64,000 nt of DNA, taken from Morinoia aosen. Lineage: Eukaryota; Arthropoda; Malacostraca; Amphipoda; Talitridae. The translations under genes and the position numbers were made by a program. The stretch's first letter is position 1. Every line of letters starts with the position of its first letter. The notes under the pieces are model-generated. The model worked only from the letters and a program-made list of their open reading frames with translations. It searched no databases and had not been told where the DNA came from. The stretch spans positions 9,442,246 to 9,506,245 of the forward strand of contig JASJYW010000026.1 of the NCBI GenBank assembly GCA_030386875.1, given 5' to 3'. This document shows, one piece after another, positions 1 through 64,000 of this stretch.

Positions 1-2009
1 ATATTAGCACGTCGTCCATAAAGACGAAAGATAGTTTTCCTAGAACAGGAGATAATGTTTGTGTCATTACTGACTGGAAATAAGCAGGTGAAGTTTTTAA
101 ACCGAAGGGTAAACGATTGAACTCAAACTTCTGACTACCAACTGTAAATGCGGTTATTTCTTTACTCTCATCGGTCAGTGTAATATTATGATATCCTGAC
201 CTAAGATCCAACTTCGAGAAATACCTTTGACCATTTAAACTATAGAGAAGCTCGTCCACGCGCGGCAGCGGGAAGGATTCTTCATGAATTACCTCATTTA
301 CTTTGCGAAAATCAACTACCGGACGTATAGTTCCATCCTTCTTATGAACTACAATTATTGGTGAATTATAAGCTGAAATCGATGGTCTAATTATTCCATC
401 GTCTAACATTTTTTCGTTAACGACTTTAAAGTCTTCCATGTAACGGTGGGCAATACGATAGGGAGGGACATTTACAACATCCACGTTAGGTTTCAAACGT
501 ATTTTGTATGGTTTAATCGCAGCAGCTGAGATCGATTCATTGTCTATAGTAATAACGTCTCTGAAGTTATTCAACAAATTCAGTAATTCAGGCTTCATTT
601 CGTCATCATTACACTTGATATCATCATTATTTAATTTCCGCCGACCACGGGCGATTTCTTTGGAATCAGAAACGTACTCTTTGTCAACAACTCTTGTGAT
701 CCCGACAGATTGACTATTAGTGTCTTTATTATCGACATCTAAATGACTGTCTTGAACAACACCAGCTGCCTGCACAAAGGTACTTAATCCCGTTTTTAAT
801 TCTCCTTGTACATCTGACAAGTAAACTTCGGACTCAACTTGATCATTTTCCACTTTTCTAAAGTACTTATAATTGCATTCTCTGGTAAGACAATCGCTCT
901 GTCGGAGCTATTAATTAACAACAACGGAATCTTTCTCCTATTATTAACTCTCACAATTGCTTCTGCGACACACACGCCTTCCTTCAAAGTTGCTTTCTTT
1001 ATTATGTATTCTCCATTTTTACACTTTCCAACATGTCCAACATGTTTCAAGATTACATTGGGAGCAATTTCTACGCGTCGAGTATGAACTCTTAACGGCT
1101 TGTGGGAACTGGTAACTGCAACTACGCCTCGAACAGGCCGATTTTCTCTCTGACCATCCCTTTTTACTTCCTCACTTGCTTTCTCAGCAATGCACGTCCT
1201 CTTCTCTCTTAGCTTATTTAGGACCTTTTTCTTAGCTCTGGACGTAATCGTGTCCGCCATGAGACACTCAGTATTCTCTATTAAATACTCGAGACACTCA
1301 GTGTTTCTCTTTTTTCTTCGTTTTACCTCTGCAAAGGGAATTTTCTCGTCTTTTATGATCAAACATCTTTGTTTTAAATCTACAACGGCGTTCTTGTCTA
1401 ATAAATCACGTCCAATAATGACGTCATAATTGTAAATACCGTCCTTAATGATTAGAGCATTTGTCTTCAAACTTACGCCGTTTTTTAACTTTAGGACAAG
1501 CTCAACTTCGCCTTCGACATTACTTTTAGCATTAACGCCTTTTATAGTCAGAGAACTTGGCTTCACGTCATTACTTATCTCACTTATTCTGTGGTAGCTG
1601 ACTAGGCACTTTTCTGATCCTGAATCAATCAATGCATTCCACAGGTCGGCATCTTTTTTAAGCACAATCATTGGTTTCTTACTTTTTCGTATTACAAATA
1701 ATTCATTTTGGCCTGTAATTTCCACTTCTTCCTCTTCGTATTTACAAACGTTCGCCGTCAAATGGCTTTCATATTCATCGCTTAATTCCGCTTCTCCTAG
1801 CGCTTCATATCTGTTGTGACACACTATGATCGGATCGATTATCTCAACATTTTTAACGAGGGAACCTTCAGCACCAGAATTCTCCTCGGGTTCAAGGGGC
1901 ATCACTGTCGTAGAGTCACACTTAGTTATAGTTATTTTAGTTTCTGTTTTATCATTTACGTTACTTCTATCGGCAATGAAATCGTCTCTGCTGTTTACTC
2001 TGCTAAAAA
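1..2009 (-). pseudogene. pol: pol of copy 1: protease and N-terminal reverse transcriptase, partial, frameshifted
   Basis: The frame opens at the slippery site at the end of gag, -1 relative to gag, and stays open through a retropepsin-like protease with an ALIDSGSEK active-site motif (DSG, not DTG). At about 854-858 a run of five A (coding strand) in the other copies is four, so this frame ends at a stop near 796. The reading continues in another frame through reverse transcriptase: the HKKDGTIRPVVDFRK-like block, LDLRSGYHN, and FMDD near the window edge. The single-base homopolymer loss could be a mutation or a sequencing error. It is partial because the window starts here, not because the element is deleted. 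Confidence 0.88.
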
Positions 2010-3434
2010 ATCATTTCCACTGTTAGTTTGGTAAGTTTCTACCTGGCTTTTTTCTGGCACTCGAGTTTTATACTGTCCTCGCGCACGGACACGATTAGGC
2101 CTACCCGGTCTGTTGAAATACTCTCGTCCTGACCTACAGTCTCTGGCGTAGTGTCCTATCTTATTACAGCGAAAACAAACTACATCTCGCAGCGAATGCT
2201 CGGGGGCTGTCTGACTAGAACCTGGTTTGTACCAATCAGTCGGTTTCCTAGCCACCGTGGTTACCGACACACCTTGGTTTTGGCAGACGCACTTTTGATT
2301 GTAGCAGTTCGAGCAACGCTTTGATGTCTCCAATGCTTGAACTTCTAGAGTTCCTAATTCACGATCAACAAAAGATTTTGCATGAGGTCTAGCACGGTAA
2401 GTTGGTCTTGGGAAATTAGGTCTCCAGTAGGGTCTACGCGCCCTACTTCTACCTTGAAATCTGCCTCTTGTCATGGTATGCACTTCGGCCTCATCATAGG
2501 CTGCATCAAAATTTGATTCGGATGAATGGTCATCATCCTCTGCACAATATGTTTCCACAGATCTCTCAAATCGATTCGCTAAGATTTGCTTATCTTCGGG
2601 AAAATTGCGGATTATAGTTACAATCCTCTGAAGGAGCTCTTCCGACGATTTGAAGGGTTTATTGAACAATTTTTTTGAGAAATCCTCTGTTACTAGAGGG
2701 TTGATGACGGCCATAGCTAAGGCAACAATTAAAGTACTCTCGACATACTTGTCGAGAGCAGCAGGATCGGGACAGTTTACTACATACGGGTGGGCTCTGT
2801 TTGAACACTCTGGGCTCGTCATTATTCTGTGGGTTAGCTTACGGATTTTGGATAGTATTTCTACGAATTGACTCGCTAAAGCATCGTTACGTTTTAGACG
2901 TACATTATTCAGGTCACACGCAACTGCGTGCAAAGATCTTTCGCCTTTCGATACATATATATTTTCTAACAGGTGCACTACTTCTTCAAAGCTCAGTTCG
3001 TATCCCTCACTGATTATGGAAGCTACAACGGCGTTGAAGTCGCCGACCCGCTTGTCTGCAGTTCGCAACAATAAATTGAGTTTAGCTTCCTCTGAGTTGT
3101 CGGATAGCATATTAAAATAAGCTCGCACAATCTTTATATGCGTTTCCAGGGATTTGTTTTCTATGAAGTCCGGGTCAAAACGACGCCTTCTACCTCGAAA
3201 TTGGGGCAAATCCTGTCCAGCAATCACCACGCTCGGTATCGGACCGACAACAGAAGTCGTTACACTGGTAATTGAGCTAGTCACAGGGACAACTGTGGTA
3301 GTAACTGTACTAACTACAGGGGTGACAGTGGTGGTCGCCATCGTAAAAAAAATAGGCACTGAAACTCTTCCTACTCGGGTCACGTAAGGGGTGGTTCTTA
3401 TGTACTCGTACTCGTCAGAGTCACTGTTCGACAT
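1995..3434 (-). CDS. gag: Gag polyprotein of copy 1
   Basis: 479 codons from an ATG at 3434, uninterrupted. The protein begins with an acidic MSNSDSDEYEY stretch, followed by a Thr/Val-rich segment (about residues 30-65) and a helical, capsid-like central region. An Arg/Pro-rich basic segment follows, then a Cys-rich motif CX2CX4CXC (about 374-384) and a CCHC zinc knuckle CFRCNKIGHYARDC (about 420-433), the signature of nucleocapsid RNA binding. It would assemble the cytoplasmic particle and package element RNA. It ends four codons after the start of the slippery site, with pol in the -1 frame. It is the only Gag frame besides that of copy 3 without a visible lesion. Confidence 0.93.
   Translation of the reverse strand: MSNSDSDEYEYIRTTPYVTRVGRVSVPIFFTMATTTVTPVVSTVTTTVVPVTSSITSVTTSVVGPIPSVVIAGQDLPQFRGRRRRFDPDFIENKSLETHIKIVRAYFNMLSDNSEEAKLNLLLRTADKRVGDFNAVVASIISEGYELSFEEVVHLLENIYVSKGERSLHAVACDLNNVRLKRNDALASQFVEILSKIRKLTHRIMTSPECSNRAHPYVVNCPDPAALDKYVESTLIVALAMAVINPLVTEDFSKKLFNKPFKSSEELLQRIVTIIRNFPEDKQILANRFERSVETYCAEDDDHSSESNFDAAYDEAEVHTMTRGRFQGRSRARRPYWRPNFPRPTYRARPHAKSFVDRELGTLEVQALETSKRCSNCYNQKCVCQNQGVSVTTVARKPTDWYKPGSSQTAPEHSLRDVVCFRCNKIGHYARDCRSGREYFNRPGRPNRVRARGQYKTRVPEKSQVETYQTNSGNDFLAE
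2004..2010 (-). promoter_or_regulatory. -1 ribosomal frameshift slippery site (T TTT TTA)
   Basis: On the coding strand the gag frame reads GA[T TTT TTA] GCA GAG TAA. The heptamer fits X XXY YYZ, and pol is open in the -1 frame from this point. The same heptamer lies at the same place in copies 2 and 3. U UUU UUA is a well-known retroviral -1 frameshift signal. Use of the site is inferred. Confidence 0.75.
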
Positions 3435-3542
3435 GAAAACACAATATTCTTAGACCTCCGATTACTTTTAAGAAAAATTGTTTTCCACACAGTAAAATTT
3501 TCTACATGCAATCGACAATATTTTACACACAGTAAAATTTCA

Positions 3543-3551
3543 ACTCACATT
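3543..3551 (-). promoter_or_regulatory. Putative 5' splice donor in the leader of copy 1
   Basis: Coding strand reads AAAT|GTGAGT, matching five to six positions of the GTRAGT donor consensus. The same site sits at the equivalent place in copies 2, 3 and 4 (duplicated in copy 4). Function is inferred from conservation and from the acceptor-like site near the 3' ORFs of copies 2 and 3. Confidence 0.4.
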
Positions 3552-4020
3552 TGCAGTGGACTTCCATGGACTTAGAACAGGCTAATTGCTAATTACTCGT
3601 GAAGGCTGGCACACCACTCTGAACAGAGGTAAGCTGTTCCAGCTTACTTTTATATGCTAGAGACAATGGGCGCCAGAGGACAATGAGTGCTAGAGACAAT
3701 GGCTACAACTTCCTTTAACTGTTTCAGAGAACAATGGACTACCTCTCCACACAACGTTTCCGCGCGCACGCTTACTGCGCTTTCGCAATGCATATGCTGC
3801 TCGCTCTCTGGCTACCAGGAACCAGCTTCCGCGTTAAGGCTCTCCTACTTACTAAGAAACAGCATGCTCACTGCGCTTGCACTGTTGAGTGATTACTGCT
3901 TAACTCCTACTCATTAATTTTATAATGATCATTAATAATCAATCATTAATTTGAGCTCATGCTTATTTAATTAGCAAGCAAACATTATCGGCGTATACTC
4001 AGCTTGCTATTTGGCGATGT

Positions 4021-4085
4021 GCAGATCTCGTCGATCTTCTCGTAGATCTCGTCGATCTTCTCGTAGATCTCGTCGATCTCTTCTC
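4021..4085. repeat. 21-bp direct repeat, three copies, in leader of copy 1
   Basis: Three consecutive units beginning GCAGATCTCG or GTAGATCTCG and ending ATCTTCTC; the last unit is slightly longer. The other copies have only one or two related stretches, so this is a local expansion. Confidence 0.85.
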
Positions 4086-4351
4086 GTTGCAGATGACGAT
4101 GGGTAGATGCGTAGATCTTCACTTTTATCTCCCTCGAAGTGTTTCTTTCTCGAAGAGTTTCTTGGAAAGAACTTCGATTTTCTGCGCTGACGTCCTTTTT
4201 CCTTTTCTCGATGCTCTGAAGTAATGTGATGACTGCGCGACGTTACGTTACTCCAAACAGGTTGACACTCTTCACATTTAAAATCACGGGTCAGCAGAAC
4301 TAAAGATCAATTCTTGATGTCTTCTTCTTCAATGGGGCAATGTGGATATCT

Positions 4352-4435
4352 TTGATGTGGTATCCTTGATGTGGTATCCTTGATGTGGTATCCTTGATGT
4401 GGTATCCTTGATGTGGTATCCTTGATGTGGTATCC
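4352..4435. repeat. 14-bp minisatellite, six perfect units, next to the primer-binding region
   Basis: TTGATGTGGTATCC is repeated six times without change (84 bp) and abuts the primer-binding region. Copies 2-4 carry only a single related unit at this place. Confidence 0.95.
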
Positions 4436-4450
4436 CCATACTGGCCACCA
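4434..4450 (-). other. Primer-binding site region of copy 1
   Basis: Four bases inside the LTR end, the coding strand reads TGGTGGCCAGTATGGGG. It begins with TGG, the complement of a tRNA CCA end. I cannot assign the tRNA with confidence. Confidence 0.55.
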
Positions 4451-4454
4451 AAAA

Positions 4455-4775
4455 TGTTCCGGCCCTTTCTATGTACCGGCCGAACACTACGCGAATGGGG
4501 TTCGGGAGTGACGAAGCAGCCGCGTAGTTATAGTTTATTTATACTTCAGAGTTGATACAGGCTAGGAGGCTTGGTAAGAATCAGAGAGATCAGACAATAG
4601 TTGCTCGTACAAGTCTTCTACAACGAATCTGAGATCTAAACAGGTGCTTCCTCTAAGGTAACGCGTCTGCTACTGGACAGTGATGACTCTGTCTACTGTG
4701 ATCTCCATGACAGCGCACCCACAATGAACAGCGCTGTCTCTTGCTGATGCTATTTATACATTCTGAGGGCGCACA
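4455..4775 (-). repeat. 5' LTR of copy 1 (321 bp)
   Basis: On the minus strand it starts TGTGCGCCC and ends GGCCGGAACA (TG...CA ends). It carries a TATAAATAG box close to its start, like the other LTRs of the family. The satellite flank does not begin directly: five bases, TAATG (4776-4780), lie between the LTR and the first recognisable satellite base. Confidence 0.92.
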
Positions 4776-5449
4776 TAATGATGGCCCAAAACACGCATTT
4801 TAGCTCTGTCGACCGTGGAAACGGCATATATGCACTTTCCGCCTATGTCGCCACGGGAAACAGCAAACGACGTGATTTTCACCGCATTCGGCCTAGGAAT
4901 GGCCCAAAACACGCATTTTAGCTCTGCCGACCGTGGAAACGGCTAAATATGCACTTTCCGCCTATGTCGCCACGGGAAACAGCAAACGACGTGATTTTCA
5001 CCGCATTCGGCATAGGAATGGCCCATAACACGCATTTTAGCTCTGTCGACCGTGGAAACGGCTAAATATGCACTTTCCGCCTATGTCGCCACGGGAAACA
5101 GCAAACGACGTGATTTTCACCGCATTCGGCCTAGGAATGGCCCAAAATACGCATTTTAGCTCTGTCGACCGTGGAATCGGCTAAATATGCGCTTTCCGCC
5201 TATGTCGCCACGGGAAACAGCAAACGACGTGATTTTCACCGCATTCGGCCTAGGAATGGCCCAAAACACGCATTTTAGCTCTTTCGACCGTGGAATCGGC
5301 TAAATATGCACTTTCCGCCTATGTCGCCACGGGAAACAGCAAACGACGTGATTTTCACCGCATTCGGCCTAGGAATGGCCCAAAACACGCATTTTAGCTC
5401 TGTCAACCGTGGAAACGGCTAAATATGCACTTTCCGCCTATGTCGCCAC

Positions 5450-7250
5450 GGGAAACAGCAAACGACGTGATTTTCACCGCATTCGGCCTAGGAATGGTCA
5501 AAAACACGCATTTTAGCCCTGTCGACCGTGGAATCGGCTAAATATGCACTTTCCGAATATGTCGCCACGGGAAACAGCAAACGACGTGATTTTCACCGCA
5601 TTCGGCCTAGGAATGGCCCAAAACACGCATTTTAGCCCTGTCGACCGTGGAAACGGCTAAATATGCATTTTCCGCCTATGTCGCCACGGGAAACAGCAAA
5701 CGACGTGATTTTCACCGCATTCGGCCTAGGAATGGCCAAAAACACGCATTTTAGCCCTGTCGACCGTGGAATCGGCTAAATATGCACTTTCCGCCTATGT
5801 CGCCAAGGGAAACAGCAAACGACGTGATTTCCACCGCATTCGGCCTAGGAATGGCCCAAAACACGCATTTTAGCCCTGTCGACCGTGGAAACGGCTAAAT
5901 ATGCACTTTCCGCCTATGTCGCCACGGGAAACAGCAAACGACGTGATTTTCACCGCATTCGGCCTAGGAATGGCCCAAAACACGCATTTTAGCTCTGTCG
6001 ACCGTGGAAACGGCTAAATATGCACTTTCCGCCTATGTCGCCACGGGAAACAGCAAACGACGTGATTTTCACCGCATTCGGCCAAGGAATGGCCAAAAAC
6101 ACGCATTTTAGCCCTGTCGACCGTGGAATCGGCTATATATGCACTTTCCGCCTATGTCGCCACGGGAAACAGCAAACGACGTGATTTTCACCGCATTCGG
6201 CCTAGGAATGGCCCAAAATACGCATTTTAGCCCTGTCGACCGTGGGAAACGGCTAAATATGCACTTTCCGCCTATGTCGCCACAGGAAACAGCAAACGAC
6301 GTGATTTTCACCGCATTCGGCCTAGGAATGGCCCAAAACACGCATTTTAGCTCTGTCGACAGTGGAAACGGCTAAATATGCACTTTCCGCCTATGTCGCC
6401 ACGGGAAACAGCAAACGACGTGATTTTCACCGCATTCGGCCTAGGAATGGCTCAAACACGCATTTTAGCTCTGTCGACCGTGGAATCGGCTAAATATGCA
6501 CCTTCCGCCTATGTCGCCACGGGAAACAGCAAACGACGTGATTTACATCGCATTCGGCCTAGGAATGGCCCAAAACACGCATTTCAGCTCTGTCGACCGT
6601 GGAAACGGCTAAATATGCACTTTTCGCCTATGTCGCCACGGGAAACAGCAAACGACGTGATTTTCACCGCATTCGGCCTAGGAATGGCCAAAAACACGCA
6701 TTTTAGCCCTGTCGACAATGGAATCGGCAAAATATGCACTTTCCGCCTATGTCGCCACGGGAAACAGCAAACGACGTGATTTTCACCGTATTCGGCCTAG
6801 GAATGGCCCAAAACACGCATTTTAGCCCTGTCGACCGTGGAAACGGTTAGATATGCACTTTCCGCCTATGTCGCCACGGGAAACAGCAAACGACGTGATT
6901 TTCACCGCATTCGGCCTAGGAATGGCCCAAAACACGCATTTTAGCTCTGTCGTCCGTGGAAACGGGTAAATATGCACTTTCAGCCTATGTCGCCACGGGA
7001 AACAGCAAACGACGTGATTTTCACCGCATTCGGCCTAGGAATGGCCAAAAACACGCATTTTAGCCCTGTCGACCGTGGAATTGGCTAAATATGCACTTTC
7101 CGCCTATGTCGCCACGGGAAACAGCAAACGACGAGATTTTCACCGCATTCGGCCTAGGAATGGCCCAAAACACGCATTTTAGCCCTGTCGACCGTGGAAA
7201 CGGCTAAATATGCACTTTCCGCCTATGTCGCCCCGGGAAACAGCAAACGA
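5450..7250 (+). repeat. Higher-order block X, first copy (about 15 monomers)
   Basis: This stretch reappears at about 9850-11654 with the same rare variants in the same order: GGAATGGTC, TTTCCGAATATG, GCCAAGGGAAAC, ATTTACATCGC, GTCGACAATGG. The offset is about 4.40 kb (37 monomers). Confidence 0.85.
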
Positions 7251-9299
7251 CGTGATTTTCACCGCATTCGGCCTAGGAATGGCCCAAAACACGCATTTTA
7301 GCTCTGTCGACCGTGGAAACGGCTAAATATGCACTTTCCGCCTATGTCGCCACGGGAAACAGCAAACGACGTGATTTTCACCGCATTCGGCCTAGAAATG
7401 GCCCAAAACACGCATTTTAGCCCTGTCGACCGTGGAAACGGCTAAATATGCACTTTCCGTATTTGTCGCCACGGGAAACAGCAAACGACGTGATTTTCAC
7501 CGCATTCGGCCAAGGAATGGCCAAAAACACGCATTTTAGCCCGGTCGACCATGGAAACGGCTAAATATGCACTTTCCGCCTATGTCGCCACGGGAAACAG
7601 CAAACGACGTGATTTTCACCGCATTCGGCCTAGGAATGGCCCAAAACACGCATTTTAGCTCTGTCGACCGTGGAAACGGCTAAATATGCACTTTCCGCCT
7701 ATGTCGCCTCAAGAAACAGCAAACGACGTGATTTTCACCGCATTCGGCCTAGGAATGGCCCAAAAACACGCATTTTAGCTCTGTCGACCGTAGAAACGGC
7801 TAAATATGCACTTTCCGCCTATGTCGCCACGGGAAACAGCAAACGACGTGATTTTCACCGCATTCGGCCTAGGAATGGCCAAAAACACGCATTTTAGCCC
7901 TGTCGACCGTGGAATCGGCTAAATATGCACTTTCCGCCTATGTCGCCACGGGAAACAGCAAACGACGTGATTTTCACCGCATTCGGCTAGGAATGGCCCA
8001 AAACACGCATTTTAGCTCTGTCGACCGTGGAAACGGCTATATATGCACTTTCCGCCTATGTCGCCACGGGAAACAGCAAACGACGTGATTTTCACCGCAT
8101 TCGGCCTAGGAATGGCCCAAAACACGCATTTTTGCTCTGTCGACCGTGGAATCGGCTAAACATGCACTTTCCGCCCATGTCGCCACGGGAAACAGCAAAC
8201 GACGTGATTTTCACCGCATTCGGCCTAGGAATGGCCCAAAACACGCATTTTAGCTCTGTCGACCGTGGAATCGGCTAAATATGCACTTTCCGCCTATGTC
8301 GCCACGGGAAACAGCAAACGACCTGATTTTCACCGCATTCGGCCTAGGAATGGCCCAAAACACGCATTTTAGCTCTGTCGACCGTGGAAACGGCTAAATA
8401 TGCACTTTCCGCCTATGTCGCCACGGGAAACAGCAAACGACGTGATTTTCACCGCATTCGGCCTAGGAATAGCTCAAAACACGCATTTTAGCTCTGTCAA
8501 CCGTGGAATCGGCTAAATATGCACTTTCCGCCTATGTCGCCACGGGAAACAGCAAACGACGTGATTTTCACAGCATTCGGCCTAGGAATGGCCCAAAACA
8601 CGCATTTTAGCCCTGTCGACGTGGAAACGGCTAAATATGCACTTTCCGCCTATGTCGCCACGGGAAACAGCAAACGACGTGATTTTCACCGCATTCGGCA
8701 TAGGAATGGCCAAAAACACGCGTTTTAGCCCTGTCGACCGTGGAAACGGCTAAATATGCACTTTCCGCCTATGTCGCCACGGGAAACAGCAAACGACGTG
8801 ATTTTCACTGCATTCGGCCTACGAATGGCCCAAAACACGCATTTTAGCTCTGTCGACCGTGGAAACGGCTAAATATGCACTTTCCGCCTATGTCGCCACG
8901 GGAAACAGCAAACGACGTGATTTTCACCGCATTCGGCCTAGGAATGGCCCAAAACACGCATTTTAGCTCTGTCGACCGTGGAAACGGCTAAATATGCACT
9001 TTCCGCCTATGTCGCCACGGGAAACAGCAAACGACGTGATTTTCACCGCATTCGGCCTAGGAATGGCCAAAAACACGCATTTTAGCCCTGTCGACCGTGG
9101 AATCGGTTAAATATGCACTTTCCGCCTATGTCGCCACGGGAAACAGCAAACGACGTGATTTCACCGCATTCGGCCTAGGAATGGCCCAAAACACGCATTT
9201 TAGCTCTGTCGACCGTGGAATCGGCTAAATATCCACTTTCCGCCTATGTCGCCCCGGGAAACAGCAAACGACGTGATTTTCAACGCATTCGGCCTAGGA

Positions 9300-11654
9300 A
9301 TGGCCAAAAACACGCATTTTAGCCCTGTCGACCATGGAATCGGCAAAATATGCACTTTCCGCCTATGTCGCCACGGGAAACAGCAAACGACGTGATTTTC
9401 ACCGTATTCGGCCTAGGAATGGCCCAAAACACGCATTTTAGCCCTGTCGACCGTGGAAACGGTTAGATATGCACTTTCCGCCTATGTCGCCACGGGAAAC
9501 AGCAAACGACGTGATTTTCACCGCATTCGGCCTAGGAATGGCCCAAAACACGCATTTTAGCTCTGTCGACCGTGGAAACGGGTAAATATGCACTTTCAGC
9601 CTATGTCGCCACGGGAAACAGCAAACGACGTGATTTTCACCGCATTCGGCCTAGGAATGGCCAAAAACACGCATTTTAGCCCTGTCGACCGTGGAATTGG
9701 CTAAATATGCACTTTCCGCCTATGTCGCCACGGGAAACAGCAAACGACGAGATTTTCACCGCATTCGGCCTAGGAATGGCCCAAAACACGCATTTTAGCC
9801 CTGTCGACCGTGGAAACGGCTAAATATGCACTTTCCGCCTATGTCGCCCCGGGAAACAGCAAACGACGTGATTTTCACCGCATTCGGCCTAGGAATGGTC
9901 AAAAACACGCATTTTAGCCCTGTCGACCGTGGAATCGGCTAAATATGCACTTTCCGAATATGTCGCCACGGGAAACAGCAAACGACGTGATTTTCACCGC
10001 ATTCGGCCTAGGAATGGCCCAAAACACGCATTTTAGCCCTGTCGACCGTGGAAACGGCTAAATATGCATTTTCCGCCTATGTCGCCACGGGAAACAGCAA
10101 ACGACGTGATTTTCACCGCATTCGGCCTAGGAATGGCCAAAAACACGCATTTTAGCCCTGTCGACCGTGGAATCGGCTAAATATGCACTTTCCGCCTATG
10201 TCGCCAAGGGAAACAGCAAACGACGTGATTTCCACCGCATTCGGCCTAGGAATGGCCCAAAACACGCATTTTAGCCCTGTCGACCGTGGAAACGGCTAAA
10301 TATGCACTTTCCGCCTATGTCGCCACGGGAAACAGCAAACGACGTGATTTTCACCGCATTCGGCCTAGGAATGGCCCAAAACACGCATTTTAGCTCTGTC
10401 GACCGTGGAAACGGCTAAATATGCACTTTCCGCCTATGTCGCCACGGGAAACAGCAAACGACGTGATTTTCACCGCATTCGGCCAAGGAATGGCCAAAAA
10501 CACGCATTTTAGCCCTGTCGACCGTGGAATCGGCTATATATGCACTTTCCGCCTATGTCGCCACGGGAAACAGCAAACGACGTGATTTTCACCGCATTCG
10601 GCCTAGGAATGGCCCAAAATACGCATTTTAGCCCTGTCGACCGTGGAAACGGCTAAATATGCACTTTCCGCCTATGTCGCCACAGGAAACAGCAAACGAC
10701 GTGATTTTCACCGCATTCGGCCTAGGAATGGCCCAAAACACGCATTTTAGCTCTGTCGACAGTGGAAACGGCTAAATATGCACTTTCCGCCTATGTCGCC
10801 ACGGGAAACAGCAAACGACGTGATTTTCACCGCATTCGGCCTAGGAATGGCTCAAACACGCATTTTAGCTCTGTCGACCGTGGAATCGGCTAAATATGCA
10901 CCTTCCGCCTATGTCGCCACGGGAAACAGCAAACGACGTGATTTACATCGCATTCGGCCTAGGAATGGCCCAAAACACGCATTTCAGCTCTGTCGACCGT
11001 GGGAAACGGCTAAATATGCACTTTTCGCCTATGTCGCCACGGGAAACAGCAAACGACGTGATTTTCACCGCATTCGGCCTAGGAATGGCCAAAAACACGC
11101 ATTTTAGCCCTGTCGACAATGGAATCGGCAAAATATGCACTTTCCGCCTATGTCGCCACGGGAAACAGCAAACGACGTGATTTTCACCGTATTCGGCCTA
11201 GGAATGGCCCAAAACACGCATTTTAGCCCTGTCGACCGTGGGAAACGGTTAGATATGCACTTTCCGCCTATGTCGCCACGGGAAACAGCAAACGACGTGA
11301 TTTTCACCGCATTCGGCCTAGGAATGGCCCAAAACACGCATTTTAGCTCTGTCGACCGTGGAAACGGGTAAATATGCACTTTCAGCCTATGTCGCCACGG
11401 GAAACAGCAAACGACGTGATTTTCACCGCATTCGGCCTAGGAATGGCCAAAAACACGCATTTTAGCCCTGTCGACCGTGGAATTGGCTAAATATGCACTT
11501 TCCGCCTATGTCGCCACGGGAAACAGCAAACGACGAGATTTTCACCGCATTCGGCCTAGGAATGGCCCAAAACACGCATTTTAGCCCTGTCGACCGTGGG
11601 AAACGGCTAAATATGCACTTTCCGCCTATGTCGCCCCGGGAAACAGCAAACGAC
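9300..11654 (+). repeat. Higher-order block X, truncated copy plus full copy
   Basis: About 9300-9850 repeats the tail of block X (the 6700-7250 segment) and is followed directly by a complete copy of X up to the gap. Order and variants indicate a tandem segmental duplication of about 1.8 kb, or an assembly duplication at a contig end. Confidence 0.8.
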
Positions 11655-12154
11655 NNNNNNNNNNNNNNNNNNNNNNNNNNNNNNNNNNNNNNNNNNNNNN
11701 NNNNNNNNNNNNNNNNNNNNNNNNNNNNNNNNNNNNNNNNNNNNNNNNNNNNNNNNNNNNNNNNNNNNNNNNNNNNNNNNNNNNNNNNNNNNNNNNNNNN
11801 NNNNNNNNNNNNNNNNNNNNNNNNNNNNNNNNNNNNNNNNNNNNNNNNNNNNNNNNNNNNNNNNNNNNNNNNNNNNNNNNNNNNNNNNNNNNNNNNNNNN
11901 NNNNNNNNNNNNNNNNNNNNNNNNNNNNNNNNNNNNNNNNNNNNNNNNNNNNNNNNNNNNNNNNNNNNNNNNNNNNNNNNNNNNNNNNNNNNNNNNNNNN
12001 NNNNNNNNNNNNNNNNNNNNNNNNNNNNNNNNNNNNNNNNNNNNNNNNNNNNNNNNNNNNNNNNNNNNNNNNNNNNNNNNNNNNNNNNNNNNNNNNNNNN
12101 NNNNNNNNNNNNNNNNNNNNNNNNNNNNNNNNNNNNNNNNNNNNNNNNNNNNNN
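11655..12154. other. Assembly gap, 500 N
   Basis: Exactly 500 undetermined bases, the same length as the second gap, so this is a placeholder of unknown true size between contigs. ORFs spanning it are meaningless. Confidence 0.99.
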
Positions 12155-13729
12155 CTATGAATGGCCCAAAACACGCATTTTAGCTCTGTCGACCGTGGAA
12201 TCGGCTAAATATGCACTTTCCGCCTATGTCGCCACGGGAAACAGCAAACGACGTGATTTTCACCGCATTCGGCCTAGGAATGGCCCAAAACACGCATTTT
12301 AGCTCTGTCGACCGTGGAATCGGCTAAATATGCACTTTCCGCCTATGTCGCCACGGGAAACAGCAAACGTCGTGATTTTCACCGCATTCGGCCTAGGAAT
12401 GGCCCAAAACACGCATTTTAGCTCTGTCGACCGTAGAATCGGCTAAATATGCACTTTCCGCCTATGTCGCCACGGGAAACAGCAAACGACGTGATTTTCA
12501 CCGCATTCAGCCTAGGAATGGCCCAAAACACGCATTTTAGCTCTGTCGACCGTGGAAACGGCTAAATATGCACTTTCCGCCTATGTCGCCACGGGAAACA
12601 GCAAACGACGTGATTTTCACAGCAATCGGCCTGGGAATGGCCCAAAACACGCATTTTAGCTCTGTCGACCGTGGAAACGGCTAAATATGCACTTTCCGCC
12701 TATGTCGCCACGGGAAACAGCAAACGACGTGATTTTCACCGCATTCGGCCTTGGAATGGCCCAAAACACGCATTTTAGCTCTGTCGACCGTGGAATCGGC
12801 TATATATGCACTTTCCGCCTATGTCGCCACGGGAAACAGCAAACGACGTGATTTTCACCGCATTCGGCCTAGGAATGGCCCAAAACACGCATTTTAGCTC
12901 TGTCGACCGTGGAATCGGTTAAATATGCACTTTCCGCCTATGTCGCCACGGGAAACAGCAAACGACGTGATTTTCACCGCATTCGGCCTAGGAATGGCCC
13001 AAAACACGCATTTTAGCTCTGTCGACCGTCGAATCTTCTGAATATGCACTTTCCGCCTATGTCGCCACGGGAAACAGCAAACGACGTGATCATCACCTCA
13101 TTCGGCCTAGGAATTGCCCAAAACACGCATTTTAGCTCTGTCGACCGTGGAAACGGCTATATATGCACTTTCCGCCTATGTCGCCACGGGAAACAGCAAA
13201 CGGCGTGATTTTCACCGCATTCGGCCTAGGAATGGCCCAAAACTTGCATTTTAGCTCTGTCGACCGTGGAAACGGCAAAATATGCAATTTCCGCCTATGT
13301 CGCCACGGGAAACATCAAACGACGTGATTTACACCGCATTCGGCCTAGGAATGGCAAAAAACACGCATTTTAGCCCTGTCGACCGTGGAATCGGCTAGAT
13401 ATGCACTTTCTGCCTATGTCGCCCCGGGAAACAGCAAACGACGTGATTTTTCACCGCATTCGGCCTAGGAATCGCCCAAAACACGCATTTTAGCTCTGTC
13501 GACCGTGCAATCGGCTAAATATGCACTTTCCGCCTATGTCGCCACGGGAAACAGCAAACGACGTGATTTTCACCGCATTCGGCCTAGGAATGGCCAAAAA
13601 CACGCATTTTAGCCCTGTCGACCGTGGAATCGGCTAAATATGCACTTTCCGCCTATGTCGCCACGGGAAACAGCAAACGACGTGATTTTCACCGCAATCG
13701 GCCTAGGAATGGCCCAAAACACGCATTTT

Positions 13730-16700
13730 AGCTCTGTCGACCGTGGAAACGGCTAAATATGCACTTTCCGCCTATGTCACCACGGGAAACAGCAAACGAC
13801 GTGATTTTCACCGCATTCGGCCTAGGAATGGACAAAAACACGCATTTTAGCCCTGTCGACCGTGGGAAACGGCTAAATATGCACTTTCCGCCTATGTCGC
13901 CACGGGAAACAGCAAACGACGTGATTTTTCACCGCTTTCGGCCTAGGAATGGCCCAAAACACGCATTTTAGCTCTGTCGACCGTGGAATCGGCTATATAT
14001 GCATTTTCCGCCTATGTCGCCACGGGAAACAGCAAACGACGTGATTTTCACCGCATTCGGCCTCGGAATGGCCCAAAACACGCATTTTAGCTCTGTCGAC
14101 CGTGGAATCGGCTAAATATGCACTTTCCGCCTATGTCGCCACGGGAAACAGCAACAACGTGATTTTCACCGCATTCGGCCTACGAATGGCCCAAAACACG
14201 CATTTTAGCTCTGTCGACCGTGGAATCGGCTAAATATGCACTTTCCGCCTATGTCGCCACGGGAAACAGCAAACGACGTGATTTTCACCGCATTCGGCCT
14301 AGGAATGGCCCAAAACACGCATTTTAGCTCTGTCGACCGTTGAATCGGGTAAATATGCACTTTCCGCCTATGTCGGCACGGGAAACAGCAAAAAAAAGTG
14401 ATTTTCACCGCATTCGGCCTAGGAATGGCCCAAAACACGCATTTTAGCTCTGTCGACCGTGGAATCGGCTAAATATGCACTTTCCGCCTATGTCGCCTCG
14501 GGAAACAGCAAACGACGTGATTTTCACCGCATTCGGCCTAGGAATGGCCCAAAACACGCATTTTAGCTCTGTCGACCGTGGAATCGGCTAAATATGCACT
14601 TTCCGCCTATGTCGCCACGGGAAACAGCAAACGACGTGATTTTCACCGCATTCGGCCTAGGAATAGCCCAAAACACGCATTTTAGCTCTGTCGACCGTGG
14701 AATCGGCTAAATATGCACTTTCCGCCTATGTCGACACGGGAAACAGCAAACGACGTGATTTTCACCGCATTCGGCCTATGAATGGCCCAAAACACGCATT
14801 TTAGCTCTGTCGACCGTGGAATCGGCTAAATATGCACTTTCCGCCTATGTCGCCACGGGAAACAGCAAACGACGTGATTTTCACCGCATTCGGCCTAGGA
14901 ATGGCCCAAAACACGCATTTTAGCTCTGTCGACCGTGGAATCGGCTAAATATGCACTTTCCGCCTATGTCGCCACGGGAAACAGCAAACGACGTGATTTT
15001 CACCGCATTCGGCCTAGGAATGGCCCAAAACACGCATTTTAGCTCTGTCGACAGTGGAATCGGCTAAATATGCACTTTCCGCCTATGTCGCCACGGGAAA
15101 CAGCAAACGACGTGATTTTCACCTCATTCGGCCTAGGAATGGCCCAAAACACGCATTTTAGCCCTGTCGACCGTGAAAACGGCTAAATATGCACTTTCCG
15201 CCTATGTCGCCACGGGAAACAGCAAACGACGTGATTTTCACCGCATTCGGCCTAGGAATGGCCAAAAACACGCATTTTAGCTCTGTTGACCGTGGAAACG
15301 GCTAAATATGCACTTTCCGCCTATGTCGCCACGGGAAACAGCAAACGACGTGATTTTCACCGCATTCGGCCTAGGAATGGCCTAAAACACGCATTTTAGC
15401 TCTGTCGACCGTGGAATCGGCTAAATATGCACTTTCCGCCTATGTCGCCACGGGAAACAGCAAACGACGTGATTTTCACCGCATTCGGCCTAGGAATGGC
15501 CCAAAACACGCATTTTAGCTCTGTCGACCGTGGAATCGGCTAAATATGCACTTTCCGCCTATGTCGCCACGGGAAACAGCAAACGACGTGATTTTCACCT
15601 CATTCGGCCTAGGAATGGCCCAAAACACGCATTTTAGCCCTGTCGACCGTGAAAACGGCTAAATATGCACTTTCCGCCTATGTCGCCACGGGAAACAGCA
15701 AACGACGTGATTTTCACCGCATTCGGCCTAGGAATGGCCGAAAACACGCATTTTAGCCCTGTCGACCGTGGAATCGGCTAAATATGCACCTTCCGCCTAT
15801 GTCGCCACGGGAAACAGCAAACGACGTGATTTTCACCGCATTCGGCCTAGGAATGGCCCAAAACACGCATTTCAGCTCTGTCGACCGTGGAATCGGCTAA
15901 ATATGCACTTTCCGCCTATGTCGCCACGGGAAACAGCAAACGACGTGATTTTCACCGCATTCGGCCTAGGAATGGCCCAAAACACGCATTTTAGCGCTCT
16001 CGACCGTGGAATCGGCTAAATATGCGCTTTCCGCCTATGTCGCCACGGGAAACAGCAAAGACGTGATTTTCACCGCATTCGGCCTAGGAAGGGCCCAAAA
16101 CACGCATTTTAGCTCTGTTGACCGTGGGAAACGGCTAAATATGCACTTTCCGCCTATGTCGCCACGGGAAACAGCAAACGACGTGATTTTCACCGCATTC
16201 GGCCTAGGAATGGCCCAAAACACGCATTTTAGCTCTGTCGACCGTGGAATCGGCTAAATATGCACTTTCCGCCTATGTCGCCACGGGAAACAGCAAACGA
16301 TTTGATTTTCACCGCATTCGGCCTAGGAATGGCCCAAAACACGCATTTTAGCTCTGTCGACCGTGGAATCGGCTAAATATGCACTTTCCGCGTATGTCGC
16401 CACGGGAAACAGCAAACGACGTGATTTCCACCGCATTCGGCCTAGGAATGGCCCAAAACACGCATTTTAGCTCTGTCGACAGTGGAATCGGCTAAATATG
16501 CACTTTCCGCCTATGTCGCCACGGGAAACAGCAAACGACGTGATTTTCACCTCATTCGGCCTAGGAATGGCCCAAAACACGCATTTTAGCCCTGTCGACC
16601 GTGGAAAACGGCTAAATATGCACTTTCCGCCTATGTCGCCACGGGAAACAGCAAACGACGTGATTTTCACCGCATTCGGCCTAGGAATGGCCCAAAACAC

Positions 16701-17780
16701 GCATTTTAGCTCTGTCGACCGTGGAATCGGCTAAATATGCACTTTCCGCCTATGTCGCCACGGGAAACAGCAAACGACGTGGATTTCATCGCATTCGGCC
16801 TAGGAATGGCCCAAAACACGCATTTTAGCTCTGTCGACCGTCGAATCGGCTAAATATGCACTTTCCGCCTATGTCGCCACGGGAAACAGCAAACGACGTG
16901 ATTTTCACCGCATTCGGCCTAGGAATGGCCCAAAACACGCATTTTAGCTCTGTCGACAGTGGAATCGGCTAAATATGCACTTTCCGCCTATGTCGCCCAC
17001 GGGAAACAGCAAACGACGTGATTTTCGCCTCATTTAGCCTAGGAATGGCCCAAAACACGCATTTTAGCCCTGTCGACCGTGGAAACGGCTAAATATGCAC
17101 TTTCCGCCTATGTCGCCACGGGAAACAGCAAACGACGTGATTTTCACCGCATTCGGCCTAGGAATGGCCCAAAACAAGCATTTTAGCTCTGTCGACCATG
17201 GAATCGGCTAAATATGCACTTTCCGCCTATGTCGCCACGGGAAACAGCAAACGACGTGATTTTCACCGCATTCGGCCTAGGAATGGCCCATAACACGCAT
17301 TTTAGCTCTGTCGACCGTGGAATCGGCTAAATATGCACTTTCCGCCTATGTCGCCACGGGAAACAGCAAACGACGTGATTTTCACCGCATTCGGCCTAGG
17401 AATGGCCCAAAACACGCATTTTAGCTCTGTCGACAGTGGAATCGGCTAAATATGCACTTTCCGCCTATGTCGCCACGGGAAACAGCAAACGACGTGATTT
17501 TCACCTCATTCGGCCTAGGAATGGCCCAAAACACGCATTTTAGCCCTGTCGACCGTGGAAAACGGCTAAATATGCACTTTCCGCCTATGTCGCCCCGGGA
17601 AACAGCAAACGACGTGATTTTCACCGCATTCGGCCTAGGAATGGCCCAAAACACGCATTTTAGCTCTGTTAACCGTGGGGAAACGGCTAAATATGCACTT
17701 TCCGCCTATGTCGCCACGGGAAACAGCAAACGACGTGATTTTCACGGCATTCGGCCTAGGAATGGCCAAAAACACGCATT
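13730..17780 (+). repeat. 34-monomer tandem duplication, left copy
   Basis: Rare variants recur in the same order about 4053-4057 bp downstream: TATGTCACCACGGG, CAGCAACAACGTG, CAGCAAAAAAAAGTG, GGAATAGCCC, GGAAGGGCCC, CGATTTGATTTTC, CGTGGATTTCATCG, CATTTAGCC, AACAAGCATTTT, CCCATAACACG, TCTGTTAACCGTGG. Confidence 0.9.
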
Positions 17781-17784
17781 TTAG

Positions 17785-20700
17785 CTCTGTCGACCGTGGT
17801 AACGGCTAAATATGCACTTTCCGCCTATGTCACCACGGGAAACAGCAAACGACGTGATTTTCACCGCATTCGGCCTAGGAATGGACAAAAACACGCATTT
17901 TTAGCCCTGTCGACCGTGGGAAACGGCTAAATATGCACTTTCCGCCTATGTCGCCACGGGAAACAGCAAACGACGTGATTTTTCACCGCTTTCGGCCTAG
18001 GAATGGCCCAAAACACGCATTTTAGCTCTGTCGACCGTGGAATCGGCTATATATGCATTTTCCGCCTATGTCGCCACGGGAAACAGCAAACGACGTGATT
18101 TTCACCGCATTCGGCCTCGGAATGGCCCAAAACACGCATTTTAGCTCTGTCGACCGTGGAATCGGCTAAATATGCACTTTCCGCCTATGTCGCCACGGGA
18201 AACAGCAACAACGTGATTTTCACCGCATTCGGCCTACGAATGGCCCAAAACACGCATTTTAGCTCTGTCGACCGTGGAATCGGCTAAATATGCACTTTCC
18301 GCCTATGTCGCCACGGGAAACAGCAAACGACGTGATTTTCACCGCATTCGGCCTAGGAATGGCCCAAAACACGCATTTTAGCTCTGTCGACCGTTGAATC
18401 GGGTAAATATGCACTTTCCGCCTATGTCGGCACGGGAAACAGCAAAAAAAGTGATTTTCACCGCATTCGGCCTAGGAATGGCCCAAAACACGCATTTTAG
18501 CTCTGTCGACCGTGGAATCGGCTAAATATGCACTTTCCGCCTATGTCGCCTCGGGAAACAGCAAACGACGTGATTTTCACCGCATTCGGCCTAGGAATGG
18601 CCCAAAACACGCATTTTAGCTCTGTCGACCGTGGAATCGGCTAAATATGCACTTTCCGCCTATGTCGCCACGGGAAACAGCAAACGACGTGATTTTCACC
18701 GCATTCGGCCTAGGAATAGCCCAAAACACGCATTTTAGCTCTGTCGACCGTGGAATCGGCTAAATATGCACTTTCCGCCTATGTCGACACGGGAAACAGC
18801 AAACGACGTGATTTTCACCGCATTCGGCCTATGAATGGCCCAAAACACGCATTTTAGCTCTGTCGACCGTGGAATCGGCTAAATATGCACTTTCCGCCTA
18901 TGTCGCCACGGGAAACAGCAAACGACGTGATTTTCACCGCATTCGGCCTAGGAATGGCCCAAAACACGCATTTTAGCTCTGTCGACCGTGGAATCGGCTA
19001 AATATGCACTTTCCGCCTATGTCGCCACGGGAAACAGCAAACGACGTGATTTTCACCGCATTCGGCCTAGGAATGGCCCAAAACACGCATTTTAGCTCTG
19101 TCGACAGTGGAATCGGCTAAATATGCACTTTCCGCCTATGTCGCCACGGGAAACAGCAAACGACGTGATTTTCACCTCATTCGGCCTAGGAATGGCCCAA
19201 AACACGCATTTTAGCCCTGTCGACCGTGGAAAACGGCTAAATATGCACTTTCCGCCTATGTCGCCACGGGAAACAGCAAACGACGTGATTTTCACCGCAT
19301 TCGGCCTAGGAATGGCCAAAAACACGCATTTTAGCTCTGTTGACCGTGGAAACGGCTAAATATGCACTTTCCGCCTATGTCGCCACGGGAAACAGCAAAA
19401 CGACGTGATTTTCACCGCATTCGGCCTAGGAATGGCCTAAAACACGCATTTTAGCTCTGTCGACCGTGGAATCGGCTAAATATGCACTTTCCGCCTATGT
19501 CGCCACGGGAAACAGCAAACGACGTGATTTTCACCGCATTCGGCCTAGGAATGGCCCAAAACACGCATTTTAGCTCTGTCGACCGTGGAATCGGCTAAAT
19601 ATGCACTTTCCGCCTATGTCGCCACGGGAAACAGCAAACGACGTGATTTTCACCTCATTCGGCCTAGGAATGGCCCAAAACACGCATTTTAGCCCTGTCG
19701 ACCGTGAAAACGGCTAAATATGCACTTTCCGCCTATGTCGCCACGGGAAACAGCAAACGACGTGATTTTCACCGCATTCGGCCTAGGAATGGCCGAAAAC
19801 ACGCATTTTAGCCCTGTCGACCGTGGAATCGGCTAAATATGCACCTTCCGCCTATGTCGCCACGGGAAACAGCAAACGACGTGATTTTCACCGCATTCGG
19901 CCTAGGAATGGCCCAAAACACGCATTTCAGCTCTGTCGACCGTGGAATCGGCTAAATATGCACTTTCCGCCTATGTCGCCACGGGAAACAGCAAACGACG
20001 TGATTTTCACCGCATTCGGCCTAGGAATGGCCCAAAACACGCATTTTTAGCGCTCTCGACCGTGGAATCGGCTAAATATGCACTTTCCGCCTATGTCCGC
20101 CACGGGAAACAGCAAAGACGTGATTTTCACCGCATTCGGCCTAGGAAGGGCCCAAAACACGCATTTTAGCTCTGTTGACCGTGGAAACGGCTAAATATGC
20201 ACTTTCCGCCTATGTCGCCACGGGAAACAGCAAACGACGTGATTTTCACCGCATTCGGCCTAGGAATGGCCCAAAACACGCATTTTAGCTCTGTCGACCG
20301 TGGAATCGGCTAAATATGCACTTTCCGCCTATGTCGCCACGGGAAACAGCAAACGATTTGATTTTCACCGCATTCGGCCTAGGAATGGCCCAAAACACGC
20401 ATTTTAGCTCTGTCGACCGTGGAATCGGCTAAATATGCACTTTCCGCGTATGTCGCCACGGGAAACAGCAAACGACGTGATTTCCACCGCATTCGGCCTA
20501 GGAATGGCCCAAAACACGCATTTTAGCTCTGTCGACAGTGGAATCGGCTAAATATGCACTTTCCGCCTATGTCGCCACGGGAAACAGCAAACGACGTGAT
20601 TTTCACCTCATTCGGCCTAGGAATGGCCCAAAACACGCATTTTAGCCCTGTCGACCGTGGGAAAACGGCTAAATATGCACTTTCCGCCTATGTCGCCACG

Positions 20701-21838
20701 GGGAAACAGCAAACGACGTGATTTTCACCGCATTCGGCCTAGGAATGGCCCAAAACACGCATTTTAGCTCTGTCGACCGTGGAATCGGCTAAATATGCAC
20801 TTTCCGCCTATGTCGCCACGGGAAACAGCAAACGACGTGGATTTCATCGCATTCGGCCTAGGAATGGCCCAAAACACGCATTTTAGCTCTGTCGACCGTC
20901 GAATCGGCTAAATATGCACTTTCCGCCTATGTCGCCACGGGAAACAGCAAACGACGTGATTTTCACCACATTCGGCCTAGGAATGGCCCAAAACACGCAT
21001 TTTAGCTCTGTCGACAGTGGAATCGGCTAAATATGCACTTTCCGCCTATGTCGCCACGGGAAAACAGCAAACGACGTGATTTTCGCCTCATTTAGCCTAG
21101 GAATGGCCCAAAACACGCATTTTAGCCCTGTCGACCGTGGAAACGGCTAAATATGCACTTTCCGCCTATGTCGCCACGGGAAACAGCAAACGACGTGATT
21201 TTCACCGCATTCGGCCTAGGAATGGCCCAAAACAAGCATTTTAGCTCTGTCGACCATGGAATCGGCTAAATATGCACTTTCCGCCTATGTCGCCACGGGA
21301 AACAGCAAACGACGTGATTTTCACCGCATTCGGCCTAGGAATGGCCCATAACACGCATTTTAGCTCTGTCGACCGTGGAATCGGCTAAATATGCACTTTC
21401 CGCCTATGTCGCCACGGGAAACAGCAAACGACGTGATTTTCACCGCATTCGGCCTAGGAATGGCCCAAAACACGCATTTTAGCTCTGTCGACAGTGGAAT
21501 CGGCTAAATATGCACTTTCCGCCTATGTCGCCACGGGAAACAGCAAACGACGTGATTTTCACCTCATTCGGCCTAGGAATGGCCCAAAACACGCATTTTA
21601 GCCCTGTCGACCGTGAAAACGGCTAAATATGCACTTTCCGCCTATGTCGCCCCGGGAAACAGCAAACGACGTGATTTTCACCGCATTCGGCCTAGGAATG
21701 GCCCAAAACACGCATTTTAGCTCTGTTAACCGTGGAAACGGCTAAATATGCACTTTCCGCCTATGTCGCCACGGGAAACAGCAAACGACGTGATTTTCAC
21801 GGCATTCGGCCTAGGAATGGCCAAAAACACGCATTTTA
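17785..21838 (+). repeat. 34-monomer tandem duplication, right copy
   Basis: Directly adjacent to the left copy and nearly identical. Differences are mostly single-base homopolymer changes, plus at least one substitution. Boundaries are judged by where the variant order stops matching. Confidence 0.9.
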
Positions 21839-24800
21839 GCCCTGTCGACCGTGGAATCGGCTAAATATGCACCTTCCGCCTATGTCGCCACGGGAAACAG
21901 CAAACGACGTGATTTGCACCGCATTCGGCCTAGGAATGGCCCAAACACGCATTTTAGCTCTGTCGACCGTGGAATCGGCTAAATATGCACTTTCCGCCTA
22001 TGTCGTCACGGGAAACAGCAAACGACGTGGTTTTCACCGCATTCAGCCTAGGAATGGCCAAAAACACGCATTTTAGCCCTGTCGACCGTGGAATCGGCTA
22101 ATATGCACTCTCCGCCTATGTCGCCACGGGAAACAGCAAACGACGTGATTTTCACCGCATTCGGCCTAGGAATGGCCCAAAACACGCATTTTAGCTCTGT
22201 CGACCGTGGGAAACGGCTAAATATGCACTTTCCGCCTATGTCGCCACAAGAAACAGCAAACGACGTGATTTTCACCGCATTCGGCCTAGGAATGGCCAAA
22301 AACACGCATTTTAGCCCTGTCGACCGTGGGAAACGGCTAAATATGCACTTTCCGCCTATGTCGCCACAGGAAACAGCAAACGACGTGATTTCCACGCGCA
22401 TTAGGCCTAGGAATGGCCCAAAACACGCATTTTAGCTTTGTCGACCGTGGAATCGGCTATATATGCACTTTCCGCCTATGTCGCCACGGGAAACAGCAAA
22501 CGACGTGATTTTCACCGCATTCGGCCTAGGAGTGGCCCAAAACACGCATTTTAGCTCTGTCGACCGTGGAATCGGCTAAATATGCACTTTCCGCCTATGT
22601 CGCCACGGGAAACAGCAAACGCCGTGATTTTCACCGCATTCGGCCTAGGAATGGCCCAAAACACGCATTTTAGCTCTGTCGATCGTGGAATCGGCTAAAT
22701 ATGCACTTTCCGCCTATGTCGCCACGGGAAACAGCAAACGACGTGATTTTCACCGCATTCGGCCTAGGAATGGCCCAAAACACGCATTTTAGCCCTGTCG
22801 ACCGTGGAATCGGCTAAATATGCACTTTCCGCCTATGTCGCCACGGGAAACAGCAAACGACGTGATTTTCACCGCATTCGGCCTAGGAATGGCCCAAAAC
22901 ACGCATTTTAGCTCTGTCGACCGTTGGAATCGGCTAAATATGCACTTTCCGCCTATGTCGCCACGGGAAACAGCAAACGCCGTGATTTTCACCGCATTCG
23001 GCCTAGGAATGGCCCAAAACACGCATTTTAGCTCTGTCGATCGTGGAATCGGCTAAATATGCACTTTCCGCCTATGTCGCCACGGGAAACAGCAAACGAC
23101 GTGATTTTCACCGCATTCGGCCTAGGAATGGCCCAAAACACGCATTTTAGCCCTGTCGACCGTGGAATCGGCTAAATATGCACTTTCCGCCTATGTCGCC
23201 ACGGGAAACAGCAAACGACGTGATTTTCACCGCATTCGGCCTAGGAATGGCCCAAAACACGCATTTTAGCTCTGTCGACAGTGGAATCGGCTAAATATGC
23301 AATTTCCGCCTATGTCGCCATGGGAAACAGCAAACGACGTGATTTTCACCTCATTCGGCCTAGGAATGGCCCAAAACACGCATTTTAGCCCTGTCGACCT
23401 TGGAAACATCTAAATATGCACTTTCCGCCTATGTCGCCACGGGAAACAGCAAACGACGTGATTTTCACCGCATTCGGCCTAGGAATGGCCCAAAACACGC
23501 ATTTTAGCTCTGTCGACCGTGGAAACGGCTAAATATGCACCTTCCGCCTATGTCGCCTCGGGAAACAGCAAACGACGTGATTTTCACCGCATTCGGCCTA
23601 GGAATGGCCAAAAACACGCATTTTAGCTCTGTCGACCGTGGAATCGGCTAAATATGCACTTTCCGCCTATGTCGCCACGGGAAACAGCAAACGACGTGAT
23701 TTTCACCGCATTCGGCCTAGGAATGGCCCAAAACACGCATTTTAGCTCTGTCGACCGTGGAATCGGCTAAATATGCACTTTCCGCCTATGTCGCCACGGG
23801 GAAACAGCAAACGACGTGATTTTCACCGCATTCGGCCTAGGAATGGCCCAAAACACGCATTTTAGCTCTGTCGACAGTGGAATCGGCTAAATATGCACTT
23901 TCCGCCTATGTCGCCATGGGAAACAGCAAACGACGTGATTTTCACCTCATTCGGCCTAGGAATGGCCCAAAACACGCATTTTAGCCCTGTCGACCTTGGA
24001 AACATCTAAATATGCACTTTCCGCCTATGTCGCCACGGGAAACAGCAAACGACGTGATTTTCATCGCATTCGGCCTAGGAATGGCCCAAAACACGCATTT
24101 TAGCTCTGTCGACCGTGGAAACGGCTAAATATGCACCTTCCGCCTATGTCGCCTCGGGAAACAGCAAACGACGTGATTTTCACCGCATTCGGCCTAGGAA
24201 TGGCCAAAAACACGCATTTTAGCTCTGTCGACAGTGGAATCGGCTAAATATGCACTTTCCGCCTATGTCGCCACGGGAAACAGCAAACGACGTGATTTTC
24301 ACCTCATTCGGCCTAGGAATGGCCCAAAACACGCATTTTAGCCCTGTCGACCGTGAAAACGGCTAAATATGCAGCAAACGACGTGATTTTCACCGCATTC
24401 GGCCTAGGAATGGCCCAAAACACGCATTTTAGCTCTGTTGACCGTGGAAACGGCTTAAATATGCACTTTCCGCCTATGTCGCCACGGGGAAACAGCAAAC
24501 GACGTGATTTTCACGGCATTCGGCCTAGGAATGGTCAAAAACACGCATTTTAGCCCTGTCGACCGTGGAATCGGCTAAATATGCACCTTCCGCCTATGTC
24601 GCCACGGGAAACAGCAAACGACGTGATTTTCACCGCATTCGGCCTAGGAATGGCCCAAAACACGCATTTTAGCTCTGTCGACCGTGGAATCGGCTAAATA
24701 TAGCACTTTCCGCCTATGTCGTCACGGGAAACAGCAAACGACGTGATTTTCACCGCATTCAGCCTAGGAATGGCCAAAAAACACGCATTTTAGCCCTGTC

Positions 24801-25836
24801 GACCGTGGAATCGGCTAAATATGCACTCTCCGCCTATGTCGCCACGGGAAACAGCAAACGACGTGATTTTCAACGCATTCGGCCTAGGAACTGGCCCAAA
24901 ACACGCATTTTAGCTCTGTCGACCGTGGAAACGGCTAAATATGCACTTTCCGCCTATGTCGCCACAAGAAACAGCAAACGACGTGATTTTTCACCGCATT
25001 CGGCCTAGGAATGGCCATAAACACGCATTTTAGCCCTGTCGACCGTGGAAACGGCTAAATATGCACTTTCCGCCTATGTCGCCACAGGAAACAGCAAAAC
25101 GACGTGATTTCCACCGCATTCGGCCTAGGAATGGCCCAAAACACGCATTTTAGCTTTGTCGACCGTGGAAATCGGCTATATATGCACTTTCCGCCTATGT
25201 CGCCACGGGAAACAGCAAACGACGTGATTTTCACCGCATTCGGCCCAGGAATGGCCCAAAACACAGCATTTTAGCTCTGTCGACCGTGGAATCGGCTAAA
25301 TATGCACTTTCCGCCTATGTCGCCACGGGAAACAGCAAACGACGTGATTTTCACCGCATTCGGCCTAGGAATGGCTCAAAACACGCATTTCAGCTCTGTC
25401 GATCGTGAATCGGCTATATATGCACTTTCCGCCTATGTCGCCACGGGAAACAGCAAACGACGTGATTTTCACCGCATTCGGCCTAGGAATGGCCCAAAAC
25501 ACGCATTTTAGCCCTGTCGACCGTGGAATCGGCTAAATATGCACTTTCCGCCTATTTTGCCACGGGGAAACAGCAAACGACGTGATTTTCACCGCATTCG
25601 GCCTAGGAATGGCCCAAAACACGCATTTTAGCTCTGTCGACCGTTGAATCGGCTAAATATGCACTTTTCGCCTATGTCGCCACGGGAAACAGCAAACGAC
25701 GTGATTTTCACCGCATTCGGCCTAGGAATGGCCCAAAACACGCATTTTAGCTCTGTCGACAGTGGAATCGGCTAAATATGCACTTTCCGCCTATGTCGCC
25801 ATGGGAAACAGCAAACGACGTGATTTTCACCTCATT

Positions 25837-25840
25837 CGGC
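25837..25840 (+). other. Target-site duplication of copy 2 (CGGC), left side
   Basis: CGGC precedes the 5' LTR and CGGC (35755-35758) follows the 3' LTR. The uninterrupted related monomer near 23.95 kb has it once (TTCGGCCTAGG). Four-base duplications are usual for Ty3/gypsy integrases. Confidence 0.92.
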
Positions 25841-26159
25841 TGTGCGCCCGCCAGGCATATAAATAGAATCGGCGATGAGACATCGTCGTTCATTAGCGGT
25901 GGTTTGCCGTAGAGGTCGCATTTACAAACAGGAGCGTCGCTGTTCAGTAGCGGAAGCTCGGCTGTCGAGAAAGCATCTGTAGAGATCACAGATGCGCTAT
26001 AGAAGTAACGAGATTACCTTCCGATCTAAAGATTCTCTACCAATTACGAAGCCTGTGTCAATTCTGAAGTAACAATAGAGGATAACCACATTCGGCTGTT
26101 GAGTCACTCCCGAACCTCATTCGCGTTAGTTTCGACCTGATACTGAAAAGGCCGGAACA
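25841..26159 (+). repeat. 5' LTR of copy 2 (319 bp)
   Basis: TGTG...AACA ends. Compared with the 3' LTR it has one extra T (GGCGATGAGAC) and AATAGA where the 3' LTR has AATAAA. Confidence 0.97.
25858..25894 (+). promoter_or_regulatory. Core promoter in the 5' LTR: TATA box and initiator-like site
   Basis: TATAAA lies at 25858-25863, only 17 bp into the LTR, and an arthropod-type initiator TTCATT (25889-25894) follows about 30 bp later. This would put the transcription start near 25892 and make U3 only about 50 bp. Conserved in the LTRs of copies 3 and 4. Start position is inferred. Confidence 0.6.
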
Positions 26160-26163
26160 TATT

Positions 26164-26182
26164 TGGTGGCCCGTGTATGGGG
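26164..26182 (+). other. Primer-binding site region of copy 2
   Basis: Four bases after the LTR the sequence reads TGGTGGCCCGTGTATGGGG. Copies 3 and 4 (right end) read TGGTGCCCGTGTATGGGG. The first bases are compatible with a tRNA CCA end and roughly resemble Lys-type sites, but no tRNA can be assigned by eye. Confidence 0.55.
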
Positions 26183-26519
26183 AGCCACATTAAAGATATC
26201 CACATTGCCACATTGCCCATTTGAAGAAGAAAGATATCAAGAATTGATCTTTAGTTCTGCTGATCCGTGATTTTAAATGTGAGGAGTGTCATCCTGTTTG
26301 GAGTAACGTCGCATAGTTATCACATTACTTCAGAGCATCGAGAAAAGGAAGAAAGACGTCAGCGCAGAAAATCGAAGTTCTTTCCAAGAAACTCTTTGAG
26401 AAAGAAACTCTTCGAGAAAGAAACTCTTCGAGGGAAGAAAAAATCGAAAATTTACACGCTGCGCAGTCTTCACCAGTCTGGAGCATCGCTACTCAAAGGA
26501 GAAGATGAAGTGAAGGGTC

Positions 26520-26539
26520 CAGACCAACAACCTGGTCTG
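26520..26539 (+). promoter_or_regulatory. Conserved leader hairpin
   Basis: CAGACCA-ACAACC-TGGTCTG is a perfect 7-bp stem with a 6-base loop. It is present unchanged in copy 3 (57519-57538) and lost in copies 1 and 4. Its place in the leader fits a packaging or dimerisation element; this is only inference. Confidence 0.4.
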
Positions 26540-27081
26540 TCGACGAGATCTACGCATTTACGCACCGTCATCTGCAGCGAGAAGATCTACGAGGTCTACG
26601 CATCGCCAAAATTTTGTTCAACGTCACCAACTAGCTTCACATAGCGAGATGAGTATACGCCGATAATGTTTGCTTGCAAATTAAATAAGCATGCGCTCAA
26701 CTTAATGATTATACGTCATCAATATAAAATTGATGAGTAGGAAGTTAAGCACTGAGCAGCATAGGAATTGCAAAGGCGCAGTAAGCAAGCTGATTCCTGG
26801 TAGCGGGAGAGCGAGCAGCATAGGCATTGCGAAAGCGCAGTAAGCAAGCTGATTCCCGGGAGTGGGAGAGCGAGCGTGTACGCGGAAACGTTGTGTGGAG
26901 AGGTAGTCCATTGTTCTCTAGAACCAATTGAAGGAAGTTGTTGCTATTGTTCACGGGCCCATTGTTCCCTGGCACATAAGAGTAAGCTGGAGCGGCTTGC
27001 TCTGTTCAGTTGCTGCCGACCTTCACGAGCTTTGACTTTTTGACTTTGTGTGCTGGATTAGCCTGGTTTAAGTCCACTGAA

Positions 27082-27090
27082 AATGTGAGT
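27082..27090 (+). promoter_or_regulatory. Putative 5' splice donor before gag, copy 2
   Basis: AAT|GTGAGT, conserved in all four copies about 120 bp before gag. It would pair with the acceptor-like site at 33575-33585 to produce a short RNA for the 3' ORFs. RNA evidence is needed. Confidence 0.42.
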
Positions 27091-27208
27091 TAAAATTTTT
27101 ATTGTATGTAGAATATTATCATTTGCATGTAGAAAATTTTATTGTGTGTAGAACGTTTTTCTTTTAATGGAAATTGGAGGTTTAAGAATATAAGAAAATT
27201 GAGTGTTT

Positions 27209-28692
27209 ATGTCGGACAGATGATTCTGACGGATACGAGCATATAAGAACCATTCCGTACTTGACTAGCTTTGGTAGGTTATCAGTCCCTGTTTTTAGAT
27301 TATCAATTCCTCAAATACCTACCACCATGGCGACCACCACCACTGTCACCCCTGTTACGAGCGCAGCCATTACCACAGTTAGCTCTGTAACTAGTACAGT
27401 TACCGCTGTGACGACTTCTATTGTCAGTCCGATACCTAGTGTTGTAATTGCTGGGCAGGATCTGCCGCAGTACCGAGGTAGAAAACGAAGAAAGGACCCT
27501 GACTTCTTAGAAAATAAGTCACTAGAAACGCATATAAAGAATGTGCGAGCATATTTCAATATGCTGTCAGATAATTCGGAGGAAGCTAAATTAAACCTAT
27601 TATTGCGAACTGCAGACAAGCGGGTGGGCGACTTCAATACGGTCGTAGCCTCCATAATTAGTGAAGGTTATGAATTAAGTTTCGAAGAAGTCGTGCACCT
27701 GTTGGAAAATATCTACGTCTCGAAAGGTGAAAGATCTTTGCACGCGGTCGCCTGTGATCTAAATAACGTACGCTTGAAAAGAAACGATGCATTAGCTAGC
27801 CAGTTCGTGGCTATCCTGTCCAAAATCCGTAAAATTTACCCACAGAATAATGACCAGCCCGGATTGTTCGAACAGAGCCCACCCCTATGTAGTTAAATTG
27901 TCCCGATCCTGTTGCCCTCGATAAGTATGTCGAGAAATACTTTAGTTGTTGCTTTAGCTAATGGCCATCATCAACCCTCTAGTAACAGAAGATTTTTCCA
28001 AAAAACTATTCAATAAACCCTTCAAAGTCGTCGGAAGAGCTTCTTCAGAGAATTGTGACTGTAATTAGGAATTTTCCCGAGGATAAGCAAATATTAGCGA
28101 CTCGATCTGAGAGATCTGTGGAAATCTATTGTGCAGAAGATGACCATTCGTCCGAATCAAACTTTGATGCAGCCTGTGATGAGGCCGAAGTGCATACAAT
28201 GACAAGAGGCGGATTTCAAGGTAGAGGTAGGACGCGTAGGCCCTACTCTAGACCAAACTACCCAAGACCAATTTTCCGTGCTAGGCCTTACGTCAAATCT
28301 TATGTTGGAGACCGGGAATTGGGGGACTCTAGAAGTCCAGGCATTGGAGACAGCTGAAACAAAGCGTTGCTCGAAGTGTTACAATCATGTGTGTGTCTGT
28401 CAAGGACAAAGTGAGTCGGTAACCACTGTGGCTAGGAAACCGACTGATTGGTACAAACCAGGTTCATCTCAGACAGCCACCGAGCATTCACTGCGTGATG
28501 TAGTTTGTTTTCGTTGTAATAAGTTAGGACACTACGCCAGAGATTGTAGATTGTAGGTCCAGAAGAGACTATTTAAACAGACCAGGCAGACCGGATCATG
28601 TCCGTGCGCGGGGACAGTATAAAACTCGTATGTCAGAAAAGGGCCAGGTAGAAACTTACCAAACTAACAGTGGCAATGATTTTTTAGCGTAA
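27209..28692 (+). pseudogene. gag: gag of copy 2, multiply frameshifted
   Basis: The ATG at 27209 matches the Gag start of the other copies (MSD...), but an extra base near 27220 shifts the frame at once. Further lesions relative to copy 3: an extra A near 27832, two extra bases in about 27930-27965, an extra G near 28029, an extra G in a G-run near 28322, and a 7-base duplication (ATTGTAG) near 28550 just after the zinc knuckle. The longest remaining pieces are 27261-27896, 28055-28357 and 28278-28556, the last ending with the CCHC knuckle CFRCNKLGHYARDC. Most lesions are one-base additions in short runs, so some may be assembly errors. Confidence 0.9.
28680..28686 (+). promoter_or_regulatory. 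-1 frameshift slippery site, copy 2
   Basis: GA[T TTT TTA] GCG TAA: the heptamer ends one codon before the gag stop at 28690-28692, and pol is open in the -1 frame from AGC (28686) onward. Confidence 0.78.
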
Positions 28693-31600
28693 ACAGCAGA
28701 GACGATTTCATTTCCGATAGAAATAACGTCAATGGTAAAAATGAAACTACAATAACTAAGTATGACTCTACGGCGACAAATCCCTGTGAACCCGAGGAGA
28801 ATTCTGGTGCTGAAGATTCCCTCGTTAAAAATGTCGAGAGAGTTGATGTGTTAAACATGTCTGGAGATTCCCTCGTTGAAAATGTTGAGATGATAGATCC
28901 ACTAATTAAGTGTGAAAATAGATATGAATCGCTGGGAGAGGCGGAATTAAGTGATGATCTGAACGCTCATGGCACTGATTATGAAAGCCATATCACAACG
29001 AACGTTTGTAAATACGAAGAAGATGAAGAAGTTGAAGTTACAGGACAAAATGAATTATTTGTAATACGAAAAAGTCATAAGCCCATGATTGTGCTTAGAA
29101 AAGATGCAGACCTGTGGAATGCATTGATTGATTCAGGATCAGAGAAATGCCTAGTCAGCTACCACAGAATAAGTGAGATAAGTAATGACGTGAAGCCAAG
29201 TTCTCTGACTATAAAAGGCGTTAACGCTAAAAGTAATGTTGAAGGCGAGGTGGAGCTTGTCCTAAAGTTAAAAAACGGTATAAGTTTAAAGACAAATGCT
29301 TTAATAATTAAAGATGGTATTTACAATTATGACGTCATTATTGGGCGTGATTTATTAGACAAGAACGCCGTTGTAGACTTAAAACAAGGATGTTTAATTA
29401 TCAAAGACGAGAAAATCCCCTTTGCAGAGGTAAAACGACGAAAAAAGAGAAAGACAGAGTGTCTCGAGTATTTAATAGAGAATACTGAGTGTCTCATGGC
29501 AGACACGATTACGTCCAGAGCTAAGAAAAAAGTCCTAAATAAGCTAAGAGAGAAGAGAGAAAACCTCAGGACGAGCAAAGCTGAGAGAGCAGGCGAGGAA
29601 GTAAAAAGGAATGGTAAGAGAGAAAATCAGCCTGTTCGAGGCGTAGTTGCAGTTACCAATTCCCACACAGGGCCAAGGCCGTTAAGAGTGCATACTCGAC
29701 AAGTGGAGATTGCTCCCAATGTAATTTTGAAACATGTTGGACATGTTGGAAAGTGTAAAAATGGAGAATACATAATAAAGAAAGCAACTTTAAAAGAAGG
29801 CATTTGTGTCGCAGAAGCAATTGTGAGAGTTAACAATAGGAGAAAGATTCCGTTGTTGTTAATTAATAGCTCCGACAGAGCGATTGTTTTACCAGAGAAT
29901 GCAATTATAAGTACTTTAGAAAAAGTGGAGAAGGATCATGTTGAATCCGAAGTTTACTTGTCAGATGTACAAGGAGAATTAAAGGGAGGATTGAGTACCT
30001 TTGTGCAGGCAACGAGTGTTGTTCAGGACAGTCATTTAGATGTCGAGAAGAAAGACACTAATAGTAAATCTGTCGGGATCACAGGAGTTGTCGACGAAGG
30101 GTACGTTTATGATTCCAAAGAAGTAGCCCGTGGTCGGCGGAAATTAAATAATGATGATATCAAGTGTAACGATGACGAAATGAAGCCTGAATTGCTGAGT
30201 TTGTTGAATGAATTCAGAGACGTTATTACTATAGACAATGAATCGATCTCAGCTGCTGCGATTAAACCATACAAAATACGTTTTAAACCTAACGTGGATG
30301 TCGTAAATGTCCCTCCCTATCGTATTGCCCACCGTTACATGGAAGACTTGAAAGTCGTTAACGAAAAAATGTTAGACGACGGAATTATTAGACCATCGAT
30401 TTCAGCTTATAATTCACCGATAATTGTAGTTCATAAGAAAGATGGAACTATACGTCCGGTAGTTGACTTTCGCAAAGTAAATGAGGTAATTCATGAAGAA
30501 TCATTCCCGCTGCCGCGCGTGGACGAGATTCTCTATAGTTTAAATGGTCAAAAATACTTTTCGAAATTAGATCTTAGGTCGGGATATCATAATATTACAC
30601 TGACCGATGAGAGTAAAGAAATAACCGCATTTACAGTTGGTAGTAGAAAATACGAGTTCAATCGCTTACCATTCGGTTTAAAAACCTCACCTGCATATTT
30701 CCAGTCAGTAATGACACAAACGCTATCTCCTGTTCTAGGAAAACTATCTTTCGTCTTTATGGACGACGTGCTCATATTTTCTAAGGAAAAGGCACAGCAT
30801 CTTGCCGATATAAAAGTTGTACTTGAACTATTAAGAAACGCTAGATTGTCAATCAAAACAGAAAAATGTGAGTTCTTTAGGAACGAGATTGAATATCTAG
30901 GACATTCCATTAGTGGAATGGGAACCAGAAGCACCGGTACTGACAAAGTAAAGAATTTAGAAATTCCTAAGAATGTGAAACAGTTACAACAATTCCTAGG
31001 TCTAGTAAATTTCTTTCGTAGGTACATAAAAAATTTTGCGAGTATCGCAAGCCCGCTCTATAATCTTCTGAAGAAAAATGTTGAATTCAATTGGTCTAAG
31101 GTTTGTCAAAACGCTTTTGAAAAACTAAAGGACGAACTATGTGAACATACAATCTTGAGTCACCCAAACTTCGATCAAAATTTTCATCTAATTTGTGATG
31201 CATCAAACGTCGACATAGGAGCTGTTTTACTCCAATCATCTACTGATAAAGTTCGAAACATGAGACCTGTCGCATTTTTTTCTAAAACGTTGAATTCCAC
31301 CCAACGAAGATACTCAACAACTAAAAAGGAGATGTTTGCTATAGTTGAAGCGTTGAAGTACTTTAAATATCTTGTTTTAGGCTATGATCTGGTCATTTAC
31401 ACCGATCATAAGCCTTTAGTTCCTTTATTTTCAAAGAAATTGCCTGAAGATAACACGCTCGCTAGATGGAGTATTCATGTGCAAGCTTTTGATGCCAAAC
31501 TAAAGTATTTTTCTGGGAAAGCGAATAGTGCCGCCGATGCATTAAGTAGACTAAATCATGACAAAAACCCCTTAACAGAAAGAGAACTATTAGAGTGTTC

Positions 31601-33098
31601 TGAATTAACCCCGGATGTAGAGACTTTTCCCGTTGTAACCAGGCTGCAAGCCGCTGCTGCGGGTAACAAATGTAACAAGCCCGTGACTGAGGAAGAGTTC
31701 GAGGAGACAATGCCAGGAAGTAAGGACGGAAGAAACAACGACAGTACTGCTGAACAACAGACAGAACCCAGACGTGAACCCAGTGACTTTAATAGCAGAC
31801 AGAAAACGAGCTTATGCAGACTGGATAAAGTTAACACGACTACAGACCATTCAAGTATTAACGACAACTGGTCGTTAGACGAATTTAAACGTGAACAAGA
31901 TAGTGATCCCTTTTGTTCTGAAACATAGGATGCCCTAGAGAATGCAACAAAAGTTAATAATACTGACATGAATGAATTTCTGATTATGAATGACATTTTG
32001 TATAAAAGACGAAGAATTAACAACAGACCCAGCACCATTCTGACTATTGTGGTCCCGTATACTCTGCTACACAAGACAATTCTATTCATCCATAATTTGT
32101 CCCATACAGATTTGAATCATAACTTGTTTAAGTTTAAATTAAAGTATTTTCATCCGTACGAACGGACAATTACACGCAAAATTGTTGAATCTTGTGACAT
32201 CTGTAAGATTCTAAAATCACGAATACCGACGCCGATTAAAATTCTAAATGCTCCAATTGGAACACGATGTTTTCAAACGGTCAGCATGGACTTCTACGGT
32301 CCATTAACAATGACAGACAATGGGAACAAATATATTCTTGTCATTATCGACCTATTTTCCCGTTTTGTTAAATTATATTCGACTAGTGACCGATGTACAG
32401 AGACTGTTACAGATTGTCTATGGAATTTTTGCTGTTTGTTCGGTACCCCGGACGTGTTGTTATCCGACAATGCTGTAGAATTTAAATCATCTAATGTGGG
32501 AAATTTCACAAAAGGACTTTCTATCTTGAAAAAGGAAGTTCTGGCTTATTCCCCTTTTTCTAATGGTATTGTTGAGCGATGTAATGGAAAAATTCGACAC
32601 CTGCTCAAGTTATATCTAAATTTTCTTACTCATAATGAGTGGGATAGATTATTGGATATTGTGGAGAATTCGATTAACAATAGTTTTAACGAAACTCTAG
32701 GCGATACACCCGCATACACGGTTTTCGGTAGAGATACGTGTGTGTATATCAGTTCTACTAATTTAGAAGACTTCGATGTTGCGACTACATATGAAAATGT
32801 TCACAAACAAAAATTTACCGAGTCATCTATTGTAGTGAACAATATTAGAAATGCGATCATTAACGCCACAATCGAAAGAACTGCCTATAGAAATATGAAA
32901 CGTCGCGATAAAAATTTAAAAGTGACGGACCGTGTACTAGTAAAAAATCATGCCAAAAAACACAAATTACAGCTAAATTTCTTAGGACCAGGTATCATTG
33001 AAAGGATAGGCAAAAATTATGCAGATATTAAGATCGGTAACAAGATTATCCGATCGAACTTAAACTATGTACTGCCTCTAGATAAGTTAAAGAGGTGA
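28687..33098 (+). pseudogene. pol: pol of copy 2: protease, reverse transcriptase, RNase H, integrase, with one in-frame stop
   Basis: One continuous frame of about 1,470 codons broken only by TAG at 31926-31928, between RNase H and integrase. Domains in order: protease (DSG at 29130); reverse transcriptase (catalytic Asp in LDLRSGYHN at 30570, FMDD at 30756-30767); RNase H (FHLICDAS Asp at 31197, YTDHKPL Asp at 31404); zinc-binding N-terminal integrase (HNLSHTDLNH...CDIC); integrase core D,D35E (Asp 32289, Asp 32466, Glu 32574); and a C-terminal GPY/F-like segment (LGPGIIERIG). No chromodomain follows. It copies element RNA into DNA and inserts it. Expected as a Gag-Pol fusion through frameshifting, so it needs no start codon of its own. 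Confidence 0.95.
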
Positions 33099-33159
33099 AA
33101 TTGTCAACCTAGTTTGTAATTGTTCATTCTCAAATATTCCGAATTTGCCATTCCATATA

Positions 33160-33235
33160 TGCGTTCTATGAGTTTTTAGCTTATAAGTGCGTTCTATGAG
33201 TTTCTAGCTTGTAAGAGCGTTCTATGAGTTTCTTT
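33160..33235 (+). repeat. 28-bp direct repeat, about 2.7 units, after pol of copy 2
   Basis: Units begin GCGTTCTATGAGTTT and include TAGCTT(A/G)TAAG; the third is incomplete. Copy 3 has a related pair near 50.88-50.94 kb. Confidence 0.8.
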
Positions 33236-33574
33236 CAAGATTTTATGTATGTCTTGCGTTAGGAAATATTTTGTTGCGAAACACCTTCAGAAGAGATGTT
33301 GAGCTTAGGATGTTGACATACTGTTATTGAGTCATCAAAGTTGTGTTCGTCAAGCCGTCAGCTAGAGTTGATAAACTGAGATGCAATCTTGGAAATGTCA
33401 ACACGAGAGTGCGAGCGCGAAGCCGCGAGATCTGCGCTTCTGCCGCAAATTGTTTAGCAACAATGCTAGGCAGTGTAGTTGAAATGAATGTGTCTTAATG
33501 AGAATGAAGCGTTGCCTTATTATGAAACGACAATTGCTTACTTAAACTTGTGGCCATGCTAATTTCCTGTGTCG

Positions 33575-33585
33575 TATCCTTTCAG
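33575..33585 (+). promoter_or_regulatory. Putative 3' splice acceptor before ORF3, copy 2
   Basis: GTATCCTTTCAG| matches a pyrimidine tract plus CAG, and is identical in copy 3 (50520-50531). No ATG occurs between it and the ORF3 ATG at 33684. A second acceptor-like GCTGTTAG lies just before ORF4 (about 34050-34055). Inferred. Confidence 0.42.
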
Positions 33586-33683
33586 ATTCCTTGGGCGACT
33601 CCTGAACAATTCCAGAACATTGCACATTCCGACTCACAAGATACACTTGTTTAATTCCAATAATAATTCCCTCATAAACCCCG

Positions 33684-33908
33684 ATGTGTAGCGGGGGACA
33701 CGGTCAACTCTGGCGGCCGCAGGAAACAACGATAGTTTTCGGAATCAGGGTACCGAAAGAAGTATTGCAAGAAGCCTACTGCAACTTCACGGTGTTCCTG
33801 AACCTCGATTCCCCGTTGCGTACTCGAATTCAAGTGTATGAATCCAGAGAACACGTCGAACTCGTGTTCATAATCAGAATCGCTGCATTCCCAGCGAACA
33901 TCCAGTGA
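33684..33908 (+). CDS. ORF3, 74-residue protein of unknown function, copy 2
   Basis: Starts at ATG 33684 and is intact, as is its homologue in copy 3 (50197-50421). The N-terminus is MCSGGHGQLWRPQE, followed by alternating hydrophobic/polar stretches that look beta-rich (TIVFGI, FTVFLNL, HVELVFIIRI). There is no signal peptide or obvious membrane segment, and I do not recognise the family. Between the two copies I count about five amino-acid-changing and one silent difference, so protein-level selection is not demonstrated. It is the first ATG-led ORF after the acceptor-like site. It could be a genuine accessory gene or a conserved non-coding stretch that happens to be open. Confidence 0.5.
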   Translation: MCSGGHGQLWRPQETTIVFGIRVPKEVLQEAYCNFTVFLNLDSPLRTRIQVYESREHVELVFIIRIAAFPANIQ

Positions 33909-34013
33909 AGAATTAGGTTTTCTACATCAACGTGGTGCGCAGGGATAGGGGGGCGTGCTCAACTGTACACATTAACCAACAATACTGTTGATTTTTAAAT
34001 TTATAATCTATTT

Positions 34014-34052
34014 ATCACATTTATGTGATTAAAATTAATCACAATTTTAATC
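34014..34052 (+). promoter_or_regulatory. Overlapping inverted repeats just upstream of ORF4
   Basis: ATCACAT-TT-ATGTGAT (34014-34029) overlaps GATTAAAATT-AATCAC-AATTTTAATC (34027-34052, perfect 10-bp arms). Both are kept in copy 3, where one changed base leaves a G-T wobble. They could form alternative RNA hairpins ahead of ORF4. Confidence 0.45.
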
Positions 34053-34085
34053 CCCGCGCTGTTAGTCGCTTTGTTGCCCGCTAAA

Positions 34086-34412
34086 ATGGGAAACAAGGTG
34101 TCCAATCTTAATGTTGACACCATTTTAACTGCCATTAAGGCAAATAATGGTCAAATATCGGATGAACTAATCCGCCACACAGAGGAGACGAGAGTCGACC
34201 TCATCCCTGACCGATTGAGTGACATAATGTTGCTCCGTTACACAATAATCACAATTATAATTACTGTAATGGTTATTTACATTAAACGAGATCTCAACAA
34301 AGTCATCGGACGACTAAGCGGTGAGGACGTAGCATTGCGTCGATCTGCTTGGAAAGAAATCAGTAATAGTCCTAGGCAAATAGTTGCACTTCCACCTCAA
34401 GTTAGCGCGTAA
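34086..34412 (+). CDS. ORF4, small putatively myristoylated single-pass membrane protein, copy 2
   Basis: 108 residues from ATG 34086 in a good context (AAAATGGG). It begins MGNKVSNLNVD: Gly2 and Ser6 fit the N-myristoylation consensus. An acidic/polar region of about 40 residues follows, then a hydrophobic membrane segment (about residues 48-67, IITIIITVMVIYI core). After it come a Lys/Arg stretch (IKRD) and a basic C-terminal tail. Intact in copies 2 and 3, with about nine silent and four amino-acid-changing differences between them, which suggests purifying selection. I do not recognise a named family. It lies where errantivirus-like elements keep env but is far too short for an envelope glycoprotein; a membrane-targeting or release role is speculation. 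Confidence 0.72.
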   Translation: MGNKVSNLNVDTILTAIKANNGQISDELIRHTEETRVDLIPDRLSDIMLLRYTIITIIITVMVIYIKRDLNKVIGRLSGEDVALRRSAWKEISNSPRQIVALPPQVSA

Positions 34413-35436
34413 CGTTACAACGCTAGACTCCCACATTCTGAATCTGAATACCATAGATCAGAATATCATGTTCTGATTATCCAATCTCCAACGGAGTAGT
34501 AACATTCCATGTCTTAGTTTAATTCTATTTTATACGGAAAAAAATCTCTATTATATACGGATAATGTGTTCTATTTTATAGATTATTTTGTTCATGTATT
34601 CACGTCACGTGAAATATTGAGACGAAGTATTATATTGCGAATAAAAAAACCAAATTGCACGCTTGTAGTTTAATTGAATTGAACTATGTTAATTTAAATC
34701 GTAGGACGATTTGAATCCTATTCTACTTTTACCTTGCCAATTGTGGTAATGTAATGTATTGTTTTGCGCATTTAAACCTCTTTTCTATATTTTTATGTAA
34801 CATAGTCTTATGATGGATTTTTCCTTCTTTATTTCCAATTGCATTGAAAATTTTGTTCTCGAAATATGTTAATATGTTAATCCAAAATAAAAATTTTGTT
34901 CTCGATCTGACGGTAGGTGTCCAGTTTGTTCCAGAAAGTGTACCTTATGGAAAGGATTTATTAAGTACGCGTTTTGATGTTTGATTTTGATATTTTGATA
35001 TGTTAATAAAATTTTGTGGTGTATCCATTTGTATCCGAAATATCTGGAGTATCCAAGAATTCTAAGAATCAATTGATAAATAACTTGATAATGAATAAAC
35101 AAATTGTTTGAGCTAAGTGCGTAGAGTGATTATTTGGTTGATTTTGGGTAATAAACCTAGTATTGAATTGACACTAAAATATAATATTGACACTAAAAAT
35201 AATGTTTACCAAGATGTAGGATTACCGTTGAAATTTGTTTATGATGACAGCAAAGGCCATACCTGCCTACCTCCGTTCATAATTCGGAAGCAATTTTGTC
35301 GTACGTTCTGATCTGTGTAATTAACTTGACGAGTTGTAAGATTTATTGATCGTCAAAGGATAATCAATGTGATTGATTGACGTTTTAAAAATATTTTTAT
35401 TGTAATAAAAAATTTTTGTGCTTGGGGGGTCCTAGA
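34413..35436 (+). other. 3' non-coding region of copy 2, with G-run near the 3' LTR
   Basis: AT-rich, about 1 kb. An antisense ORF (34869-35102) also exists in copy 3, but I do not accept it as a gene. The run GGGGGG (35424-35429), 7 bp before the LTR, is the likely polypurine plus-strand primer region; copy 3 has GGGGGGAG at the matching place. Confidence 0.6.
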
Positions 35437-35754
35437 TGTGCGCCCGCCAGGCATATAAATAGAATCGGCGAGAGACATCGTCGTTCATTAGCGGTGGTTT
35501 GCCGTAGAGGTCGCATTTACAAACAGGAGCGTCGCTGTTCAGTAGCGGAAGCTCGGCTGTCGAGAAAGCATCTGTAGAGATCACAGATGCGCTATAGAAG
35601 TAACGAGATTACCTTCCGATCTAAAGATTCTCTACCAATTACGAAGCCTGTGTCAATTCTGAAGTAACAATAAAGGATAACCACATTCGGCTGTTGAGTC
35701 ACTCCCGAACCTCATTCGCGTTAGTTTCGACCTGATACTGAAAAGGCCGGAACA
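35437..35754 (+). repeat. 3' LTR of copy 2 (318 bp)
   Basis: TGTG...AACA ends, followed at once by the CGGC target duplication. It contains AATAAA at 35669-35674, the likely polyadenylation signal, which is AATAGA in the 5' LTR. Confidence 0.97.
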
Positions 35755-38700
35755 CGGCCTAGGAATGGCCCAAAACACGCATTTTAGCCCTGTCGACCTT
35801 GGAAACATCTAAATATGCACTTTCCGCCTATGTCGCCACGGGAAACAGCAAACGACGTGATTTTCACCGCATTCGGCCTAGGAACGGCCCAAAACACGCA
35901 TTTTAGCTCTGTCGACCGTGGAAACGGCTAAATATGCACCTTCCGCCTATGTCGCCTCGGGAAACAGCAAACGACGTGATTTTCACCGCATTCGGCCTAG
36001 GAATGGCCAAAAACACGCATTTTAGCCCTGTCGACCGTGGAATCGGCTATATATGCACTTTCCGCCTATGTCGCCACGGGAAACAGCAAACGACGTGATT
36101 TTCACCGCATTCGGCCTGGGAATGGCCAAAACACGCATTTTAGCTCTGTCGACCGTGGAATCGGCTAAATATGCACTTTTCGCCTATGTCGCCACGGGAA
36201 ACAGCAAACGACGTGATTTTCACCGCATTCGGCCTAGGAATGGCCCAAAACACGCATTTCAGCTCTGTCGATCGTGGAATCGGCTAAATATGCACTTTTC
36301 GCCTATGTCGCCACGGGAAACTGCAAACGACGTGATTTTCACCGCATTCGGCCTAGGAATGGCCCAAAAAACGCATTTTAGCTTTGTCGACCGTGGAATC
36401 GGTTAAATATGCACTTTCCGCCTATGTCGCCACGGGAAACAGCAAACGACGTGATTTTCACCGCATTCGGCCTAGGAATGGCCCAAAACACGCATTTTAG
36501 CTCTGTCGACCATGGAATCGGCTAAATATGCACTTTCCGCCTATGTCGCCACGGGAAACAGCAAACGACGTGATTTTCACTGCATTCGGCCTAGGAATGG
36601 CCAAAAACACGCATTTTAGCCCTGTCGACCGTGGAATCGGCTAAATATGCACTTTCCGCCTATGTCGCCACGGGAAACAGCAAACGACGTGATTTTCACC
36701 GCATTCGGCCTAGGAATGGCCAAAAACACGCATTTTAGCCCTGTCGACCGTGGAATCGGCTAAATATGCACTTTCCGCCTATGTCGCCACGGGAAACAGC
36801 AAACGACCTGATTTTCACCGCATTCGGCCTAGGAATGGCCCAAAACACGTATTTTAGCTCTGTCGACCGTGGAATCGGCTAAATATGCACTTTCCGCCTA
36901 TGTCGCCGCGAGAAACAGCAAACGACGTGATTTTCACCGCATTCGGCCTAGGAATGGCCCAAAACACGCATTTTAGCTCTGTCGATCGTGGAATCGGCTA
37001 AATATGCACTTTCCGCCTATGTCGCCACGGGAAACAGCAAACGACGTGGTTTTCACCGCATTCGGCCTAGGAATGGCCAAAACACGCATTTTAGCTCTGT
37101 CGACCGTGGAATCGGCTAAATATGCACTTTCCGCCTATGTCGCCACGGGAAACAGCAAACGACGTGATTTTCACCGCATTCGGCCTAGGAAATGCCCAAA
37201 ACACGCATTTTAGCTCTGTCGACCGTGGAATCGGCAAAATATGCACTTTCCACCTATGTCGCCACGGGAAACAGCAAACGACGTGATTTTCAACGCATTC
37301 GGCCTAGGAATGGCCCAAAACACGCATTTTAGCTCTGTCGACCGTGGAAACGGCTAAATATGCACTTTCCGCCTATGTCGCCACGGGAAACAGCAAACGA
37401 CGTGATTTTCACCGCATTCGGCCTAGGAATGGCCAAAAACACGCATTTTAGCCCTGTCGACCGTGGAATCGGCTAAATATGCACTTTCCGCCTATGTCGC
37501 CACGGGAAACAGCAAACGACGTGATTTTCACCGCATTCGGCCTAGGAATGGCCCAAAACACGCATGTTAGCTCTGTCGACCGTGGAATCGGCTAAATATG
37601 CACTTCCCGCCTATGTCGCCACGGGAAACAGCAAACGACGTGATTTTCACCGCATTCGGCCTAGGAATGGCCAAAAACACGCATTTTAGCCCTGTCGACC
37701 GTGGAATCGGCTAAATATGCACTTTCCGCCTATGTCGCCACGGGAAACAGCAAACGACGTGATTTTCACCGCATTCGGCCTGGGAATGGCACAAAACACG
37801 CATTTTAGCTCTGTCGACCGTGGAATCGGCTAAATATGCACTTTCCGCCTATGTCGCCGCGGGAAACAGCAAACGACGTGATTTTCAGCGCATTCGGCCT
37901 AGGAATGGCTCAAAACACGCATTTTAGCCCTGTCGACCGTGGAATCGGCTAAATATGCAATTTCCGCCTATGTCGCCACGGTTAACAGCAAACGACGTGA
38001 TTTTCACCGCATTCGGCCTAGGAATGGCCCAAAACACGCATTTTAGCTCTGTCGACCGTGGAAACGGCTAAAAATGCACTTTCCGCCTATGTCGCCACGG
38101 GAAACAGCAAACGACGTGATTTTCAACGCATTCGGCCTAGGAATGGCCCAAAACACGCATTTTAGCTCTGTCGACCGTGGAATCGGCTAAATATGCACTT
38201 TCCGCCTATGTCGCCACGGGAAACAGCAAACGACGTGATTTTCACCGCATTCGGCCCAGGAATGGCCCAAAACACGCATTTTAGCACCGTCGACCGTGGA
38301 ATCGGCTGAATATGCACTTCCCGCCTATGTCGCCACGGGAAACAGCAAACGACGTGATTTTCACCGCATTCGGCCTATGAATGGCCCAAAACACGCATTT
38401 TAGCTCTGTCGACCGTGGAAACGGCTAAATATGCACTTTCTGCCTATGTCGTCACGGGAAACAACAAACGACGTGATTTTCACCGCTTTCGGCCTAGGAA
38501 TGGCCAAAAACACGCATTTTAGCACTGTCGACAGTGGAATCGGCTAAATATGCACTTTCCGCCTATGTCGCCATGGGAAACAGCAAACGACGTGATTTTC
38601 ACCGCATTCGGCCTAGGAATGGCCCAAAACACGCATTTTAGCTCTGTCGATCGTGGAATCGGCTAAATATGCACTTTCCGCCTATGTCGCCACGGGAAAC

Positions 38701-41700
38701 AGCAAACGACGTGGTTTTCACCGCATTCGGCCTAGGAATGGCCCAAAACAAGCATTTTAGCTCTGTTGACCGTGGAATCGGCTAAATATGCACTTTCCGC
38801 CTATGTCGCCACGGGAAACCGCAAATGACGTGATTTTCACCGCATTCGGCCTAGGAATAGCCCAAAACACGCATTTTAGCTCTGTCGACCGTGGAAACGG
38901 CTAAATATGCACTTTCCCCCAATGTCGCCACGGGAAACAGCTAACGACGTGATTTTCACCGCATTCGGCCTAGGAATGGCCAAAAACACGCATTTTAGCC
39001 CTGTCGACCGTGAAATCGGATAAATATGCACTTTCCGCCTATGTCGCCACGGGAAACAGCAAACGACGTGATTTTCACCGCATTCGGCCTAGGAATGGCC
39101 CAAAACACGCATTTTAGGTCTGTCGACCGTGGAATCGGCTATATATGCACTTCCCGCCTATGTCGCCACGGGAAACAGCAAACGACGTGATTTTCACCGC
39201 ATTCGGCCTAGGAATGGCCCAAAACACGCATTTTAGCTCTGTCGACCGTGGAATGGGCTAAATATGCACTTTCCGCCTATGTCGCCACGGGAAACAGCAA
39301 ACGTGATTTTCACCGCATTCGGCCTAGGAATGGCCATAAACACGCATTTTAGCCCTGTCGACCGTGGAATCGGCTAAATATGCACTTTCCGCCTATGTCG
39401 CCACGGGAAACAGCAAACGACGTGATTTTCACCGCATTCGGCCTAAGAATGGCCCAAAACACGCATTTTAGCTTTGTCGACCGTGGAAAAGTGCTAAATA
39501 TGCACTTTCCGCCTATGTCGCCACGGGAAACAGCAAACGACGTGATTTTCACCGCATTCGGCCTAGGAATGGCCAAAAACACGCATTTTAGCTCTGTCGA
39601 CCGTGGAAAAGGCTATATATGCACTTTCCGCCTGTGTCGCCACGTGAAACAGCAAACGACGTGATTTTCTCCGCATTCGGCCTAGAAATGGCCCAGAACA
39701 CGCATTTTAGCTCTGTCGACCGTGGAAACGTCTAAATATGCACTTTCCGCCTATGTCGCCACGGGAAACAGCAAACGACGTGATTTTCACCGCATTCGGC
39801 CTAGGAATGGCCAAAAACACGCATTTTAGCCCTGTCGACCGTGGAATCGGCTAAATATGCACTTTCCGCCTATGTCGCCACGGGAAACAGCAAACGACGT
39901 GATTTTCACCGCATTCGGCCTAGGAATGGCCCAAAACACGCATTTTAGGTCCGTCGACCGTGGAATCGGCTATATATGCACTTTCCGCCTATGTCGCCAC
40001 GGGAAACAGCAAACGACGTGATTTTCACCGCATTCGGCCTAGGAATGGCTCAAAACACGCATTTTAGCTCTGTCGACCGTGGAATCGGGTAAATATGCAC
40101 TTTCCGCCTATGTCGCCACGGGAAACAGCAAACGTGATTTTCACCGCATTCGGCCTAGGAATGGCCAAAAACACGCATTTTAGCCCTGTCGACCGTGGAA
40201 TCGGCTAAATATGCACTTTCCGCCTATGTCGCCACGGGAAACAGCAAACGACGTGATTTTCACCGCATTCGGCCTAGGAATGGCCCAAAACACGCATTTT
40301 AGGTCCGTCGACCGTGGAATCGGCTATATATGCACTTTCCGCCTATGTCGCCACGGGAAACAGCAAACGACGTGATTTTCACCGCATTCGGCCTAGGAAT
40401 GGCTCAAAACACGCATTTTAGCTCTGTCGACCGTGGAATCGGGTAAATATGCACTTTCCGCCTATGTCGCCACGGGAAACAGCAAACGTGATTTTCACCG
40501 CATTCGGCCTAGGAATGGCCAAAAACACGCATTTTAGCCCTGTCGACCGTGGAATCGGCTAAATATGCACTTTCCGCCTATGTCGCCAGGGGAAACAGCA
40601 AACGACGTGATTTTCACCGCATTCGGCCTAAGAATGGCCCAAAACACGCATTTTAGCTTTGTCGACCGTGGAAAAGTGCTAAATATGCACTTTCCGCCTA
40701 TGTCGCCACGGGAAACAGCAAACGACGTGATTTTCACCGCATTCGGCCTAGGAATGGCCAAAAACACGCATTTTAGCTCTGTCGACCGTGGAAAAGGCTA
40801 TATATGCACTTTCTGCCTATGTCGCCACGGGAAACAACAAACGACGTGATTTTCACCGCATTCGGCCTAGGAATGGCCAAAAACACGCATTTTAGCCCTG
40901 TCGACCGTGGAATCGGCTAAATATGCACTTTCCGCCTATGTCGCCATGGGAAACAGCAAACGACGTGATTTTCACCGCATTCGGCCTAGGAATGGCCCAA
41001 AACACGCATTTTAGCTCTGTCGATCGTGGAATCGGCTAAATATGCACTTTCCGCCTATGTCGCCACGGGAACTAGCAAACGACGTGGTTTTCACCGCATT
41101 CGGCCTAGGAATGGCCCAAAATACGCATTTTAGCTCTGTCGACCGTGGAATCGGCTAAATATGCACTTTCCGCCTATGTCGCCACGGGAAACAGCAAACG
41201 ACGTGATTTTCACCGCATTCGGCCTAGGAATGGCCAAAAACACGCATTTTAGCCCTGTCGACCGTGGGATCGGCTAAATATGCACTTTCCGCCTATGTCG
41301 CCACGGGAAACAGCAAACGACGTGATTTTCACCGCATTCGGCCTAGGAATGGCCCAAAACACGCATTTTAGGTCCGTCGACCGTGGAATCGGCTATATAT
41401 GCACTTTCCGCCTATGTCGCCACGGGAAACAGCAAACGACGTGATTTTCACCGCATTCGGGCTAGGAATGGCTCAATACACGCATTTTAGCTCTGTCGAC
41501 CGTGGAATCGGGTAAATATGCACTTTCCGCCTATGTCGCCACGGGAAACAGCAAACGTGATTTTCACCGCATTCGGCCTAGGAATGGCCAAAAACACGCA
41601 TTTTAGCCCTGTCGACCGTGGAATCGGCTAAATATGCACTTTCCGCCTATGTCGCCAGGGGAAACAGCAAACGACGTGATTTTCACCGCATTCGGCCTAA

Positions 41701-44329
41701 GAATGGCTCAAAACACGCATTTTAGCCCTGTCGACCGTGGAAAAGTGCTAAATATGCACTTTCCGCCTATGTCGCCACGGGAAACAGCAAACGACGTGAT
41801 TTTCACCGCATTCGGCCTAGGAATGGCCCAAAACACGCATTTTAGGTCCGTCGACCGTGGAATCGGCTATATATGCACTTTCCGCCTATGTCGCCACGGG
41901 AAACAGCAAACGACGTGATTTTCACCGCATTCGGCCTAGGAATGGCTCAAAACACGCATTTTAGCTCTGTCGACCGTGGAATCGGGTAAGTATGCACTTT
42001 CCGCCTATGTCGCCACGGGAAACAGCAAACGTGATTTTCACCGCATTCGGCCTAGCAATGGCCAAAATACGCATTTTAGCCCTGTCGACCGTGGAATCGG
42101 CTAAATATGCACTTTCCGCCTATGTCGCCAGGGGAAAACAGCAAACGACGTGATTTTAACCGCATTCGGCCTAAGAATGGCCCAAAACACGCATTTTAGC
42201 TTTGTCGACCGTGGAAAAGTGCTAAATATGCACTTTCCGCCTATGTCGCCACGGGAAACAGCAAACGACGTGATTTTCACCGCATTCGGCCTAGGAATGG
42301 CCAAAAACACGCATTTTAGCTCTGTCGACCGTGGAAAAGGCTATATATGCACTTTCCGCCTGTGTCGCCACGTGAAACAGCAAACGACGTGATTTTCACC
42401 GCATTCGGCCTAGGAATGGCCCAAAACACGCATTTTAGCTCTGTCGACCGTGGAAACGTCTAAATATGCACTTTCCGCCTATGTCGCCACGGGAAACAGC
42501 AAACGACGTGATTTTCACCGCATTCGGCCTAGGAATGGCCAAAAACACGCATTTTAGCCCTGTCGACCGTGGAATCGGCTGTATATGCACTTTCCGCCTA
42601 TGTCGCCACGGGAAACAGCAAACGACGTGATTTTCACCGCATTCGGCCTAGGAATGGCCAAAACACGCATTTTAGGTCCGTCGACCGTGGAATCGGCTAT
42701 ATATGCACTTTCCGCCTATGTCGCCACGGGAAACAGCAAACGACGTGATTTTCACCGCATTCGGCCTAGGAATGGCTCAAAACACGCATTTTAGCTCTGT
42801 CGACCGTGGAATCGGGTGAATATGCACTTTCCGCCTATGTCGCCACGGGAAACAGCAAACGTGATTTTTACCGCATTCGGCCTAGGAATGGCCAAAAACA
42901 CGCATTTTAGCCCTGTCGACCGTGGAATCGGCTAAATATGCACTTTCCGCCTATGTCGCCAGGGGAAACAGCAAACGACGTGATTTTCACCGCATTCGGC
43001 CTAAGAATGGCCCAAAACACGCATTTTAACCCTGTCGACCGTGGAAAAGTGCTAAATATGCACTTTCCGCCTATGTCGCCACGGGAAACAGCAAACGACG
43101 TGATTTTCACCGCATTCGGCCTAGGAATGGCCCAAAACACGCATTTTAGGTCCGTCGACCGTGGAATCGGCTATATATGCACTTTCCGCCTATGTCGCCA
43201 CGGGAAACAGCAAACGACGTGATTTTCACCGCATTCGGCCTAGGAATGGCTCAAAACACGCATTTTAGCTCTGTCGACCGTGGAATCGGGTAAATATGCA
43301 CTTTCCGCCTATGTCGCCACGGGAAACAGCAAACGTGATTTTCACCGCATTCGGCCTAGGAATGGCCAAAAACACGCATTTTAGCCCTGTCGACCGTGGA
43401 ATCGGCTAAATATGCACTTTCCGCCTATGTCGCCAGGGGAAACAGCAAACGACGTGATTTTCACCGCATTCGGCCTAAGAATGGCCCAAAACACGCATTT
43501 TAGCTTTGTCGACCGTGGAAAAGTGCTAAATATGCACTTTCCGCCTATGTCGCCACGGGAAACAGCAAACGACGTGATTTTCACCGCATTCGGCCTAGGA
43601 ATGGCCAAAAACACGCATTTTAGCTCTGTCGACCGTGGAAAAGGCTATATATGCACTTTCCGCCTGTGTCGCCACGTGAAACAGCAAACGACGTGAGTTT
43701 CACCGCATTCGGCCTAGGAATGGCCCAAAACACGCATTTTAGGTCCGTCGACCGTGGAATCGGCTATATATGCACTTTCCGCCTATGTCGCAACGGGAAA
43801 CAGCAAACGACGTGATTTTCACCGCATTCGGCCTAGGAATGGCTCAAAACACGCATTTTAGCTCTGTCGACCGTGGAATCGGGTAAATATGCACTTTCCG
43901 CCTATGTCGCCACGGGAAACAGCAAACGTGATTTTCACCGCATTCGACATAGGAATGGCCAAAAACACGCATTTTAGCCCTGTCGACCGTGGAATCGGCT
44001 AAATATGCACTTTCCGCCTATGTCGCCAGGGGAAACAGCAAACGACGTGATTTTCACCGCATTCGGCCTAAGAATGGCCCAAAACACGCATTTTAGCTTT
44101 GTCGACCGTGGAAAAGTGCTAAATATGCACTTTCCGCCTATGTCGCCACGGGAAACAGCAAACGACGTGATTTTCACCGCATTCGGCCTAGGAATGGCTC
44201 AAAACACGCATTTTAGCTCTGTCGACCGTGGAATGGGCTAAATATGCACTTTCCGCCTATGTCGCCACGGGAAACAGCAAACGTGATTTTCACCGCATTC
44301 GGCCTAGGAATGGCCATAAACACGCATTT
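35755..44329 (+). repeat. 119-bp satellite array C, forward orientation (about 72 monomers), higher-order organised
   Basis: It resumes the array interrupted by copy 2. From about 39.3 kb it shows a mosaic higher-order structure: a 3-base-deleted monomer (GCAAACGTGATT instead of GCAAACGACGTGATT), a GGAAAAGTGCTAAATATG monomer and a TTTTAGGTCCGTCGACC monomer recur together at spacings of about 3, 4, 5, 7, 9 and 10 monomers. Ends at a gap. No gene. Confidence 0.98.
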
Positions 44330-44829
44330 NNNNNNNNNNNNNNNNNNNNNNNNNNNNNNNNNNNNNNNNNNNNNNNNNNNNNNNNNNNNNNNNNNNNNNN
44401 NNNNNNNNNNNNNNNNNNNNNNNNNNNNNNNNNNNNNNNNNNNNNNNNNNNNNNNNNNNNNNNNNNNNNNNNNNNNNNNNNNNNNNNNNNNNNNNNNNNN
44501 NNNNNNNNNNNNNNNNNNNNNNNNNNNNNNNNNNNNNNNNNNNNNNNNNNNNNNNNNNNNNNNNNNNNNNNNNNNNNNNNNNNNNNNNNNNNNNNNNNNN
44601 NNNNNNNNNNNNNNNNNNNNNNNNNNNNNNNNNNNNNNNNNNNNNNNNNNNNNNNNNNNNNNNNNNNNNNNNNNNNNNNNNNNNNNNNNNNNNNNNNNNN
44701 NNNNNNNNNNNNNNNNNNNNNNNNNNNNNNNNNNNNNNNNNNNNNNNNNNNNNNNNNNNNNNNNNNNNNNNNNNNNNNNNNNNNNNNNNNNNNNNNNNNN
44801 NNNNNNNNNNNNNNNNNNNNNNNNNNNNN
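44330..44829. other. Assembly gap, 500 N
   Basis: Exactly 500 N, a placeholder. Satellite is forward on the left and reversed on the right, so the join orientation is uncertain. Confidence 0.99.
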
Positions 44830-47800
44830 GGGCTAAATGCGTGTTTTTGGCCAATCAGGCGCAATGCTGTGAAAATCACGTCGTTTGCTGTTTCCCGTGG
44901 CGACATAGGCGGAAAGTGCATATTTAGCCGACTGCACGGTCGACAGAGCTAAAATGCGTGTTTTGGGCCATTTCTAGGCCGAATGCGGTGGAAATCACGT
45001 CGTTTGCTGTTCCCGTGGCGACATAGGCGGAAGTGCATATTTAGCCGATTCCACGGTCGACAGAGCTAAAATGCGTGTTTTGGGCCATTCCTAGGCCGAA
45101 TGCGGTGAAAATCACGTCGTTTGCTGTTTCCCGTGGCGACATAGGCGGAAGTGCATATTTAGCCGATTCCACGTCGACAGAGCTAAAATGCGTGTTTTGG
45201 GCCATTCCTAGGCCGAATGCTGTGAAAATCACGTCGTTTGCTGTTTCCCGTGGCGACATAGGCGGAAAGTGCATATTTAGCCGACTGCACGGTCGACAGA
45301 GCTAAAATGCGTGTTTTGGGCCATTTCTAGGCCAAATGCGGTGGAAATCACGTCGTTTGCTGTTTCCCGTGGCGACATAGGTGGAAAGTGCATATTTAGC
45401 CGATTCCACGGTCGACAGAGCTAAAATGCGTGTTTTGGGCCATTCCTAGGCCGAATGCGGTGAAATCACGTCGTTTGCTGTTTCCCGTGGCGACATAGGC
45501 GGAAAGTGCATATTTAGCCGATTCCACGGTCGACAGAGCTAAATGCGTGTTTTGGGCCATTCCTAGGCCGAATGCCGTGAAAATCAGTCGTTTGCTGTTT
45601 CCCGTGGCGACATAGGCGGAAAGTGCATATTTAGCCGATTCCACGGTCGACAGAGATAAAATGCGTGTTTTGGGCCATTCCTAGGCCGAATGCGGTGAAA
45701 ATCACGTCGTTTGCTGTTTCCCGTGGCGACATAGGCGGAAAGTGCATATTTAGCCGATTCCACGGTCGACAGAACTAAAATGCGTGTTTTGGGCCATTCG
45801 TAGGCCGAATGCGGTGAAAATCACGTCGTTTGCTGTTTCCCGTGGCGACATAGGCGGAAAGTGCATATTTAGCCGTTTCCACGGTCGACAGAGCTAAATG
45901 GCTGTTTTGGGCCATTCCTAGGCCGAATGCGGTGAAAATCACGTCGTTTGCTGTTTCCCGTGGCGACATAGGCGGAAGTGCATATTTAGCCGTTTCCACG
46001 GTCGACAGAGCTAAAATGCGTGTTTTGGGCCATTCCTAGGCGAATGCGGTGAAAATCACGTCGTTTGCTTTTTCCCGTGGCGACATAGGCGGAACGTGCA
46101 TATTTAGCGATTCCACGGTCGACAGGGCTAAAATGCGTGTTTTTGGCCATTCCTAGGCCGAATGCGTGAGAAATCACGTCGTTTGCTGTTTCCCGTGGCG
46201 ACATAGGCGGAAAGTGCATAATTCAGCCGATCCACGGTCGACAGGGCTAAAATGCGTGTTTTTTGGCCATTCCTGGGCCGAATGCGGTGAAAATCACGTG
46301 CTTTGCTGTTTCCCGTGGCGACATAGGCGGAAAGTGCATATTTCGCCGTTTCCACGGTCGACAGAGCTAAATGCGTGTTTTGGGCCATTCCTAGGCCGAA
46401 TGCGGTGAAAATCACGTCGTTTGCTGTTTCCCGTGGCGATTAGGCGGGAAGTGCATATATAGCCGTTTCCACGGTCGACAGAGCTAAAATGCGTGTTTTG
46501 GGCCATTCCTAGGCCGAATGCGGTGAAAATCACGTCGTTTGCTGTTTCCCGTGGCGACATAGGCGGAAGTTCATATTTAGCCGTTTCACGGTCGACAGAG
46601 CTAAAATGCGTGTTTTGGGCCATTCCTAGGCCGAACGCGGTGAAATCACGTCGTTTGCTGTTTCCGCGTGGGCGACATAGGCGAAGTGCATATTTAGCCG
46701 ATTCCACGGTCGACAGGGCTAAAATGCGTGTTTTTGGCCATTCCTAGGCCGAATGCTGTGAAAATCACGTCGTTTGCTGTTTCCGTGGCGACATAGGCGG
46801 AAAGTGCATATTTAGCCGACTGCACGGTCGACAGAGCTAAATGCGTGTTTTGGGCCATTTCTAGGCCGAATGCGGTGGAAATCACGTCGTTTGCTGTTTC
46901 CCGTGGCGACATAGGCGGAAAGTGCATATTTAGCCGATTCCACGGTCGACAGAGCTAAATGCGTGTTTTGGGCCATTCCTAGGCCGAATGCGGTGAAAAT
47001 CACGTCGTTTGCTGTTTCCGTGGCCGACATAGGCGGAAAGTGCATATTTAGCCGATTCACGGTCGACAGAGCTAAAATGCGTGTTTTGGGCCATTCCTAG
47101 GCCGGATGTGGTGAAAATCACGTCGTTTGCTGTTTCCTGGGGCGACATAGGCGGAAGTGCATATTTAGCCGATTCCACGGTCGACAGGGCTAAAATGCGT
47201 GTTTTTGGCCATTCCTAGGCCGAATGCGGTGCAAATCACGTCGTTTGCTGTTTCCCCGTGGCGAAATAGGCGGAAAGTGCATATAGCCGTTTCCACGGTC
47301 GACAGAGCTAAAATGCGTGTTTTGGGCCATTCCTAGGCCGAATGCGGTGAAAATCACGTCGTTTGCTGTTTCCGTGGCGACATAGGCGGAAAGTGCATAT
47401 TTAGCCGATTCCACGGTCGACAGGGCTAAAATGCGTGTTTTTGGCCATTCCTAGGCCGAATGCGATGAAAATCACGTCGTCGCTGCTGTTTCCCGTGGCG
47501 ACATAGGCGGAAAGTGCATATTTAGCCGTTTCCACGGTCGACAGAGCTAAATGCGTGTTTTGGGCCATTCCTAGGCCGAATGCGGTGAAAATCACGTCGT
47601 TTGCTGTTTCCCGTGGCGACATAGGCGGAAAGTGCATATTTAGCCGATTCCACGGTCGACAGAGCTAAAATGCGTGTTTTGGGCCATTCCTAGGCCGAAT
47701 GCGGTGAAAATCACGTCGTTTGCTGTTTCCCGTGGCGACATAGCGGGAAAGTGCATATTTAGCCGATTCCACGGTCGACAGAGCTAAAATGCGTGTTTTG

Positions 47801-48333
47801 GGCCATTCCTAGGCCGAATGCGGTGCAAATCACGTCGTTTGCTGTTTCCCGTGGCGACATAGGCGGAAAGTGCATATTTAGCCGTTTCCACGGTCGACAG
47901 AGCTAAAATGCGTGTTTTGGGCCATTCCTAGGCCGAATGCGGTGCAAATCACATCGTTTGCTGTTTCCCGTGGCGACATAGGCGGAAAGTGCATATTTAG
48001 CCGATTCCCACGGTCGACAGAGCTAAAATGCGTGTTTTGGGCCATTCCTAGGCCGAATGCGGTGAAAATCACGTCGTTTGCTGTTTCCCGTGGCGACATA
48101 GGCGGAAAGTGCATATATAGCCGTTTCCACGGTCGACAGAGCTAAAATACGTGTTTTGGGCCATTCCTAGGCCGAAAGCGGTGAAAATCACGTCGTTTGC
48201 CGTTTCCCGTGGCGACATAGGCGGAAAGTGCATATTAGCCGTTTCCACGGTCGACAGAGCTAAAATGCGTGTTTTAGGCCATTCCTAGGCCGAATGCGGT
48301 GAAAATCACGTTGTTTGCTGTTTCCCGAGGCGA
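44830..48333 (-). repeat. 119-bp satellite array D, reversed (about 30 monomers), error-rich
   Basis: Same monomer on the minus strand. Many single-base losses at homopolymers (GGAAGTGC for GGAAAGTGC, TTTCCGTGG for TTTCCCGTGG, GCTAAATGCG for GCTAAAATGCG) are concentrated here, and the first 50 bases after the gap are garbled. This looks like unpolished long-read sequence. It is interrupted by copy 3 at 48333. Confidence 0.95.
48330..48333 (-). other. Target-site duplication of copy 3 (GCGA), left side
   Basis: GCGA before 48334 and GCGA at 58188-58191 after the element; the intact monomer has it once (CCGTGGCGACATAGG). Confidence 0.92.
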
Positions 48334-48652
48334 TGTTCCGGCCCTTTCAGTATTAGGTCGTAACCAAACGCGAATGAGGTTCGGGAGTGAATCAGATGCA
48401 GTAACGTGGTTATCCTTTATTGTTACTTCAGAGTTGACACAGGCTTCGTAATTGGTAGAGAATCTTTAGATCGGAAGGTAATCTCGTTACTTCTATAGCG
48501 CATCTGTGATCTCTACAGATGCTTTCTCGACAGCCGAGCTTCTGCTACTGAACAGCGACGCTTCTGTTTGTAATGCGACCTCTACGGCAAACCACCTCTA
48601 ATGAACGTCGATGTCTCTTGCCGAGTCTATTTATATGCTCGGCGGGCGCACA
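48334..48652 (-). repeat. 3' LTR of copy 3 (319 bp)
   Basis: On the minus strand TGTGCGCCC...GGAACA. Identical by eye to the 5' LTR. Confidence 0.97.
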
Positions 48653-49689
48653 TAATGCTCCCCCCATACTAAAATTCTTTATGACAATAAAAATTTTAAA
48701 CGTTATTCAAGTAACTTTGATTTTCCCTTGACTATCAATTAATCTTACAATCCGTCAAGTCAATTCGAACAGATCAGAACGTATGACACACTAAAGGCTT
48801 CCGAATAATGAACGGAGGTACGCAGGTATGGCTTTTTCTGTCTTTAGCAAAGCACAAAGGCAACAAAATTCAACGGCAATCCTACTTATCGTTAACATTA
48901 TTTTAGTGTCAATATTATTTTTAGTGTCAATTCAATACTAGATTTATGACCCAAAATCAACCAAATAATCACTCTACGCACTTAGCTCAAACAATTTGTT
49001 CTTTCATTATCAAGTTATTTATCAATTGATTCTTAGAATTCTTGGATACTCCAGATATTTCGGATACAAATGGATACACCACACAATTTTATTAACATAT
49101 CAAAATATCAAAATCAAACATCAAAACGCGTACTTAATAAATCCTTTCCATAAGGTACACTTTCTCGAACAAACTGGACACCTACCGTCAGATCGAGAAC
49201 AAAATTTTTATTTTGGATTAACATATTAACATATTTCGAGAACAGAATTTTCAATGTAATTGGAAAAAAAGAAAAATCCATCATAAGACTATGTTACATA
49301 AAAATATAGAAAAGAGGTTTAAATGCGCAAAACAGTACATTACATTACCACAATTGGCAAGGTAAAAGTAGAATAGGACTCAAATCGTCCTACGATTTAA
49401 ATTAACATATTCCAATTCAACTAAACTACAAGCGTGCAATTTGGTTTTGTTTATTCGCAATATAGTACTTCGTCTCAATACTTCACGTGAATACATGAAC
49501 AAAATAATCTATAAAATATAAATACATAATCCGTATATAATAGAGATTTTTTTCCGTATAAAATAGAATTAATCTAAGACAATATATTCTAAAAGAAGTT
49601 TCGAGGAACACCCTTGGAGATGAAAACTCAGCGTTTAGGTACATGTGTTTTGTTATGTTAATATGAATGTAGAAATTAGCGTTGTAGTG
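48653..49689 (-). other. 3' non-coding region of copy 3 with polypurine tract
   Basis: AT-rich and homologous to 34413-35436. On the coding strand GGGGGGAG (48658-48665) followed by CATTA (48653-48657) precedes the LTR; the G-run is the probable plus-strand primer. No supported gene. Confidence 0.62.
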
Positions 49690-50016
49690 TTAAGCGCTAA
49701 CTTGAGGTGGAAGTGCAACTATTTGCCTAGGACTATTACTGATCTCTTTCCAAGCAGATCGACGCAAAGCTACGTCCTCTCCGCTTAGTCGTCCCACGAC
49801 TTTGTTGAGATCTCGTTTAATGTAAATAACCATTACGGTAATTATAATTGTGATTACTGTGTAAAGGAGCAACATTATGTCACTCAATCGATCAGGGATG
49901 AGGTCGACTGTCGTCTCCTCTGTGTGGCGGATTAGTTCATCCGATATTTGACCATTATTTGCCTTAATGGCAGTTAAAATGGTGTCAACATTAAGGTTGG
50001 ACACCTTATTTCCCAT
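49690..50016 (-). CDS. ORF4, small putatively myristoylated single-pass membrane protein, copy 3
   Basis: 108 residues from ATG 50016, starting MGNKVSNLNVD like its homologue at 34086-34412. The membrane segment (core VITIIITVMVIYI) and basic tail are kept. Amino-acid differences from copy 2 are two Arg-to-neutral changes and two Ile-to-Val changes, against about nine silent ones. The frame is open although pol of the same copy is broken. Confidence 0.72.
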   Translation of the reverse strand: MGNKVSNLNVDTILTAIKANNGQISDELIRHTEETTVDLIPDRLSDIMLLLYTVITIIITVMVIYIKRDLNKVVGRLSGEDVALRRSAWKEISNSPRQIVALPPQVSA

Positions 50017-50196
50017 TTTAGCGGGCAACAAAGCGACTAACAGCGCGGGGATTAAAATTGTGATTAATTTTAATCACACAAATGTGATAAATAAATAAAT
50101 TATAAATTTATAAATCAACAGTATTGTTGGTTAATGTGTACGGTTGAGCACGCCCCCTTATCCCTGCGCACCACGTTGATGTAGAAAAGTAATTCT

Positions 50197-50421
50197 TCAC
50201 CGGATGTTCGCTGGGAATGCAGCGATTCTGATTATGAACACGAGTTCGACGTGTTCTCCGGATTCATACACTTGAATTCGAGTACGCAACGGGGAATCGA
50301 GGTTCAGGAACACCCTGAAGTTGCAGTAGGCTTCTCGTAATACTTCTTTCGGTACCTTGATTCCGAAAACTATCGTTGTTTCCTGCGGCCGCCAGAGTTG
50401 ACCGTGTCCCCCGCTACACAT
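50197..50421 (-). CDS. ORF3, 74-residue protein of unknown function, copy 3
   Basis: ATG at 50421. Same length as the copy 2 homologue, with five amino-acid differences (several to Arg or Gly). It has a beta-rich appearance and no recognised domain. It lies about 100 bp after the acceptor-like site at 50520 with no intervening ATG. Coding status is uncertain because silent differences do not outnumber replacements. Confidence 0.48.
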   Translation of the reverse strand: MCSGGHGQLWRPQETTIVFGIKVPKEVLREAYCNFRVFLNLDSPLRTRIQVYESGEHVELVFIIRIAAFPANIR

Positions 50422-50519
50422 CAGGGTTTATGAGTGAATTATTGTTGGAATTAAACAAGTGTATCTTGTGAGTCGGAATGTGCAATGTTCTGGAATTGTT
50501 CAGGAGTCGCCCAAGGAAT

Positions 50520-50531
50520 CTGAAAGGATAC
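50520..50531 (-). promoter_or_regulatory. Putative 3' splice acceptor before ORF3, copy 3
   Basis: Coding strand GTATCCTTTCAG, identical to copy 2; the AG is the complement of 50520-50521. Confidence 0.42.
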
Positions 50532-50606
50532 GACACAAGAAATTAGCATGGCCAAAAGTTTAAGTAAGCAATTGTCGTTTCATAATAAGGCAACGCTTCA
50601 TTCTCA

Positions 50607-50885
50607 TTAAGACACATTCATATCAACTACACTGCCTAGCATTGTTGCCAAACAATTTGCGTCAGAAGCGCAGATCTCGCGGCTTCGCGCTCGCACTCTC
50701 GTGTTGACATTTCCAAGATTGCATCTCAGTTTATCAACTCTAGCTGACGACTTGACGAACACAGCTTTTGATGTCGCAACAACAGTATGGCAACATCCTA
50801 AGCTCAACATCTCGTCACAAGGTGTTTTCGCAACACAATATTTCCTAACGCAAGACATACATAAAGTCTTAAGAAAGAAACTCAT
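50607..50885 (-). CDS. Possible 92-residue Cys-rich ORF between pol and ORF3, copy 3
   Basis: ATG-led (50885) and open to TAA, with nine Cys including CMSC and GCC. The equivalent stretch of copy 2 (about 33224-33498) has small deletions and in-frame stops, so the frame is not conserved there. It may be a degenerate accessory gene or a chance ORF. No domain recognised. Confidence 0.22.
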   Translation of the reverse strand: MSFFLKTLCMSCVRKYCVAKTPCDEMLSLGCCHTVVATSKAVFVKSSARVDKLRCNLGNVNTRVRARSREICASDANCLATMLGSVVDMNVS

Positions 50886-51008
50886 AGAATGCTCTTACAA
50901 GCTAGAAACTCATAGAACTCACTTACAAGCTAAATACCATTAAAATACATATATGGATGGCAATTTCGGAATATTAGTAATGATCAGTTCCAAACTTGGT
51001 TGACAATT

Positions 51009-54000
51009 TTACCTTCTTAACTTATCTAAAGGCAGTACATGGTTTAAGTTCGTTCGGATAATCTTGTTACCGATCTTAATATCTGCGTAATTTTTACCTA
51101 GCTTTTCAATGATACCTGGTCCTAAGAAATTTATCTGTAATTTGTGTTTTTTGGCATGATTTTTTTACTAGTACACGGTCCGTCACTTTTAAATTTTTAT
51201 CGCGACGTTTCATATTTCTATAGGCAGTTCTTTCGATTGTGGCGTTAATGATCGCATTTCTAATATTGTTCACTACAATAGATGACTCGGTAAATTTTTG
51301 TTTGTGAACATCTTCATATGTAGTCGCAACATTGAAGTCTTCTAAATTAGTAGAACTGATATACACACACGTATCTCTACCGAAAACCGTGTATGCGGGT
51401 GTATCGCCTATAGTTTCATTGAAACTATTGTTAATCGAATTCTCCACAATATCCAATAGTCTATCCCACTCATTATGAGTAAGAAAATTTAGATATAACT
51501 TGAGCAGGTGTCGAATTTTTCCATTACATCGCTCAACAATACCATTAGAAAAAGGGGAATAAGCCAGAACTTCCCTTTTTAAGATAGAAAGTCCTTTTGT
51601 GAAATTTCTTACATTAGATGATTTAAATTCTAGAGCATTGTCGGACAACAACACGTCCGGGGTACCGAACAAACAGCAAAAATTCCATAGGCAATCTGTA
51701 ACAGTCTCTGTACATCGGTCACTAGTCGAATATAATTTAACAAAACGTGAAAATAGGTCGATAATTACAAGAATATATTTGTTACCATTGTCCGTCATTG
51801 GTAATGGACCGTAGAAGTCCATGCTGACCGTTTGAAAACATCGTGTTCCAATTGGAGCATTTAGAATTTTAATCGGCGTCGGTATTCGTGATTTTAGAAT
51901 CTTACAGATGTCACAAGATTCAACAATTTTGCGTGTAATTGTCCGTTCGTACGGGTGAAAATATTTTAATTTAAACTTAAACAAGGTATGATTCAAATCT
52001 GTATGGGACAAATTATGGATGAATAGAATTGTCTTGTGCAGCAGAGTATACGGCACCACAATAGTCAGAATGGTGCTAGGTCTGTTGTCAATTCTTCGTC
52101 TTTTATACAAAATGTCATTCATAATCAGAAATTCATTCATGTCAGTATTGGAAACTTTTGTTGCATTCTCTAGGGCATCCTTCATTTCAGAACAAAAGGG
52201 ATCACTATCTTGTTCACGTTTAAATTCGTCTAACGACCAGTTGTCATTAATACTTGAATGGTCTGTAGTCGTATTAACTTTATCCAGTCTGCATAAGCTC
52301 GTTTTCTGTCTGCTATTAAAGTCACTGGGTTCACGTCTGGGGTCTGTCTGTTGTTCAGCAGTACTGTTGTTGTTTCTTCCGTCCTTACGTCCTGGCATTG
52401 TCTTCTCGAACTCTTCCTCAGTCACGGGCTTGTTACATTTGTTACCCGCAGCAGCGGCTTGCAGCCTGGTTACAACGGGAAAAGTCTCTACATCAGGGGT
52501 TAATTCAGAACACTCTAATAGTTCTCATTCTGTTAAAGGATTTTTGTCATGATTTAATCTACTTAATGCATCGGCGGCACTATTCGCTTTCCCAGAAAAA
52601 TACTTTAATTTGGCATCAAAAGCTTGCACATAAATACTCCATCTAGCGAGCGTGTTGTCTTCAGGCAATTTCTTTGAAAATAATGGAACTAAAGGCTTAT
52701 GATCGGTGTAAATGACCAGATCATAGCCTAAAACAAGATATTTAAAGTACTTCAACGCTTCAACTATAGCAAACATCTCCTTTTTAGTTGTTGAGTATCT
52801 TCGTTGGGTGGAATTCAACGTTTTAGAGAAAAATGCGACAGGTCTCATGTTTCGAACCTTATCAGTAGATGATTGAAGTAAAACAGCTCCTATGCCGACA
52901 TTCGATGCATCACAAAACAGATGAAAATTTTGATCGAAGTTTGGGTGACTTAAGGTTGTATGTTCACATAACTCATCCTTTAGTTTTTCAAAAGCATTTT
53001 GACAATCCTTAGTCCAATTGAATTCAACATTTTTCTTCAGATAATTATAGAGCGGGCTTGCGATACTCGCAAAATTTTTTATGTACCTACGAAAGAAATT
53101 TACTAGACCTAGGAATGACTGTAATTCTTTCACATTCTTAGGAATTTCTAAATTCTTTACTTTGTCAGTACCGGTGCTTCTGGTTCCCATTCCACTAATG
53201 GAATGTCCTAGATATTCAATCTCGTTATTGAAAAAATCACATTTTTCAGTTTTGATTGACAATCTAGCGTTTCTTAATAGTTCAAGTACAACTTTTATAT
53301 CGGCAAGATGCTGTGCCTTCTCCTTAGAAAATATGAGCACGTCGTCCATAAAGACGAAAGATAGTTTTCCTAGAACAGGAGATAGCGTTTGCGTCATTAC
53401 TGACTGGAAATATGCAGGTGAGGTTTTTAAACCGAATGGTAAGCGGTTGAACTCGTATTTTCTACTACCAACTGTAAATGCGGTTATTTCTTTACTCTCA
53501 TCGGTCAGTGTAATATTATGATATCCTGACCTAAGATCTAGTTTCGAAAAATATTTTTGACCATTTAAACTATAGAGAAGCTCGTCCACTCTCGGCAGAG
53601 GGAATGATTCTTCATAAATTACCTCATTTACTTTGCGAAAGTCAACCACCGGACGTATGGTTCCATCTTTCTTATGAACTACAATTATCGGTGAATTATA
53701 AGCTGAAATCGATGGTCTAATAATTCCGTCGTCTAACATTTTTTCGTTAACGACTTTCAAGTCTTCCATGTAACGGTGGGCAATACGATAGGGAGGGACA
53801 TTTACAACATCCACGTTAGGTTTCAAGCGTATTTTGTATGGTTTAATCGCAGCAGCTGAGATCGATTCATTGTCTATAGTAATAACGTCTCTGAATTCAT
53901 TCAACAAACTCAGCAATTCAGGCTTCATTTCGTCATCGTTACACTTGATATCATCGTTATTTAATTTCCGCCGACCACGGGCTATTTCTTTGGAATCAGA

Positions 54001-55427
54001 AACGTACCCTTCGTCGACAACTCCTGTGATCCCGACAGATTTACTATTAGTGTCATTCTTCTCGACATCTAAATGACTGTCCTGAACAACACTCGTTGCC
54101 TGCACAAAAGTACTCAATCCTCCCTTTAATTCTCCTTGTACATCTGACAAGTAAACTTCGGATTCAACATGATCCTTCTCCACTTTTTCTAAAGTACTTA
54201 TAATTGCATTCTCTGGTAAAACAATCGCTCTGTCGGAGCTATTAATTAACAACAACGGAATCTTTCTCCTATTGTTAACTCTCACAATTGCTTCTGCGAC
54301 ACAAATGCCTTCTTTTAAAGTTGCTTTCTTTATTATGTATTCTCCATTTTTACACTTTCCAACATGTCCAACATGTTTCAAAATTACATTGGGAGCAATC
54401 TCCACTTGTCGAGTATGCACTCTTAACGGCCTTGGCCTTGTGTGGGAATTGGTAACTGCAACTACGCCTCGAACAGGCTGATTTTCTCTCTTACCATCCC
54501 TTATTACTTCCTCGCCTGCTCTCTCAGCAATGCACGTCCTTTTCTCTCTTAGCTTATTTAGGACTTTTTTCTTAGCTCTGGACGTAATCGTGTCTGCCAT
54601 GAGACACTCAGTATTCTCTATTAAATACTCGAGACACTCTGTCTTTCTTTTTTTTCGTCGTTTTACCTCTGCAAAGGGGATTCTCTCGTCTTTGATAATT
54701 AAACATCTTTGTTTTAAGTCTACAACGGCGTTCTGGTCTAATAAATCACGCCCAATAATGACGTCATAATTGTAAATACCATCTTTAATTATTAAAGCAT
54801 TTGTCTTTAAACTTACTCCGTTTTTTAACTTCAGGACAAGCTCCACCTCGCCCTCAACATTACTCTTAGCGTTAACGCCTTTTATAGTCAGAGAACTTGG
54901 CTTCACGTCATTACTTATCTCACTTATTCTGTGGTAGCTGATTAGGCACTTCTCTGATCCTGAATCAATCAATGCATTCCACAGGTCTGCATCTTTTCTA
55001 AGCACAATCGTGGGCTTATGACTTTTTCGTATTACAAATAATTCATTTTGTCCTGTGACTTCAACTTCTTCATCTTCTTCGTATTTACAAACGTTCGTCG
55101 TCACATGGCTTTCTATTATTTTGTGGCTTTCTATTTCAGTGCCATGAGCATTCAAATCATCACTTAATTCCGCCTCTCCCAGCGATTCATATCTATTTTC
55201 ACACTTAATTAGTGGATCTATCATCTCAACATTTTTAATGAGGGAATCTTCAGACATGTTTAACACATCAACTCTCTCGACATTTTTAACGAGGGAATCT
55301 TCAGCACCAGAATTCTCCTCGGGTTCACAGGGATTTGTCGCCGTAGAGTCATACTTAGTTATTGTAGTTTAATTTTTACCTTTGACGTTATTTCTATCGG
55401 AAATGAAATCGTCTCTGCTGTTTACGC
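51009..55427 (-). pseudogene. pol: pol of copy 3: protease, reverse transcriptase, RNase H, integrase; two stops and one frameshift
   Basis: The same domain order as copy 2 is readable: DSG protease, LDLRSGYHN and FMDD reverse transcriptase, FHLFCDAS RNase H, and D,D35E integrase. Lesions: TAA at 55369-55371 (copy 2 has GAA), upstream of the protease; TGA at 52525-52527 (copy 2 has AGA), between RNase H and integrase; and a run of seven A on the coding strand near 51168 where copy 2 has six, shifting the integrase C-terminal GPY/F-like tail out of frame (early end at 51106; homologous end at 51009). The two nonsense codons are substitutions and therefore unlikely to be read errors. Confidence 0.93.
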
Positions 55428-56891
55428 TAAAAAATCATTGCCACTGTTAGTTTGGTAAGTTTCTACCTGGCCTTTTTCTGACATACGAGTTTTATACTGT
55501 CCTCGCGCACGGACACGGTCCGGTCTGCCTGGTCTGTTTAAATAGTCTCTTCTGGACCTACAATCTCTTGCGTAGTGTCCTAACTTATTACAACGAAAAC
55601 AAACTACATCACGCAGTGAATGCTCGGTGGCTGTCTGAGATGAACCTGGTTTGTACCAATCAGTCAGTTTCCTAGCCACGGTGGTTACCGACTCGCTTTG
55701 TCCTTGACAGACACACACATGATTGTAACACTTCGAGCAACGCTTTGTTTCAGCTGTCTCCAATGCCTGGACTTCTAGAGTCCCCAATTCACGATCTCCA
55801 AAAAAAGATTTTACGTGAGGTCTAGCACGGAAAGTTGGTCTCGGGAAACTTGGTCTCCAGTAGGGCCTACGCGTCCTACCTCTACCTTGAAATCCGCCTC
55901 TTGTCATTGTGTGCACTTCGGCCTCGTCACAGGCAGCTTCGAAGTTTGATTCGGACGAATGATCATCCTCAGCACAATAGATTTCCATAGATCTCTCAGA
56001 TCGAGTCGCTAATATTTGCTTATCCTCGGGAAAATTCCTAATTACAGTCACAAGTTTCTGAAGAAGCTCTTCCGACGATTTGAAGGGTTTATTGAATAGT
56101 TTTTTTGAAAAATCCTCTGTTACTAGAGGGTTGATGATGGCCATAGCTAACGCAACAACTAAAGTATTCTCGACATACTTATCGAGGGCAACAGGATCGG
56201 GACAATTTACTACATAGGTGTGGGCTCTGTTCGAACACTCCGGGCTGGTCATTATTCTGTGGGTAAATTTACGGATTTTGGATAGGATAGCCACAAACTG
56301 GCTAGCTAATGCATCGTTTCTTTTCAGGCGTACGTTATTTAGATCACAGGCGACCGCGTGCAAAAATCTTTCACCTTTTGATACGTAGATATTTTCTAAC
56401 AGGTGCACGACTTCTTCGAAACTTAATTCATAACCTTCACTAATTATGGAAGCTACGACCGTATTGAAGTCGCCTACCCGCTTGTCTGCAGTTCGCAACA
56501 GTAAGTTTAGTTTAGCTTCCTCAGAGTTATCTGACAGCATATTGAAATATGCTCGCACATTCTTTATATGCGTTTCTAGTGACTTATTTTCTATGAAGTC
56601 CGGGTCGTTTCTACGTTTTCTACCACGGTACTGCGGTAGATCCTGCCCAGCAATTACAGCACTAGGTATCGGACCGACAATAGAAGTCGTCACACTCGTA
56701 ACCGTACTAGTTACAGAGCTAACTGCGGTAGTGACTGCACTGGTAACAGGGGTGACAGTTGTGGTGGTCGCCATCGTGTTAGGTACCGAAATCGACTTCG
56801 CGGAAAAAATAGGAACTGAAACCCTTCCTACTCGAGTCACGTAAGGGGTGGTTCTTATGTACTCGTATTCGTCAGAGTCACTGTCCGACAT
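55422..56891 (-). CDS. gag: Gag polyprotein of copy 3, intact
   Basis: 489 residues from ATG 56891 (MSDSDSDEYEY). The frame is open 12 codons further upstream but without an ATG. It has a Thr/Val-rich segment after the acidic N-terminus, a central capsid-like region, and an Arg/Pro-rich stretch (GGFQGRGRTRRPYWRP). A Cys cluster CSKCYNHVCVC and a CCHC knuckle CFRCNKLGHYARDC (about 431-444) follow. No lesion is seen. It would form particles and bind RNA. Because it sits in an element with dead pol, it could still supply Gag to other copies. Confidence 0.94.
   Translation of the reverse strand: MSDSDSDEYEYIRTTPYVTRVGRVSVPIFSAKSISVPNTMATTTTVTPVTSAVTTAVSSVTSTVTSVTTSIVGPIPSAVIAGQDLPQYRGRKRRNDPDFIENKSLETHIKNVRAYFNMLSDNSEEAKLNLLLRTADKRVGDFNTVVASIISEGYELSFEEVVHLLENIYVSKGERFLHAVACDLNNVRLKRNDALASQFVAILSKIRKFTHRIMTSPECSNRAHTYVVNCPDPVALDKYVENTLVVALAMAIINPLVTEDFSKKLFNKPFKSSEELLQKLVTVIRNFPEDKQILATRSERSMEIYCAEDDHSSESNFEAACDEAEVHTMTRGGFQGRGRTRRPYWRPSFPRPTFRARPHVKSFFGDRELGTLEVQALETAETKRCSKCYNHVCVCQGQSESVTTVARKLTDWYKPGSSQTATEHSLRDVVCFRCNKLGHYARDCRSRRDYLNRPGRPDRVRARGQYKTRMSEKGQVETYQTNSGNDFLA
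55428..55434 (-). promoter_or_regulatory. -1 frameshift slippery site, copy 3
   Basis: Coding strand GA[T TTT TTA] GCG TAA, identical to copy 2. Confidence 0.78.
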
Positions 56892-57009
56892 AAGCACAAA
56901 AATAATCCTATATTCATAAACCTCCAATTTCCATTAAAAGAAAAATGTTCTACACACAATAAAATTTTCTACATGCAAATGATAATATTCTACATACAAT
57001 AAAATTTTA

Positions 57010-57018
57010 ACTCACATT
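57010..57018 (-). promoter_or_regulatory. Putative 5' splice donor before gag, copy 3
   Basis: Coding strand AAT|GTGAGT, the same position relative to gag as in copies 1 and 2. Confidence 0.42.
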
Positions 57019-57518
57019 TTCAGTGGACTTAAACCAGGCTAATGCTAATCCAGCACACAAAGTCAAAAAGTCAAGCTCGTGAAGGTCGACGGCAACTGAA
57101 CGGAACAAGCCGCTCCAGCTTACTCATATATGCCGGAGAACAATGGCCGAGAATAGCAACAACTTCCTTCAATTGTTCTGGAGAACAATGGACTACCTCT
57201 CCACACAACGTTTCCGCGTAGACGCTCGCTCTCTCACTCCCGGGAATCAGCTTGCTTACTGCGCTTTCGCAATGCCTACGCCGCTCGCTCTCCCGCTACC
57301 AGGAACCAGCTTGCGCTTGCAATGCTTACTGCTTACTGCTTAGCTTCCTACTCATTATTTTATAATGATGATGTATAATCATTAATTTGAGCGCATGCTT
57401 ATTTTTAATTTGCAAGCAACAATATCGGCGTACACTTAACTTAATATTTTGGCGCTGCGTAGCTCTCGTAGATCTTCTCGTTGCAGATGACGGTGCGTAA
57501 ATGCGTAGATCTCGTCGA

Positions 57519-57538
57519 CAGACCAGGTTGTTGGTCTG
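57519..57538 (-). promoter_or_regulatory. Conserved leader hairpin, copy 3
   Basis: CAGACCA/TGGTCTG stem with a 6-base loop, identical in base sequence to copy 2 on the coding strand. Confidence 0.4.
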
Positions 57539-57846
57539 GACCCCTCACTTCATCTTCTCCTTTGAGTAGCGATGTAAATTTTCGATTTTTTCTCCCTCGA
57601 AGTGTTTCTTTCTCGAAGAGTTTCTTTCTCGAAGAGTTTCTTGGAAAGCACTTCGATTTTTTGCGCTGACGTCTTTCTTCCTTTTCTCGATGCTCTGAAG
57701 TAATGTGATAACTATGCGACGTTACTCCAAACAGGGTGACACTCCTCACATTTAAAATCACGGATCAGCAGAACCGAAGATCAATTCTTGATATCTTTCT
57801 TCATCAATGGGGCAATGTGGCAATGTGGATATCTTTAATGTGGCAT

Positions 57847-57864
57847 CCCCATACACGGGCACCA
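57847..57864 (-). other. Primer-binding site region of copy 3
   Basis: Coding strand TGGTGCCCGTGTATGGGG, four bases inside the LTR. tRNA not identified. Confidence 0.55.
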
Positions 57865-57868
57865 AATA

Positions 57869-58187
57869 TGTTCCGGCCCTTTCAGTATTAGGTCGTAACC
57901 AAACGCGAATGAGGTTCGGGAGTGAATCAGATGCAGTAACGTGGTTATCCTTTATTGTTACTTCAGAGTTGACACAGGCTTCGTAATTGGTAGAGAATCT
58001 TTAGATCGGAAGGTAATCTCGTTACTTCTATAGCGCATCTGTGATCTCTACAGATGCTTTCTCGACAGCCGAGCTTCTGCTACTGAACAGCGACGCTTCT
58101 GTTTGTAATGCGACCTCTACGGCAAACCACCTCTAATGAACGTCGATGTCTCTTGCCGAGTCTATTTATATGCTCGGCGGGCGCACA
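57869..58187 (-). repeat. 5' LTR of copy 3 (319 bp)
   Basis: Same ends as the other LTRs; the TATAAATAG box is close to the U3 start. Followed directly by GCGA and satellite. Confidence 0.97.
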
Positions 58188-58298
58188 GCGACATAGGCGG
58201 AAAGTGCATATTTAGCTGTTTCCACGGTCGACAGGGCTTAAATGCGTGTTTTGGGCCATTCCTAGGCCGAATGCGGTGAAAATCACGTCGTTTGCTGT
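58188..58298 (-). repeat. Single satellite monomer between copies 3 and 4
   Basis: 111 bp of reversed monomer carrying the right-hand GCGA of copy 3 and the left-hand CTGT of copy 4. The two insertions are therefore independent and one monomer apart. Confidence 0.95.
58295..58298 (-). other. Target-site duplication of copy 4 (CTGT), left side
   Basis: CTGT here and again at 60998-61001. The intact monomer reads TTTGCTGTTTCCC with one copy, so the whole inverted-LTR structure went in as one unit. Confidence 0.9.
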
Positions 58299-58616
58299 TG
58301 TGCGCCCGCCAGGCATATAAATAGGATCGGCGAGAGATATCGTGGTTCATTTGAGGTGGTCTGCCGTAGAGGTCGCTTCTACAAACAGAAGCATCGCTGT
58401 CAGTAGCTGAAGCTCGGCTGCCGAGAAAACATCTGCAGAGATCACAGATGCGCTACAGAGTTACGAGATTACCTTCCAATCTAAAGACTTCCTACCAATT
58501 ACGAAGCCTGTGTCAATCCTGAAGTAACAATAAAGAATACTACGTTGCTGCAACTATTTCACTCCCGAACCTCATCCGCGTTTGGTTACGGCCTAATACT
58601 GAAAAGGGCCGGAACA
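58299..58616 (+). repeat. Left LTR of copy 4 (318 bp, forward)
   Basis: TGTGCGCCC...GGAACA. It matches the right LTR as an inverted repeat with one visible difference (ACCTTCCAA versus ACTTTCCAA). Contains TATAAATAG and AATAAAG. Confidence 0.96.
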
Positions 58617-58622
58617 TATTCT

Positions 58623-58640
58623 TGGTGCATTGGCCGGGAA
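58623..58640 (+). other. tRNA-Gly-type primer-binding site of copy 4, left end
   Basis: TGGTGCATTGGCCGGGAA is the exact complement of the last 18 nt of a tRNA-Gly(GCC) with CCA, from T59 to A76 (tRNA sequence recalled from general knowledge). It differs from the right-hand site of the same element (TGGTGCCCGTGTATGGGG) after the first six bases. Confidence 0.85.
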
Positions 58641-59678
58641 ATTTGGTCTCCAGTAAGGCCTCCGCGTCCTACCTCTACCTTGGAATCCGCCTCTTGTCAT
58701 TGTATGCACTTCGGCCTCATCACAGGCAGCTTCAAAGTTTGATTCGGACGAATGATCATCCTCAGCACAAAAGATTTCCATAGATCTCTCAGATCGAGTC
58801 GCTAATATTTGCTTATCCTCGGGAAAATTCCTAATTACAGTCATGAGTCTCTGAAGGAGCTCTTCCGACTATTTGAAGGGTTTATTGAATAGTCTTTTTG
58901 AAAAATCTTCCGTCACTAGAGGGTTGATGATGGCCATAGCTAACGCAACAACTAAGGTGTTCTCGACATACTTATCGAGGGCAACAGGATCGGGACAATT
59001 TACTACATAGGGGTGGGCTCTGTTCGAACACTCCGGGCTGGTCATTATTCTGTGGGTAAATTTACGGATTTTGGACAGGATAGCCACGAACTGGCTAGCT
59101 AATGCATCGTTTCGTTTCAGTCGTACGTTATTTAAATCACAGGCAACCGCGTGCAAAGATCTTTCCCCTTTTGAAACGTAGATATTTTCTAACAGGTGCA
59201 CGACTTCTTCGAAAGTTAATTCGTAACCTTCACTGATTATGGAGGCTACCACCGTATTAAAGTCGCCTACCCGCTTGTCTGCAGTTCGCAATAATAGATT
59301 GAGTTCAGCTTCCTCTGAATTGTCCGAAAGCATGTTGAAATACGCTCTCACATTTTTTATATGCGTCTCTAGTGATTTGTTTTCTATGAAGTCAGGGTCA
59401 TTTCTTCGTTTTCTACCTCTGTACTGCGGTAGATCCTGTCCAGCAATTACAACACTAGGTATCGGACTGACAATAGAAGTCGTCACAGCGGTAACCGTAC
59501 TAGTTACAGAGCTAACTGTTGTAACGGCTGCACTGATAACAGGGGTAACAGTGGTCGCCATCGTGCTAGGTATTTGAGGAATTGATAATCTGAAAACAGG
59601 GACGGATAACCTACCAAAACGGGTCAAATACGGAATGGTTCTTATATACTCGTATTCGTCAGAGTCACTGCCTGACAT
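58641..59678 (-). pseudogene. gag: gag of copy 4, 3'-truncated and with a nonsense codon
   Basis: Starts at ATG 59678 (MSGSDSDEYEY). It is open through the capsid-like region to TAG at 58869-58871 (TCG in copy 3), then continues in the same frame to the RRPYWRPNF region. There it runs straight into the tRNA-Gly-type site and the left LTR. The zinc knuckle, pol and the 3' ORFs are absent. The joining point has a 7-base match (CGGGAAA) with the same place in gag of copy 3. Confidence 0.93.
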
Positions 59679-60656
59679 AAGCACAAAATAATCCTATATT
59701 CATAAACTTCCAATTTCCAGTAAAAGAAAAATGTTCTACACACAATAAAATTTTCTACATGCAAATGATAATATTCTACATACAATAAAATTTTAACTCA
59801 CAACTCACATTTTCAGTGGACTTCCGTGGACTTAAAACAGGCTAATTGCTAATTAATCGTGAAGGCTGGCACCACTCTGAATAGAGGTAAGCTGCTTCAG
59901 CTTACTTTTATATGCCAGAGACAATGGGCGCCAGAGGACAATGGGTGCTAGAGACAATGGCTACAACTTCCTTTAACTGTTTCAGAGAACAATGGACTAC
60001 CACTTCCTTCAATTGTCCTCACAGACAATGGACTACCGCCTCACACAATGCTTCCGCGTAGACGCTCGCTCTCTCACTCGCGAGAATCAGCTTGCTTACT
60101 GCGCTTTCGCAATTCTTTCGCTAGTTCTCGCCGCTACCCGGAATCAGCCTACGCTTGCAATGCTTTACTGCTTAACTTCCTACTTATTAACTTTATAATG
60201 ATGATGTATAATCATTAATTTGAGCGCATGCTTATTTTTAATTTGCAAGCAACATTATCGGCGTACACTTAACTTAATATTTTGGCGATGCGTAGATCTC
60301 GTAGTTCTTCTCGTTGCAGATGACGGTGGGTAGATGCGTAGATCTCGTAGTTCTTCTCGTTGCAGATGACGGTGGGTAGATGCGTAGATCTCGTCGACAG
60401 ATCAGGATGTAAATTTTGAAGCGATGAAGAGTTTCTTTCTCGAAGAGTTTCTTGGAAAGCACTTCGATTTTTTGCGCTGACGTCTTTCTTCCTTTTCTCG
60501 ATGCTCTGAAGTAATGTGATAACTGTGCGACGTTACTCCAAACAGGGTGACACTCCTCACATTTAAAATCACGGATCAGCAGAACTGAAGATCAATTCTT
60601 GATATCTTTCTTCTCAATGGGCATTGAGGCAATGTGGATATCTTTAATGTGGCACT
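59679..60656 (-). other. Leader of copy 4
   Basis: Homologous to the leaders of copies 2 and 3. The donor-like GTGAGT is duplicated (AACTCACAACTCAC on the plus strand near 59795-59808). A 46-bp segment is tandemly duplicated at about 60291-60391 (GTAGATCTCGTAGTTCTTCTC units). No gene is seen. Confidence 0.65.
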
Positions 60657-60674
60657 CCCCATACACGGGCACCA
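60657..60674 (-). other. Primer-binding site region of copy 4, right end
   Basis: Minus strand TGGTGCCCGTGTATGGGG, five bases inside the LTR, identical to copy 3 and unlike the left end of this element. Confidence 0.6.
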
Positions 60675-60679
60675 GAATA

Positions 60680-60997
60680 TGTTCCGGCCCTTTTCAGTAT
60701 TAGGCCGTAACCAAACGCGGATGAGGTTCGGGAGTGAAATAGTTGCAGCAACGTAGTATTCTTTATTGTTACTTCAGGATTGACACAGGCTTCGTAATTG
60801 GTAGGAAGTCTTTAGATTGGAAAGTAATCTCGTAACTCTGTAGCGCATCTGTGATCTCTGCAGATGTTTTCTCGGCAGCCGAGCTTCAGCTACTGACAGC
60901 GATGCTTCTGTTTGTAGAAGCGACCTCTACGGCAGACCACCTCAAATGAACCACGATATCTCTCGCCGATCCTATTTATATGCCTGGCGGGCGCACA
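60680..60997 (-). repeat. Right LTR of copy 4 (318 bp, reversed)
   Basis: Minus strand TGTGCGCCC...GGAACA; its U3 end abuts CTGT and satellite. Confidence 0.96.
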
Positions 60998-63900
60998 CTG
61001 TTTCCCGTGGCGACATAGGCGGAAAGTGCATATTTAGCCGATTCCACGGTCGACAGAGCTAAAATGCGTGTTTTGGGCCATTCCTAGGCCGAATGCGGTG
61101 AAAATCACGTCGTTTGCTGTTTCCCGTGGCGACATAGGCGGAAAGTGCATATTTAGCCGATTCCACGGTCGACAGGGCTAAAATGCGAGTTTTTGGCCAT
61201 TCCTAGGCCGAATGCGGTGAAAATCACGTCGTTTGCTGTTTCCCGTGGCGACATAGGCGGAAAGTGCATATTTAGCCGTTTCCACGGTCGACAGAGCTAA
61301 AATACGTGTTTTGGGCCATTCCTAGGCCGAATGCCGTGAAAATCACGTCGTTTGCTGTTTCCCGTGGCGACATAGGCGGAAAGTGCATATTTAGCCGATT
61401 CCACGGTCGACAGAGATAAAATGCGTGTTTTGGGCCATTCCTAGGCCGAATGCGGTGAAAATCACGTCGTTTGCTGTTTCCCGTGGTGACATAGGCGGAA
61501 AGTGCATATTTAGCCGTTTCCACGGTCGACAGAGCTAAAATGCGTATTTTGGGCCATTCCTAGGCCGAATGCGGTGAAAATCACGTCGTTTACTGTTTCC
61601 CGTGGCGACATAGGCGGAAAATGCATATTTAGCCGACTCCACGGTCGACAGAGCTAAAATGCGTGTTTTGGGCCATTCCTAGGCCGAATGCGGTGAAAAT
61701 CACGTCGTTTGCTGTTTCCCGTGGCGACATAGGCGGAAATTGCATATTTTGCCGTTTCCACGGTCGACAGGGCTAAAATGCGTGTTTTGGGCTATTCCTA
61801 GGCCGAATGCGGTGAAAATCACGTCGTTTGCTGTTTCCCGTGGCGACATAGGCGGAAAGTGCGTATTTAGCCGATTCCACGGTCGACAGAGCTAAAATGC
61901 GTGTTTTGGGCCATTCCTAGGCCGAATGCGGTGAAAATCACGTCGTTTGCTGTTTCCCGTGGCAACATAGGCGGAAAGTGCATATTTAGCCGATTCCACG
62001 GTCGACAGAGCTAAAATGCGTGTTTTGGGCCATTCCTAGGCCGAATGCGGTGAAAATCACGTCGTTTGCTGTTTCCCGTGGCGACATAGGCGGAAAGTGC
62101 ATATTTAGCCGTTTCCACGGTCGACAGGGCTAAAATGCGTGTTTTTGGCCATTCCTAGGCCGAAAGCGGTGAAAATCACGTCGTTTGCTGTTTCCCGTGG
62201 CGACATAGGCGGAAAGTGCATATTTAGCCGTTTCCACGGTCGACAGAGCTAAAATGCGTGTTTTGGGCCATTCCTAGGCCGAATGCGGTGAAAATCACGT
62301 CGTTTGCTGTTTCCCGTGGCGACATAGGCGGAAAGTGCATATTTAGCCGATTCCACGGTCGACAGAGCTAAAATGCGTGTTTTGGGCCATTCCTAGGCCG
62401 AATGCGGTGAAAATCACGTCGTTTTGCTGTTTCCCGTGGCGACATAGGCGGAAAGCGCATATTTAGCCGATTCCACGGTCGACAGAACTAAAATGCGTGT
62501 TTTGGGCCATTCGTAGGCCGAATGCGGTGAAAATCACGTCGTTTGCTGTTTCCCGTGGCGACATGGGCGGAAAGTGCATATTTAGCCGTTTCCACGGTCG
62601 ACAGAGCTAAAATGCGTGTTTTGGGCCTATCCTAGGCCGAATGCGGTGAAAATCACGTCGTTTGCTGTTTCCCGTGGCGACATAGGCGGAAAGTGCATAT
62701 TTAGCCGTTTCCACGGTCGACAGAGCTAAAATGCGTGTTTTTGGCCATTCCTATGCCGAATGCGGTGAAAATCACGTCGTTTGCTTTTTCCCGTGGCGAC
62801 ATAGGCGGAAAGTGCATATTTAGCCGATTCCACGGTCGACAGGGCTAAAATGCGTGTTTTCGGCCATTCCTAGGCCGAATGCGGTGAAAATCACGTCGTT
62901 TGCTGTTTCCCGTGGCGACATAGGCGGAAAGCGCATATTTAGCCGATTCCACGGTCGACAGGGCTAAAATGCGTGTTTTTGGCCATTCCTAGGCCGAATG
63001 CGGTGAAAATCACGTCGTTTGCTGTTTCCCGTGGCGACATAGGCGTAAAGTGCATATTTAGCCGTTTCCCACGGTCGACAGAGCTAAAATGCGTGTTTTG
63101 GGCCATTCCTAGGCCGAATGCGGTGAAAATCACGTCGTTTGCTGTTTCCCGTGGCGATATAGGCGGAAAGTGCATATATAGCCGTTTCCACGGTCGACAG
63201 AGCTAAAATGCGTGTTTTGGGCCATTCCTAGGCCGAATGCGGTGAAAATCACGTCGTTTGCTGTTTCCCGTGGCGACATAGGCGGAAAGTGCATATTTAG
63301 CCGTTTCCACGGTCGACAGAGCTAAAATGCGTGTTTTGGGCCATTCCTAGGCCGAACGCGGTGAAAATCACGTCGTTTGCTGTTTCCCGTGGCGACATAG
63401 GCGGAAAGTGCATATTTAGCCGATTCCACGGTCGACAGGGCTGAAATGCGTGTTTTTGGCCATTCCTAGGCCGAATGCTGTGAAAATCACGTCGTTTGCT
63501 GTTTCCCGTGGCGACATAGGCGGAAAGTGCATATTTAGCCGATTGCACGGTCGACAGAGCTAAAATGCGTGTTTTGGGCCATTTCTAGGCCGAATGCGGT
63601 GGGAATCACGTCGTTTGCTGTTTCCCGTGGCGACATAGGCGGAAAGTGCATATTTAGCCGATTCCACGGTCGACAGAGCTAAAATGCGTGTTTTGGGCCA
63701 TTCCTAGGCCGAATGCGGTGAAAATCACGTCGTTTGCTGTTTCCCGTGGCGACATAGGCGGAAAGTGCATATTTAGCCGATTCCACGGTCGACAGAGCTA
63801 AAATGCGTGTTTTGGGCCATTCCTAGGCCGGATGTGGTGAAAATCACGTCGTTTGCTGTTTCCTGGGGCGACATAGGCGGAAAGTGCATATTTAGCCGAT

Positions 63901-64000
63901 TCCACGGTCGACAGGGCTGAAATGCGTGTTTTTGGCCATTCCTAGGCCGAATGCGGTGCAAATCACGTCGTTTGCTGTTTCCCGTGGCGAAATAGGCGGA
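60998..64000 (-). repeat. 119-bp satellite array E, reversed (about 25 monomers)
   Basis: Regular monomers in the same orientation as array D but with far fewer indels. It continues past the window end. Variants known from the other arrays recur (GATATAGGCGG, GCCGGATGTGGTG, GATTGCACGG). No gene. Confidence 0.98.

Follow-up and report, generated by a model that had tools for sequence, protein, structure and literature searches.

A retrotransposon insertion with U3 termini at both ends and a tRNA-Gly copy in one arm in the amphipod Morinoia aosen

Olsen and Swanstrom reportedly described aberrant retroviral DNAs that contain palindromes or inverted LTRs in 1985, and Shoemaker and co-workers are said to have described autointegrants in 1980. 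Autointegration, in which integrase attacks the element's own cDNA, is a known source of inverted retroviral DNAs. In such products, the inverted LTRs arise during or just after reverse transcription, as they would in the case reported here. However, those DNAs are said to be unintegrated, whereas the product described here is integrated and flanked by a target duplication.

Other work concerns the second strand transfer. Synthesis of plus-strand strong-stop DNA halts 18 nt into the primer tRNA, because the base at tRNA position 58 is modified. The plus strand thereby acquires a copy of 18 nt of the primer, and the resulting site reveals the tRNA that was used, as in alternative tRNA-Lys5 priming of HIV (PMC4549124); failed second strand transfer was proposed for HIV with mutant primer tRNAs (PMC3832253). 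A blocked second transfer would also apply to our case, which shares the copied site that names the tRNA, but the available portions of these two papers describe neither a U3/U3 product nor its integration. In HIV-1 proviruses with asymmetric LTRs, plus-strand strong-stop DNA was proposed to switch to the copy on the other RNA genome; according to the available text, this DNA reaches the usual primer site and both LTRs keep a direct orientation, whereas those described here are inverted (PMC9278108). DIRS-1 resembles our locus in having inverted LTRs around gag-related sequence. As far as the available text goes, however, DIRS-1 uses a tyrosine recombinase and its inverted LTRs are normal, while in the present family an integrase is encoded and direct LTRs are the rule (PMC5633606). 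Within the titles and abstract openings of the open-licence literature, a search of weak scope, no report of integrated U3/U3 insertions was found, and the accessible parts of PMC3187697, PMC12025293 and PMC5041404 held nothing on this question beyond tRNA sequence.

Here, we analyzed a unit at positions 58299-60997 of a 64,000-nucleotide stretch of M. aosen DNA (contig JASJYW010000026.1; hereafter, the window). We confirmed that it is a real U3/U3-ended insertion of a Ty3/gypsy-type retrotransposon.

Anatomy, target site and family of the insertion

The unit is bounded by two 318-bp LTRs in inverted orientation, and both of its outer termini are the U3 end TGTGCGCC. The LTRs are identical at 317 of 318 positions; the one mismatch, at LTR position 175, is a variant found in the right arm only and private among the LTR copies compared. 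Complementarity of the arms extends slightly past the LTRs, giving arms of 324 nt, and then stops: beyond the left LTR, TATTCT is followed by TGGTGCATTGGCCGGGAA, and beyond the right LTR, TATTC is followed by TGGTGCCCGTGTATGGGG. Between the arms there is only antisense gag and leader, together with a single ordinary primer-binding site (Table 1). No pol is present, and all sequence past mid-gag has been lost. The gag piece gave no Pfam match. The leader contains an exact 46-bp tandem duplication (60287-60378).

The insertion lies in a 119-bp satellite, with TTTGCTGT on its left and CTGTTTCCCG on its right. The same satellite without an insert, for which one unit was read directly, reads TTTGCTGTTTCCCG; comparison with the two flanks shows that the CTGT duplication is real. 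A preliminary description of this DNA had reported the inverted LTRs with U3 outward and a single difference, the flanking CTGT and the loss of everything past mid-gag, and all of these observations held on re-measurement. Both outer ends are thus U3 ends that meet the 4-bp duplication typical of the family flush, as in a U3/U3 insertion.

Seven insertions could be placed within the satellite. L002 occupies the same position as L005 and L016 lies one base off, so that exact coincidence of position occurred in 1 of 21 pairs. A hotspot at CTGT was rejected as an explanation, since this site was used once among the seven, although in a repeat array the argument is not absolute. The satellite arrays also contain two runs of exactly 500 N (11655-12154 and 44330-44829), which are probably assembly gaps; both are distant from the unit.

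Table 1. Features of the unit and of the insertions compared with it (coordinates in the window)
Feature	Coordinates	Strand	Remarks
Target duplication CTGT, left copy	58295-58298	.	satellite phase 0-3
Left LTR, U3 outward, TGTGCG...GGAACA	58299-58616	+	
Spacer TATTCT, LTR to tRNA copy	58617-58622	+	right-arm counterpart TATTC
Complement of tRNA-Gly(GCC) 3' end, exactly 18 nt	58623-58640	+	19th base mismatched
CGGGAA, overlap of tRNA copy 3' end and antisense gag	58635-58640	+	12/14 aligned relatives
gag 5' part, antisense relative to left LTR	58641-59684	-	
gag reading frame	58869-59684	-	ends where el2 frame continues
Untranslated leader	59685-60656	-	
Primer-binding site TGGTGCCCGTGTATGGGG, commonest in family	60657-60674	-	35/76 readable 5' LTRs
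Right LTR, U3 outward	60680-60997	-	
Target duplication CTGT, right copy	60998-61001	.	
el2, complete ordinary element, LTRs 319/319	48334-58187	-	duplication GCGA, 48330-48333 and 58188-58191
el3, complete ordinary element, LTRs 317 matches, 1 mismatch, 1 gap	25841-35754	+	duplication CGGC
Unit described here	58299-60997		duplication CTGT
L047, U3/U3			duplication CAAC
L058, U3/U3			duplication CCAT
C20 unit, U3/U3			duplication TCCC
L146, U3/U3			duplication ATCG
L046/L063, U3/U5, large internal inversion			exact GCAG, ends by eye
L147, U3/U5, large internal inversion			exact CAGC, ends by eye
L145, U3/U5, large internal inversion			exact AGCG, ends by eye

Two complete elements in the window, el2 and el3, are ordinary Ty3/gypsy insertions that share with the unit the kind of LTR (~91% alike) as well as gag, leader, primer site and 4-bp duplication. 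The unit differs from them in its two outer U3 ends, its one inverted LTR, the absence of pol and the tRNA-Gly copy in one arm. It and el2, which has a target duplication of its own, are separate insertions of the same family with 111 bp of satellite between them, so that the left LTR does not continue into a separate element, a possibility raised in the preliminary description.

Pfam matches in el3 comprised RVT_1 and RNase H within 28848-31928 and rve within 31968-33098. We assigned the family to the Ty3/gypsy type because of this order, with reverse transcriptase and RNase H preceding the integrase core; the assignment was made on el3 as a relative, since the unit itself is without pol. The same integrase core rules out a DIRS element. 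Both el2 and el3 have LTRs of the form TG...CA and a 4-bp duplication, as expected of the family. The sole anomaly of the unit with respect to this type is that its LTRs are not in direct orientation; it is otherwise typical of the family. Among collections of viral and prokaryote sequences, no relative of pol was confirmed, and the pattern of LTR and primer site had no match in viral contigs.

Ordinary copies elsewhere in the genome had flush 4-bp duplications in 9 of 10 further independent LTR pairs, which were built from 22 of 30 loci surveyed. In the tenth pair (L025/L018, C17), a TATG duplication was accompanied by six extra bases, TCTAGA, kept beside the U3 end; these resemble the end of a polypurine tract and perhaps represent an unprocessed U3 end. 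The difference of 1 in 318 between the arms, together with the 40 scored LTR copies that share at least 98% identity, would mean that the family was recently active, with an age that is only loosely bounded.

The tRNA-Gly copy and the inner joint

The left-arm sequence TGGTGCATTGGCCGGGAA is the complement of the final 18 nt of tRNA-Gly(GCC), with 18 positions matching and the next one not. This identity was assigned with an animal tRNA-Gly sequence from elsewhere; the 3' end of tRNA-Gly(GCC) is printed in a table of PMC8001983. In the window, this was the only match to the tRNA-Gly complement at up to three mismatches, and 4 of 100 shuffles gave such a match. The left arm, in which U3-R-U5 leads into exactly 18 nt of complement to the (animal) tRNA-Gly, shows the pattern of plus-strand strong-stop DNA. 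Compared with the family primer site TGGTGCCCGTGTATGGGG, the tRNA-Gly copy matched at 9 of 18 positions, with the first six (TGGTGC) contiguous and the last two unmatched.

We next compared this site with those of other copies. A pattern consisting of CCGGAACA and then TGGTGCATTGG within 12 nt had one exact match in the 1.99-Gb genome, which was the unit itself; this exact pattern is blind to divergent LTR ends, such as TCGGAACA. We also fetched 79 5' LTRs, defined as same-strand neighbours 4-20 kb apart, of which 76 had primer sites that a script could read. The tRNA-Gly site was present in 0 of these 76, the nearest having 7 mismatches in 18, while the right-arm site TGGTGCCCGTGTATGGGG was present in 35. 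Two of the 76 (L129 and L130) belong to a U3/U3 unit on C20, described below, and to its mirror, and have an ordinary primer site. For the three that the script could not read, inspection by eye gave an ordinary site in L135 and none in L085 or L117. No further element carrying a tRNA-Gly site was found among the 76 5' LTRs or by the exact genome-wide pattern, and we saw no sign in these sequences that the site might be a normal variant of the family.

The 76 copies (L065-L143) contained 9 different spacers between LTR and primer site (TATT, TTTC, TTC, TAAT and others) and 12 different primer-site 18-mers, as though more than one primer were used or synthesis began imprecisely. Some of these sites resemble complements of tRNA-Ile, a candidate for the usual primer.

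Antisense gag starts directly after the 18-nt tRNA copy, 24 nt past the end of the LTR. The preliminary description had placed this junction after the primer-binding site. It does lie past the LTR end, but the left piece is the 18-nt copy of tRNA-Gly and not the family site, which points to a failed second strand transfer. The six bases that end the tRNA copy, CGGGAA, are also found at the joint in the gag of relatives. We compared 17 relatives (14 fetched loci with el2, el3 and el4), of which 14 could be aligned and three loci gave no match; 12 of the 14 carried the hexamer, or 11 of 13 distinct rows once an identical duplicate was removed (L041 = L042 over 1001 bases). With el2 as a stand-in for the source RNA, at least six exact bases to the 3' end of the primer were found at 4 of 9189 positions of the internal region, the used site included. 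Against priming on gag, the used site ranked only 8th of 181 candidates by whole-duplex energy, and a site in el2 with seven exact bases stayed unused. The left spacer is also one T longer than the right one, for which this origin does not account. What the DNA shows directly is the arrangement of the parts, the tRNA copy, its overlap with gag and the target duplication.

U3/U3 insertions elsewhere in the genome

The preliminary description had proposed a genome-wide search for inverted LTR pairs with 4-bp duplications. In the assembly (1.99 Gb, 29 contigs), the U3-end pattern had 575 exact matches, and we examined 260 distinct ends (100/575, 100/109 and 100/138 listed from three patterns), which form a non-random sample by contig order and subfamily. 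Neighbours within 20 kb among these 260 comprised 105 same-strand pairs, a few of which belong to aberrant units themselves, 12 pairs with U3 outward (11 without the C20 mirror) and 2 with U5 outward. Sequence was obtained for each of the 11. The search yielded at least five U3/U3 insertions with exact 4-bp duplications among the 260 of 575 ends listed, that is, the present unit and four more (Table 1). The 150-bp flanks of L047, L058, the C20 unit and L146 gave no satellite match.

The verified U3/U3 insertions account for 5 of the 11 outward pairs, and six others were not counted. L046/L063, L145 and L147 are U3/U5 insertions with large internal inversions, and both U5-outward pairs fall within L145 and L147. 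L050/L051 looks nested, because the stretch that precedes its inner joint recurs past its right U3 end. L045, with arms alike at 286 of 288 positions, has only three matching bases (GTG) and lies in a tandem repeat, and L148 is an outward U3 pair whose left end was unfetched. No U5/U5 insertion was seen among the 260 of 575 U3 ends listed, in a scan that misses units with U3-less arms, so that the asymmetry between U3/U3 and U5/U5 is only suggestive.

The C20 unit is present twice (L060 and L061), as mirror images ~528 kb apart that are identical over the 1192 bases compared, owing to either a recent inverted segmental duplication or an assembly duplication. Another segmental or assembly duplication is found on C12, where L041/L042, and also L026/L027 and L023/L024, are identical copies with identical flanks ~0.84 Mb apart.

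The inner joints of these units vary. In L058, the LTR and TTTCT pass into antisense gag via CATTTCT, and the overlap can be read directly because this gag stretch is present once more in the same element; deeper within the unit, leader sequence gives way abruptly to pol. Similar to the present unit, L058 would fit a plus-strand 3' end that primes on gag RNA. In L047, TTC and a run of ten T separate the LTR end from antisense R-U3, and the T-run adjoins the point downstream of AATAAA at which a poly(A) tail would be expected to start. This suggests that the T-run is a copied poly(A) tail and the template a polyadenylated RNA, so that L047 would fit priming on poly(A). L047 also contains ~1.8 kb (~655-2485), starting near the end of R, that did not match the el3 and 58299-60997 references and is possibly a copied host transcript. 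At C20, the joint is LTR-TTTCTAGATA-LTR', a blunt U5-U5 joint; since its LTRs are alike at only 311 of 319 positions, they come from different molecules. It looks like the end-joining of two cDNAs, and on our reading two U5 cDNA ends, each with one base from the last A of the tRNA, may have been joined bluntly. This blunt joint means that the U3/U3 class has more than one origin. In L146, pol is fused to ~45 bp of inverted U3, and the joint of L045 has, by eye, ~10 nt of filler. Common to the U3/U3 units is a second U3 terminus on an inverted piece of LTR, integrated with the usual stagger.

Origin of the U3/U3 insertions and their significance

The account of the unit that we consider probable is that strong-stop DNA primed by tRNA-Gly failed in the second transfer and primed on gag RNA, and that the resulting U3/U3 DNA was integrated. 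Minus-strand synthesis on one RNA would have been started by tRNA-Gly and not by the usual primer; the 3' end of tRNA-Gly pairs in an unbroken run with just the first six bases (TGGTGC) of the commonest primer site. The plus-strand strong-stop DNA would then have consisted of U3-R-U5 and 18 nt from tRNA-Gly. The second strand transfer would have failed because this tail fits the family primer site at 9 of 18 positions with its last two bases unpaired; mis-priming by tRNA-Gly would thus explain the failure in this unit. The free 3' end, ...CGGGAA, may have annealed to the gag of a genomic RNA, from which synthesis in the minus sense would have proceeded through gag, leader, primer site, U5 and R. 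The U3 could have been added by fold-back on the strand's own LTR or, alternatively, by an ordinary first transfer with polypurine-primed plus-strand synthesis. With a U3 terminus at each end, integrase would have joined the two to the target, and the stagger of 4 bp would have been that usual for the family. The priming, the transfer failure, the completion of U3, the use of two U3 ends and this enzymatic order are what we infer from the structure, and the exact duplications suggest catalysis by the element's own integrase. The proposal in the preliminary description, that an aberrant cDNA was made and then integrated by two U3 ends, remains the best fit, and four further units with exact duplications now stand beside it. 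Its corollary, that integrase can dispense with a U3/U5 pair, likewise finds support in the five cases, insofar as integrase was the enzyme at work.

We also considered whether the joint was made by the host, such that microhomology end-joining linked two cDNA pieces, one an LTR resembling strong-stop DNA and the other a 5' fragment with a break in gag, before integrase used the two U3 ends. An overlap of 5-6 nt is typical of such joining, and the exact blunt U5-U5 joint between the non-identical LTRs of C20 and the filler at L045 are in keeping with it. However, the joint in our unit falls exactly at the natural strong-stop 3' end and the overlap is at that 3' end; L058 has the same look with a shorter tail, and the T-run of L047 indicates an RNA template. 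We regard this origin as unlikely. Autointegration, despite its record as a source of inverted retroviral DNAs, was rejected: it predicts an LTR terminus at the inner joint, whereas the joint follows the tRNA copy 24 nt beyond the LTR end, and we give it almost no credence.

Two explanations would deny that a single U3/U3 molecule was inserted. Two independent insertions in opposite orientations could have been fused by a deletion inside the satellite, with the matching CTGT being a coincidence. The target is a tandem repeat in which L002 and L005 share a position and L016 is one base off, but such a fusion requires an element with a tRNA-Gly site, of which no other was seen among the 76 5' LTRs or by the exact pattern, and a deletion endpoint exactly after an 18-nt primer site together with a match in satellite phase; moreover, the four units comparable to it, each with an exact duplication, are located outside the satellite. 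This makes the fusion very improbable. Equally little weight was given to an assembly or library artefact, such as a fold-back or chimeric read. Inverted chimeras are common artefacts of sequencing and assembly, and the unit sits in a satellite array, with assembly gaps at other places of the window. A fold-back, however, would account neither for an 18-nt tRNA complement confined to one arm nor for a 4-bp duplication that keeps the satellite phase, and exact duplications were found in five units.

Returning to the failed transfer, we are slightly inclined to view U3/U3 insertions of this family as a standing minor class, in which failed plus-strand DNA would regularly prime on RNA (gag or poly(A)) or join another cDNA, and integrase would readily pair U3 ends in germ cells with the normal stagger. 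The mis-primer would be one entry point into this class, leaving the tRNA copy as its signature.

These insertions are natural and comparable end products of a failed step of reverse transcription that is usually studied in vitro, and in one of them the probable wrong primer can be named, tRNA-Gly. Five cases in one genome indicate that integration through two U3 termini, accompanied by a normal duplication, is possible. Outward-facing U3 pairs with 4-bp duplications provide a genome-wide test for any LTR family, one that measures both the rate of strand-transfer failure and the strictness of integrase towards its two ends.
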